From Hexactinellida sp. DTS-2022 (lineage: Eukaryota > Porifera > Hexactinellida): DNA of 64,000 nt. Below, piece after piece: positions 1 to 64,000 of this stretch (the stretch's first letter is position 1; the number at the start of each line of letters is the position of its first letter). The position numbers and the translations under genes are program-made. The stretch is from assembly GCA_028753945.1 (NCBI GenBank), contig JAPNXP010000002.1, forward strand, positions 9,114,001-9,178,000, written 5' to 3'. The notes beneath the pieces were generated by a model, which was given only the letters and a program-made list of their open reading frames with translations, searched no databases and was not told the origin of the DNA.

Positions 1-279
1 GACGTCACCAAATTAAGATTTTGAAGCCTTTGTAGAATATTTTTTAAAAAAAATCACTTCTCACATAATTTTATGATACATTAGCTTCATTTCACAGTGT
101 AAAATCGCATTTCAATTTGTCATAAAAAAACCTAAAATTTCAACCGAAGCATCATTAAGTAAGTTTAGTGAATAAGGCCCCTGGAGTTCCCTAAGTAGCT
201 ATTCTTTTCAATTTGTGATTCAAATTATCAGGAGAATTTCGGACATGAAATTGAGTCCTTTATAAATTATGTGGGAAAC
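1..279. other. AT-rich stretch, nothing recognised
   Basis: No open reading frame with recognisable motifs, no tandem structure and no terminal inverted repeat is visible before the TTAA that starts the first MITE. Confidence 0.4.
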
Positions 280-283
280 TTAA

Positions 284-980
284 GGTTCAGGTATACTCTA
301 CAAATTTCGAATATTTAGATAAAATCCAAATCATTGTCTATTTCTCTTTTATTGCATTTTGGGATTGTATTGATACCAAGAGTACTCTCAAGAGATTTCT
401 AAGAAAGATTCCTATTATTTTTCCAGTTTGACACACTTTGGTCACCTCAATTTAGGAATAATTGCTGTAAATTTTTTTTTCAAAAGCCGCTATTTCAAAA
501 CTAACATTTTCAGAATTGCGGAAGAAGTCATTTTGTCAATTTTGGTCGTAGAATCAAAAACTCAACGGTTTCGGAGAGATCTCGTAAAGATACAACTTTT
601 CAGTGCTGCGATTTATCCTAATATGAATATTTCATCTGTTTTTTGGATTTTGGATAAGGAAAATCTTCATTTGAAAATCGACATCACATAAAAGTATTTG
701 AAATCTAGAAAAATGTAGTTCAGCACAATTCCTGTACTCAAAAGTTATATTACATCCAGCTAAACACATTTTATCAATAATATTCTTGGTATTGTTTATC
801 ATTTCTCATTGATCTATTCCGCAAAAATGGTAAAATTTAAAAAAGATTTTTCCTCTATTAGTTTATTTGCCAATATTATTGTATTTTTGGCATCCTGAGG
901 ATGAAGTAAATCCGCTGTAAAAAAATTAATTCATCCGGGTGAATAGTTATGGTAGAAGTACTCTAGAGGATACCTGAACA
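284..980 (+). mobile_element. TTAA MITE family B, copy 1
   Basis: A 697-bp element between TTAA at 280-283 and TTAA at 981-984. It opens GGTTCAGGTATACTCTA and closes with the inverse, slightly mutated as ATACCTGAACA. Four further copies occur at 45910, 50791, 53630 and 61381, three of them 697-699 bp once nested DNA is removed. The ends (GG..CC beside TTAA) fit my recollection of Kolobok-type elements (5'-RR..YY-3') better than piggyBac; that is inference. It has no transposase, and the 87-codon frame inside it is shared with copy 3 only because the DNA is. Confidence 0.85.
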
Positions 981-1331
981 TTAATGTTGGCAGTCGTTTG
1001 CCAGTGGCGTAGCCAGCTCTAGACTTGTGGTGGTGCGTCGGTGGTAATGGGCTCATTTCGGTGGTGCACGGGATAGTCTTTTCTGCCCTCCCCTCCCCCT
1101 ATATCCCAAACAATCCTTGGCAATTCACAAAGTGCAAATCAATTTGCGAACGAAGTATATTCGGGCCGGTGATAGGCGAATTAATTACGCAGAAACGTAG
1201 AGGGGATTTTCCAAAAGTTAATTTACAGTCCACAAAAATTAATTCCGAGATGTATTCCATTTCAAACATAGTGTATACAAGTATCGACGATGATTGGGAA
1301 TGCCATGGTGCAGTTCTTAGATATTGAAGTA

Positions 1332-1742
1332 CGGTCAACTCCCATTATAACCAAGCAGGATATAACGAAGTACATACTTATAACGAAGTCATTCAATGGT
1401 CCGGCAATTTTTTATCTTATTACATTATTAAAACTTCAGTTACAACGAAATGGATATAACGAAACTCCGTTTATAACGAAGTGATTTAAATCCCATATAG
1501 CCACTAAGCTATAGATTTTGCTCCGGTTATAACGAACTCAGGTTATAACGAATTCTGCTAATAACGAACTCCGGTTATACCGAAATCCGTTCATAATAAA
1601 CTCCGGTTACAACGAAATTAAACTCGTAATGAACTCTTTTCAGATCGAACTCCGCTTATAACGAACTCCGCTTATAACAAACTCCGCTTATAACGAAATG
1701 AAACTACGGCCCCGAGCACTTCGTTATAACGGGAGTTGACTG
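1332..1742. mobile_element. Tigger/pogo-like MITE nested in the hAT element
   Basis: It lies between TA dinucleotides (1330-1331 and 1743-1744), opens CGGTCAACTCCCATTATAAC and closes GTTATAACGGGAGTTGACTG. The inside is mostly reiterated copies of the terminal motif, in the form AACTCCGSTTATAACG about every 19 bp, so the element looks built from its own end sequence. Related ends occur at 55494-55725. Confidence 0.75.
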
Positions 1743-1844
1743 TATCTCCTTTCAAAATTTTAGAATTTCTGGTCCGATCGAAGGGGCTATCACCTTACTA
1801 TGCAGGGTAAAAAATGTCAAATTGGGAGGAGTAAACTTTCAGAT

Positions 1845-2031
1845 CTCGGGCATACGTTTCCGAGTTTGGAAATTTCTCCAGATCAATCTAAATTAGAATC
1901 GATTATTTAATGGCCTCATCCTCAAGTCAAAATGAAGCAAAAGATTTCTTGGGATAAGCAGGATATTATCGTCAAATATTTTGCTTCTGTCGCAAATCCA
2001 TTAATTTCCTTGCTGAAGACAGATGTGAGTT
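1845..2031 (+). pseudogene. Ty3/gypsy reverse-transcriptase scrap
   Basis: Frameshifted reading gives LGHT, ISPDQSKLESI, WPHPQ, DFLG, AGYYRQI and NPLISLLKTD in the order they have in the connection region after the catalytic part of Ty3/gypsy reverse transcriptase. At least two frame changes and two stops are present. It is about 60 residues, with no protease, RNase H or integrase nearby, and it lies inside the hAT-type element. Confidence 0.55.
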
Positions 2032-2289
2032 TTAACTCATGTTATGTTTAAGTGTTCATTTCAATCAAGGTTATTTTTAAGTGTAATTTCAATCATTACA
2101 AGTGATGATTTGGGAATCAATGCTTACTACTTGAGGTGTCTAAATTAATGCGCACCATCTCAGGTGGTGCGCAAAAAGTTTTTGGTGGTGCTCCGCACCA
2201 CCGCACACCACCCTGGCTACACCACTGTCGTGGGCAGATGTTTTGAATAATTTTAATTGTTCCTATATCTAAAGTCTATTAACAAATAT

Positions 2290-3000
2290 TACAAAATACA
2301 AAATTTCTTTTATTAAACACTACTAGCTATACTTTGACATGCTATCTTTCCAAATCCGAAAGAAAAATTTGATTCGGAGTTTTTTTTTAACCTTTTTGAC
2401 TTCACCAAAGGTCAAACTCGCCGTCATTTTTTACAAAAATAATCCGCGGTAATTTCCGGAAAGTGACCGTTGTATAACTCGCATATCTCAAAAAGTACAA
2501 GTTAGAGAGAAAAAAACTATTCCTCAAAAATATTCCATATCAGTAGTTGCTAAAAGTTTGCCGTATCGATTTCAACTTTAATAGAAAGTTATAGAGTTAA
2601 TAATTATATAATGCCAAATTTAGCATAAAACCGAGTGAATTTTTGAAAATCTATAGAAAAACAGAATATATACCGTATATACTCTAATAGTAGCCCCTAT
2701 TCGAATAATCGCCTACCTCCAATAATAGCCCCCCCTAAATTAGCAAATACAAATTTACTACCTGTACCCTGAGTAAATTTCTATATCTAATATTAGTCGC
2801 AATAAGATTATTAATCGACTCTATCAAATAAATTGTATCAACATGTGATATTCTCGAAAAGTAACAAAAATTATTTGTCAGAAAATGGCCTAAAAAACAA
2901 TAATCGCCTAGGCTACTATTCGAATAAATACGGTAGATATCGAAAATTCTGTGTGGCGAAATCCCTTGTACTAATAGAGTAGAGTTATGACCGTATCTCG
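2290..3000. repeat. Dispersed repeat family F, copy 1
   Basis: This stretch (without the nested element at 2671-2935) matches the reverse complement of about 47640-48060. Shared landmarks are the TATACTTTGA/TCCGAAAGAAAAATTTGAT block, the CTCAAAAAGTA block and GATATCGAAAATTCTGTGTG. No coding capacity is seen. It ends where the TTAA-flanked family G element begins. Confidence 0.65.
2671..2935. mobile_element. TA-type MITE family E, copy 1
   Basis: A 265-bp element opening TACCGTATATACTCTAATAG and closing CTATTCGAATAAATACGGTA, with internal AATAATCGCC(T) motifs near both ends. Copy 2 at 45329-45591 has the same ends and middle. It sits in family F, whose other copy at 47.7 kb shows the uninterrupted sequence, so a filled and a related empty site are both in the window. 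Confidence 0.75.
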
Positions 3001-3004
3001 TTAA

Positions 3005-3485
3005 CATGTAAGTAATCCTTTGTTTCTAAACTTGAACAAAGAACACTTTCTTATTAGTTGTGAGATCTCTAAAATTGAACAAATCCGATTCACTAAACGA
3101 AAGTTACGACATTTTAAAAAAATCGACAAATTTGTTTTTGATGAACCATGGAATACGAAAATTACATATATTTGAGTTATATCCATCACAACTCTGTATT
3201 AGTTAAACAAAATATACTAAACAGATATTATCAAGTCTGATATCTTCTTTCGGGTATTTTACGGTAAAATTATAACATTAGAAATTACAAAAGCAAGTGG
3301 CAGGCAAGTGGAGCAGTTCACCTTTATGCTACGTCATGATAACAATTTCTGAAAATTTTGATTTTTACAAATAAATCGATTGAGAGTACAAAACAATGTC
3401 TAAATCCGAATTTTCTTGAAATTTGAAATATTTGATCTGCTTGTTTTCCTCCTGTCACAAAGTGTATCAGTTAGGCAGTGTACAG
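3005..3485. mobile_element. TTAA-flanked family G, copy 1
   Basis: 481 bp between TTAA at 3001-3004 and 3486-3489. Copy 2 at 59495-59978 aligns along its whole length (AAGTAATCCTTTGTTTCTAAAC near the start, GTATCAGTTAGGCAGT near the end) and both copies start and stop at TTAA. No clear terminal inverted repeat is visible, so the element class is uncertain. Confidence 0.65.
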
Positions 3486-3719
3486 TTAAGATGGATTGTT
3501 TACTGTAACTTACATGATATTTGGTGATTTTCCTTGAATATACCTGGCCCATTTGATAGTCTGTGGTAAAACACCAAAATTGATAAAAAATCATATAGAA
3601 AGAGAAAATTCGCAAAGTTAGGGCACATTATCTAACCTTGGGGTCCTATTTATAACACACCCCCTCTGAAGACATTTCTCAGACTCCCGTGCAGCTAGAA
3701 TTAAAATGTACTAGTGGAA
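3486..3719. other. No feature recognised
   Basis: AT-rich sequence between repeats; no motif-bearing frame and no repeat boundary could be placed. Confidence 0.35.
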
Positions 3720-4070
3720 AAGGCTCGAAATACACGACTTCCTATGCGTCCCTAATACATTTTGTGACCCTGACGCCCAGTTTTTTCAAATGACCATATA
3801 TGGGCATGGATATGTGCCAGATTTTGATGATTCAGCAATTTTGTATCTCATAAACTAGAGAAAGCAGAATCGATTATTCACATCAATATATCATGCATAT
3901 ATCATTGGGATAACAAATTGGACTATTTTCCAAATAGTTACCATGCTAAGGAGCCCATGCCCATATATGGAGGTGTCATGTGACTATCACAAACCATCGA
4001 TCATGAAAATTAGAGTTGTGCAAGAGCTTAGCTTTAACTTGCTAACACTAACAGTAATCGTTTTCGAGGA
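3720..4070 (+). repeat. Dispersed repeat family C, copy 1
   Basis: It shares with 19900-20310, 27400-27610 and 57640-58010 the order ACTTCCTAT, TAATACATTTT, ACCATATATGGGCAT, GATGTGCC, TTTTGATGA, a GAGCTTAGCT-type motif and then a second CCATATATGG followed by (A/T)GGTGT. The two CCATATATGG boxes are exact CArG-type decamers. Ends are not sharp. Confidence 0.65.
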
Positions 4071-4751
4071 ATATGAACTGCTTCAATTATCTTCAAACCA
4101 TTTTCTGTCAGAATTATTGAAGGTTTGTGCCACTATTGTGTCCTTCTAAACCCTCTTCTCCACAAAAATATTTTCTAATACCGGCTGTGGAAAAAGCTAG
4201 AGAACTCCGTGATTATTTATCATATCAACTTGAAATTTCTGGGAGATGTAGTTTATATATAAATCTAATTATCGTTCATAGCGTTTCCATACTTTTTTCT
4301 ATTTTCGCAAAGTTGTATGGCCACATATCTCAAAACTAGGGAAATTCCATCGAAAAATTTACCTAAATTTTTGAATTCCTAATAAATAATCTATATTTAG
4401 ATTATATTGGTGATTTTCTCAGCCACCCAAGTTGAATGCATATTGATGTGACGTGTTATGAAGTAAAACAAAGTGTTTCATGTTATCATGATTTTCTACT
4501 AGATATATCTATGGCTTATATTACATAGCAACGCTATATATGTTTTCATTGAATATAGACAAGTTTAATATTGAAATCAATGATGTCAGTTATTTTTCAT
4601 ATACTATACAGTAAGGTAAAGGAACTGATATACTAATTTAATTGACATCGTAAAAGGTACTGATTTACTCATGACGTCACAGTCATGAGAAGTAGTAGGT
4701 AGCGTTAAGGGATTTGAAGCATTACTCATCCTATATATATTCAATAACCTT
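4071..4751. other. No feature recognised
   Basis: AT-rich, with short unremarkable frames only. It may hold the degraded tail of the family C copy. Confidence 0.35.
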
Positions 4752-4755
4752 TTAA

Positions 4756-5474
4756 GGTTAAATTACGGCAGATTCACCCAAAAAAACACATGAATTTAGT
4801 TTTGAAGGTGGGAGTTTGAATTTCACAAATATGATGGAAGACATTATAGCTATTTCAAAACTGAAAACAAAATCTATTATCTTCTATAAATTCGAAATTA
4901 TTTGGCTTGCAGTATTGTGCTAATACAAAAGTCCCATAGGGGGATTTTTTCAGACTCCACCTGATAAGTGTGTGGTTTGCAAGATCATTATTTGCTAAAG
5001 ACCTGTACTGTGTGATCTATCAGATAGATCATCGTTATGGGCGGTTGGTGGGCGGTTTAGAATTTTGATAAGATCTGAATAAAAAATATTGCGACCTTTT
5101 GAAACCAAAAAATGAATAAAAAGGTCATCTTTTATTGCGAAATTTGATTAAATGCCTGATAAAAAAAATTCCAAGTCATAATTCAAAAATGTGAACCGTC
5201 TACCAACTCCTCACGCCTATAATCTTTAAATATTGATTCTGATAACAAACATTGATGGCCGCATTGCCAAATTACCGCATAATATCTACCACCACTTTTG
5301 GAAATCGCCCTATGGGAGATTTGTATTAGCCAAATTTTGAAACCGACAAAAAATAAAAATTATAATAGATAGGGACATTTTCTTTTTGGTTTATTGATTT
5401 GTATCGTATAGGTAGATATTTCTCACAATAACAGATTAATACAAGAACTTTCATTCACGTGGGGTAATTTAACC
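4756..5474 (+). mobile_element. TTAA MITE family A, copy 1
   Basis: 719 bp between TTAA at 4752-4755 and 5475-5478. The 5' end GGTTAAATTACGGC and the 3' end GGGTAATTTAACC form an inverted repeat of about 11 bp. Copy 2 (10917-11636) is nearly identical; copy 3 (16416-17699) is inverted and split. It carries a GGGCGGTTGGTGGGCGG block and no credible frame. Confidence 0.9.
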
Positions 5475-5478
5475 TTAA

Positions 5479-5741
5479 CTCCCTATGTTTTATGTTTCCA
5501 TGTAAATCTCGGTGATAGACCTAAATTAACCATTTTGACTCTTCTGGAGTTCTCACATGGGGGTGACGAAGCAAAAAAATGACCTTTAATCGTTTTATTC
5601 GGCCACTTTATAGATATAATTATCACAATTTTGACGTCAAATGACTGGATTTTTATTTTCTATAGTCAAAGTGAGTTAATTACTATCAGAAACTAAAAGA
5701 AATATATAGAACCTAAAATAGAGTTATTTTTAAGTATATTG
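5479..5741. other. Spacer between a MITE and the palindrome
   Basis: No recognised feature. It ends where inverted homology to 12230 begins. Confidence 0.35.
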
Positions 5742-5814
5742 CATTAACCAGTTTGGTGTACCAGTAACCTCTTTGGTATACCATTAACCTCTTCAGTGTA
5801 CCTTTGATCCAAAA

Positions 5815-8542
5815 GTGTATTTGCTTCCTGATCCTTTAGCGGCCAGAATCTCGATGTAATCTGTAAAGAGATCAACCATCAATAGAAAATATCTATATCC
5901 TGAGGATTCATCGTCCGTCCACGGAGTGTCCCAATATCCATTGCCACTGCTTCACCTTGAATGCCACACCAATATCCATTACACAAGTTGGCTCTCGAGC
6001 TTGAGTTTTGTGTTTGCCTTTTTAACATACCAAGCATCCACTACAAAAGGACTTTACATCGCGAGGCATGTCTAACCAAAAGAAACCTTTTCGAAACGAG
6101 CGCAAGGTTGCGGCTTGTCCGAGGTGATGTTGTGCGTGAATTACACGGATTACGTCGTTGCGAAGATGTTTAGGAACTACAAGACGTTATTCGAAGCGTA
6201 ATGCGCCATCTGCAGTGTTCAGTCTGTCGGCCACTTTCTTTAACTGTCCTGTCGTGATCCCCACATCTTGATCTAACTGATCCAGTGCGTCCGCTATTAC
6301 TTGATCAAGTTTCTGCTGTTCTGCGATCCTTAAATACATGTCGTCCTTAGCTGCAATCTGGAAAATCTTTTCCTCAAATACGTCCTCATTATTAATATCT
6401 TCATCCAAGCTCATCCCTGGTTTTCGACTCAGTTAGTCCGCAATCTGATTCTCCTTTCCCGGCCTGTAATCAATCCTAAATGTTAATTCCTGAAGTTCCA
6501 TTAATCAACGGGCGTTGTATGCTTGGGATCCCTTTGGAACTGCAGCCATTTTAGAGGGCAGTGGTCAGTTAGTAGCACAATACTTCAGCCCCTTTCAGGT
6601 ATACCGACTATTTCCGACTCGCTGCCACCAGTGCCCATGCCTCCAGCTGTCCCGACGAATAGTTTTTCTGTGCAGAATTCAATGATGAGGAGAAAAACTG
6701 AATAGGCCGTAATTTGCCCGTTTCTTTGTCCAGCTGTGACAACACTGCGGCCACTCCTCTATAACTCGCTACCCCTTCCACATAAAACTCAGCCTGCCCG
6801 TCTGGGTGGGCAAGAGATACAGGTTCTCTTACCAGCTGTGTGCGAAGCAGTTCGAAAGCTGTCCGACATTGCGAATTCCATTGCCAACATTTTCCTTTCT
6901 GTAGGAGAGCATACAAGTGCTCAGCAATCTTGCATAAGTCCTTCATGTAGCAACGATAGTTAATCACAGTACCTAAAAACCTTTGCAGTTCTGTAATAGT
7001 TGTGGGGTGAGGACAGGTTTCTAATTTGTGTACATAATCTGGCACGGGACTCCTCCCCGTCATCGAGATTTGGTGACCGAGGAATTCAACTTCTCTGTAC
7101 CCTAGTTGACACTTATCCTACCATAATTGTAGACCTGCCTTGTCGACACGCTGGAATACAGTCTTCAAATCTTGAAGGTGATCTTCGAATGTAGACGAAA
7201 AAACCAGGATATCATCAACGTAGCTTTCGCAGTTGGGTGCTTTATCTAGTGCCCTATCCTCACTCGCTGAAGTGTAGCTGGCGCATTGCATAACCCGGAG
7301 GGCATTACTAACATTTCGTACATCCCCCTTGGCGTATGGAAAGCTGTTTTCTCTACATCTTGTTGATCAATTGGGATAGCCCAATACGCTGACGCAATAT
7401 CTAGTTTAGAGAAGTAACTTTTCCCTGCCAATTTGTCGAATATCGAATGTGGATCATGTAGACTGTAATTATCTCTTTTTTGGTTACGGCATTTAGCCGA
7501 CGGTAGTCGATGGCAAATCGAAAAGTTCCATCTCTTTTCTTGACCATCACTACATCAGATGACCATGGAGATTTGCTTGGCCTACATATGGGTGGATCTG
7601 CTGCGAGCAATTCCTCTAACTGCCTAGATACATCTGACTCCCAGTGCGGATGAATACGTTTGGGGCGCGACTTTTGGGGTAGTGCATCTCCTGTAATAAT
7701 TGAATGAGACTCGTTAAGCTTGCATCGATTCGGACGTTTGTGGTGTCGTGCGAACAAGAAGTCATAAGCTTGCACACGTAACTAGGATTTAACTCAGGAC
7801 AGATAAGTCTCTCGCACGATTTCCCAACCGTTTCCACCACATCTCCTTCTTTTGCCACTCTTGCACGACTCAGGGCTGTTGCCCCAATGAGAGAGTCTTC
7901 AACGCGAATCCAAGTTCTCCCGAGGCGAATCTGTCGGTTGGCCCAGTCAAACGTGATTGTACCATGTTGTTCCATAAACTTTCTGCCTAGAAGTAGAAGT
8001 GGCTCCTTGCTATCAAGCACCTGTAATCGCTCCATTACCGGTTCGGAGTTGCCTATCCGTACCGACGCGTCGACATAACCCCGAACTCGTACTGCGTTAT
8101 AGCACAAGCCATATACCTTACTCGATGAGGGTATCATGTCCTTTGCCAGTTGAAGTTGCACTGCTGTATTGTAATCAATGACGCTAGGTTTCGCACCAGT
8201 ATCCAACATCGCAGCGACGTTGTAAGGACTGATCTTGACTTGGACAGTTACAGATTCTTCTCCTGTAGATGCTTGGTATATCCTACGCTTCTGATCTTTC
8301 GGTTTTCTTGCCCGACGGGGACAATCAAATGGCTTGTGACCAGCTTCACCGCAAATATAGCAATGTCTGTTCGGGCAATCACGGATCAGATGATTGCATG
8401 AGCCACATGCGTAACACTTGGGACGTTCTGTTCTGGTCCTCCTGGGTATAGTGGTTTGCTTGAATCGGACGGTCTGGACGCCCGGAGGGGTGGTCCCTCG
8501 CGGACTTGACTCATCACTCTCGATTTCCTTTGGAGCTTCCAC
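5815..8542 (-). pseudogene. Ty3/gypsy gag-pol relic, left palindrome arm
   Basis: Read from 8542 downward: two CCHC zinc knuckles (CYACGSCNHLIRDC, CYICGEAGHKPFDC), an aspartic protease with MLDTGA, a reverse transcriptase with the YVDD box, RNase H pieces, and the start of an integrase (H..H..CxxC finger and first catalytic Asp). The gag start and the rest of the integrase are missing, and no LTR is seen. The frame breaks in the reverse transcriptase near 7620 and 7430, with stops in the RNase H region. The same breaks occur in the right arm, so they predate the inverted duplication or were homogenised. It is not functional. Confidence 0.9.
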
Positions 8543-8591
8543 ATCAGCAGGATCCTCATGGACAAGTTGTATGCGACATCCCCGATCTAAT

Positions 8592-8654
8592 CTCTAATTC
8601 AGCTCTACAATTCAGTACAGTGCTTCGAAAAACGCTCATGGAAAAAGGAATTGC
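8592..8654. other. Unpaired spacer at the palindrome centre
   Basis: 63 bp between ATCTAAT and ATTAGAT. In the plus frame it is continuous with the gag coding of the right arm, so it is the one single-copy part of the retroelement and marks the inversion point. Confidence 0.85.
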
Positions 8655-10916
8655 ATTAGATCGGGGATGTCGCATACAACTTGTCCATGAGGATCCTGCT
8701 GATGTGGAAGCTCCAAAGGAAATCGAGAGTGATGAGTCAAGTCCGCGAGGGACCACCCCTCCGGGCGTCCAGACCGTCCGATTCAAGCAAACCACTATAC
8801 CCAGGAGGACCAGAACAGAACGTCCCAAGTGTTACGCATGTGGCTCATGCAATCATCTGATCCGTGATTGCCCGAACAGACATTGCTATATTTGCGGTGA
8901 AGCTGGTCACAAGCCATTTGATTGTCCCCGTCGGGCAAGAAAACCGAAAGATCAGAAGCGTAGGATATACCAAGCATCTACAGGAGAAGAATCTGTAACT
9001 GTCCAAGTCAAGATCAGTCCTTACAACGTCGCTGCGATGTTGGATACTGGTGCGAAACCTAGCGTCATTGATTACAATACAGCAGTGCAACTTCAACTGG
9101 CAAAGGACATGATACCCTCATCGAGTAAGGTATATGGCTTGTGCTATAACGCAGTACGAGTTCGGGGTTATGTCGACGCGTCGGTACGGATAGGCAACTC
9201 CGAACCGGTAATGGAGCGATTACAGGTGCTTGATAGCAAGGAGCCACTTCTACTTCTAGGCAGAAAGTTTATGGAACAACATGGTACAATCACGTTTGAC
9301 TGGGCCAACCGACAGATTCGCCTAGGGAGAACTTGGATTCGCGTTGAAGACTCTCTCATTGGGGCAACAGCCCTGAGTCGTGCAAGAGTGGCAAAAGAAG
9401 GAGAGGTGGTGGAAACGGTTGGGAAATCGTGCGAGAGACTTATCTGTCCTGAGTTAAATCCTAGTTACGTGTGCAAGCTTATGACTTCTTGTTCGCACGA
9501 CACCACAAACGTCCGAATCGATGCAAGCTTAACGAGTCTCATTCAATTATTACAGGAGATGCACTACCCCAAAAGTCGCGCCCCAAACGTATTCATCCGC
9601 ACTGGGAGTCAGATGTATCTAGGCAGTTAGAGGAATTGCTCGCAGCAGATCCACCCATATGTAGGCCAAGCAAATCTCCATGGTCATCTGATGTAGTGAT
9701 GGTCAAGAAAAGAGATGGAACTTTTCGATTTGCCATCGACTACCGTCGGCTAAATGCCGTAACCAAAAAAGAGATAATTACAGTCTACATGATCCACATT
9801 CGATATTCGACAAATTGGCAGGGAAAAGTTACTTCTCTAAACTAGATATTGCGTCAGCGTATTGGGCTATCCCAATTGATCAACAAGATGTAGAGAAAAC
9901 AGCTTTCCATACGCCAAGGGGGATGTACGAAATGTTAGTAATGCCCTCCGGGTTATGCAATGCGCCAGCTACACTTCAGCGAGTGAGGATAGGGCACTAG
10001 ATAAAGCACCCAACTGCGAAAGCTACGTTGATGATATCCTGGTTTTTTCGTCTACATTCGAAGATCACCTTCAAGATTTGAAGACTGTATTCCAGCGTGT
10101 CGACAAGGCAGGTCTACAATTATGGTAGGATAAGTGTCAACTAGGGTACAGAGAAGTTGAATTCCTCGGTCACCAAATCTCGATGACGGGGAGGAGTCCC
10201 GTGCCAGATTATGTACACAAATTAGAAACCTGTCCTCACCCCACAACTATTACAGAACTGCAAAGGTTTTTAGGTACTGTGATTAACTATCGTTGCTACA
10301 TGAAGGACTTATGCAAGATTGCTGAGCACTTGTATGCTCTCCTACAGAAAGGAAAATGTTGGCAATGGAATTCGCAATGTCGGACAGCTTTCGAACTGCT
10401 TCGCACACAGCTGGTAAGAGAACCTGTATCTCTTGCCCACCCAGACGGGCAGGCTGAGTTTTATGTGGAAGGGGTAGCGAGTTATAGAGGAGTGGCCGCA
10501 GTGTTGTCACAGCTGGACAAAGAAACGGGCAAATTACGGCCTATTCAGTTTTTCTCCTCATCATTGAATTCTGCACAGAAAAACTATTCGTCGGGACAGC
10601 TGGAGGCATGGGCACTGGTGGCAGCGAGTCGGAAATAGTCGGTATACCTGAAAGGGGCTGAAGTATTGTGCTACTAACTGACCACTGCCCTCTAAAATGG
10701 CTGCAGTTCCAAAGGGATCCCAAGCATACAACGCCCGTTGGTTAATGGAACTTCAGGAATTAACATTTAGGATTGATTACAGGCCGGGAAAGGAGAATCA
10801 GATTGCGGACTAACTGAGTCGAAAACCAGGGATGAGCTTGGATGAAGATATTAATAATGAGGACGTATTTGAGGAAAAGATTTTCCAGATTGCAGCTAAG
10901 GACGACATGTATTTAA

Positions 10917-11636
10917 GGTTAAATTACGGCAGATTCACCCAAAAAAACACATGAATTTAGTTTTGAAGGTGGGAGTTTGAATTTCACATATATGATGGAA
11001 GACATTATAGCTATATCGAAACTGAAAACGAAATCTAATTATCTTCTATAAATTCGAAATTATTGGGCTTGCAGTATTATGCTAATACAAAAGTCCCATA
11101 GGGGGAATTTTTCAGACTCCACCTGATAAGTGTGTGGTTTGCAAGATCATTATTTGCTAAAGACTTGTACTGTGTGATCTATCAGATAGATCATCGTTAT
11201 GGGCGGTTGGTGGACGGTTTAGAATTTTGATAAGATCTAAATAAAAAATATTGCGACCTTTTGAAACCAAAAAATGAATAAAAAGGTCATCTTTTTATGC
11301 GAAATTTGATTAAATGCTTGATAAAAAAAAATCCAAGTCATAATTCAAAAATGTAAACCGTCTACCAACTCCTTACGCTTATAATCTCTAAATATTGATT
11401 CTGATAACAAACATTGATGGCCGCATTGCCAAATTACCGCATAATATCTACCACTACTTTTAGAAATCGCCCTATGGGAGATTTGTATTAGCCAAATTTT
11501 GAAACCGACAAAAAATATAAAGTATAATAGATAGGGACATTTTCTTTTCGGTTTATTGATTTGTATCGTATAGGTATGTATTTCTCACAATTACAGATTA
11601 ATACAAGAACTTTCATTCACGTGGGGTAATTTAACC
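10917..11636 (+). mobile_element. TTAA MITE family A, copy 2
   Basis: 720 bp between TTAA at 10913-10916 and 11637-11640, inserted in the right arm only. The left arm still has the intact target (reverse complement GTATTTAAGGATCGC near 6330), so TTAA is the exact target duplication. It is nearly identical to copy 1. Confidence 0.95.
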
Positions 11637-12230
11637 TTAAGGATCGCAGAACAGCAGAAACTTGATCAAGTAATAGCGGACGCACTGGATCAGTTAGATC
11701 AAGATGTGGGGATCACGACAGGACAGTTAAAGAAAGTAGCCGACAGACTGAACACTGCAGATGGCGCATTACGGTTCGAATAACGTCTTGGAGTTCCTAA
11801 ACATCTTCGCAACGACGTAATCCGTGTAATTCACGCACAACATCACCTCGGACAAGCCGCAACCTTGCGCTCGTTACGAAAAGGTTTCTTTTGGTTAGAC
11901 ATGCCTCGCGATGTAAAGTCCTTTTGTAGTGGATGCTTGGTATGTTAAAAAGGCAAACACAAAACTCAAGCTCGAGAGCCAACTTGTGTAATGGATATTG
12001 GTGTGGGCATTCAAGGTGAAGCAGTGGCAATGGATATTGAGACACTCCCGTGGACGGACGATGAGTCCTCAGGATATAGATATTTTCTATTGATGGTTGA
12101 TCTCTTTACAGATTACATCGAGATTCTGGCCGCTAAAGGATCAGGAAGCAAATACACTTTTGGATCAATGGTACACTGAAGAGGTTAATGGTATACCAAA
12201 GAGGTTACTGGTACACCAAACTGGTTAATG

Positions 12231-12570
12231 GTATGCCGAAAAGTTTAATGGACGTCAGCAGTTTCCACAGTCTCACTTCCTGATTTGAATTCAACAACTG
12301 CTCTATCGTGTCCCTTGTACACGTACTTGTACAGGTATAACATTAATCACCTCTATACATTAATCACCTCTGCCCAGATAACATTAATCACCACTATCTA
12401 AGTAATAACTGAATTGCTGTCATTCAAAACTTGGGTGCAGGAAATACCAAATTCCCCGAAGATAGTCCAACTCGCAAACAATGTGTACCTTAGGCGTCGA
12501 ACTTTCCAATTTTTCTGAAAATCTGGGGGGGGGGTGCACCCAGAGAACATTTAAATCCCAAGGGGGGGGG
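12231..12570. other. Short iterations and poly-G runs
   Basis: CATTAATCACCTC recurs three times between about 12340 and 12395. Two long G runs follow at about 12525-12535 and 12560-12575. No gene is recognised. Confidence 0.5.
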
Positions 12571-12574
12571 GGGG

Positions 12575-12889
12575 GCAAAGGGTGAATACACGATTTCCCA
12601 CATGATTACCTGTGGCAATCTCAGCATCTATCAGCCTTTTGCAAACAGATCTCACAGTTAAGCGAGTCCCATTACACAAACCCTGAGTATGATCAAGACT
12701 GCGCAATAGAATAATAGATGCGAACCTTTTCAGGATTTGTCGATGAGGATGCATACCATTAGGAATAAGTGTATTAAGGAACTCAGTCGGATACATAGCA
12801 GCCTGAGTATCAATAAATGAATCAGCACTCAAAAAGGTATCAGCATTCCAAGTATCAGTCCCATGACTTAATCGATGAAAACGATTCAC
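12575..12889 (-). pseudogene. PIF1/Helitron-type helicase C-terminal fragment
   Basis: About 105 codons on the minus strand read YPTEFLNTL, MHPHRQILKRFASIILLR, DHTQGLCNGTRLTV and IDAEIATGNHVG. This order matches the C-terminal helicase block of PIF1-like helicases, the type fused to Rep in Helitrons (the LCNGTRL motif is diagnostic). No Rep domain, upstream Walker motifs or CTRR terminus is seen, so it is a fragment. It ends in the poly-G tract. Confidence 0.75.
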
Positions 12890-14040
12890 TTACACTATTT
12901 GTTTATTTTTGGTTGGGGAAAACTGGACATTCCTGGACAAATACATTAATAAAGATGGACATAAAAATTGGACATTCGCTATCTGTTATTTCTAGCAGTA
13001 TTTTGTCGTATAAGTAAAAAAATAAGAAACATATTGACAATGTTATGTTCCATCTAACAGCAGTGAAGTCGTGCCAAGAAAATAGTCAATCTTTTGACCC
13101 ATTCACCAAAGCAACTTGATTGCATTGGTTGTTGAATGTATCAGGGTCATTAGAATAGGCTCTGGGGGTGGGGGCAGTATAAATAATAGAAATACATTTC
13201 CATTTTCGTATCATCTTTGCATTTCTTCATTTATCTAATTTCATCTTTTCATATCACATCTTCTTGGAAATTTATTTATAATTCAATGGTACTGGGAAGC
13301 TAATTCACTTTTGGCTGGTTAATGGATGGTTTTTGCTTTTATCCACATTTCATTAATAAATTATCTATTTGATACTGCTGCCCTAATATATTCGTACTTA
13401 TTCTATCCATTACTATCATCATATCTTGTTTCAATACAAGTACCAGCTACAACTACTTTAACCGTACACGGCCCAGCTGTTACATGTTGTAACAGTGCCA
13501 TATTGGTGGATATAATTATATTTATCATTATTGCAAAAAACCTCGGAGTCCGACATTTTTTTTCATCCTCTATCGATTACAATAAAAAAATACAAAAATT
13601 CAAATTTTATGATGATGACGTGTCATGAAAGTCACTTCTGCCCCTTGCTTGCCATCTTCTTTTGAAAAATGGAAATCAAAAATTTGACAGTGGAAGTTCA
13701 GTGCAGCTGATTGATAGACTATATAATGGCTTGATAACCATATTTCGTGATCAAAATACAGTACCCGGACAAAGGTATTCGACCATCCAACATTTTCCCA
13801 TTGAAAATAGTCTATAGTAGGTCTAATAATATTGTTCAATGTATTAAAACTTTATGACATATTGTTATTTTGAATTCAGATTCGTATTCTACGCAATCGA
13901 ATTACCGATTGTAGATGCTTCCAATTGATTACATATTAATTCGGTTGAAGATTATCATCAAATGACAACATGTGCCACCAGTTCCCATCTCTCCAATAGT
14001 GGCAATTTTGGAAAAGTGTTGCATAGTGGCACAGGAAGAT
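12890..14040. other. No gene recognised
   Basis: AT-rich. Open frames at 13326-13628 and 13600-13839 show no known motif. Part of the minus strand could be worn downstream sequence of the P-element-like relic. Confidence 0.35.
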
Positions 14041-14045
14041 AATTT

Positions 14046-14540
14046 TTAACCGAAAACTGTCTTGGTAGGATTATCTGGATCGAGGTTTGAAGCAAACAAT
14101 CTCCCTCCTTTAAAAGAAATATTAGATTTCACGTGAATTTCATCCATTTGAATAATCATATGCCTCTGTACCTGGGAAAACGAATGTGTGGATTCCTTAA
14201 GAAACATAAAGAATTCATTTTCAAGTCCAAAGGATGAATTCAATTTTTGTAAGGTATTGGAATGAGGAAGAGAAATGAAAGACATGCTCTGTAGATAGTG
14301 ACATGAAGCAGGAGAAATGAGATGTGTTTTAAGAGCTAAGATCTGCGTCAATACGTTATACCTCCGCCTCTTTTTTGGAACAAGACTATTTCGAAGCTGA
14401 CAAAAACAAACTGGAGCCTTGAAACTTCAGGACAAGGAACCAAGTCATCAACAGATTTACCGTCGTACATGTTATCAATAACTTGTTGGATATGACTTTC
14501 CGCAGATACGATATGAGATGTGTTATAAAAATTAGTGGAA
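14046..14540 (-). pseudogene. P-element/THAP9-like transposase fragment
   Basis: The minus strand reads FCQLRNSLVPKKRRRYN, then a LISPASCHYLQ..SLPHSNTL block, then IQMDEIHVKSNISFKGGRLF and NPTKTV. This is the order around the helix-turn-helix and first catalytic Asp (MDE) of P-element and THAP9 transposases. The reading needs one frame change near 14400 and ends at a stop at 14046. No THAP finger or downstream catalytic residues are found. Confidence 0.6.
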
Positions 14541-14740
14541 ATATTCTCAGAGATTTGGGTGCAGATGGCGGAATAGAAATTTCAATTAGAAGCGAATCAA
14601 TTTGTCGACCATCACATAGCGTTACGATAGAAATTGGAAGATTTACACCATTATGAAAAACTTGACGGACAAGTCAAAATTGACCGATAAGTACGTATTA
14701 ACTTCAATCTTACAACTATCTATACGAGGAGGCATAAAAA

Positions 14741-15366
14741 TTAAGAAGGATCCATTGAGAGGTTCAGATCCCTTATCAGATCATTCAGTTCTAATTGATC
14801 AAAGAGTTGAGCTGTCGATGAGGTTCCTTCAAAGTCACTGGTACTGCTGTCACTGATGTTGACATCTGCGTTATGAGTATTGTCTGATTCCTCATATTCC
14901 ATGGTGAGTTCTAGCATTTTATTGAAAGTGGGAATGGTAACCTCTTCTGAGTGAGGAACGGGTCTTCTTGCAGATTCTAGATCACGGTATGTCCAACAGC
15001 TCTTGTTATTTCGATTGATTCCCTTGATGTTCACCATACAGAAATAACAATCGTCAGAATGGTTTTTTGGTTCTCTCCAAACCATTGGTACACCAATCTT
15101 CAAGCTTCGCCTTTTTCCACAAGTCCATTGCCGCAAATGCTCCATACAAGTTTCGCATATTATATGGGGGGCCCATGACTTATCCTGGTCTCCAAGCTTG
15201 ACTTCAAAGTAATCCAGATATGCCTTCTTAAGGAATTCAGAAATAGATTTCATCTGTTCTTTCATGGTATATTCACCACAAATATAGCAAAAAACGTCTG
15301 GATTATTCAAACAGCTTCTTCGTGATGAAGCGCCTTGAGGTGGCTTAACTAAAGAACTATTTGCTA
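14741..15366 (-). CDS. Cysteine-rich protein of a widespread unnamed family, truncated exon
   Basis: The exon follows ATTGTAG (3' splice-site-like) at about 15367 and ends at a stop at 14741-14743. It encodes NNPDVFCYICGEYT, HIICETCMEHLRQWT, VPMVWREPKNHSDDCYFC, a RRPVPH motif and an acidic tail ending LNDLIRDLNLS. Three CxxC pairs suggest metal binding. I recognise the family as common, multi-copy and uncharacterised in arthropods and some other invertebrates. Known members continue well past the DLIRDLNLS segment, so this copy is cut short. Function unknown. Confidence 0.65.
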
Positions 15367-16415
15367 CAATAAAAAATCAATTCTATAAATTAACGGTGTC
15401 CGGATAGGTTTTTACGCAATTTATAATGGTAAATTATTATTGATTCATCATAACTAATTGTGATATATAACAAGTATCTAAGATGGCATTTCTAAGAATA
15501 ACTGCACTTTAAAAAATTCAAATTTCAAAATGTAGGAAAATGTAAATAGAATTTCTAAAAATGGCTTCTAATTGACCGTAACATAGTCTAATAGGCTATA
15601 ATCTTTTGTAGAAGCACTTCCCAACTTCTAACTAGTTGTTGTATAAGAAATGGAGTTACTTAGAAACCTATCCAACTTGCGATAACAATGAATTTAATTT
15701 TTTCTCCTCGATTTTTCTACTGTTTTCGATTTAAAGTCCACATTTCTTCAATTTATTGGGAAATTTCACACAATTTGTTCCTATATTCAAACCCAAATTA
15801 TAAATCACTCATTCTACTGACTATTTTTTAAAGATATACTCATGTTATTGACAATGCAGTTGAGTTTGTCACGATAACTCAATGCATTCCATCAAAACTA
15901 AGCTTTTAAATCAATTTTTATTATTCTTTGAACGAAGCTTTTGAAAATTAGGTGTTTATTAGTTCTAATGTCTCAATATAGTCACTTACTAACATTCCAT
16001 TTCGATTCCAAAGTGTCTTAGTATGCCCCCGCAATATATTACTTCTAGAAAAAACTAGATAATCTCTACTCTTACTCATACTCTACTCTTAAAATTTCCA
16101 GGATATCGGCGAAATTTGTATTTTTTACCATATATGGAGGTGTTGCAATGTCATATTGTGACAATTATGCCTGACAAAATCAAAATTAAGATTGGAGGAC
16201 AAATATTTATGTCATTAAGTGTATATTTAGAAGAAAAAAATATTCCGGTGGAAAAATGAATTTCGGTAATTTGAGCTATCCGGACACCGTTAACATCAAA
16301 AATCATTATACTATTTTATATAGCTATAAATGAAACATACATGAATGTGGCTCAATAATATAGTTATAATGCTTAATTATTACCATTGCTTTAACAAAAT
16401 TCTTAATAAGACCCA
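15367..16415. other. No gene recognised
   Basis: AT-rich, with one CCATATATGG-AGGTGT box near 16130 that links the stretch to repeat families C/D. No upstream exon of the cysteine-rich gene could be found. Confidence 0.35.
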
Positions 16416-17699
16416 GCTTAAATTACCCCAGGTGAATGAAATTTCTTGTATTATTCTGTATTTGTGAGAAATGGATCCCTTTACGAAACAAAGCAATAAC
16501 CAAAAAGGAAATGTTTGTATCTATTATACTTTTACTTTTTGTCGGTTTCAAAAAGTGGTGGTCGTTATTATGCGGTATTTTGGCAATGCGGCCATCAATG
16601 TTTGTTATCAGAATCAATATTGAAAGATTATAAGTGTACGGAGTTGGTAGTCGGTTTACATTTTTGAATTATAACTCGAAATTTATTTTTTCAAACATTT
16701 AATCAAATAACGCATTAAAACTTAACCTTTTTAATCATTTTTTGAGTTCAAAAGGTCCCAATCTTTTTATTTAGGTCAAATCAAAATTCTAAATGGCCAC
16801 CAACCGCCCATAACGATGATCTATGTGATATATTCCACATCATTTGAAACCTTTAGCTAATAATGATCTTGCAAACCACACACTTATCAGGTGGAGTCTG
16901 AAGAAATTCCTCTATGAGACTTTTGTATTACCATAAATCTGCACGCCCCATAAAATCGAATTTATGGAAGAGAATTCGATTTCGTTTTCTGTTTAGATAT
17001 AGCTATAATGTATTCTATCCATGGAATGAAAGGTTCACGAACGAACTTATTGAACTTGAACTGAACGAACTGAACGCAGGGCTTTTAAGGGAATCACGGT
17101 TATTGAACTGAACGAACGCCAACGGTTTCTGAACAGCAATTGAACGAACTGAACGAACTGAACGAACTGAACGAACTGAACGAACTGAACTGAAAGAACT
17201 AAACTGAATAAAGATAAATTATATATATAGATCCACTAGATATAATAGGTGACTGCAAAAGTGCTAATTCCGGACATCCATAGTAGACTCAAGTCTCTTA
17301 GGTTAGATTATAACTTCTTAACCTGAACTTCAATAACAGCTTGGAGGATCGATCAGTCTTTCATAAACGGAATAGTTCGACCCACTCACTGGCACTGAAC
17401 GAATTGAACTAAACGAACTGAACGAACTGAACGAATATAATCGAAAGGATTGAACGGATTGAACGGATTGAACGAACGCGAGTTATCCAGTGAACGAACT
17501 GAACCAAAACTGGTGGAGCTGAAGTTAGGGGGTGAACTTGAACGAACTGAACGTGCCACTGTTTAAATGAACTGACTTGCGTCAATTCTGTCCCGCTCGT
17601 GAATCTTTCATTCCAATGATTATATCATATATTTGAAAATCAATTCCTTACTTCAAAACGAAATTTATGTTTTTTGCAAGTATCTCCCGTAATTTAACC
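16416..17699 (-). mobile_element. TTAA MITE family A, copy 3, inverted and split
   Basis: The right end GTAATTTAACC lies before TTAA 17700-17703. The left end GCTTAAATTACCCC has lost its TTAA. The middle (TGCGGTATTTTGGCAATGCG and the TTGGTAGTCGGTT block) is the reverse of copy 1. It is more diverged than copies 1 and 2 and is interrupted at about 17020-17618. Confidence 0.8.
17020..17618. mobile_element. GAACTGAAC-array element nested in family A
   Basis: Inverted ends TGGAATGAAAGGTTCACGA (left) and TTGGAATGAAAGATTCACGA (right, reverse complement) bound about 600 bp dominated by GAACGAACT/GAACTGAAC iterations. It interrupts family A copy 3; the corresponding point is continuous in copies 1 and 2. 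The target duplication could not be fixed. Confidence 0.65.
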
Positions 17700-17711
17700 T
17701 TAATACAATAA

Positions 17712-18345
17712 TGGTAACTATGGATCTTTCAGAAACTGACCCACTAGTGATTCACTCTCGTGAGTTAAATAAAATGGAAAAACTAGTATGTTTACATGGA
17801 GATCATGCACAAACTGAATCTACATGTTCTCAAGGTACTCAACGTACTCCTATTTCATCGTAGAATGTACCCATCGCCATGCTTGAGCTTTAAAGTCAAT
17901 GCTCTTTTGACGGTGGAACTCCTGATAAGACATCTATCTCTACTCCTAAGATTAAGAAATTTAAGGCCATAGAGCTATAAAAGATAGAAAGAGATAGGCT
18001 ATTAAAAGGAGGAGATTGGAATCAGAGTATTGTGATGCTGAAAATGAACATAGACTCCATGCTTTTACAGAAAGTATTGAAAACCCTGAGATACCGTACG
18101 TGCTAAACATAATCAAGATCAACTCAAGAATGTAACAAGGAGGCTAAACGATCTAATAAAGAGGGAGAAACATAATGAACACCAGTATGCTCTTATAACC
18201 GACAAACTTAAGGATCCAGCTGAGAGGGAGAGACATAATGAACGCCAGTATGCTCTTATTACAGAGAAACTTAAGGATCCAGCTGAGAGGAAGAAACATA
18301 ATGAAAGCCAGTATGCTCTTAAAACGACAAACCTAAATTGACAGT
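17712..18345 (+). pseudogene. Degenerate frame with a 21-codon repeat, family unknown
   Basis: The region reads as a broken coding sequence beginning MVTMDLSETDPLV, with several stops. At 18125-18335 a 63-bp unit is repeated about three times, encoding KLKDPAERERHNERQYALIT with small changes. Charged repeats of this kind occur in N-terminal regions of some transposon proteins, but I do not recognise the family. Confidence 0.4.
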
Positions 18346-19178
18346 GATTGCAATATACAAAGTTTACAAATGAAAAAAATGATTCTGCTAACTCGAGAGT
18401 AGGGGAGCTTTCGCCTGAACTTGCGGAGTAATTTCTATGTCAATGATAATGCTTGACTCGATTTGTCCGCAAAACCCGAAAAATTGAACTAAACAAGATG
18501 ATAATCCAGGGGTCTTTCCGTCCAAGAAGTTAAAAATGAAAATGATACCTATTCACTCAGCATTTGACTGAAGTAAGTTACCCTTCTTGCATGATATTTT
18601 ATCTCAAACTACCTCGTATGCGAAACACACTATCTGACCATAGCTTAAGGATGAATGCTGCGGAATGTGTATTAGGGGTACGGGTAGTTTCACCAATATT
18701 GTAAAACTGAAGTGTTATACCTGAAACATAAATTGTAATTCGCCAACTAAGATTACAAGCATACTTCAATAACTAACTTAGATCTATTTTTGGCATGTGA
18801 TTTAATAACTATATTTTTGGCTTCCTATGTCAGTAACACTCAGAATAATCGAATTTTCGTCCGACGAAAATCATTCGTATCACTCCAATAATTGCAGTGA
18901 TTACTCATTACCACGAGTACTAAATTTTGCAAGCACATCAGACCTGTAAAATGTTTAGAACATATTCTTTTATTTGATGCGATATAAATTGTCAAAAAAA
19001 GGTCAAAAAATGACATTTTCCACCTTCTTCCCCTTGTAGCCCGGCGGACGGGATTTTTTATTATTTTTTATTCCCATTAAGGGTATCGTACACAGCAAAA
19101 ATTTTCAATTTCGGTAGAAAAAATAATTATACAATTTTTTTTTACTTTTGTCAACAGTAGAGACTGACAATATATATA
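18346..19178. other. No feature recognised
   Basis: AT-rich intergenic DNA with no motif-bearing frame. Confidence 0.35.
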
Positions 19179-19603
19179 CAGGGGTGGTTAATCTGCTGTT
19201 AACAGTCATTTTGGCTGTTTGCTGTTAACAGCTAACTATTTGCTGTTAACAACTAAGAATTCGTCCCCAATTCAATAACGAATTTAATTCGCCTTTAAGC
19301 TGTTAACAGCTAATGAGAGCTGTTAACAGCCAATGAGAGCTGTTAACAGCCAATTCAAGCTGTTCAAATTCAATAATTATATCAGTAAAATTAAGGAAAA
19401 GGGACAAGCAAAGAAAGTAATACTCAAAAATGTTTAAATTCGAATTGTATATCGTATTTACATAACAGTGAAATTTGAAACTAAATGATTATATAATAAT
19501 ATTTCAATTATTGCATTGGTCAGCATCTAGCTGTTAACAGCTTCGGTTTTCAATAGCTGTTGACAGCCAGTGGCTGTTAACAGCTTGGCTGTTTCCATCC
19601 CTG
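19179..19603. mobile_element. hAT-like MITE built on GCTGTTAACAGC
   Basis: The ends are CAGGGGTGG and CCATCCCTG. The flanks TATATATA and GATAAATA agree at 6 of 8 positions. The 12-bp palindrome GCTGTTAACAGC, whole or with one or two changes, occurs about nine times between the ends, so the interior is an array of one self-complementary motif. Confidence 0.65.
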
Positions 19604-19899
19604 GATAAATAGTTTGCACATGGTTTTGAGACTTTTCCACCAAGATTTTCAGAGATATGATCCTTTTTGTAGAGTTGTCCATTGTTTCCACCGTTTTAAA
19701 TGACAACTATCACATTATTCCCCAATAATCGAATCATAGATATTGTCAATTACACTTTCCATGTATTCTCTGACAAAAATAATCAACAATTGATTAAAAA
19801 TTAAAATATACAAAAGTGATAATTTGAAAGTTTATCGCCCATAATCTCATTCGAAGGTACGTTTTTTGTATCTCAATAACCCGAGCAGTAATAATCACT

Positions 19900-20310
19900 A
19901 TAAACGTCTCAAAATGTTCGCAATACCCGACTTCCTATCCGTCCATAATACATTTTTTACTCTTACACCCACCGTTTTCAAAATGATCCATATATGGGCA
20001 TGTAATGTGCCCATTATTGATGACGAGGCAAATTTCCTCTCTCCTAAAGTATAAACTCTAGAGCTTAGCTCTAATCAACTAATCACATCAATATCCAATT
20101 ATAAACTCATTGGAAGATCAAATGAGACCATTATCCAAATGGTTCCAATGCAATAATTTCACATGCCCATATATGGTGGTGTGATTTCTGAGATGTCACA
20201 AAAATCTTCAATTAAAAAAATAAGCTAGAGCTTAGCTCTCACATCCTAGCAATATCAGTAATACATTTCAAGGTAAATGGTCTAATTTAGAATGTTTCAA
20301 TATAATTTTG
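19900..20310 (+). repeat. Dispersed repeat family C, copy 2
   Basis: The best-preserved copy: CAATACCCGACTTCCTATCC, TCCATATATGGGCATG, CTAGAGCTTAGCTCT twice, and CCCATATATGGTGGTG. See copy 1 for the shared order. Confidence 0.7.
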
Positions 20311-20832
20311 GGCATCACTTCTTAATTTTTGTCTCCCAATATTTGATATTTGGGAGAAAAGTATTCTCACAAAGTGACGTAGACGGGGTTGATTCTAGAG
20401 AAGACACTAGATTAGTTGAAGGTTCTAAAAATGAAACACAACCTCACTAATGATAGTTCTATCGATTAATCGAGCCGATTTCTATTATTCGGAAAACGAC
20501 ATCAGGGAGTATGCTTATATTCTCTAATTGATAGAAATCGATCATAAAATTGACAAAATTTAGAAACAATCCCGAGAAAATGAAAACTAAAATCGAAATC
20601 CGAAATCCGTCACTCCTAATAATTTCAACTGACTCGGAAGAACTTAGATAGGACTAATGAAGTATGTAGTATAACATTGAGTATGAATCCATACTACTAA
20701 GAACTATGTTACCGCCTATGGAAAGCCAAATGCTTATTCTAAAAATATCTACATAGTTTAATAAAATTAAAAGAATTCAAAGAAAACATTTATGAACAAA
20801 CTCTATATATTTGCGATTTTTAGTACTATTAA

Positions 20833-21729
20833 GGATACCGAGGCTAATTTTGGCTAATTTTAACATTTTTGTATGGGATTTCTGAACAAATTCATTCAGA
20901 ACGCTCCAATTGCAATTGCATCGTGACTGGACGTTGATAATACGCCTTTTGAAAATTTACTCGGGAACATTCTAAATTATAGTCTCTTGAGGATAGTTCA
21001 AAAACCTTGAAATCCAGCACACAGGGGTCAAAAAATGTGCCACAAATACAAGTCCCTCAAATTACTTCTTATTCGACATCCAAAAATGGATAAAGACATT
21101 TTAGAATGTCTATCAACAGTAGATCCACTAAATTTTGCAATTTTGCAAATTTAATTTTTATGACTATATTTGGGCATATGGATGTGACAATTTTTGATGA
21201 CGCAGCAAATATTTATCTCACGAATGACAAGTCGTGGCGACTAGCTCTAACCATTTAATGACATCTATTTGCCAAGAAAAATCCATTAGGCCACTATGTG
21301 GAACTCCAAATCTGAAGATTTACGATATAAGATACTGAATACCATATATGGAGGTGTTTTGGGACAATTTGATGACGCAAGCAAAATTGAAAAATCCCCT
21401 AGAGCTTAGTTCTTACTTCCAGGTATTATCAGCGACATTATCAATAACTCCTCAACATGATTACAAGTATAGTACAAGCTTATTTATATCCGCAATAAAT
21501 AACGGCTGCCAGGGGGTTTAGTGGCTTTTTGTCCGTTTTTTAAGCATATTTTGAGACGTTTCGACTGCTCCTGAAGAGACTATAATTTAGAATGTTCCGA
21601 TGTAAATTTTAAAAAGTCTTATTATCAACGTCCAGTCACGGTGCAATTGCAATTGGAGCGTTCTGAATAAATTTGTTCAGAAATCCCATACAAAAATGTT
21701 AAAATTAGCCAAAATTAGCCTCGGTATCC
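20833..21729. mobile_element. TTAA element family D with long inverted ends
   Basis: 897 bp between TTAA 20829-20832 and 21730-21733. The ends GGATACCGAGGCTAATTTTG and its reverse complement extend, with interruptions, for about 170-190 bp (to the CTATAATTTAGAATGTTCC block). The interior carries the CCATATATGG-AGGTGT and GAGCTTAGTTCT motifs of family C, so C copies may be decayed relatives of D. Confidence 0.85.
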
Positions 21730-21733
21730 TTAA

Positions 21734-22683
21734 GGCTAATCAATATCAGAAAATAAAATATTTTTGATCTAAAATACACTCATTTTACAGTTTATTGCTT
21801 TAAACGCTACTTCTATATATGTAGAATATAGATCCAGAATTTTTTTTTACTAAAATCGGTCTAGAACTAAATTTTTTGGGATTTTTGCTTTTTTTATTAA
21901 TTAGAAAGAGTTCTATAAAGAAATATATAGAGTACGATATAACTCACGGCAGGTAACTTTTTGGAGTGGAAAGGGCTGTTGGGGAGAGGGGGAGAACTTA
22001 GGGAGGGCAGCCATTGCGGCAGCTGCAATTCTAAGAAAATGAAGTAATAAATTCTAGTTAATAATGGAAACTCGCCGTGAATATTTTAAAATATCGTCAT
22101 TTCAATGGTTGCCTCAGTTTTATTCCAATGTATTTCCAGAACTATTAACCTAAATTACACTTGGTCTTTTGTAATTTGAAAACATTGTAAACAATATATT
22201 TAAGATCTGTGTGATAGTTATTCCTAATTTCCTAATAAATAATTACCTCCTGGTGTTAGAAGTCTGAATTAGAAATAGAAAAGAAAGAAATATATAAAAA
22301 AACAAAATTACAACTGTTTCGACTATGTAATGAGTCTTATTGAAATGATTGCCTTGTTAGTTATCTATTTTTTCGGTTTCCTCTGCACTAGCTAGAGTTG
22401 ACATTATTAAAAACTAAATCTTTCATGCTATGCCCGTTGGGTTAAATTTATTACTCCCCACATACATAAATATTGGACATTGGACAATAAAGACAAGGAT
22501 TTCATACAGACAATCTTTTTTGCGCTCCTAGATCAAGTTTGAGCTCGCTCACACGCGCCTAAATCCTCAATTTATATTACGTCTATGGGAGCATCTCTTA
22601 TTTTGATTAGGGGTAGGGGTAGCAAACAATTTTCCTACCAACTGTGTCCTATTATTCAATAAATCTAATGAGGAAAATAAATT
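21734..22683. other. No gene recognised
   Basis: AT-rich, apart from a short GC-richer patch near 21970-22020. No coding motif. Confidence 0.35.
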
Positions 22684-22691
22684 TACTAGAC

Positions 22692-22967
22692 CAGTGGTTC
22701 TTAACCTTTTTTATGTCATTTCCCCTTTTGGCCTGTTCACTCTACCCGATTTCCCCCTCCATTTGTAGTATACGGAATAAAGTAGCCTTGAAAATTCAAA
22801 TTATTAGCTGTCTGGCGATAACTGCTTCTCGGCCACCAGTGGATCAATTTGGGTTGTATTATTATATTTAGGTTTTTTATTATTATTTATTTTGTCTAAA
22901 TTGATTTCCCCCTCATATCCCCGAAATTTCCCCCAGGGGGAAATTTCCCACAGGTTAAGAACTACTG
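22692..22967. mobile_element. hAT MITE with perfect 8-bp duplication
   Basis: The ends are CAGTGGTTCTTAACC and GGTTAAGAACTACTG. Identical TACTAGAC flanks lie at 22684-22691 and 22968-22975. The interior has TTTCCCCCTC/GGGGGAAATTT stretches shared with the larger element at 48402-49266. 276 bp, no coding capacity. Confidence 0.92.
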
Positions 22968-22975
22968 TACTAGAC

Positions 22976-23904
22976 TTACAGAGAGAACTTGCCCACCCCC
23001 CCAAAGAATTTAAAAGAGATCCGCCACTTTCAGCTGAAGACTCATTCAATCTTAGTTTTACAATTCTAGTATAGATATATCGATTGTATTATTTGAGATA
23101 TATACAGAAGTGAGTCATCCCGGGATTCTTCCCCATAAATTAACTACGTGCTAATTTATTATTTGAAGGTATATTTGAAGTTTTAACGAAAGTAATTCAG
23201 TAGACAGTTATGTGCTAGAAACTACCACATATACTCTAACAGCCCTTTAAATTCCAAAAACTATCAAAGGAGACATACCCCCAGACACCCAGGGTGGTGG
23301 GGTTGTGGGTGTTGCAACCGCCTTTGGATTTCAATGACCTTGGAAAATGTCCAATACTATAACCTCAAATACTATGTAAGTATTTACAAATTACAGTATA
23401 ACGAATAACAATTGGAATATGTTTGTTGGCGCTAGTATTAATTATAACACTATTATTGTTTCTGGCTTCCAGGGGCTTTGCCCCTGAATCCGACTGATGG
23501 GCTGACACCACCCCAGAAGCCCAACTGGCGATGCAATTGTTTTTATAAAACCACAGCCCCTTTTTAACAATTCTTGGATTGAACCTTGGTACTAGCAGAC
23601 TTTTCCTCCTCTAGACAAAAATTATGTAAAAAATCTTGACTATCCTCCGCTATCAATTGTGGATCATGGGGAGAAAATGAGAAAGTGAAAAGAACAAAAA
23701 TCAAATAAACAAACGAAGTAAAGTAATGGATAAATACTTACTGCAAGGGGTTAGAAACCCTTTCCCCGATGAGGGGCACGCCAAAAAGGCGTGCCCCCAT
23801 GTCGTAGACAACGCCCACCTCTAGGTGCCTCTCACTTGAGGTCTTTAGTACACCTCGAAATATTTCGAGGTGCATTTGGGTGAGAAGCACCTGGGGTGAG
23901 CGTC
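22976..23904. other. Repeat fragments, no gene
   Basis: Holds a GGGTGGTGGGGTTGTGGGTG patch near 23290 and a CAGGGGCTTTGCCCCTG hairpin-like patch near 23470. Neither could be bounded as an element. Confidence 0.35.
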
Positions 23905-24090
23905 GCTCTCGTGCCTCTCGGATACCATGGGGGCCGGTCTCGGCCTCTGTGGCCTCTGTGGCCTCTCGGATACCATGGGGCCGGCCTCGGCCTCTGTGGC
24001 CTTTGTGGCCCATGGGATACCATGGGTGCCGGCCTCGGCCTCTGTGGCCTCTGTGGCCCATGGGATACCATGGGAGCCGGCGGTGGAGGC
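23905..24090. repeat. GC-rich minisatellite, about 48-bp unit
   Basis: GATACCATGG recurs at 23921, 23969, 24016 and 24064, each time with CCGGCCTCGGCCTCTGTGGCC between, giving about four 48-bp (16-codon) units. Several frames stay open on both strands because the unit length is a multiple of three. It is an island of high GC in AT-rich DNA. Confidence 0.8.
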
Positions 24091-24438
24091 GGTGGAGGGT
24101 GAGATCTTTTCTCTAGAAAAGGATGCCATTTGCTAACATATAAATAATTGGAAAATTAACCGCTAGACATTGAGCAGCTGTGAGGAACCTGGTGATACTA
24201 ATGTATAAAAGTACACCGACATTTCGATACACTACAATTTGATACACGACTATTTGATACACGACTATTTGATACACGACACTTCGGTAACCGGGCGATT
24301 CGGCCCAACCGTGAATTCGGCCTACAGTATTTAGGCTAACTCGGCCTGTGAGTGAATTCGGCCTACTGTATTTTCAAACAGATTTCCAGTTATTTTAATT
24401 GTCTGAAAAATTATTGTAGTATTCTATTAATCGCTTAG
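24091..24438. other. Short iterations beside the MULE relic
   Basis: GATACACGACTATTT is repeated at about 24242-24285, followed by GAATTCGGCCTAC repeats at about 24310-24370. These could be a decayed end of the MULE, but no inverse partner was found. Confidence 0.4.
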
Positions 24439-25325
24439 TTACTGTGTCTTTGGAGCACAGATACCAGACAGCTTCGTCAGCAGCATGCTGGTCTTGATTT
24501 CTCCCTTCTCATACTGTTTCCAGAGGCAGCTGAGGGCTCCCTGTATCTTTAGTGTACCCTTCCTCTGCTGTCTGCGAAGCTTGTCTTCAGTGACAGCTGC
24601 TTCTGGAGAGGCGCTAGCTTAGCTTCACTGTGGAGCAGATGAATCAGGAGGTAGAGCTGGAGGTTCCCTCGTTGGGCCTTCATGTTGCGCCGATTGTGCA
24701 AGCCCTCAACATCATTGTTCGTTCGGAAGTATCTCTTGTAGACACACCAGTCTTCTGGAGACCACTGTCCCTGGATCCACGTGAAGCGAACATAATCCAC
24801 CAGAGGACGAAGCTGGTCATTGGTCACAGAAGGAATCTGGTCGAACTAACGAATGATGGGGCCGACTGGCAGGTAGGGCAAGGCGAACAGCACCCGTATG
24901 TGGTCGTGTACGCTGAAACAGAGTTATACGCCACAACTAGACCTAGTTCCTGTACCTTCCTCCAGAGGGCCTGGCTCCAGTGAGAGCTACAGCCTCGGAT
25001 GTGCGCATCTGGGAAGATGATCCTCGCTGCCCTCCAGATCGATGACTCAAAGTCGAGAATAAGGTGCGTCAATTCGAGACTAGGAGTACAGCCATAGAGT
25101 CCTTCTTCTGGAATACAGCCATAGAGTCCTTCTTCTGGAATACAGCCTTATAGTCCTTCTTCTTCTTTGAAGACATCAGTACAAATATCAGTGGAAACTG
25201 TTTAATGTTTTTGCAGTCTGCATCCCCAAGAAATGTGTGAAATGAGAAGAGCTGTTTGAGGGGTGCCTTTACCACCTTGAATGTGCGGGTATAGGTCACT
25301 TCGTACCCAACACCCTTTCGTGCTT
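24439..25325 (-). pseudogene. MULE (Mutator-like) transposase relic
   Basis: The minus strand reads TFKVVKAPLKQLFSFHTFLG, PLIFVLMSSKKKKDYKAVF, LDFESSIWRAARIIFPD, IRGCSSHWSQALWRKVQELG, LRPLVDYVRFTWI, RTNNDVEGLHNR, then a C-terminal stretch ending at the stop 24439-24441. These are the MULE transposase core and C-terminal blocks; LDFE and the C..H motif mark the catalytic domain. There are at least three frame changes, near 25070, 24830 and 24590. A 27-bp unit encoding AVFQKKDSM is repeated at 25087-25167. The N-terminal zinc finger (FLYWCH in this group) is missing. Confidence 0.8.
25087..25167. repeat. 27-bp tandem expansion inside the MULE relic
   Basis: TACAGCCATAGAGTCCTTCT units begin at 25087, 25114 and 25141. 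The unit is a multiple of three, so it adds nine residues per copy without a frame change. Confidence 0.8.
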
Positions 25326-25685
25326 ATTTGCTCATTTCATTTCCAGGCCAGTGTTTACTCTCTAATTGCTCGTAAAATGAATTACCTATCGTCATGGAAT
25401 AAACTAAACTTAGGTTTTCAAATACGCCAAGAAACATCTAAATTACTTTTGAGAATTATTTCTCATCCGATTTAACCATAATGACGTATTCAAATATACA
25501 TACCCATATATGGTAATTAATACTAATTATGAAGTAGAGATTTGAAGTAGAGATTGAAGTAGAGATTGAAATAGAGATTCAGTGAACATTAGCTAAATAG
25601 TCTCAAGAAACGGTCGTTAAACTGACTGGGCAACATGCACATCTTCAAATAGCACTTTTAAGACTTAGATTAAAATCTAACTAAC
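25326..25685. other. No gene recognised
   Basis: Contains one CCCATATATGG box at about 25502 and GAAGTAGAGATT iterations at about 25530-25570. Confidence 0.4.
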
Positions 25686-25689
25686 TTAT

Positions 25690-26030
25690 TATAGGAAATT
25701 AACGCGAAGGAAATTAACGCTCCATGAAATTAACGCGAATTGGAGCTGAACATTTTCAAATACATGAAATTAGCGCAAATAAATTAAAAAAATTTCAGGA
25801 TTATTAATGTCTTGATTAAATACTATTTATTGTGCCCAAATAGGCTTCGAATCTTCTTGATACTTGATAGACATTGTATATCCTTTCAAACTAGATGCAC
25901 ATCTGAAAATATGCAGCTAGGAAGTTTGTTCATCCATTGTATAATTTTGCGAAATAGCAGGAAATTAAGGTCATGGAAATTAACGCTCTATGAAATTATC
26001 GCGAAGGAAATTAAGGAGTCAGGAAGTTAA
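25690..26030. repeat. GAAATTAACGC iterated element
   Basis: GGAAATTAACGCGAAGGAAA and close variants occur at both ends (25694-25770 and 25960-26028). This looks like a small element with motif arrays at its ends; no target duplication was placed. Confidence 0.45.
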
Positions 26031-26059
26031 ATATGGCCAGTTTCTATAGAACGTCACCA

Positions 26060-26384
26060 CAAAGTTAATCAAAACACTCCAATTTATATATCAGCATGAC
26101 TGGAAGCACATAAAAAGTCATCAAAAAAAATTATGGAATGTTCTAATGTATATTCTTGTCAGGAAAGTACAAAACGTCCCAAAATCCGTCTGAAATTCGG
26201 ACAAAAGGACACTAAACCACGTGGCACCGGTCATTTATAACGGGTCTAAATAACTTGGTTATATAATCATAATCCTGGTAAAGAAGTCTAAAATCTGCCG
26301 CTGTTACTGTCCGGAAGGTAGAACTAAGCTCTAACGCAGATTGAATTTTTGATTATGTCATCAAATTGTGCCACATGACACATC
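26060..26384 (-). repeat. Diverged family D copy cut by the hAT element
   Basis: It aligns with the reverse complement of about 21340-21640 (GAATGTTCTA, CGGACAAAAGG, ACTAAACC, GAACTAAGCTCTA, TCATCAAATTGT). Homology stops exactly where the hAT end begins. The expected continuation is not found on the other side of the hAT. Confidence 0.55.
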
Positions 26385-26789
26385 CAGGGGTGGCGCTAGG
26401 GGGGGGGCAGGGGGGGCAATAGCCCCCCCGTCGGGGAAAAATCAGACATCTATCGGGGAAGAGTTGTAAAATAATTTAGAAAATTTAGTTAGAATAGCTA
26501 TTTACGTAATTACTACATACTGGATCATGGACCAAGCGTTTTGTTTTCAATGCATACATTTCGGATTTATAACTTTCTACTAGTGTATAATTATGTGGGG
26601 AATTTGGCTATTTTTAATTTAGCTGTCCCCTTAAGGCCCCTCTCGGGTTAATTTTGAATTATTTAAATAATTGAGTTTATTTCGTTTTTATTAGTTATAA
26701 TACCCGGGAGGATAAAATAGGAAAATTTGGCTTAATTCTGAGGACAATTGAACTCACTAGAGCAATTTGAAATTGGGGAATGTCTGTTA

Positions 26790-28210
26790 TATGGCCAAAT
26801 TGAGAGTAATATAAATTACGGCCACACAATGCTGGTCAGATAAATTGAGATTCGATTGTTTTTGGATAGTACACATGAAAGTAAAGCCACATTGAAAATT
26901 TCAGGTGAATCTGATTAATAGTTTTGCTGTAGCGACCATTATAAGATTCAGGAATGTGAAGGACATCATGGAGGGTGACTTTTTCAAATGGAATGAAAGT
27001 TTAGTAGGCTGGCACTGCCACAATTTGTTTTCAATATAGTTGTTATTCATACAAAAGTATATTTGCATATCTACTTAGGTTGTAAACCTAAATTTTCAAC
27101 ATTCCAAAAATTAAGTTCCGAGTTATAGTCATTTGAAGTCAGTTTTGGACTGTCAAGGTGCCTAGTCTGACTTCAAAGGGCAGTAACTCTGAAAGTTTGC
27201 ATTGTAAAGTTTAGATCAAGGCTCATTCCTAAATTAAATGTATATTCAATAGTTTACACTTGGTTTCAAACAATTTGGATAAAAACTGTGAACGCTTTAG
27301 TATTTTATACTTTCTGACGTTTCAACTCATTGGGTGGTCCTTTTACATCTCTATATTGAATCTCAGAAACCCGTCGTCCAATAAATAAAATTTTGGGTGC
27401 AAAATGCTCGCAATACCCGGTTTCCTATCCCTCTATAATACATTTTATGACCCTAACTCACACAATTTTTCCAAATGACCATATATGGGCATAAAACGTG
27501 CCCATTTTTGATGATTTATGATATTTTTTTCTCGAAAACTATAAACTCTAGAGCTTAGCTCCAAATTCCTATCACATCAATGTAATATTGCAAACCCATT
27601 AGATTAACAATTGAAAACGAATTCGAAAAGATTGGTATCCTATATATTCACCGGAATACGCTCATAATAGTGTGAAAAGTAAATTAAAAATTTATTCATT
27701 TTTGGTTCAACTTTTGCAAATTTGGTCCAAATTGTTTGAAACCAAGTCTGAACCAATGAAGACATATGTAATTCTAGGGGATTTTTCAAACTAACATATA
27801 ACAATCAAACTTTAAGTATTCTATATCATTGAAGTTCGACTTGGGCCGCATATTTACATAATTCGTCGAATAATGCGAAAATTGGCAGTCAAAATGTAAC
27901 TTCAAAGGGCTATAACTCCCAAAGTTTGTATGCTAGAGGTTAGTTTGAAAAATCCCCCCGAATTACATATGTCCTCTTTAGTTTAGACTTGGTTTCAAAC
28001 AATTTAGACCAAATTTGCAATAGTTGAACCAAATGTAAATATATTTTTAATTGAAAATTGACCTTTTCATGATGATACACACATTCCTAAGCACTAAACT
28101 GGTATTATCAGCAAAAGTAGGGCTCAGATTCACTTGAAATTTTCAATGCATCTATTCTTTACTGGGTACTATACGAAAACAGTCTAATCTCAAATACTAA
28201 ATTAACCAAA
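26790..28210. repeat. Inverted pair of repeat family H
   Basis: The block at 26790-27330 (AATTTCAGGTGAATCTGA, TTTGAAGTCAG, GGTTTCAAACAATTTGGA) reappears inverted at about 27700-28210, with a family C segment between. A third copy is at 34915-35360. No coding capacity. Confidence 0.6.
27400..27610 (+). repeat. Dispersed repeat family C, copy 3
   Basis: CAATACCCGGTTTCCTATCC, TAATACATTTTATGACC, GACCATATATGGGCAT and CTAGAGCTTAGCTC occur in the family order. It lacks the second CArG box. Confidence 0.65.
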
Positions 28211-28305
28211 GAGGGGCCTTAATGCAACTTGAATAGAGTAAGAGAGTCCTACATAAGTTTGATTTTCAATACTTTGAAAGAAAAATTTATAACCATCAGA
28301 TGAAG

Positions 28306-28545
28306 TAAATCTTGATCACAATATCACAGCTATTGAATAATAATCGAAAAAGAATCATGATCACAATATAACAGTCATTGAATAACAATCGACAAAGAAT
28401 CATGATCACAATATCACAGCTATTGAATAATAATCGACAATGAATCATGATCACAATATGACAGTTATTGAATAATAATCGACAAAGAATCATAATGACA
28501 ATATGACAGTTATTGAATAACAATCGAAAATGAATCGTGATGTCG
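28306..28545. repeat. 45-bp minisatellite
   Basis: About five units of TGATCACAATATCACAG with TTGAATAATAATCGACAAAG; GATCACA (or its variant) recurs at 28314, 28359, 28404, 28449 and 28494. The 15-codon unit keeps a minus frame open, which explains the repetitive frame there. Confidence 0.85.
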
Positions 28546-28644
28546 CTTCTTTGCTTGAACTAAATGGTATATATATATAACTAAGTGGTATATAGAGAGA
28601 AATAGTATACGAATTCAAGAAAGTAGATCCTTATTTCATACTCA

Positions 28645-31566
28645 TGGCAAAGGCTGTACGCTTCAGGGTGCGTTGCATTATTTGTAATGAAATATTTCAA
28701 AACGATTATTTTGAAAACATACAAAATCTAAACATAGAGATTTAGACTTGTCTGGTCGCATAGTACCGACTACAGTTATTCTTGAAGAGAGTGTTGGTCG
28801 ACTAAGGACAATGGATTCATTCTTTAGTTCCGGTGTCGACGCCCCTACTCTGAAAAGAACAAGAATAGAAATGACAGAATCTTTTGAAAGAGAACTATTG
28901 ACTGAAGAGAGGTGTTCTAACATATCTGATACTTTTGTATTTCCCAATACACATACTCATACTGATTCTCAAAAGGAAATCCCCAACGAAGAGATAAGAG
29001 AGTTTGATGAAAGTGAAGGGAGTTTGATTGGTGAGATGTCTGACGAGATCGATCCAGCTGGACTCGACGACATCGGCAAAGGTATTTACTAATTGTGTTG
29101 CAATTAATAAGAATTTTGAAAATACATATTAATTAGGTTATTGTTGGGGACTTGTATGTTAACCATATATATATATGTTTAAGATGGCACAATAAATACA
29201 AATACTATTAATTACTATAATAAAAACTAATTTCTACCGTGCTCAGCTGTATATAAATTATTTGATTTTATTCTTATCTTAATTTTAGATACATTGAATG
29301 ATGAAGACAATGTTAGCAATGAGTCGGCGAATTTTCGAATGCAATCTAGTGCGATAGTTGATTGTCTAGTTCAGAAAGATATTTCAACGTCGAAAGACTG
29401 TCATCCAGTACAGCCTCGTAGCATAAAGTTTCCTTTGCATATGATTGGAAAGGTATTCAGGGATTTACTTCATCCCTGTATGATAAATACCCATGGATAG
29501 AGTATTCGGAATGTGAAGATGCTATTTACTGCTATCAATGTAGACATTTTTCCAAAAACAGAAAAGAGCCCACATTTGTAAGCCAAGGTATGCGCAATTG
29601 GAAAAGATGCTTTGGTACCAGAGTTCGTGACAATAAACTTATGCAGCATCAAGCAAGCCTTCAACATGCAGAATGTGTTGATGCTTATGCGCACTACCAG
29701 GATGTAAAGTCTGGTGGTTTTCAATCAGTTGCTGAACTTCAGGACTCTGCACATGCAAAGCTTATCACAAAAAATAGGAAATATATGCGCACAACATGTG
29801 AAGTTTTGCTGCTGACTGCTCAACGTAAAATTGCTCAACGTGAGACGGGTAGATCATTTCGAGTTGATGACATCAACGAAGAGGATCTCGATTTTGGTCC
29901 ATCTTGCGGAAATTTCCTTGCTATACTTTCTCTTATTGCTAAACATGATCCAGTTGTTGCAGAAAGAATTCACTCTGGTCCTATGAATGCGAAGTACACC
30001 CACCATACAGTTCAGAATGCCTTTTTGGATATCATGAAGGATATGATCTTAGAACAGATAAAACATGAACTTCATGAGGCGGAATATTTCACATTACTTG
30101 CAGATGAATCTAAAGATACCAGCAAAAAGGAACAGGTAGTTGTTGCTGTACGATACTGCTTCAAAAACGCTATCCACGAAGAATTTATCGGTATTGCTGA
30201 AGCACAAAGTTTGGATGCCAATGGGCTATCCGATACCATTATCCACCAGTTAAGAAGGATTGATGCGAACATGAAGAATTGCATTGGACAAGGTTATGAT
30301 GGTGCATCTGTTGTCTCTGGTCATTTGAACGGAGTTCAAAAGAAAATTCCTGAAAAAACTGGTTGTCAAATGGCCTACTACATCCATTACTTTTGTCACA
30401 GATTAAATCTGGTTATTGTCGATGTGGTAAACTCAGTTAAGTCCGTTGGAAATATGTTAGGACTTTTCAAACAGTTACATTCATTTTTGAGTAGTAGCAC
30501 TGTTCATGTCAGGTGGGAGGGAAAACAGGAACTCCATGGTGTAAAAAAGATGGAGATAGGAAGATTTTCCAATACTCGATGGTCGTGTCAGGCGAAACAG
30601 TTCAACGCGGTATGGAAACGCATCGACATCGTTTACGAAGTACTGCAAGATGTAATCGACAACGACAGCAACATCAGCCGCACCACAGAAGCAACTGGCT
30701 ACTTGTTGCAAATAGATCGCCGTTTTGTCAGATACCTTCTTGTTACAAAGCATATTCTGAAGAAAGCCAAATATGCTTCAGATATTTTACAAAGACCAAC
30801 GAACGATCTCAGTGGGGCCATAGATCTAATTGGTACATTAAGAGAGGAAATCCAAGCCTGTCGCTCTAGAGAGTTTTGTCAAAAGTTCTGGGATGATGCC
30901 GAAGAAGTTGGCGAACGATTAAACCTGCCTCACAATGCACGACCTGTCAGACGAAAACGACTACCAGCAGGGTTGCAAGATTATGTGGTAGATGCTCATG
31001 TTGAAAAAGTTTCAGGAGTTGGATTAGATGAATATTTTTGTGATGTTTGTGAGATCATAGACAAAGTTGATACAGAGCTTCAGAAGAGATTTGGCGAGAA
31101 GAACATTGTCATGATGAGAGGAATCACATCTTTGTGCCCTAGCTCTGCCAGTTTCATGGATGAAAATTCACTCGTCGAATTTGCTAAACTATTCAATGCT
31201 GACGCCAGCACTCTCAAATGTGTAATTGCCACCTTTAAGCACATGATTGGAAGAAAATCGGAGCAAGAAAGACCTAAGAGTCTACTTCAGTTACAGACAT
31301 ACTTGCAGAAGTTAAAGGAAGCCTTTTTTTAACTTCAGCGGATTGCTATAATCGCATGCACTTTACCCGTATCAACTGCTGAGTGTGAACGAAATTTTAG
31401 CTCAATGCGGATAGTAAAGAATGAACTTCGCTCAGTAATGAAACAGGAACGTCTGGACAGTCTATTGATGCTTGGAATTCATCGTGGTCGAGGCAGCAAG
31501 CTTGATTTAGATATAGTTGTCAATAGGTTTAAGGCTAAATTCCCTAATTGTAGAATTGCACTATAA
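28645..31566 (+). pseudogene. ZMYM1-like hAT transposase, recently inactivated
   Basis: It starts MAKAVRFRVRCIICNEIF (zinc-finger-like) at 28645. A probable intron (29082-29288, GTATTT..TTTTAG) joins GLDDIGK to DTLNDEDN. A TTF-type finger follows (YPWIEYSECEDAIYCYQC..C), then DUF4371-type RNase H-like sequence with LLADESKDTSKKEQ, RYCF and GQGYDGASVVSG. A single frame runs 580 codons from 29590 to 31332. The C-terminal hAT dimerisation part (LPVSTAECERNFSSMR..) is in another frame and ends at the stop 31564-31566. Frame changes lie near 28715, 29450 and at a T run near 31330. Family members are hAT transposases and ZMYM1-like proteins. Confidence 0.85.
29082..29288 (+). other. Probable intron of the ZMYM1-like gene
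   Basis: GGCAAAG-GTATTT and TTAATTTTAG-ATACATTG bound 207 bp of AT-rich DNA. Removing it joins two acidic stretches in one frame (IGK-DTLNDED). Confidence 0.6.
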
Positions 31567-31880
31567 TATAGACATTTTATATGCTATATTGTCTATTCAT
31601 TTATTTGGAACTCATTTACTTGTATCCTTATTATCAGTATTATACTAGTTAGTCATTTCGATTACAGAAATTGAAAACTCTTCATTTACCAGCAACTCAG
31701 CTCATATGATCATTTATAACGACGCTATTTTACTGAATTTGTTTATTGAGTAGCGGGGATAGCAATTCTAGGCTACAAACATGTTCTTAAAAGTGTGAGT
31801 GTTTACATCTATTTCCGCTAAAAAACAGCAAAACATTTTAAAGGTTAAATTTTATACGGGGCAGCTGATCGCGTCCCTCT
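31567..31880. other. 3' region of the hAT element
   Basis: AT-rich and non-coding, between the transposase stop and the subterminal repeats. No polyadenylation signal can be assigned with confidence. Confidence 0.35.
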
Positions 31881-31942
31881 ATTTAGCCCCCCCCGTCGGG
31901 GATCTTAGCCCCCCTGTCGGGGAAATCCTGGCGCCACCCCTG

Positions 31943-32675
31943 TTCGCGTCCCCTTCGGAAGGCTGCACGACCCCTAACAAAAAATTTCTGTTTAATATTG
32001 ATTAATCTTATTCAACATATTAGCTATATTATTGTAACTGAGAGCTTGTCTCTAGCTATCCTACTTTTCTTATTTCAGCAATTATTGTGTAATTGGAACC
32101 AAAAGGCTTCTATGAGAAAACAATATTGAAATCAAATCAGGTGATTTGTATACATCGTAGCTCTATTTGTTGAAATGCGTTGATTTGAAGTCGATTTGAG
32201 CCTATACTAATTTAGTCCATATTAGTTTACATTGCGTGACAGACTTCGATTAGCGATATAATATTTGAAACCAATAGGAATGCTCGAGTAATTTCGAAAT
32301 GTCATGATAATCAAAAAATTCCAACTAGTCACTCCCGTAGTATTGAAAGTAAATATGAATTCAACTAAGGGAGTCTGTCATGCAATGTGCAATAGTAAGT
32401 ACTAAGTTAGTATAGGCTCAAATCAACTTTAAATCAAAGCATTTCAACTAATTGAGCTATGATGTATACAAATCACCTGATTTGATTTCAGTATTGTTTT
32501 CTCATAGAAGCATTTTGGTTCCAATTACACAATAATTGCAGAAATAAGAAAAGTAGGATAGCTAGAGACAAGCTCTCTGTTACAATAATATAGCTAATAT
32601 GTTAAATAAGATTAATCAATATTAAACAGAAATTCTTTGTTTGGGGTCATGCAGCCTAATCGAAGGGGACGCGAA
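31943..32675. mobile_element. Fold-back element
   Basis: The left arm starts TTCGCGTCCCCTTCG at 31943 and the right arm ends CGAAGGGGACGCGAA at 32675. The arms pair over about 290 bp (AGATTAATCAATATTAAACA, GTGTAATTGGAACC, AATCACCTGATTTGAT, TATAGGCTCAAAT), with a centre near 32240-32350. It abuts the right end of the hAT element without a gap. No coding capacity. Confidence 0.8.
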
Positions 32676-33987
32676 GCCTTAAATTTAGTATCAAGTGTAT
32701 CTCGTTGTGACTGGTCTTGCCGAGTGGATCTCACAGTGAGAATTTAAGGGAAATAGGATAAAATTATTATTCTCTTGAAACTTGAATTCGTGGTTACCAC
32801 TGTATTCAGAATATTAAATAACCTAGTAATGCATAATTTCATTCTGATCTAAGTTATATTTTGATTGTTATGACTATTCAAAGTATTAGATTTTTGACTA
32901 TTGGAATTTCTATTTTGCTGTTATAGAAAGTTACTAATGCTTCATTGCAGATTTTGAAAACACTGTTCTTGGGAATGACTTCTCTTTTGAATATTCTGAT
33001 ATACATGGTTTAATTATATATTTTGGATATCATAATAACATTTGAGTATAAATTGATTATTGGGATGTGGCTAACAGAAAATATACGATTCGGACAATAA
33101 ATTCATGCTTAGTCCCCTTCATTCAAGGTGATGGGAAATATCGTGTCCAGGTTTATGGGAATTTTTTAGTGTTTTTAATATATAGTAGACATATTTAACT
33201 TCAATATAAACCAAATTCCAGATTCCCCAAAATTTGCCCACAGATGATTTCTTTTAATATTAATTAATTTATTAAGATATGTGATTCAAATACAAATTAT
33301 ACTCCTTCAATTGAAATTAATTCTTATGGACAATGAAACTTTTGAATTTCTTAACTCGAATCCAGTGAGTTATGGATTACAATGAATTAGAATCTGACTA
33401 ATATCAAACAATTCGGTGTCAATTTGGTGAAATAAAGTTTAGCAGGGAGCTGAACTGTCGGCAAATTAGTGGAAACATACTTTTACATACTGAGATCTCA
33501 ACAATATTGTCAAGACTAGGTTCTACTAGCTCAAAAACCTAGGTAATGTAATATTCTTATAAAATAGTTTCTAAATGCGAGAAAAGGCGCGACGTGGATC
33601 ACTCAAGAACTTTGAAGGATATATATTAGGATTTTGAAAAAATTATACCTTGTTCAAGAAATATAATCAATAATTACGGGTGAACAATAAAAATTTTTTA
33701 ACAAACATAAAGTATAATTTATGACAGAGTTAACATTAATTGTCTAGAACTACGTTTAGGTGAATACGTACATCATTTTGGATAATGCCATTCAGTTTAC
33801 AGCTACCGATAACCTATTTGTCATTAATACTTCATTAGAGTCTATCTAGCATAGTTTTCCTATTTCCCCTTACACCCCTGAAAATTCCCAATGTGGATCT
33901 CTCTCTGTCGCGAGCACTAAGTATAATAAGTCGGAGTTCTGAGTGTGATTACGAATTCATTGTCTCATCGTCAATTTCATCTAAGGC
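32676..33987. other. No feature recognised
   Basis: 1.3 kb of AT-rich DNA without repeats or motif-bearing frames that I can identify. Confidence 0.4.
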
Positions 33988-34315
33988 CAGTGGTACTCAA
34001 ACTGTGGTCCGCGACCCAATACTGGGCCGCGAGGAAATTGATACTGGGCCGCGGAACGATCATGAAATTGTATTTAATTGTTTTCAGTCTCCAAACTTTA
34101 GTTGTAATTGCACAATTTAGGAGATAATATAGAAATTTCCCTCACTTTCATTCAAAAAATTAACAAATGATGATCATTGATCACATATTCTACGTCTTAG
34201 AATACTGATATAATCAAATATTACTAAGAACGAGACTTCGCGAAAATCGCGTGGTCCGTGTAATTGTGATAACGAAATTATTGGTCCGCGACATGAAAAA
34301 GTTTGAGAAGCACTG
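33988..34315. mobile_element. hAT MITE related to the 40.3-42.8 kb element
   Basis: The left end CAGTGGTACTCAAACTGTGG and the right end TTTGAGAAGCACTG equal the two ends of the BED-finger hAT at 40274-42756, with shared subterminal GGTCCGCGAC and GGGCCGCG motifs. 328 bp, non-autonomous. Flanks (TCTAAGGC/ATTAAGGA) agree at 5 of 8 positions. Confidence 0.85.
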
Positions 34316-34464
34316 ATTAAGGAGTGGAGAGATTTAGAGAGTGGATTTACTGATCCTTCCCCTTCCTGACATAAGGGAATTCTGACCTGGAGAGGGTGTT
34401 CTGGTGCAGATTTGCGCTTGCTTTTGGGAGTACAATCTACATCGGTCTTTTCGATTCGACACAT
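34316..34464 (-). pseudogene. Coding-looking fragment next to the MITE, family unknown
   Basis: The minus strand reads RIEKTDVDCTPKSKRKSAP, HPLQVRIPLCQEGEGS and LSKSLHSL. It appears to continue across the MITE as DEIDDETMNS, a stop, and SHSELRLIILSARD near 33900-33985. This suggests a frame interrupted by the MITE. I do not recognise it. Confidence 0.3.
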
Positions 34465-34914
34465 ATATATATAATCTGTTTAGTTTTAATGGAAAGTTGT
34501 GTAAAGATTAATATGTGAATTCTAAGACTAGTATCTTACTCTAGATACGATAAAGAACAACTTTGCAATTGATTTTGAGTCTCTTTCTTTTCTATTTTTT
34601 GAGATAACACTTGGCAACGACCATCTTTTGAGGGAGAAAACCTTTTTTGGACAAGATGAAGACACTGTACCACTTCTATGGACTTTGTTCTCACAAAAAT
34701 TGACTTACGTCACCCAAAGATTATCCGATTAAATTTACTTCATATTCGGGAGGTTTACACATGTATGTATAATTGGACAGGTATAACGCTTATTTGAACA
34801 ATTTTTAATTTTTGGTCCGAATTGAAGGGGTAATCTCGTTAATATAAGTTATCACTGTATTGATTATGAAATAAAATAGAAGACATAGTATATTGAAGTG
34901 TGATATTTTAACAT

Positions 34915-35360
34915 TATGGCCAAACTATACTCAAGAATGACATTTTAGATTAGGTTGTTTTTGGATAGTAACCCATAAAGTAAACTAGCATTAATAATTT
35001 CAGCTGAATCTGACTCATACTTTTGACGTTGCACCCTTTTTAGAGCTTAGGAATGTGTGCATCATCATCAAAAGGTCAGTTTTAAAATGGACGATCATAA
35101 CCTTTGGTCTAGATTTCACAAATTTGGTTCAACATGTTTGAAACCAAGTGTAAATGAATGAATACATATGTACCTTTATAGAAACACGAATATTTAATAT
35201 TTTGGCTCTAAACTTTCAGAGTTACAGCACTTTCAAGTCAAACTTCGACCCCAAAACTACGAAAAAGTGACGTTTGTCAGTTGAAATCCGACTTCAAAGT
35301 GCTGTAACTCTGAAAGTTTAGAGCCAAAATATTAACCCAAAGATAGATATAATACTGAGG
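34915..35360. repeat. Family H copy with a 40-bp perfect hairpin
   Basis: The inverted arms 35194-35233 and 35296-35335 are perfectly complementary over 40 bp (TTAATATTTTGGCTCTAAAC... with its inverse), with a 62-bp loop. The surrounding sequence matches the repeat at 26790-28210. Confidence 0.8.
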
Positions 35361-35589
35361 GGCCTATTCTGTTAATTAAGGGAAATAATTTATTGAACAC
35401 TTGTAGACTTTGAGAATAGTAAATTTAAAAATGTTCAGGCCATCACCGTAGAATAGAGAGGACAAAATATCGATTTCGGTTCATCAATTTATTTATATTG
35501 CTAATTTAACGAATTTTCTCATGCATATAGCATTTTCCATAGAATTATAAACATAAGGCAAAGGCACGCTCTCCAATTAAGGACCAGGG

Positions 35590-35870
35590 ACCTCATTCAC
35601 TATGCTACATATACTTAAACTAATACCTAAAGTAAGTAAACTTATTTTTTGCTTAAAAATTAAGTATAAACTAAATATTTTCTCTACTTAGTTAGCTAAA
35701 TGTAATTTGATATTCACGAAGCAGAACTAAGTAAATACATAGTTTACTTAGTTTTAGCTCAAGACTAAGTATAAAACTAAAAAATAACTAAGTATTTTCA
35801 ATACTAAGTAGTAAACTAAGTTAGGATTCACGAAGCTAGACTAAGTATACATAGTTATTTTGTTTTTGTT
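35590..35870. repeat. Small palindrome-rich MITE (CTAAGTA iterations)
   Basis: ATTCACGAAG occurs at about 35712 and 35828, with many ACTAAGTA/TACTTAGT iterations between and a GACCTCATTCAC start. Boundaries are not fixed. Confidence 0.45.
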
Positions 35871-35934
35871 TAAATAATTGAAATAGCTAACAAATCATAT
35901 ACTTTAAAATTATTTATACATATCTAATAGGCTA

Positions 35935-36060
35935 TCACTAGCTGGGTACCCGCGCTTCGCCGCGGTGTTCAAATTCACTTGATGTCTTATAATAAGTAAA
36001 TAATCATATTTACATATGTTATTCATAGCATTACTAATAGCCGAAGCGCCGCCCTCCGCC
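35935..36060. other. GC-richer retroposon-like scrap
   Basis: Contains CTGGGTACCCGCGCTTCGCC followed by AT-rich sequence. It resembles the 3' ends of some invertebrate non-LTR elements, but there is no coding sequence and no poly-A to prove this. Confidence 0.3.
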
Positions 36061-36169
36061 ACAAAAAACATTCTTGATAGTTCCTGAAAAATACCATTAT
36101 GTTCCAACAAACTTGTCATCAGGAGCGTATTTGACGGGGGTATTTGAATCGAAAAATATAAATCTTTTC

Positions 36170-37795
36170 GTTGGATAATGGGTTATAATTAGTGTACATT
36201 GCTTACTTGCGGAGGATTTAAGCCATATTATTATTATAAATGAGTTTGCTCTTAAAGTGTTATATTCGTGTACATTGATTACTTGGGAAGGATTATAAGC
36301 CATTTTATTATTAAAAATGAGATCGTTGGGACAGTTGTTATAATTCGTGTACATTGCTTACATGGGTAGGATTATAAGCCATATAATCATTATAAATGAA
36401 ATCGTTGTCATAGGGGATATAATTAGTGTACATTGCTTCCTTGGGAAGGATTAAAAGCCATATTATTATTAAAATGAGATCTTTGGGACAGTTGTTATAA
36501 TTCGTGTACATTGCTTACATGGTAGGATTATAAGTCATATTATTATTATAAATGAGTTCGTTGGCAAAGTGTTTATGATTAGTGTACTTTGCCTACTTCC
36601 TTAGGATTACAAGCCATATTATTATTATAAATCTGTTCGATGGCATGGGTTATAATTAGTGTACATTGCTTACTTGGGTAGGATTATAAGCCATATTATT
36701 ATTATTTATGTCATCATTGGCACCGGGGTTATAATTAGTGTACATTGCTTAGATGGGCTGGAGAATAAGGCATATTATTATTATAAATGAGATTGTTGGG
36801 ACAGTTGTTATAATTCGTGTGCATTGCTTACATGGGTAGGATTATGAGCCATATTATTATTGTAAAAGAGTTCGTTGGCACAGGGCTTATAATTAGTGTA
36901 CATTGCTTAGTTGGGTATATTAGAATCAATAGTAATTTTATAAATGAGATCGTTGTCAATTGTGTTATAATTAGTGTACTTTGCCAACTTGCTTAGGATT
37001 AAAAGCCATATTATAATAATAAATCTGTTCGTTGGATAATGGTTATAATTAGTGTACATTGCTTACTTGGGTAGGATTATAAGCCATATTTTTATTATAT
37101 ATGTGATCATTGGCACCGGGGTTATAATTAATGTACATTGCTTAGATGGGCTGGAGTATAAGGCATATAATAATAATAAATGAGATTGTTTCAAAGTTGT
37201 TCTAATTAGTGTACATTGTTTACTTGTGCAGGATTATGAGCCATATCACGTTTAAAAATGAGTTCGCTGGCACAGGGATTATAATTAGTGTACATTGCTT
37301 ACTTGGGAAGGATTATATGCCATATTATTATTAAAAATGAGATCGTCGGGACAGTTGTTATAATTCGTCGACATTGCTTTCATGGGTAGGATAATAAGCC
37401 ATATAATCATTATAAATGAAATCGTTGTCATAGGGGTTATAATTTGTGTACATTGCTTACTTGGGAAAGATTATACGCCATATTATGATGAAAATGATAT
37501 CGTTGGGACAGTTGTTTTAATTCGTGTACATTGCTTACATGGAGAGGATTATATTATAAGTCATATTATTATTATAAATGAGTTCGGTGGCAAAGGGTTT
37601 ATAATTAGTGTACATTGCATATTTGGCTAGGATTATAAGCCATATTATTATTATAAATGAGTTCGTTGGCACAGTGCTTATAATTAGTGTACATTGCTTA
37701 GTTGGGTATATTTGAATCAATAGTAATTTCATAAATGAGATCGTTGGCATAGTTGTTATAATTAGTGTACATTGCTTAGTTGTGCATCATTATAC
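36170..37795 (+). repeat. Satellite array, about 79-bp unit, about 20 copies
   Basis: GTGTACATTGCTTAC, GGATTATAAGCCATATTATT and AAATGAG(A/T)TCGTTGG recur in that order about every 79 bp over 1.6 kb. Units vary by substitutions and small indels, giving only chance frames. It ends near CATTATACGCATTG. Confidence 0.9.
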
Positions 37796-38690
37796 GCATT
37801 GATGTTTATTACATTTTTGCGCAGGGTTTATATGTATTGTAGATCACTTGGTTTGGAGGCGGTCACTATAAGTACCGTATTTCCCTGAATTCGGGTCGAT
37901 ATAATGGCATTGATATGTTAAAATTATATCACATAGTAAATAATTGGAGAGTAATTCCATTGTTTTTGGCAATTTCGGAGTGTTTATTTTCGGTGAGAAC
38001 CATTATATCGAGCCTAAATATGATGTTCTAGATTTATCAAAATACTTCCAGGATAAATTTGACCTTCGATAACAATTAGCGCGGGACAATTATTTGATGC
38101 AATACTGTGTTTATTTATTTAGAAGATTCTGAATTTCTTGCAATACCAATATGATATTGTGGTTCATTTTTATTTCATTAATTTTATATTATTTCATATA
38201 CCGGAGTGTAAAATGAAGTCAAATTTCAATATTTGTTTCACATCTCATTTGTAACGTTGGTTGCTTTGTTTAATTTCAAAAGTGGTTTACAGATTATGAG
38301 CAGACAACACTAGGTAATAAAAGATATTGAATTGGAATATATTCTTAGGTACTTTTCAATAATATTGTATAATATGACTCGTTTCTGTGTTGCAGATATT
38401 TCCCGAAATTGAATTCAAGAATGAAAATGAGAATTTTATATTTATACGTTTCACACGAAGTGGCCTGAATGTTCTAACGGCCTATATAGCACATCATTTT
38501 TGGGTATTTTCCCTATTAGGGGCCATGTTAACAACTTATTATTCAAATGTGCGATTTATTATTATATTGATAATTATGGGACCATGGATAAAAGTTAATA
38601 TACTATATTTGTATTACATCATGATCAAATCAAAACTATAAAATAAAATTCCAAAAGAGGTCAAATGGTGAAAATAAATCATATACTTAT
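37796..38690. other. No gene recognised
   Basis: A TACCGTATTTCCCTGAATTC stretch near 37872 and CCATTATATCGAGCC near 38001 hint at a small inverted-end element. Nothing else is seen. Confidence 0.35.
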
Positions 38691-39177
38691 AGCAGGGCAA
38701 ATTGAGCCAATATTTTGGAAGGATGTGGACATCCCGGAACAAAGCACCAAATTTTTTCTACATACAGACCATTGCTTGGGTTGGGCACTGGATTTTTGGT
38801 AGGATCCACTTCCGCCGGATACATTATGACCTCCATCAAGCATTTTCAAAATGACCTATTTAATATTTTTCGGGCAAAAGCCCGCATTCACGAACTCATG
38901 TCAAATGACTTCGTATAAGGTTATTATATGCATAGTTGCAATCAGAACATTGTGCGCTGTCGAAAGATGGGTCACTTTGTAGGGTTGCTATAATTTATGT
39001 GAATGGAATGTTCAACATTCCACCGTTGTCAAGGAAACTTTCTAATCTGAATATAGTCATGTGACCCCTCTAATTAACGGAAATTCCATGCTGATTACGA
39101 ATATATTATTTCCAGATTGGACTAAATATTTCTTTAAAAGTTATATTACATTTAGTGGTTAATAATTAGCTAACTTA
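38691..39177 (+). repeat. Left arm of a 5.2-kb inverted-repeat unit
   Basis: About 480 bp starting AGCAGGGCA and ending TTAATAATTAGCTAA. It matches the reverse complement of 43441-43908 with moderate divergence (for example GACATCCCGGAACAAAGCAC and TTCAACATTCCACCGTTGTC in both). Confidence 0.85.
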
Positions 39178-39393
39178 AGAATGAAAAGTGGATATTGTCA
39201 TAAATTTGTCTATCATGTCCCTTCGTTTCAATTGTCTATGTAGCCCAAATAAAATAAATCGGACTTTATGCTAATCAATTATTTGTCCCATCATAGGCGC
39301 TAAGTTTGGGGTTTGGGGGGGGGACGACTCCCGGGCTTGTCGGTTGATTTATATTTTGTATGAAGGTGGTCATTTTGATCGACCAAGGGGTGA

Positions 39394-39985
39394 TAGAGGG
39401 TGAGAATCACGTTTGTTTACTCATTATACCCAGAATTAGTTTCTGAAGAAACAAATCTGGAACTATTTAGTAAACCTCCCGTTATCTCTGGCCCCAAATC
39501 TCTGGCCCTTCCTGTTTTCCATTGTTTCACGGGATGTGATACTACATCTGCATTCTTTGGGAGAGGCAAGTGGTCAGCACGGGAGGTTTGAAATTGTTAT
39601 CATGATGTGACATTTGCCTTTACCTACATGGCACTCAACCCTTATACAAAAGTAGAATGAGATGCTCAGCATTTTTAGCTGCTGGAACGCTTTACAGATA
39701 TTCTTTATGATAAAGCAAGCAATTTGCAGTATGTGGATGAAGGAAGAAAATAAATGTTTTGTCAGGAGAAAACAATTGAGAGAATACCGCTTACCCGGGA
39801 TGCACTACTACAACACACAAAACGAGTTGCATATCAGTCTGGGATATGATGCACTAGTGAGCAAAATGAACAACGGGTACCTACTCCAGAAGGTTGGGGC
39901 TGTACTATTGATGATAAAAACCAATCATGGGATCCTACTCTAAACCACGACAGAATGGGCTTTGTGGACGCATTACAATTTGAAT
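39394..39985 (+). pseudogene. GCDTTSAF-family protein, N-terminal part
   Basis: Frames read SLALPVFHCFTGCDTTSAFF then GRGK, later YDKASNLQYVDEGRK, IPLTRDALLQHTKRVAYQSG and PEGWGC.. WDPTL. I recognise this order as a widespread multi-copy invertebrate protein family whose C-terminus is cysteine-rich. It has several stops and frame changes and is cut by a tandem array and a hAT insertion; the remainder is at 42960-43146. Function unknown, probably transposon-borne. Confidence 0.55.
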
Positions 39986-40109
39986 AGAAAATAATTAAAT
40001 AGAGCGAACAGAAAAATTGATTTAGGAAATAAAGAATAAGGAATTGAGAATAGTGAAAATGAAAGCAAATGAATGACTGTTTTTTGACCAGAGTAAAGAA
40101 AAATAGCTC

Positions 40110-40273
40110 TACGTAGAAAAAGGGCTCTATGTACAATAAAGGGCTCTGTGTCAATAAAGGACTCTGTGTACAAAAAAGGGCTCTATGTACAATACAGGGC
40201 TTTGTGTACAATACAGGGCTCTATGTACAATAAAGGGCTCTATGTACAATAAAGGGCTTTGTGTACAATATAG
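40110..40273. repeat. 20-bp tandem array, left part
   Basis: About eight units of GGGCTCTATGTACAATAAA type. The array resumes for about four units at 42757-42835 on the other side of the hAT insertion. Confidence 0.85.
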
Positions 40274-40469
40274 CAGTGCTTCTCAAAAATTTTCATGTCG
40301 CGGACCAATAATTTCGCTATCACAATTACACGGACCACGCATATTTTCGCGAAAATACGCGCAGTTTCGTCCTTAGTAAATATTTGTTTATTGTTATGTT
40401 TCAGCATTTATGACACGTGTAAATTATCAATTGTCTTTAATCAAAGGTAATTATATAAAGAGTTTATAA

Positions 40470-42347
40470 TTAATGTGAACTGTGCGCCTGCTTCGATTTG
40501 ACGTGTTCATCTAGTCTTGGCTCGATTGAGGAGAGTGCGACACGTAATGGAGACCTAATATCCAGTTAATTTCTATACTTTGTTTTTATAACACTCATTG
40601 TTGAAAATCCCATCTCACAAAGGTAAGTAGATGGAAATGGGAGAATAACTTTCAGAGCCAGCTCGCAAAGTTCTGGATATTCGGGTCTAATTTTTATCCA
40701 AAATTCAGCGAATGTTACTTGACTGTCAAAAATATTTTTTAATCCTACATCCCCAGCCAGTTGCAATAAATTGTCTTCTAAATTAACACTCAAATTATCC
40801 TTCAACGGCAAAAAGGGATTACAGATCCAACCGTTTCCTTTTCTAGGATCTTGCTCTTTGGGGAATTAAAATTCAAAACGCTCAACTAGTGATTTCAAAT
40901 GTTCCCCTGTGACATTTCTTAAAGATGTACCATCAAGTCCACTGTCACTAGCTATGGTTTCTGCTAAATTTGTAAACATATCGTAGCAATCTCGTGAGAT
41001 CCACTCTTGCCATACAACTAGCTTTCGTTTAAAACCGTCAATTTTGTTTATTGTTATAAAATTTGTTGCCATCCTACCCTGCATTGACCTGTTGAGCTCA
41101 TCAAGTATTGCGAATATATCAGACAGATATGCAAGTTTTGCATTCCAGTTTATATCTCCAAAATGTTCGGCCCATTTGGGTCTTTTATCCTTCAGAAATA
41201 TTGTTAGTTGGTTTCGTAGCTCAAAAACTCTTGATAACACTTTTCCTCTGGATAGCCAACGTACTTCAGCATGCAAGAGGAGTCGAATATGGTCAGCCCC
41301 CATCTGATCACACAAGGAAGCAAATAAGCGTGAATTCAAAGCATTCGCCTTTACATAGTTCACAACCTTCACAACTTCATAAAGTACATGGTTGAGTTCC
41401 GCTGACATCTTCTTTGTAGCTAGGATTTCTCGGTGAATAAGACAGTGTGTTGACTCGCATTCTGGTGCTACTTCTTTAATTTTTGTAACAACGCCCGAAT
41501 GTCGAGTCATTGCAGCCGCTCCGTCAGTACATACTCCAACACAAAATTTCCAAGATAGTCCTGATTGATCAACGATATAGTCATTCAAAGCTTTGAAAAT
41601 TTCAGAACTAGTTCTATTTGTTGGCTTTGAAATCGAACAGAGATACTCTTCTTTCACATTACCACAGTGATCGAAACGGATATATAATAGCAAAATAGCC
41701 AAATTCGCCACGTCAGTAGATTCATCAATCTGTAAAGAATACCATTTGGCTGATTTTATTTGTTCGATCAGTTGTTCTTCCATGTCACAAGCAAGATCCC
41801 CTATTCTTCTAGCAACTGTATCGTTTGAAAGTGGAACCCGGGCAGTTATCTTTGCTGCAGACTGACCCAACATTTCTTGGCAAACATCACCAATACATCC
41901 AACCAATAGCTGTTCTCCAATAATGTAGGATTTTTTTGCCCTGGCAATACGTAGAGATACCTTGTATGAAGCTCGCAGTGCTGAAACATTTGTGTGAGAG
42001 GAAACATACATTTGTTTCTGGCTGCCTTTAAATTCTTCACTCTTTCTTTGGAAAAACTCTATCGGCTTTGAAATCAAATCTTTGTGTTTCGTTTGTAAAT
42101 GTCGACTGAGTTTTGAAGGCTTCAAAGCTTCATTCGACAAAACCTCACGACAAACAACACACTGAGGCTTTGGTAATTCACCATCACAGATGGAAGTAAA
42201 TCCAAATCGGATGTATGATATGCCGTATTTCCGGGTGATTCTCGTACATCTTTTGGTGATAGGTTGTTTATCGATAATTACATTATCCTCATCATCTTCT
42301 GAAATATCGTGATCATATTCCCGATTATTTATTAGAAAAGTATCCAA
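40470..42347 (-). pseudogene. ZBED5/SCAND3-like hAT transposase with two in-frame stops
   Basis: One uninterrupted phase of 626 codons (stop at 40470-40472). It has an N-terminal BED-type finger (CVVCREVLSNEALKPSKLSR followed by H..H), WYSLQIDESTD with the catalytic Asp, GVCTDGAAAMTRHSGV, CLIHREILATKK, EVRWLSRGKVLSRV, and the C-terminal hAT dimerisation block (LCEMGFSTMSVIKTKYRN..ALSSIEPRL). The only defects are TAA codons at 40866-40868 and 40566-40568. Length and domain order fit hAT transposases of the ZBED/FAM200/SCAND3 type. It looks recently dead. Confidence 0.93.
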
Positions 42348-42356
42348 TTGTCCCAG

Positions 42357-42650
42357 CTTTCTTTTGGCCTTAGCAAATCTCGGTTCAATAAAACCAAATA
42401 AATTCTAGATATTTTGAAAGGTACATTCTTTTCTAACAATATTACAATTGAAGCCCTAACATATTGTGGAAGATAATAATTATGTTTATATTTCACGCTT
42501 ATTGGTTTATGTTTGTAGAATTGATGAAATTATATCAGCATTCTAGGAAGTAGAATAAGTGATCATAATTTGTTAATTTTGAATGAAAGTTAAGGAAATT
42601 CTATATAATCCCCCAAATTGTGCAATAACAACAACAAATTGGTGATTGAA
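42357..42650. other. hAT 5' subterminal region
   Basis: Non-coding, between the transposase start and the right terminal repeat. It probably held the promoter; no specific box can be assigned. Confidence 0.35.
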
Positions 42651-42959
42651 ATCGATCAAATAGAATATTGAATAAGTTTCAGGATCTTTACGCGGCCCAG
42701 TAACAATTTCCTCGCAGCCCAGTAGTGGGTCGCGGACCACAGTTTGAGTACCACTGCAATAAAGGGCTCTATGTACAATAATGGTTTCTGTGTACAATAA
42801 AGGGCTCTGTGTACAAAAATGGGCTCTGTGACGTTATCCGATTATTAACCGATTACTATAATTCGCTTATATTCAACTTCCTCTGTAATTTTCCTTGCTC
42901 AATTTCTGTTTGACTCAGATTTCCATTGATTTTACATTTTTTTTTTCATTTTAGATTTA

Positions 42960-43146
42960 ATTTCCTTTATAATTCGCATGTTGTCACAGAGCCTATTTTG
43001 ACTAGGTTTCCTATATGGAACAGTTTACCTGTGGCTTCAAAGGCATGCAATGAATTCGTAAAATATAGTTTCAAGGGTAGAAGTGACTTTGGCGGTAGAT
43101 GCGCGTGGAGAAAAGCGTGTTGGATATGCACAGAACTTTGTAGTTA
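42960..43146 (+). pseudogene. GCDTTSAF-family protein, C-terminal cysteine-rich part
   Basis: Reads PIWNSLPVASKACNEFVKYS then GRCAWRKACWICTELC, which continues the WDPTL segment at 39940 and matches the CXC-like tail of that family. It is separated from the N-terminal part by the tandem array and the hAT insertion. Confidence 0.55.
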
Positions 43147-43440
43147 AACTGTGAGAAGAAATATTTTTAGTGACATGGTACGAACCATAAATTTAGTATA
43201 CCATCACAACAGGGTATTATACAGGAGTAGAATTGAACACTCCCAACTGTCCTAAGGTCACTATAGTATGAATTTGGTATGCCTAAAAGGTTAGTTTTGT
43301 ATTACTCTATGGGGACATTCGGAAGTTTTTGCGCTCCTAGACGAAAACATATCCCAATTTAAACTCCTCTAGGCGTATGGCGCGCTCCTGGATAAAACCC
43401 TGCATCACAGTATTCACACAAAACTCACTTTATTATTTAC
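43147..43440. other. No gene recognised
   Basis: A short inverted pair GCGCTCCTAGACGAAAAC / CTCCTCTAGGCG lies at 43330-43400; nothing else is seen. Confidence 0.35.
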
Positions 43441-43908
43441 TAGCTAATCATTAACCACTAAATGTAATATAACTTTTAAAGTAATATTTAGTCCAATCTG
43501 GAAATAAGATATTCGTGATCAGCATAGAATTCCCGTTAATTAGAGGGGTCACATGACCATATTCAGATTAAAAAGTTTCCTTGACAACGGTGGAATGTTG
43601 AACATTCCATTCTCAGAAATTATAGCAACCCTACAAAGTGACCCATCTTTCGACAGCGCACACTGTTCTGATTACAACTATGCATATAATAACCTTATAC
43701 GAAGTCATTTGACATGAGTTCGTGAATGCGGGCTTTTGACGAATAATATTAAAGTGGTAATTTTTGAAAATGCTTGATGGAGGTCATAATGCATCAGGCG
43801 GAAGTGGATCCTACCAAAAATCGAGTGCCCAAGCAATGGTCTGTATGTAGAAAAAATTTGGTGCTTTGTTCCGGGATGTCCACATCCATCACATAATCTG
43901 CCCTACTA
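43441..43908 (-). repeat. Right arm of the 5.2-kb inverted-repeat unit
   Basis: Inverse of 38691-39177, ending at CTGCCCTACT. With the left arm it brackets the GCDTTSAF protein, so these may be long terminal inverted repeats of one DNA transposon. No target duplication could be identified outside the arms. Confidence 0.85.
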
Positions 43909-44380
43909 TTAGAATAGTCATGAAAAAAAGGGATTTACTTGAACTTTCAGACAAACCTATATGGACAGTTTACGAATAATAATTTGGGCTGCCACACTGT
44001 GAGGCAATTCGGAGTATACGGTCAAAGATGTAAATATTTTTGTTGCACACATTGTGCGCCGAGTGTTTGCACCCTATTATATAATCCTACCGATAATACT
44101 GGTCATCGAGTGTTGCTGCGGGTTGGGCGCGGGTCAACCCTGTTTTGGTGTTCATGGATTTGTTGCGCGTTTGTCTCCAGTTCTGCAAATGAAAGCTGAG
44201 TTTGTATATGAGCATTTGAATTCAACATTCAATTTGATACATGAAGTTGGAAGATTCGTTAGTTGTTTATTAATGTCATAACTTTTCCAAGAATCAAAAG
44301 GTATAAACTCTAGGTTTTGACTATATGTGTATGATTTATTGTGTAGGTTCTAACCTAATTCTTTTAACCAAACATTTTGG
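43909..44380. other. No gene recognised
   Basis: Overlapping frames at 43939-44281 show no known motif. Confidence 0.35.
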
Positions 44381-44389
44381 AGTTCTCTT

Positions 44390-44475
44390 AGAACCCCGAA
44401 TATTGGGGCACTCCCTCGTGTAGGGGCGTTGAGCGCTTGGACGGAGGTGCCCCGTTACGCGGGGTTCCACTTTGA
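44390..44475. repeat. Tigger-type terminal repeats, short inverted pair
   Basis: GAACCCCGAATATTGGGGCA and TGCCCCGTTACGCGGGGTTC form an imperfect inverted pair of the kind that ends Tigger/pogo elements. The same motif appears at 49360-49490. Confidence 0.5.
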
Positions 44476-44506
44476 TCGATAAATATTCGATGATTTTCAT
44501 TGATCA

Positions 44507-44605
44507 TCGATTGGATTGGATTGGATTGGATTGGATTGTCAGATAACATCAACGATTGGATTGTAATCGATATCAATTGCTAAAATTGACATCGATTGGA
44601 TTGGA
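44507..44605. repeat. TTGGA microsatellite
   Basis: (ATTGG)n runs at 44511-44538 and again, shorter, near 44595. Confidence 0.75.
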
Positions 44606-44609
44606 TTAA

Positions 44610-45215
44610 TTCTCTTACAGTATCTCATGATGATGGGGCTAATAATGATGTCAATGATGTGGAGGACGTTGATAATATTTCTATCAAATTTTCTTGTATT
44701 GATATTGCAGATAAATATAATTCAATTGAACGAGTTTTAGACGACGATGTTGATTATTTGATGATAACGCAATGAATCCCGTATATGTTGATACAAATTG
44801 TATCAATACCTGAAGCATTATATGATGTTCCATCTGATCCAAATAATATTGGCACATGTATTTCTTTCAATGAAGTCCCTGAAGAAGAACGGACTCAGAT
44901 TATTCTTGAAGTGCCCCCTTCCAGTAATCTTCACAAATTTGAAAAAATCAACTTGCACTCTTGTTACGCAAGTTAAAGTTTGTCAGCTTCGAATTACACC
45001 TCTTTAATCAAAGGGCATTCGCACTAAAGTATCAGGTCATAACCGGAGTATATTTTCAAAGCTATATGGAAGCATTCACCAAAAGAGCATTTTGCTTCAA
45101 GAGTGATGAACATTTGTTTGTTGGTGAATTTTCTGAACTAATTAATCGAGTTGCTCAGAATATTCTTGTCTCTCGCGAAATGATTTTAAAAAGAGCTTTT
45201 TCCATTAGTAAATAA
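44610..45215 (+). pseudogene. Degenerate coding remnant, unknown family
   Basis: Acidic and coding-looking stretches occur in shifting frames: DDGANNDVNDVEDVDN, IERVLDDDVDYLMITQ, SFNEVPEEERTQIILEVP, LVTQVKVCQLRITPL. Several stops. No family recognised. Confidence 0.35.
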
Positions 45216-45328
45216 TTCCTCTGATCCTTATACTACAAGCGATCTTTCCTAATGTAGATTTGCAAAAGATGATTGTACTTAAGGTTCGTACCCTTAGCTA
45301 TAAAACTCGAAATACTCATGTTTAGAGT

Positions 45329-45591
45329 TACCTTATTTATTCGAATAGTAGCCTCTATTCGAATAATCGCCTACCTCCAATAATCGCCCCCCTAAAGTAG
45401 CAAGTAAAAATTTATTACTGCTACCCGGAGTAAACATTTATATCCAATATAACTCACAATACGATTATCAACCGATTATCATAAATAAATTGTAATAAAA
45501 TGTGATATTCTAGAAAATAGCTCAAAATTATTGGTCCAAAAATGGAGTAAAAACAATAATCGCCTAGGCTACTATTCGAGTAAATACGGTA
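45329..45591. mobile_element. TA-type MITE family E, copy 2
   Basis: 263 bp, TACCTTATTTATTCGAATAG ... CTATTCGAGTAAATACGGTA. It has the same interior as copy 1. Confidence 0.8.
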
Positions 45592-45909
45592 TATCCCTTA
45601 TTCACTGTGATTGTCGAAGGATTTATATCCTTACATCTTGGAGGATTCTGAATATTATTCACTTTTACAATTCTGAAATAATTAATTTATACAAGTTTGA
45701 CCTTCAATATATTTTCTTGCTGAACAATACTTACACATAATGAATTTGCAATCCCATCCCTTTCTCTGAACCTAGACCTACACTAATCTCAAGGCCCTTG
45801 AGATTAGTATAGGTCTAGGGGTTTATTGTGAAGGGTTTATTGTGAAATAATAATATTTCGATTTTTTATGATGTTTTTGATTTTAATTGAACATTTGCTG
45901 CTATCTTAA

Positions 45910-47117
45910 GGTTCAGGTATACTGTAATGCACTTCTACCAAAAATATTTACCACATTTACTTGAAATTTTTACTGCGGATTTTATTCATCCTTCTATTTG
46001 CAAAAATGCAATAATATTTCAATGACAAGTAACTGGGAAAATTTTAGGTTTTCAAATTTTACTCTTTTGTGTAAGAGATTTTTTAGTAATCATGAACCTT
46101 ACAATAGTAAATTCTGTTTAAATGCGTTTACCTATATCCAGACCTGGGGCTGATTACTAGTGAGTGATTACGATTACGATTACGATTACATCCTTCAGAA
46201 AAAGCTTGATTATGATTACGATTACGATTACACGGAATGTTGTAATTGATTACAATCAATTACAATTGATTACAATTTCATTTTCTTTACGATGCAATAC
46301 GATCGTTCCGATTAAGCCCCGGAGTTCCATGCGCACGAAAAATATGGCCCGTGTGCATGGGAGTAGCCACCAAGAATTATTTGTAGGGACCAGATATATC
46401 TTTCGGGGTGCAATGAGATCAGTGAACCCTTAAACTATAACCTTATTTAAAGTTATTGTGGAAAATTTGGGGGGTCTGGTGCCATACCTGGGGCTGATTA
46501 CTAGTGGGTGATTACGATTGCGATTACGATTACATCCTTCAAAAAAAGCTTGATTATGATTACGATTACGATTACAGGAAAAGTTGTAATCGATTACAAT
46601 CGATTACGATTGTAATCGTAATCAGCCCCAAGCCTGCAGGCTATATCTTGTTTATACTTTATCGTCTGGGATTGTTCCAATTTTATTTATTTTTAATTTT
46701 CTTGAATATTACGTGATGTCAACTTTTTAATCGAAATTTTCATATCCAAAATCCGCAAAGCTCTGCAACAATTTCTAATTTAATAAATCGCAAACGATAC
46801 AGGATGTATCTAGACGAGATCTATCCGAAACCGTTGAGATTTCGATTCTACGTGCAAAACTGAAAAAGTTTCTTATCTACACAAATCTGAAAATGTTAGT
46901 TTTGAGATAGCGGGTTTTAAAAAAAAAATTTAAATCAATTATTCCTAGATTGAGGTGACCAAAGTGTGTTAAACTGGAGAAATAATAGGAATTCTTCTTA
47001 GAAATCTCTTGAGAGTACTTATTGGTATCAATACAATCCAAAAATGCAATAAAAGAGAGATAGACAATGATTTGGATTTTATCTAAATTTTCTAATTTTG
47101 TAGAGTATACCTGAACG
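45910..47117 (-). mobile_element. TTAA MITE family B, copy 2, with nested element
   Basis: Between TTAA 45906-45909 and 47118-47121; GGTTCAGGTATACTGTAATG ... GAGTATACCTGAACG. After removing the nested insert and one flank copy it is 699 bp, matching the other copies. Confidence 0.9.
46139..46640. mobile_element. GATTAC-array element nested in family B
   Basis: Both sides carry CTATATC (46132-46138, 46641-46647), which is single in the uninterrupted copy 5. The ends are CTGGGGCTGATTAC and GTAATCAGCCCC. The interior is largely GATTACGATTAC iterations, and the left segment recurs at about 46487 (CCTGGGGCTGATTACTAGTG), so it contains an internal duplication of about 345 bp. Confidence 0.75.
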
Positions 47118-47121
47118 TTAA

Positions 47122-47639
47122 CATTTTACTGTCTAAATTCTAGAATTGAGCCATAATTTACACGTATTTCAGCGGGTCTCACCTTTTCACTCCCGACCCA
47201 TTTTAAGGTTGAATTCCATGCAGTTACATTAATTAAAGAACAGTAGATATTTGTGAATAGATCAAAGTTCAAAAGAATTGCACATTTAGTAAATAAAGCA
47301 TGCCATTACCATCACCAAATATCATCGGATTTTTCTCTTTCATGTTAACTCACTCCTTTCAATTTGTTCGACCCGTTACATCCATTTCTCCAGTTCAAAT
47401 AAATTCATCCCATTCAAGTGCATTCCTCCCGAACAAGTCAATTTCTATCCGTCCCATTCTATTTAATTGCCCCTTTGAAGCTCAGTTGTCCCATTAATGC
47501 CTATCAATCCTGTTTTGGTTATTCAACGATAATACATTTTATATGCCTAACTTCAATAATTTTTGAGAAAATGAGATAATTAATAGTGAATCCATACTAG
47601 AATTCAAAATTCTAGCTATTTACTCTATTAGGCGCAAGT
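47122..47639. other. No gene recognised
   Basis: AT-rich. The 65-codon frame at 47300-47497 shows no motif. Confidence 0.35.
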
Positions 47640-48240
47640 TCTATTATAGTGCAAGTTTAACTCTACTACATAAGTACAAGGGATTATGCCACACAGAATT
47701 TTCGATATCGATTTGATTCTTTTTTTCTATAGATTTTCAAATAATCAATCGATTTTATCAGAATTTGGCATTATATATTAATTAACTCTATAACTTTGCA
47801 TTAAAGTTGAGAATCGACACGGCATAATCCCAAGAACAACTGACAAGGATCATTTTTGAGGGGTAATTTTTTCCTCTACTACTTATACTTTTTGAGATAC
47901 ACATAAGAATACAAAGGTCACTCTCAGAAAATCTTGCGGAATTTTGTTTAATAAAAAATAGCGGCGATTTTTACCTTTAGTGACGTCAAAAAGGTCAAAG
48001 AAATGTCCTAATCAAATTTTTCTTTCGGAATTGGATAGATAGTATATCAAAGTATAGTTGGGAGTACTTAAACAATAATCCATAATTTTTCATGATTTAC
48101 TAATAATTGAGTATCCTACCCCCTAATTTGCACAATTCCCCATTCTTTGACCTTCAGTGACGTCAAAAAGGTCAAAAAAATGTCCGAATTAAAATTTTCT
48201 TTCGGAATTAGATAGATAGTATATCAATGTATAGCTAGGC
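47640..48240. repeat. Family F copy 2 plus a partial third copy
   Basis: 47640-48060 is the inverse of 2290-3000 and lacks the nested family E element. The GTGACGTCAAAAAGGTCAAA/TTTCTTTCGGAATT end repeats once more at 48130-48240. Confidence 0.65.
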
Positions 48241-48401
48241 GTGCTAAAAACTATATTTTTGCGTTTGCAACATTAGTGATTAATTTGAGGACCTATCTCC
48301 TTAAGATTATACTTTACCTACACTAGGATTCTCAAATCTATGATATTGACGGATTTTTTTTTTGAAAAACTCCCCCGATTACCTCACAATAATCTCTAGC
48401 G

Positions 48402-49266
48402 CAGTGGTTCCCAACCTTTTCCAACAAATGTCACGATATTACCCCCTAACATATATTTTTGCTATAATTCCTCCCCAGCATTACAATGTACTATTTTGGT
48501 ATTGAAATACTGTTACTCAAGGCCGCATTAAGGGTCGTCTGGGCCCTGGTACTGTCCAAATTTCAGGGCCCCTATTTGTCTTATACTGTCTGGAGGCACG
48601 CTACGCGGGCCCCTAATGGGCCCTGGTGCTGCAGCACCCATAGCCCTTCCCCCCTTAATGCGGCCTTGCGGTTACTGAAAAACTAAGTGAAAATATAAAT
48701 AATACTGTTAATGAGAACAGTAAATATTATCAATACTAGGTATTTTTAATTACTCAGTGATTAATTCATTCAGTGAGACAAAGTAATCCAGAAAATTTCA
48801 TAATACGAGCCCTTCGATCTCGGTCACTTTCGACAGATCGGTGCTACACAATACAAGTTAACGGCCGCTACGCGGCCTTACTCCTCGAAAAACGATTGAT
48901 TACCTTATTAGTAATATTTGTCATAGTTATATACTTATAATACCGGTTGAAAGCCAACTTCTAGGTTTATCATGAATTTTCACTAATTTGTTTACCTATA
49001 GCTATTTGTGTAAATAACACCAACAAAACTCGTATTATAAATTTATAAACGCGAAATTCGTGTTCAGGATACTTGGAAGTTAGTTTCAATCAAAATTATA
49101 AATGCGGTTTCTTTTCCCCCATCATTTTATTACAATCCGGATTAACGCACAAACAAACACAACAATCGAGATTTAATAATATAGGTATCTAAGTAGGTAG
49201 AATTCCTCCCCGAGGATGGCCAAATTCCTCCCCAGGGAGGAATTCCTCCCAGGTTGGGAACCACTG
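48402..49266. mobile_element. hAT element, non-autonomous
   Basis: The ends are CAGTGGTTCCCAACC and GGTTGGGAACCACTG. Flanks CTCTAGCG (48394-48401) and CTCTTGCG (49267-49274) match at 7 of 8. Its ends and GGAGGAATTCCTCC-type interior relate it to 22692-22967. No transposase. Confidence 0.9.
48518..48668. mobile_element. 151-bp MITE nested in the hAT element
   Basis: The ends CAAGGCCGCATTAAGGG and CCTTAATGCGGCCTTG have flanks CTGTTACT and CGGTTACT (7 of 8). It is rich in GGGCCC. A chance frame runs through it. Confidence 0.85.
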
Positions 49267-49274
49267 CTCTTGCG

Positions 49275-49869
49275 AGTGGGTGACGCTTAACGGCCATCAC
49301 AAAGAATAGTAAGCTGCTCAATTGTAAAAGCATGTTACTCAAGATAAATAATCTTCGGTGGAGTGCCCCGATAAGCGAATCGCGCCCCGATACGCGGGGT
49401 TATTTTTAATGGGAAAAACCAAATTCCCAACCAACTGCCCCGATACAAGGGGTGCCCCGATACGCGCATGCCCCGATACGTGGGGTTCTACTGTTGCATG
49501 TTACAATAAAGCATTATATTTGGTGGTAGGTTGTTTGACAGTGCCTCCAATAGAAAGTACATGCTGACGGCACAGCTGTAACTCTTGAGTTTTCCACCCA
49601 CTTATTCATCACCATAAAGGTGATAAACCATTTCAGTAAGTTGTTTCGGTAGGTAATGACCGCTTACTGTGTTGGAAGTTACCTTTTATCAGACAATCTA
49701 GTTTAAGTATGCACATAATATGTGAATTGTCAGCATTTTTCTGCGAATGTTACGAGCTCACCCAAGCTTAACCAACACATTCGAATGTCGAATTGACAAA
49801 ATTGTAGAAACAGATTTTGTGACTGTGTCATCATCACCTCAAGGTGTTATGACCGATCAAATTATTGAA
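49275..49869. repeat. Tigger-type terminal fragments, otherwise empty
   Basis: GTGCCCCGATAAGCG, GCCCCGATACGCGGGGTT and ACGTGGGGTTCTACTGT at 49360-49495 are Tigger/pogo end motifs without a transposase. The remainder shows nothing. Confidence 0.5.
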
Positions 49870-50530
49870 TACAGTCAAAGCCCGCATAACGGGGCACTCG
49901 GAAAACGGGGCGCGTGGTCCAAGAATTGGTTCCGCCCCACAAAAATGACTCCCGCAAAACGGGGCGACATTCGCAAAACGGGGCGCATGACCAATCGTGA
50001 TTTTTTGCACATTATATATTGTTTCGTTCCCCTTAGTGTGTTTCTTCGATATCTTAGTTCCTCCCACATGGCCGACGCTCAGATGCCGCCCGTTAAAAAG
50101 GCCAAGAAAGAGCAGCTCACACTCGCGCAACGCCTGGAAATTCTCGCGAAACTCGATGCTGGCGCTTCGGAAAGAACACTTGCCAACGAATTCGCTGTTG
50201 GCAAAGGCAGCATCGGACGGATTAAGGCCAACCGGGACAATTTCGTCAATGCCGCGGACTCTGTGCCCACCAACACGCTGAAGAAGCGCAAGCAGGTCGA
50301 CCCGAAGCTACAGTACGAGGACATCGAGAAGGTTGTGGTGGAGTGCCTGAGGATGGCTAGAGACCGCGGACTGGTGGTGACCGGTCCCATGTTGCGCACT
50401 ATAGCGCTGGAGGAAGCCGAGAAAAAAGGAATCGCTGACTTCTCGGCTTCTGAGGGGTGGCTCAGCCGGGTGAAGCAGCGCTACGACATCGTCGGAAAGG
50501 CTCTGTGCGGAGAAGCAGCAGCAGTCGACC

Positions 50531-51754
50531 CAGTGCTGCCAAGTGAGTTCAGATAAATTCCTGGAGATTGACCATAAAATTTAAGGAGAAACAAAAGTTT
50601 TTACGGAGCATGCTAAAATTCCCTCTGCGACCCAATAGTTCTTAATTTGCTTTTTCAAATAATATAAACTAACTATTTTGTATGAATAATCATTTATAGA
50701 GGTAGATATATGGACGCTTTCGCACTTGTAAACAATAAGATAAACTCACTAATAGTATGTATCAAACTATCAAAGTAAGATTTAATTTAAGGTTCAGGTA
50801 TACTCTAGAGCACTTCTACCAAAAGTATTTACCCGAATGATAAAAAATTTTCACAGCGGTTTACTTCATCCTCAGGATGCCAAAAATACAATAATATTGG
50901 CAAATATAGTAAGAGAGGAAAAATGTTTTTTTTATTCTACCATTTTTGCGGAATAGATCAATCAGCAAAGATAAACAAGACCAAGAATATTATTGATAAA
51001 ATGTGTATAACTGGATGTAATATAACTTTTGAGAACAGGAATTGTGAATATCTACATTTTTCTGGATTTCAAATACTTTTATGTGATGTCGATTTTCAAA
51101 TGAAGATTTTCCTTATCCAAAATCCAAAAAACAGATGAACTATTCATATTAGGGTAAATCGCAGCACTGAAAAGTTGTATCTTGACGAGATCTCTCCGAA
51201 ACCGTTGAGTTTTTGATTCTAAGACCAAAATTGACAAAATGACTTCTTCCGCAATTCTGAAAATGTTAGTTTTGAGATTGCGGCTTTTGAAAAAAAAAAT
51301 TACAGCAATTATTCCTAAATTTAGGTGACCAAAGTGTGTCAAACTGGAAAAATAATAGGAATATTTCTTAGAAATCTCTTGAGAGTACTCATTGGTATCA
51401 ATACAATCCCAAAATGCAATCTAAGAGAAATAGACAATGATTTGGTTTTTATCTAAATATTCGAAATTTGTAGAGTATACCTAAACCTTAACTAATTTGT
51501 AATTGTGCAACTGTTTTGAATCAAGAGTATTCTGATATTGGAATAATTCATCACTATGATATTATTTAACATATTATACAACATAAATAATGATATTGTG
51601 GTTCACTAGTAAAACAAAAAGCAGTTATATGTTATACAAGAAGTCTTAAATATATTTCGCTAGAAATACGTAGAAATAAGTCTTCATACGTAGACACGTA
51701 GATAGGGGTATATTTACGTAGTCTACGTAAATTTACGGAGACTTGGCAGCACTG
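50531..51754. mobile_element. hAT MITE inside the Tigger gene
   Basis: The ends CAGTGCTGCCAAGT and ACTTGGCAGCACTG are perfect inverses. Perfect 8-bp duplications AGTCGACC lie at 50523-50530 and 51755-51762. Without the nested family B copy it is about 523 bp. The right part has ACGTAGA/TACGTAG iterations. Confidence 0.95.
50791..51487 (-). mobile_element. TTAA MITE family B, copy 3
   Basis: 697 bp between TTAA 50787-50790 and 51488-51491; GGTTCAGGTATACTCTAGAG ... GAGTATACCTAAACC. Nested in the hAT MITE, so it is the youngest of three layers. Confidence 0.93.
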
Positions 51755-52858
51755 AGTCGACCCCATCCTCGTGGCCGACTGGAAGACAGTGCGCCTCCCG
51801 GAGATTATCAAGGACTACAAGGAGTCCGATGTATTCAACTGCGATGAAACGGGACTGTTCTTCTTACAGTCTTCCACCCGCTCTCTGACTATGCCTGGAG
51901 ACGATGCCCACCGCGTAAAGCAGGACAAAAAGCGCCTCACCCTCCTGTTAACGGTTTCCTGGATGGGAGAGAAAGAGAAACCTCTGATGATCTGGAAGAG
52001 TGAGAACCCGCGTGCCCTGAAGGGGGCCGACAAGAGCATACTCCCGGTGACGTACCGCAGTCAAGGAAAGGCCTGGATGACCATCCCACTGTTCAAAGAG
52101 TCGATCAAACAGTTCGATTCTCACAAACACTCTCAGGGAAGAAAGGTGCTGCTGCTCATGGACAACGCGTCGGTGCACAGGATCGACGATGCTCAGATCA
52201 AGCGTTTGAAGGCCACACAGATCGCCTTTTTCCCAGCCAACACTACATCACAGCTCCAACCCATGGATGCTGGGATCATCCAGGCCTTCAAGTTGTACTA
52301 CAGGCAGAGCCTCCACTCCCACATCATGCACAAGGTGAAAGACGACATCACGTGCAATCCCCTGAAGGACGTCACCATCGCCTTGGCCATCGTGTGGGTC
52401 TTCCGTGCCTGGTACAAAGTGAACCCTAGTACTATCTCCAAGTGCTTCGCAAAGTGCGGCTTCAAAGGTACAGATGACACCGGAACGGCGGCTGTCACGG
52501 CCGATCTGTCCTCCCTGAACTCGCGGCCGGTGATACTGAGGAACTGGCTCTGAGCGCTGCCGAGATGGAAGACAACAACATATTCCCACCCATCGCGAAG
52601 GCAGAGGACTTGTTTATCGAAGCTTCTGACTCCTTCGATGCTGAGGCGCAGAGAATCGCAGGGCAGGGGCTCATGGTCAAGGCTGGTCTGGATGCGGAGG
52701 AGGACAAATCTGATGATGAGGCTCAGATCTCGACCCCCACTTCCAAAGCAGTCATGGAGGCAGTGAAAACAATCCAGCTGTACGCCATGGCCCGCGGGGA
52801 TGAGCAAGTCCTGTCCTCCCCGGTCGACCTGAACCACTTCGTGTCAATTTGGCCATAA

Positions 52859-53400
52859 AATTTGAAGAATGCAACGAAAAGCTTATACAACCCTACAAAT
52901 CACAGATCTGTTGCATGATATTCTGAGACGCGTGAGATTTTGAGACGCCTATGTGATACACTAAATACACCATGGATGTGCTATTACAAATTATACAGTG
53001 ATATTTTGAGAACGCTATAAAAGGAAATTTTTGGCTTATTTTTACTTTTTAATATGAATTTAAGAATAAGATAATTTTGAAACGCGTGAGATTTTGAGAC
53101 ATTGTATTACCAAACCATGGATGTGCTATTAGAAATTATACAGTGATATTTTGAGACGCTTGAGATTTTGAGACATTGTATTAGCAAACCATGGATGTGC
53201 TATTAGAATTTATACAGTGATATTTTGAGACACTACTATAAAATTAATCTTTGGCTTATTTTTAATTTTTATTATGAATTAAAGATTCTAACAATTTTGA
53301 GACGATAGTAAAGATAAACCAGATACATAGATGTGCTATTATATATTCTTTTGAGGCGCTGGTATATAACAATTTCTGAGTGATTACCTGTTTTGGACGG
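52859..53400. repeat. GAGACG tandem repeat family I
   Basis: About four irregular units of GTGAGATTTTGAGAC, CATGGATGTGCTATTA and ATACAGTGATATTTTGAGA. An inverted fragment of the same family closes the window at 63880-64000. Confidence 0.7.
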
Positions 53401-53629
53401 CACACTATATGTTATATTCTATCTGCAATAAGTATCCCTTTTAAATTAATTTAAATTACTGATAATTATAGCAACTTAAAAACGCCCAATTTCCAATGTA
53501 TATCTGATTTGACTAGTTTTCCTAATCTACTAATTTCCCAATTCACTATATGGTTATAATATTAACAATTGAAGAGACACAAAACAAAAACAACTATTAC
53601 AAACAAACAGATTAAACATACTAAATTAA

Positions 53630-54504
53630 GGTTCAGGTATACTCTAGAGCACTTCTACCAAAACTATTTACCCGAATTAATTAAATTTTTTACAGCGGTT
53701 TTACTTCATCTTCTAACCGGCAAAAATGCAATAATATTCGATCTGGGTAACTCAGTGAAAAATTTTTTTTCTAGAAAATCGTATTTTGCGGGACGTGTAG
53801 GTTTTTTCCTGCTAATGATTAGGAGTAGATTGTTGTTGCATTGCATTAAGAAACTTCTAAACTATCATATGAGTGCAAGAATTCTTTTAATCACTTATGA
53901 GTCAAATTTTTCATCAATAAATGTGGACATCACTTTTTTCATCATCAATAAATTAAATAAAAATAAAAATAAAAGTTACAAATGAAATCGCTGCACTCAT
54001 ATGATAGAACTAATTGAGATCTGTCCAAAACCGTTGAGATTTTGTTTCTAGGTGGTATATGAGTCATAATATGACTTCCGCAATGGCAATAATTGTGTTT
54101 GGAGATAGCGAGGTTTGAAAAAAAGTGTCCCCTATGGAAGTGGTTTAGGTAGAGGACACTAAAAAGTCTGTATCATTGAGAGTTTTCAATATTCTTCCAT
54201 AATATTTGAAATTAAGATGCGATATATGCTGTTCTATCCAAATATAAGATAAAACCTATATGTGGCAATGTCCCGAAATTATCAAGTTTCCATGGTATAC
54301 TGCAACCGGCAACCAACACCAGAACCCCAATATTTCTTTCAAAACTCGAAGTGAGTCAAACTGGAGAAATAATTGGAATTTTTCTTTGAATTTTCGTCAA
54401 AGTCCACATGGGTATCCACACAATCCGAAAATGCAATAAAAACGAGATTTACCATAGTATGGGGTTTATCGAAATTTTGGGATTTTGTAGAGTATACCTG
54501 AACC
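53630..54504 (-). mobile_element. TTAA MITE family B, copy 4 (diverged, 875 bp)
   Basis: Between TTAA 53626-53629 and 54505-54508; GGTTCAGGTATACTCTAGAG ... GTAGAGTATACCTGAACC. It is longer and more diverged internally than the other copies. Confidence 0.88.
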
Positions 54505-54579
54505 TTAATATAAATGAAACCTAATAATAAATACATAAACTAAATTAAAAAACACAACATTAAATAAATTATTATAATA

Positions 54580-54775
54580 CCCCCAACAAAACCCCCCTCC
54601 TTCGCCACAGCCTCCTCCTCCTGTCCTCCCTCCTCCTCCTCCTCCGGCTCATTCCCTCCCTCAGCAGTCCCCTCAGGGTAAGAATTTCCCCCTCCTTCCA
54701 AAAGGATATCTCCCGCCATTTTCTTTTCTCCCCTTCCCAATCCCTCCTCTCCCCTTCCCACTTTCTTAAATAGAA
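54580..54775. repeat. Polypyrimidine tract (CCT/CTCC-rich)
   Basis: Almost pure C/T on the plus strand (CCTCCTCCTCC, CCCTTCCC) for about 190 bp. The glutamate- and glycine-rich minus-strand frames there are a by-product. Confidence 0.8.
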
Positions 54776-54779
54776 GATT

Positions 54780-55490
54780 AATAAATATAATAGTAACATT
54801 TAAATTATGTAGCTTTGTTAGCTATTACTTATAGTTATTAAATGTTCACAGACAACCTACGAAATTCTAATACACAGTGTCAATTACTTCAATTGCCAGC
54901 ACTTAACTTATCTGATTACGATTAACAAAATAATACAAACAAAATATTTCTAACAAACTATGTTGTTACGAAATAAAACGATTTTTAAAAAATGTTTGAA
55001 CCTTTTTATTTCTCCTGAATTTATATAATATATAAATTAATTTCAGACGACTTATGGTTACTAGCCTACCAATATAATAGCTAAAAGAAATAATCACAAC
55101 GATTAACTTATTTCTAAACTATCAAAGTTAAACTTGGAGAATGTCTAGAAAGAGATATACATATATTTATAAGATCAGTAAAAGGTAAACTGTTTTTACA
55201 ATCAATTTTGATTGTATTAACCAATTATTATTTTTGGGGGCCTCCTCCTTTTCCCCACACAGCCGCCCTATCCTCTCCATTCATACAGAGGAAACCGCAT
55301 ATCTATATCCATTCAATCGGCCCCAATTTTTAAGTTAATTAGCCTTCGTTCGTATGTGTGTAACGACATAACAGAATGAGCATCGCATTGATGCGCCCTG
55401 ATAATGCGGTTCCCAGTGTACAAAAAAAAACTCTCAAAGGAAAATAGGTTACGGTACAGTAAATTACTCAAACTATGAAATTAAACACTA
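54780..55490. other. No gene recognised
   Basis: AT-rich, with GGGGGCCTCCTCCTTTTCCC near 55240; no coding motif. Confidence 0.35.
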
Positions 55491-55493
55491 TTA

Positions 55494-55725
55494 CAGTGAA
55501 CTCCAAGTCTGCTATAAATCGGCTTATCACAAAGTTCAATGGTCCGGACATCCTTATATTTGACTATACTATAATCAAATAAATTGATATATGTAATCTC
55601 TTTTTAACGAAGATATTTCTTACCCCATAAATTTCTGAATAATTAATTTTAATCAGCTTATAATAAATTCGGTGTATACAAATATTAAATCGATGTACGC
55701 AATTCGTTATAACGGGAGTTCACTG
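55494..55725. mobile_element. Tigger-like MITE with TA duplication
   Basis: TA at 55492-55493 and 55726-55727. The ends are CAGTGAACTCCAAGTC and GTTATAACGGGAGTTCACTG. It is related to 1332-1742 by the GTTATAACGGGAGTT end. Confidence 0.8.
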
Positions 55726-55899
55726 TACTTAATAATATACGATGTAACAAAGTTACATCGTGTATGGTGGACTTACTAAATAGAAACTAATTAATTACTT
55801 AGTATAAAGTATATTAGTAGATAATTAAAAATGTTAACTCACTTGATTCCACAGATAATTTACCTACATACATGTCGTCAGTCTTTTGCAACCTAGATC

Positions 55900-56065
55900 G
55901 TAGATAACAGCTCGTCTTTCGCCACTGGGGATGTGCCGTTGCAGGTCACGTTTCCATAATCTGGGCTCACCATGATTGGGATTGCGTGCCTGAATAACCT
56001 CGAGCAGAGGTCCCCACAAAGTTCGATGTACATTGCCTTTGAGCGCTTTCGATAGAGTGTTGTGA
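55900..56065 (-). other. Possible extra exon downstream of the OTU segment
   Basis: One minus-strand frame reads LSKALKGNVHRTLWGPLLEV then IQARNPNHGEPRLWKRDLQ and ERRAVIYDLG without stops for about 50 codons. Its frame differs from the OTU frame, and splice signals are weak. The amino-acid composition looks coding; family unknown. Confidence 0.35.
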
Positions 56066-56069
56066 GCTG

Positions 56070-56640
56070 TTATTCAATCGTTTGGACATCATCTGAAATA
56101 GTTCCATATGTCTTGTAATTCGTGATCAGCATTGATACAACAGGTTGATAGTGGTCGAAATAGTTTTGGATATAAAGGATGGCTGTAGGCTTATCTGTGG
56201 CTCTGTGTAAACTCCAACGCACCTCGCGAATTAATGAGTCTTTCGGTGTGTAGAAGTTATTGGCAATGTAGACATCGGCATCATGAATAGCAGAAGCAGC
56301 ATAAATTTCCACATCTGTTCCCCAAATGGATTCACGATTCATAAGTCTTTGTGTGCTAAGGTATTCACACGGTGTCGTTCGTTTGGTTTTAAAATACCAT
56401 CCTAGTTTCCTTGTTCCTTCACTGGCGATAAAGCGAGAGATGATGGAACGAAGATGTAGGTGGCTTTTTCACTCCCAGTAATTAATTTGGATATGCATCG
56501 AAATAGACAATTACCATCTCCTTCGATATGTTCCGCATCGCAAGGTTCAAAATCGCTAAGTAACTTCCCAACGCTATTAAGGGTAATCTGTATTGATATT
56601 CGGGCGTTCACGGTGAATCTCAGAATTGCATAATTTACTA
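56070..56640 (-). pseudogene. OTU-type cysteine protease segment, one-base frameshift
   Basis: The minus strand reads HIEGDGNCLFRCISKLITGS (the OTU Asp-Gly-Asn-Cys active-site box), then after a frame change SHLHLRSIISRFIAS, PCEYLSTQRLM, IWGTDVEIYAASAIHDADVY and YFDHYQPV, where the His-Tyr is the usual OTU histidine. It stops at 56070-56072. The shift lies in the AAAAA run at 56464-56468; six A would keep the frame. It is about 170 codons, normal for an OTU domain, which cleaves ubiquitin in studied members. It lies 2 kb downstream of, and on the same strand as, the spliced integrase gene and may be its C-terminal part. Confidence 0.75.
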
Positions 56641-57639
56641 CTAGGAATACTCTAGATGAGATAGAGATTGACTTCTATGATTTTTTTTTTCTTAATTTTC
56701 AATCAAGATGGTGTTTTTTAATAAAATAAGACGTCGACTTCCTTATATGGGCATGACATTTTTTCAAAAATTGTTGAATCTTTTTGAATTTTTGAACATA
56801 TTATTATGAGACTATTTCCTCTCAGTAATAATTTTTATTTTATTTATTTTTGCAGAAGAAACGATGCTAAAGGGCATTTTTTCAAAATAATCATAAAACG
56901 CAGTCGTGCACTAAACTATCGTTATAAAATGTTAGAAGAAAATTTTTTCAATTCTAGTTCAAGGGTCTGAGGATGCATCATGTGTTACCCCAGAGAAATT
57001 TTTTAACTTTCTGATTATTATTTTTGGTTTTATAAGCATTCTAAGGCTGCGGCCCACGAATTTTTCCGAATTTCAACATCAAAAGAGGTGATAAAATTCT
57101 ACACTGCCATATATTGTTCCCAAAATTAAAAATTTCGGAATCTACAGGTCAAAATATACAGGTTCACGTCAAAAAGTTCAGGAATATGTCAAAAATTAGG
57201 AAATTAGGGGCATAAAAGAATATGAAGGGTATGCAAGTACCCGGTGATCATATATTACTGTGGGAAATTGGACAGCAGAATAATTCTGTTATTCTTCATA
57301 AAAATGCGCCAGCTTCTTATCTATGCGTAGCATTTGTTTTCAACACTTTTACAATAATATATCATGAGTTATGACCAATTTATGACTATGGTTTTGTCTG
57401 TTTTGTCATATTTTCACACCTCAAGGCCCTCAAATATACAATAAAGTATTATATAAAACACCAATTTGGTAATACAAATATGGAAATAGCATTTGCGCAC
57501 AAAATGAGACGTTACACAACACGATCCAATCATTATTCGATAAGTTATGGACTTTTGGGCCACAGAAGGGGGCAAAAAATCTGACATTTCACACCTGTTG
57601 ATATTTCAGAAACGCTTTGAGATAAAATGATCATAGGCA
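56641..57639. other. No gene recognised
   Basis: AT-rich with no coding motif; possibly intronic if the OTU segment belongs to the upstream gene. Confidence 0.35.
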
Positions 57640-58010
57640 TTAGAAAATACTGTAAATACCTGACTTTCTATACGTTTATAATACATTTTAGGACTCTAGG
57701 TGTCACACTTTTTAACATGACCATATATGGTAATTTGATGTGCCCAATTTTGATGACGAAACAAATTTTGTAACTCTTGATCTCTGGACAGCAGAGACTA
57801 GCTCTAAAATTCTAGTCACATCATGATACTATTTCTTACTCATTGGATAAACTTTTGGGATTATATTATAATTCGAATGATGTGTTCTGATTTCAAATGC
57901 CCAAATATGGTGGTGTCAAAGTGGCAATATGTTAAAAAGCTGACAAAAATCCAACTTCTGATCCAAATGAGATAGAGCTTAGCTCTAAATTTCTAAAAAT
58001 AGTCTAATTC
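57640..58010 (+). repeat. Dispersed repeat family C, copy 4
   Basis: ACTTTCTATACG, TAATACATTTTAGGAC, GACCATATATGGTAAT, GATGTGCCCA, TTTTGATGACG, CTAGCTCT, then CCCAAATATGGTGGTGT. The second CArG box has one change. Confidence 0.65.
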
Positions 58011-58608
58011 AATTTCAAATGACATTATCTATTTTATGCAGTTTAGGAACTCCTTTTCCTCGCACTTTCATATTCTGGACTCAGCCACTTCGACACAAAT
58101 TAATTAAATGCTAATTATGAAGGTGTAAAAAAAGACCATTTGGGCATATGGATGTAAAAAAGAGAATTTTTATTCTAGAAAGTCAAACTTTTTTTTAAAA
58201 TGCTCAGTATATGTAGGCGCATAGTTTAAAAGCGGGCAGTTTTGGCAATATAATACAAAAAAATTGAATTAGTATACTTTTAATGAAAAATAGTGGGTTT
58301 TTTTTGACCAATTTCACAAAAATGACAATAACATAGAGTAGATTAAAGAAAAAGCATATTTCGGTTCGATTTAAAACATTGAGTATTGACTCAGGTATAT
58401 TTTATAATTGACATGTTTCGCGCTAAAAACTAACATAAAAATTTTTTGTAAATATTTGGCTAGTATGGATTAGGCCTATATTGACATTGTCTGGTTCATA
58501 ACTAAGGATATATACATAGTAGAACTCTAATATTTTCAGGGATATCTTGGATATATTAGTACTATCCAAAAACGCAATAAAAACATTAGGTCGTCGGGTG
58601 TCAAAATA
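58011..58608. other. No gene recognised
   Basis: AT-rich DNA 3' of the integrase gene's last recognised exon. Confidence 0.35.
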
Positions 58609-61600
58609 TCAGTACAGAGCACCCTTAAATGGTTGTCTACAAACTGATTCAAATGATATCCCCAACATATCGCATTTACTTCGCTGCCAATTTTCATCTA
58701 TCACTGTGATCCTTGGGTCCATCGGTGTGTCGTAGGGATTACGAAGCGGAACTGCGTCGTGAAATGATTCCCATAGCATTGTGTTTAGATACTGCATTCC
58801 CTAAAATATTAATTTGTTTACCATTAAATAAATATAAGAATTATTACAGTGGAGCCTCCCATAACGGACACTCCAAATAGCGGACAACCTCTAAATAACG
58901 AACAACCCTCGTGGCACGGATTTATTTATTTAGCATATGTCTAATAGAAAAGCAACCTCTAAATAGCGGACAACCTCTAAATAACGGACAACGGTTCCGG
59001 TCCCAAGGTGTCCGTTGTTCAGAGGTTCTACTGTATAATGTAACAACTTGCTTTGATATACTAAACAAATATATACTAATTAAAATTGAATTGAGTTGTA
59101 TGAGTGTATTGGTAGATAGTTTTGACTTACCAGGAAATACAGTACTTTGTGTGTGTATCTAGCACGTTGGGTATCTGTATAGCTGGGGTAGAGTTCTGAT
59201 GTCCATCCGAGTATAATCTCCATAATATCTCTCTTCTACAATAAATGGGTAAAATGGTAATTTGTAGTTATCGTATGAATCATTGTTAATTAACCGTAGA
59301 CTGCCGGTGTGATTTTCAGGAAATTAACTTAACTTGTAGTTCTTTGTATATAATATGTAGAACCTATAAATTTGAAATCCAACAAGAGCACAATAATATA
59401 TTAATATTACGAAATTTTTGAACAGATTTATTCGAGGATTTAGACAAAAAGTGATGGCACATACTTTCTCTTTAAATAGATATAACGCCGTTAATATATA
59501 AGTAATCCTTTGTTTCTAAACAGGAACAAATACGACTATCTTATTAGTTATCAGATCTCAAAATTAGAACAATTCTGCATCAGGATACTAAAGTTACGTC
59601 ATTTTCATAAAAATGATAAATCTGTATTTGATGAACCATGGATTACGAAAATATACATATATTTGAGTTATATCTGTCACAACTCTATATTAGTCCACCC
59701 AAATATCCTAAAACAGATAAGATTAGTCTAATATCTTCTTATGGGTATTCCCACGGTGAGATTTTCACATTTCTTATCTACAAAAGTAAGAGACGGGCAA
59801 GTGGAGCAGTTCACTTTTATGCTACGTCATCATAAAAAATTCTGAAAATTTTGATTTTTTGATTGAAATCGATTGAGAATACAAAACAATGTCCAAATCC
59901 GAATTTTCTCGAAATTTGAATGATTAGATCGACATGTTTCCCTCCTGACACAACGTGTATCAGTTAGGCAGTCTACTGTTAACTTACAACTTCCTCTTTT
60001 TTTCCACCATCCAAATACTCGAATAACATCGTGTTGGGAGTGTAGCTGTGCGCTTTGTATAACAAGTGGTTCAGCTCTTCATGTAGAGGAGTCATGAAGG
60101 TCTGCCCACGTATATTCTGCATTAGGATTTCCTACAAATGACAACATTGTAATAAGAAAAATATTATGGAATGTTACAAATATTCTGGATTGACGTCAAG
60201 AGAAGGTGTAAAGCGAAAATAACAATGAGTGTTAATAAAGATTACACTAAATAAATTAGACTATAGATGTGAAACGGGAAGCTTACTTTTAAGTTATTAA
60301 GGTGTTGAAATATAGATTCCGTAGAAAATCCGAAGAGATTCTGGTACATCTAAAAAAGGAATATTTTACTATTAACACTATTTTATCTTTTAAATAACAA
60401 CTCAATCACAATGAATTTACCTGTGAGGTGTTGATTCCGATGCTAGTATCGAGGCTTACTTTCTTCTTAGTATTCTTGGGACTAGAGGATCTTTCGAAGT
60501 AAGCTCTTGTGATATGGATTGGAATCTTTTTGTCCTTCTTCGTTCCTAATTCTGTTTGAGAAATTATAACATGGCTTTCTGTTGATTTCGACACCGTATA
60601 AGGCCCGAGATGTTTCGTTTGCTTCTTTGTTTTGGGCATGTGTTTTATTTTGGGCATGTTGGTATAGATGATCTTATCACCCTTCTTTAGAGGTGTACTA
60701 ATTACAGAGATAATAATTATTATCGAAGGAATGAATCGAACTTTAGTAACAAGATAGACTGTGTGTTATGTATGAATTAAATATCGTCAGCAGTTCAACT
60801 AACCGACTAGTGTTAACTTTCTTATCATATTGTATCTTCTGCTTGAGTTGTTCAAAACTGATGCAGTCCATAGCTGATTGCTGTGTTGAAGTTCTAGATT
60901 CATCGATGTTGCTAACTGCTTCGAGGGGATTATCAGGAGGTGGGCAAAATATGTCGTTTATACCTTCGGTATCATCTAGTGGATCTGTGAGTTCTGAGAA
61001 AATCGATTCTTCCAAATCAAAGTCTTCCTCATCGTTGGTATGCAGGTCGTTAATGGTGGACAAGAGATCTTGATGCCGGGACTCTCTTCCCAACATAACC
61101 TTGAATGGAGTTTGTCCGAGGGATCTTTTCTTGCAGGAGTTCATTGCAAGCACAGCCTGTTTGAGCAGTTTGGACCAATGATCCCCTATCTGGCTCTCCA
61201 TTTTATTCAGTTTTCTATATGGATTATTCGTAAATTGGTCTTAAAATTATATTACAAAATACTAACTGTTTCAGAATCTTGTTGTGCGCTTCGACTAAGC
61301 CGTTAGCCATGGGGTGGTAAGCACGAGTGCTACGATTGTCGATACCCAATTTCTGGTTGAATTCCTTAAATATCTGTTAAGGTTCAGGTATACCCTACAA
61401 AATTCGAAAATTTAGATAAAATCCAAATCATTGTCTATCTCTCTTTTATTGCATTTTTGGATTGTATTGATACCAATAAGTACTCTCAAGAGATTTCTAA
61501 GAAGAATTCCAATTATTTTTCCAGTTTAACACACTTTGGTCACCTCAATCTAGGAATAATTGATGTAAATTTTTTTTTCAAAACCCGCTATCGCAAAACT

Positions 61601-63719
61601 AACATTTTCAGATTTGTGTAGATAAGAAACTTTTTCAGTTTTGCACGTAGAATCGAAATCTCAACGGTTTCGGATAGATTTCGTCTAGATTAATCCTGTA
61701 TCGTTTGCGATTTATTAAATTAGAAATATTTGCAGAGCTTTGCGGATTTTTGATAGGAAAATTTCGATTAAAAAGTTGACATCACGTAATAATCAAGAAA
61801 ATTAAAAATATATTAAATTTGAACAATCCCAGACGATGCAGGATAAACAAGATATAGATAAAAGCATTTAAACAGTATTTACTATTGTAAGGTTCTTTAT
61901 TACTAAAAAATCTCTTACACAAATGAGTAAAATTTGAAAACCTAAAATTTCCCAGTTACTTGTCATTTAAATATTATTGCATTTTTGCAAATAGAAGGAT
62001 GATTCAAATCCGCAGTAAAAATTTCAAGTTAATGGGGTAAATATTTTTGGTAGAAGTGCTCTAGAGTATACCTGAACCTTAAATACAATAAATAAAAATA
62101 CAATAAATAAATACAATAAATAAAAATACAATAAATAAATACAAATAACAATACATACTATAATATAATTATAGTATGTTAGTGTGTAAAATTAGCTACT
62201 TATGATGATTATATAAGTTATTTAATTTTAATGAATTAATATGAATGAATTACAGGGGCGGCATACCCGGTACGGCGAGGTACGGCGAGCCGTACCTCGC
62301 CGTACCTGCCGCCGCCTTACCTGCCGTACCTTTTAATATCCCGCCGTACCACTTTTCGAAAGGGTGTGCCGCGCCTGAATTACAGTATTACATTATACTA
62401 CTCACATTGCTTGTGAACTCTTTGCCCTGGTCGTGCTGGATAATATCAGGTAATCCCATATCCAGATAGATGTCCTTCAGATTCTGAATAACTTCTTGTG
62501 AAGTCTTAGTCTTGAGAGGGCGTACTGCAACATATTTGCTCAGGTAGCATACAGTGACTAGAACGTGTTTGTAGCCGTCTTCACTCTCAGGGAGGTCGCA
62601 TATAAGGTCCATTCCTATATGTCTCCACGTTTTAGAAGGAGGTGGTATTGGTTGGAGTTTCTTTTGCGGTTGAGGTGGCAAGGCCGCTGTCATCTGACAT
62701 ATATGGCACGTCTTTACCTTTATAATATAAGAAATCCATTACTATTGTATGATTTAATATGTACAAAGCTAAGTGAATACGTAGTTTCTAATCATTATGA
62801 ATTTAGGATTATTTTCGAACGAGATACAGCCACATTTCCTTATGTGCCACTTGTCCCACAAGTAGCACGTGACATAGACACAGATGCCGCTTCATGGATA
62901 ATTATTGGATAAACATGACTGAAAATCATAATGTTATGATATTTATAATTATATTACAAGATTAATTAAGTCATTTGAGAGTAGTTTAATCCAGCAGAAT
63001 TTATTACGCAAACGAGAAGTATATTGTAATTCAGAAAAAAAAATTCAGTTCTTCAAATAGTTTTCGTGGGTTAGTATACATTTTGTTAGAATACATCACA
63101 ACATTTAAAATGATTCAAAATTAAATAGCCCATTTGAATAATAAAAATAATTATGGTTCAAATGAAACGAGATAGGTAGGAAAATTTGATTAACTATGAA
63201 CAAATAGAGAAGTGGTCCGAACAAAGATGGATTATCCTTTATAATAATGTCACTGTAAATGGCAAGTGGTCCGGCCATGACCGAACCACGTGCTACATAG
63301 GAAAGTATACCGGATAATTTAACTAACATATTCTTTAACGTCTTGGGAAACGCTTGCCCATGTGTATCTTTGCTGAACTGAATGTAGGGTCGTATTTATT
63401 CCGGGATGACCGACTTCGTCATGGAACTTCTCATAGATGCTGTCCAACTCAGACTGCAATGGAACTGCCAAATCTGCTTCTGTGCCTTCCAGTTTTACTC
63501 TCTAAAGGGAGAATTCAATTAAACCATGGAATATATAAAAATGGTCTAGGGGAATAAGGAAGTCAATATTACCTTGTAAAGTCTGTTGGTATCTCCAATA
63601 AAATAGGAAGACACTCTTCTTTTGTAGTTCCATTTTGTCTGTCGTGAAGCTTGAGATGCTTCAGGATATTTTTCTTCACGAAGAAAGTGAATGATTTCGT
63701 CATATTCATTTGGATTCAT
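58609..63719 (-). CDS. Ginger/gypsy-type integrase gene, ten exons, intact as spliced
   Basis: Exons read from the start: 63719-63573, 63501-63328, 62717-62406, 61373-61267, 61214-60804, 60697-60421, 60349-60287, 60131-59988, 59235-59131, 58800-58609. All introns are GT..AG; exons total 1932 nt, 643 residues plus TGA. Domains: N-terminal MNPNEYDEIIHFLREEKYP; H2C2 finger HX4HX29CX2C joined across an intron (HDEVGHPGINTTL, then KTCHICQ); integrase core with GMDLICDLP, QHDQGKEF and GLVEAHNK, exactly 35 residues between second Asp and Glu; TPLKKGDKIIYTN and GPY module (KHLGPYTVSK); then about 170 residues I do not recognise. The multi-exon structure and following OTU segment fit Ginger DNA transposons or a domesticated relative (GIN1/KRBA2-like); LTRs are absent. 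No ends were found inside the window. Confidence 0.82.
58847..59033. mobile_element. Tigger-like MITE in the last intron
   Basis: TA at 58845-58846 and 59034-59035. Ends CAGTGGAGCCTCCCATAACG and GTTCTACTG; internal GCGGACAACCTCTAAATA iterations. It lies between exons 9 and 10 of the integrase gene. Confidence 0.8.
59495..59978. mobile_element. TTAA-flanked family G, copy 2
   Basis: 484 bp between TTAA 59491-59494 and 59979-59982. Its end lies about nine bases from the 5' splice site of the exon ending at 59988 (GTT-GTAAGTTAAC), so the TTAA target overlaps the start of the intron without changing GTAAGT. Confidence 0.75.
61381..62078 (+). mobile_element. TTAA MITE family B, copy 5, at a 3' splice site
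   Basis: 698 bp between TTAA 61377-61380 and 62079-62082. On the minus strand the element ends CTGAACC, then TTAA, then CAG, and the exon starts at 61373, so the MITE sits within seven bases of the intron's last base. It shares its orientation with copy 1. Confidence 0.9.
62083..62170. repeat. AATAAATAC microsatellite
   Basis: ATACAATAAATAAA-type units, in the same intron as family B copy 5. Confidence 0.75.
62256..62375. mobile_element. Small GC-rich MITE in intron 3
   Basis: TGAATTACA repeats at both sides (62246-62254 and the copy ending 62384). Ends GGGCGGCATACCC and GGGTGTGCCGCGCC. The interior is CCGTACC/GGTACGG palindromic repeats. The 9-bp duplication would suit a MULE-type element, but 8 bp cannot be excluded. 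Confidence 0.65.
62718..63327 (-). other. Intron 2 of the integrase gene
   Basis: Bounded by GTTAGT (63327 downward) and AAAG before 62717. AT-rich, no repeat recognised. The 115-codon and 74-codon frames overlapping it are chance. Confidence 0.6.
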
Positions 63720-63879
63720 TTCGAAATAAGAATAGATTTGTTTGCTTGTTTGTTTGTTGTAAATGAATAAGACAATTAATGCATATATTAAATGTCTTAT
63801 ATAGTAAATTTGATAGTATAGGGTTTATCTATATTATGATATGAAAATCATAGTATTTTTAATTAAATTCATAATAAAA
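63720..63879 (-). promoter_or_regulatory. Upstream region of the integrase gene, no specific box assigned
   Basis: About 160 bp between the ATG and a family I repeat. AT-rich with TTTG iterations; no TATA or initiator can be chosen reliably. Confidence 0.25.
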
Positions 63880-64000
63880 AGTAAAAATAAGCCAAAATTT
63901 CCTTTTATAGTGTCTCAAAATATCACTGTTTAATTTCTAATAGCACATCCATGGTTTGCTAATACAATGTCTCAAAATCTCACGCATCTCAAACTTAAAT
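63880..64000. repeat. Family I repeat, inverted fragment at window end
   Basis: Inverse of the 53.0-53.3 kb array (TGTCTCAAAATATCACTG, AATAGCACATCCATGG). It continues past the window edge. Confidence 0.7.

Follow-up and report, generated by a model that had tools for sequence, protein, structure and literature searches.

A ten-exon integrase gene of a glass sponge as the probable transposase of a Ginger-type DNA transposon

The genome of Hexactinellida sp. DTS-2022 carries an integrase gene split into ten exons, which raises the question of whether it serves the sponge or a mobile element. The gene lies on the minus strand of the stretch analysed here (the window: 64,000 nucleotides of contig JAPNXP010000002.1, positions 9,114,001 to 9,178,000), and a sequence-only reading had proposed either a Ginger-type DNA transposon or a domesticated integrase. 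We have little doubt that it encodes the transposase of a DNA transposon that has moved recently and has terminal inverted repeats (TIRs), a member of the Ginger superfamily whose anatomy is closest to Ginger1.

In the window copy all nine introns run from GT to AG, and joining the ten exons gives 643 residues with no stop; this, the HX4HX29CX2C form of the H2C2 finger, the 35-residue spacing and the GPY module, all claimed in the sequence-only reading, were reproduced. Exon 1 (63573..63719, 49 codons) carries Y18-P19, Y39 and Y48 upstream of the finger, which were compared with YPYY by eye; exon 2 (63328..63501) carries both His of the finger, and exon 3 (62406..62717) both Cys together with catalytic D144 and D203. 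The catalytic Glu, E239, is in exon 4 (61267..61373), leaving 35 residues between it and the second Asp (D203), hence DD35E. Exon 5 (60804..61214) is followed by exon 6 (60421..60697), in which the GPY/F motif is present by eye as LGPY, and by exons 7 (60287..60349), 8 (59988..60131) and 9 (59131..59235). Pfam places Integrase_H2C2 (7.8e-17) and rve (6.7e-10) on the window product, both above cut-off, whilst Rfam gave no match at gathering score in the window.

The end of the gene has to be redrawn. Only 58625..58800 of exon 10 is native, as bases 58624-58609, with the stop originally assigned to the gene, belong to a nested insert of 2,044 bp (56581..58624) that has TTAA on both sides and is absent in 20/20 fetched copies; the terminal KGALY and stop of the 643-residue frame lie inside it, the K codon straddling its edge, and are non-native. 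In the fetched copies the frame of exon 10 continues through an OTU protease domain, which brings the whole product to 807 residues, and in this product a profile search finds integrase and OTU families only. The OTU domain scores 38.1 bits in the product of one such copy (L029) against a Pfam cut-off of 23.3. The corresponding remainder of exon 10 in the window (56073..56580) is severed by the insert and lies in two frames, and the OTU pieces score 12.9 and 18.7 bits, each below the cut-off; the window copy is damaged, its OTU part cut off by an insertion. Further TTAA-flanked inserts lie in intron 3 (61381..62078, 698 bp), in intron 8 (59295..59978, 684 bp, right edge plus or minus one base) and in the 3' region of the element (53630..54504, 875 bp), the last with the same termini as the intron-3 insert. 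The 1-kb intron with younger transposable elements described between the Asp and Glu exons is thus real in the window copy, where intron 3 measures 1,032 bp because of the 698-bp insert, but it measures only 154-330 bp in the 20 fetched copies.

The TGT-type inverted repeats for which a search outside the gene had been advised are present, with outer ends at 52909 and 64143. The element, on the minus strand, occupies 52909..64000 in the window and ends on the gene-5' side at 64143, 143 bases past it, which gives 11,235 bp including the four nested inserts. Its gene-3' TIR (52909..53157), overlapped by 74-bp tandem units at 53074-53231, pairs with 63912-64143 (63912..64000 within the window) at 88% over 249 aligned bases; the repeats are about 250 bp long, end in TGTTG..CAACA and are inverted rather than direct. 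A target site duplication (TSD), GATC, stands at 52905..52908 with its partner at 64144-64147, outside the window. Perfect 4-bp duplications, all GNNC as in the window copy, flank 16/20 fetched copies and are absent from the other four. Among the 100 terminal flanks listed GNNC was found in 91, CCGG in none and CCGT/ACGG in none, and the target is the palindromic AGNNCT.

Copies of the element are numerous. By our own count from the match listing, which is a lower bound, exon 5 is matched over its full or almost full length at no fewer than 36 sites with 83-99% identity, the window included, and at no fewer than 16 others with 65-68%. A 24-base terminus has 195 matches against 0 for the reversed control, and both element ends were found in 20/20 fetched copies, the nearest of which to the window copy (L047) is 97-99% identical in long aligned pieces. 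When the flanks of copy L038 were joined, 38 of 40 scored matches ran uninterrupted across the junction, the remaining two being its own flanks, so that these are empty sites. The ten-exon frame of 807 codons is free of internal stops in 7/20 fetched copies and interrupted by a stop or frame change in 13; splice donors are GT in 180/180 cases and acceptors AG in 175/180, the five exceptions (L037, L039 twice, L042 and L048) coming from a gap-free mapping. In L042 an exon-6 indel displaces the mapped boundary, so that some intron bases are counted in its 807 codons.

It had been argued that the catalytic spacing could be right only if the splicing were real, which is a good argument but insufficient alone; it is the other copies and a subfamily that carry the case for splicing. 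Among the 20 near-identical copies the divergence of exons (0.4-3.6%) and of six introns (1.1-3.3%) is uninformative. One copy from a subfamily of 68% identity has introns 4 and 5 at the same place and phase and also retains the intron-3 acceptor. Exon and intron are not separable by plain identity in this pair, since the identity of intron 5 (81% across 69 aligned bases) is no lower than that of exon 5 (74%), but codon positions do separate them, with differences of 40/34/97 over 260 codons. Comparison of the copies thus suggests that the ten exons are spliced as drawn. For the joined exons of the subfamily comparison dN is 0.15 and dS 0.93 (dN/dS of about 0.17), whilst the mean dN/dS over 21 pairs of seven copies, 0.36, is rough because L042 is included.

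These observations bear on whether the gene could be a domesticated host integrase of the GIN1, GIN2 or Imagin type, maintained by selection because it does something for the host. GIN1, GIN2 and Imagin are described as multi-exon host genes derived from Ginger1/GIN-type transposases (PMC3424704, PMC12863088, PMC2836005), and the many exons, the intact catalytic triad and a dN/dS below 1 would all suit such a gene. They are, however, settled genes without terminal repeats, whereas the element here is present in many near-identical, intron-bearing copies with inverted repeats, target duplications and empty sites, and at this locus the OTU part is disrupted. Numerous intron-bearing copies with terminal repeats are just what the sequence-only reading had said would speak against domestication. 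The low dN/dS is explained by selection within the transposon lineage. Domestication is therefore rejected on copy number, inverted repeats and locus-specific target duplications, and we regard it as extremely improbable. Nor does it seem credible, to much the same degree, that the locus is the remnant of a Ty3/gypsy LTR retrotransposon in which insertions pass for introns. Gypsy too has an integrase with H2C2 and GPY, and phmmer matches include foamy-virus and Ty3 integrases; yet the termini are inverted, the 807-residue product contains no reverse transcriptase or RNase H family, and intron positions are kept in the subfamily copy. Outside the transposase gene, frames overlapping its exons aside, of two open copies L032 contains no frame that reaches 80 aa and L033 a single one, of 82 aa. 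In an integrase tree seven sponge-type transposases form one group apart from the other 32 integrases with support of 100/99; the tree leaves out 8 of 44 database proteins (P0003, P0004, P0012, P0014, P0016, P0017, P0019 and P0027) and three of five frames from the genome itself, as their aligned length was below 150 residues or zero. Product domains, tree, inverted termini and the frame content of the two copies lead us to reject this reading also.

A transposase of the Ginger superfamily remains the preferred reading, and the proposal of a Ginger-type transposon is upheld by the TGT-starting inverted repeats, 4-bp TSDs, many copies, empty sites and an integrase joined to OTU. Ginger1 was described by Bao, Kapitonov and Jurka in 2010 (PMC2836005) as having a Gypsy-like integrase with H2C2, DDE and GPY, a C-terminal protease that is OTU (in several families) or Ulp1, TIRs of 40-270 bp, TGTNR ends, a 4-bp TSD and a length of up to about 7 kb, with GT-AG introns in some families. 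The sponge element shares the H2C2, DDE and GPY, the C-terminal OTU, a TIR (about 250 bp) and an element length inside the published range, TGTTG ends, the 4-bp TSD and GT-AG introns. Even so, it is unlikely to be a canonical family of Ginger1, remarkable only for its host, since the published target is CCGG or CCGT/ACGG, neither seen in the flanks here, and Table 1 of the same paper gives 0-4 introns. Nine introns and its own choice of target set the element apart from that description. Ginger2/TDD shares TGTNR ends, an integrase-like transposase and a TSD of 4-5 bp, but is described without GPY and YPYY and with the target RTATAY (PMC2836005), whereas the element here has GPY and uses AGNNCT. 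Repbase is said to list 23 autonomous entries for Ginger1 and 30 for Ginger2 (PMC10045372). We tentatively suggest, as a possibility somewhat short of even, a distinct Ginger lineage that could stand beside Ginger1 and Ginger2, whose transposase has nine introns, two or more of them fixed in position across the 68%-identical subfamily, and which presumably moved only as DNA and follows a palindromic AGNNCT rule.

Transposition may proceed from an mRNA spliced as in the ten-exon model. The enzyme would bind the repeats below the termini as well as the termini themselves, the DDE core would join the CA ends to target phosphates with a 4-bp stagger, and GPY may help to assemble the complex; the OTU domain could deubiquitinate either the enzyme or repair factors.

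In 2010 Ginger1 was on record from four animal species, and the manner of its exit from the donor site was described as unknown (PMC2836005). The present family, which has moved recently, combines open ten-exon copies with clear empty sites and a simple target rule and is well suited to this excision question. A nine-intron transposase also stands out in a glass sponge because genes of Oopsacas average 1.59 introns (PMC10280926). It bears on whether the introns of domesticated GIN genes already existed in the transposon and, should the distinct lineage be real, a GIN-like multi-exon structure can come ready-made from a transposon.

Among the matches listed (titles and starts of abstracts, within a scope of papers outside subscription and Repbase) no paper on a sponge Ginger1 or a hexactinellid Ginger transposase was found. 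None of the database proteins matched is identified as a Ginger1 element, and the likeness to Ginger1 is one of anatomy. The best named matches are predicted proteins of Oopsacas minuta (P0001, P0028, P0016 and others), deposited as integrase, OTU or hypothetical and compared here as protein sequences. P0001 and P0028 are 53-55% identical over residues 70-300; P0028 has an OTU-like end by eye, and in P0016 the start of an OTU domain, below cut-off, follows the integrase tail. YPYY-like residues are only partly present in P0001, and the source of one Oopsacas protein calls it Gypsy retrotransposon integrase-like protein 1.

The sequence-only reading had described a ten-exon integrase gene, and for the exons themselves this description holds: the ten minus-strand exons, lying within 63719-58609, join to give 643 residues without a stop, with GT..AG splice sites at all nine introns, and the HX4HX29CX2C finger, the exact DD35E core (D144, D203 and E239, with 35 residues between D203 and E239) and the GPY module are all present in the joined product. 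Pfam places Integrase_H2C2 (7.8e-17) and rve (6.7e-10) in this product, both above cut-off, and its best matches among solved structures are the foamy-virus and Ty3 integrases. The end of the gene had been misplaced, as the stop codon that closes the 643 residues sits inside a 2,044-bp block in exon 10 that is missing there from all 20 copies fetched from the same genome (L029-L048). In L047, the nearest of these copies, exon 10 continues for 227 codons, and the spliced product of L029 carries an OTU domain (38.1 bits; cut-off 23.3). The OTU stretch of the window copy is split over two frames, the pieces scoring 12.9 and 18.7 bits, so that its integrase part is open and its OTU part broken. 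Further blocks are extra to the window copy in intron 3 (698 bp, 61381-62078) and intron 8 (684 bp), each missing there from 20 of 20 copies, and further 3' (875 bp, 53630-54504), missing from all 15 copies that align there. All four blocks have TTAA on both sides, TTAA duplication being the hallmark of piggyBac-type elements, and the 698-bp and 875-bp inserts have common termini GGTTCAGGTATACTCTA with one base different at one end.

The integrase locus is itself a transposon copy. A search of the same genome (112.4 Mb, 18 contigs) placed exon 5, in full or almost in full, at no fewer than 36 sites at 83-99% identity, the window counted, and at least 16 at 65-68%, with one further place at 73% and partial and more distant matches also among the matches listed; these counts were made by hand and are lower bounds. 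The 20 copies, of 10 kb each, were all taken from the 96-98% end of these matches, and every one has both element ends, starting TGTTGCATGATATTYTGAGACGCG, the 3' end of L048 being the poorest fit. The 24-base end TGTTGCATGATATTYTGAGACGCG has 195 genome matches at up to two mismatches, against none for a reversed control. The element measures 6.1-6.9 kb in 17 copies and 8.1-8.4 kb in the other three. The window copy runs from 52909 to 64143, its gene-5' end 143 bases past the window edge, and has GATC on both flanks, end repeats that match at 88% across 249 aligned bases, and sub-terminal repeats of 74-bp units at 53074-53231. Some 350 bp from it lie frames with Tc5/CENP-B-type DNA-binding domains (49726-50556, the CENP-B match just below cut-off) and a frame with a DDE_1 endonuclease (51756-52553), which we take to be a Tigger/pogo-type element.

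Identical 4-bp flanks were found in 16 of the 20 copies, all 16 of the form GNNC and 15 with a far-side T, and in L029, L039, L043 and L046 the flanks disagree at one base between sides. Across the genome, 105 exact termini with a non-C base eleven places upstream were collected and 100 of them scored, these being partly non-independent as some are two ends of one element; GNNC adjoins 91 of these 100, the fifth base out is A in 89, the flank is GGCC in 27, and CCGG, CCGT or ACGG in none. The target, read from the near-side A, GNNC and the far-side T, is AGNNCT. When the flanks of L038 were joined with one GGCC kept, 38 of 40 scored rows (out of 452 candidates) crossed the junction at 94-100% identity, extending 12-33 bases beyond it, and the other two were L038's own flanks, thus the insertion point of this element lies in a dispersed repeat, and the corresponding site is unoccupied elsewhere. 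Three termini in the genome (G000 C1:6519755, C2:3018209 and C2:4480815) adjoin an identical flank, ACTGTTAGGCC, reflecting either repeated insertion at one dispersed-repeat position or duplication of an occupied site.

Under gap-free mapping 807 codons are free of internal stops in seven of the 20 copies (L029, L031, L032, L033, L037, L042 and L045), with the qualification that an indel in L042 moves the mapped exon 6 edge so that its count takes in some intron bases; five of the seven keep all splice sites, and the remaining 13 copies have a stop or frame change. Over all 20 copies the donor GT is kept at 180 of 180 sites and the acceptor AG at 175 of 180. With frames over exons set aside, L032 has no frame that reaches 80 aa beyond the transposase gene, and L033 has one, of 82 aa. 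L050, a 1,081-base copy from a subfamily 68% identical, retains the intron-3 acceptor and has introns 4 and 5 at the same place and phase with differing lengths (88 vs 52 and 69 vs 106 bp); the subfamily evidence on introns covers these three features, from which we infer splicing by comparison. In the joined exons 4-6 the differences from L050 number 40, 34 and 97 at codon positions 1, 2 and 3, with dN 0.15 and dS 0.93 over 260 codons, and by this codon comparison the joined frame has been under selection. Plain identity to L050 is 74% in exon 5, 81% in intron 5 and 69% in intron 4, and it separates exons from introns neither here nor among the near-identical copies.

The four best matches in the first protein search are from the glass sponge Oopsacas minuta, which also leads two further searches beside the database proteins P0014 and P0017; other named matches (Nesidiocoris, Tanacetum, Silene) are weak. 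Judged by these matches, the element's host is probably a hexactinellid. In the Oopsacas protein P0016 the same integrase tail is followed by the beginning of an OTU domain, which at 15.6 bits stays below cut-off, and P0028 has by eye an OTU-like stretch at its end. Among 39 integrases placed in a tree, L029 groups with six Oopsacas proteins, these seven being the rows of sponge type, with support 100/99, and 21 of the other 32 rows have an RT domain among their listed Pfam domains; the tree set holds no sequence identified as Ginger1, and the grouping does not bear on Ginger1 membership.

The Ginger1 paper (PMC2836005) gives a transposase of 500-800 residues with integrase, GPY and YPYY followed by OTU, Ulp1 or neither, TIRs of 40-270 bp beginning TGTNR, a 4-bp TSD (CCGG in 75%, CCGT/ACGG in 24%) and 0-4 introns, with elements published from four animal species; later work also puts the Ginger1 TSD at 4 bp (PMC10045372). 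The tested features of the window element agree with these save for the target sequence, which is AGNNCT and not CCGG or CCGT/ACGG, and the intron number, nine as opposed to 0-4; for YPYY there are, by eye, candidate residues at Y18-P19, Y39 and Y48. Because the published TSD sequences were looked for and the flanks differ, the element is classed as Ginger1-like and not as plain Ginger1. Since Ginger1-like elements are already termed multiexon DNA transposons in the Imagin paper (PMC12863088), introns as such are unsurprising, it is their number that surprises. The spliced transposase would bind the termini and the 74-bp sub-terminal units and would join CA ends to the target with a 4-bp stagger, and introns would persist as the element moves as DNA. 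The OTU domain may take ubiquitin off the transposase or, as the authors of PMC2836005 suggest, activate repair factors; the Discussion of that paper states that how Ginger1 departs from its donor site is unknown.

Elsewhere in the window, an open frame of 211 residues at 14741-15376 contains a number of Cys pairs and matches nothing in Pfam at 0.001. Two long frames at 29422-31332 and 40866-42404 match DUF4371, one above and one below cut-off, as in hAT-like transposases. An inverted repeat at 6328-10918, whose 2,264-nt arms stand 63 nt apart and are reported to be 100% complementary, overlies Gypsy-type gag-protease and RT-RNase H frames. It stems either from an inverted duplication of very recent date or from an artefact of assembly.
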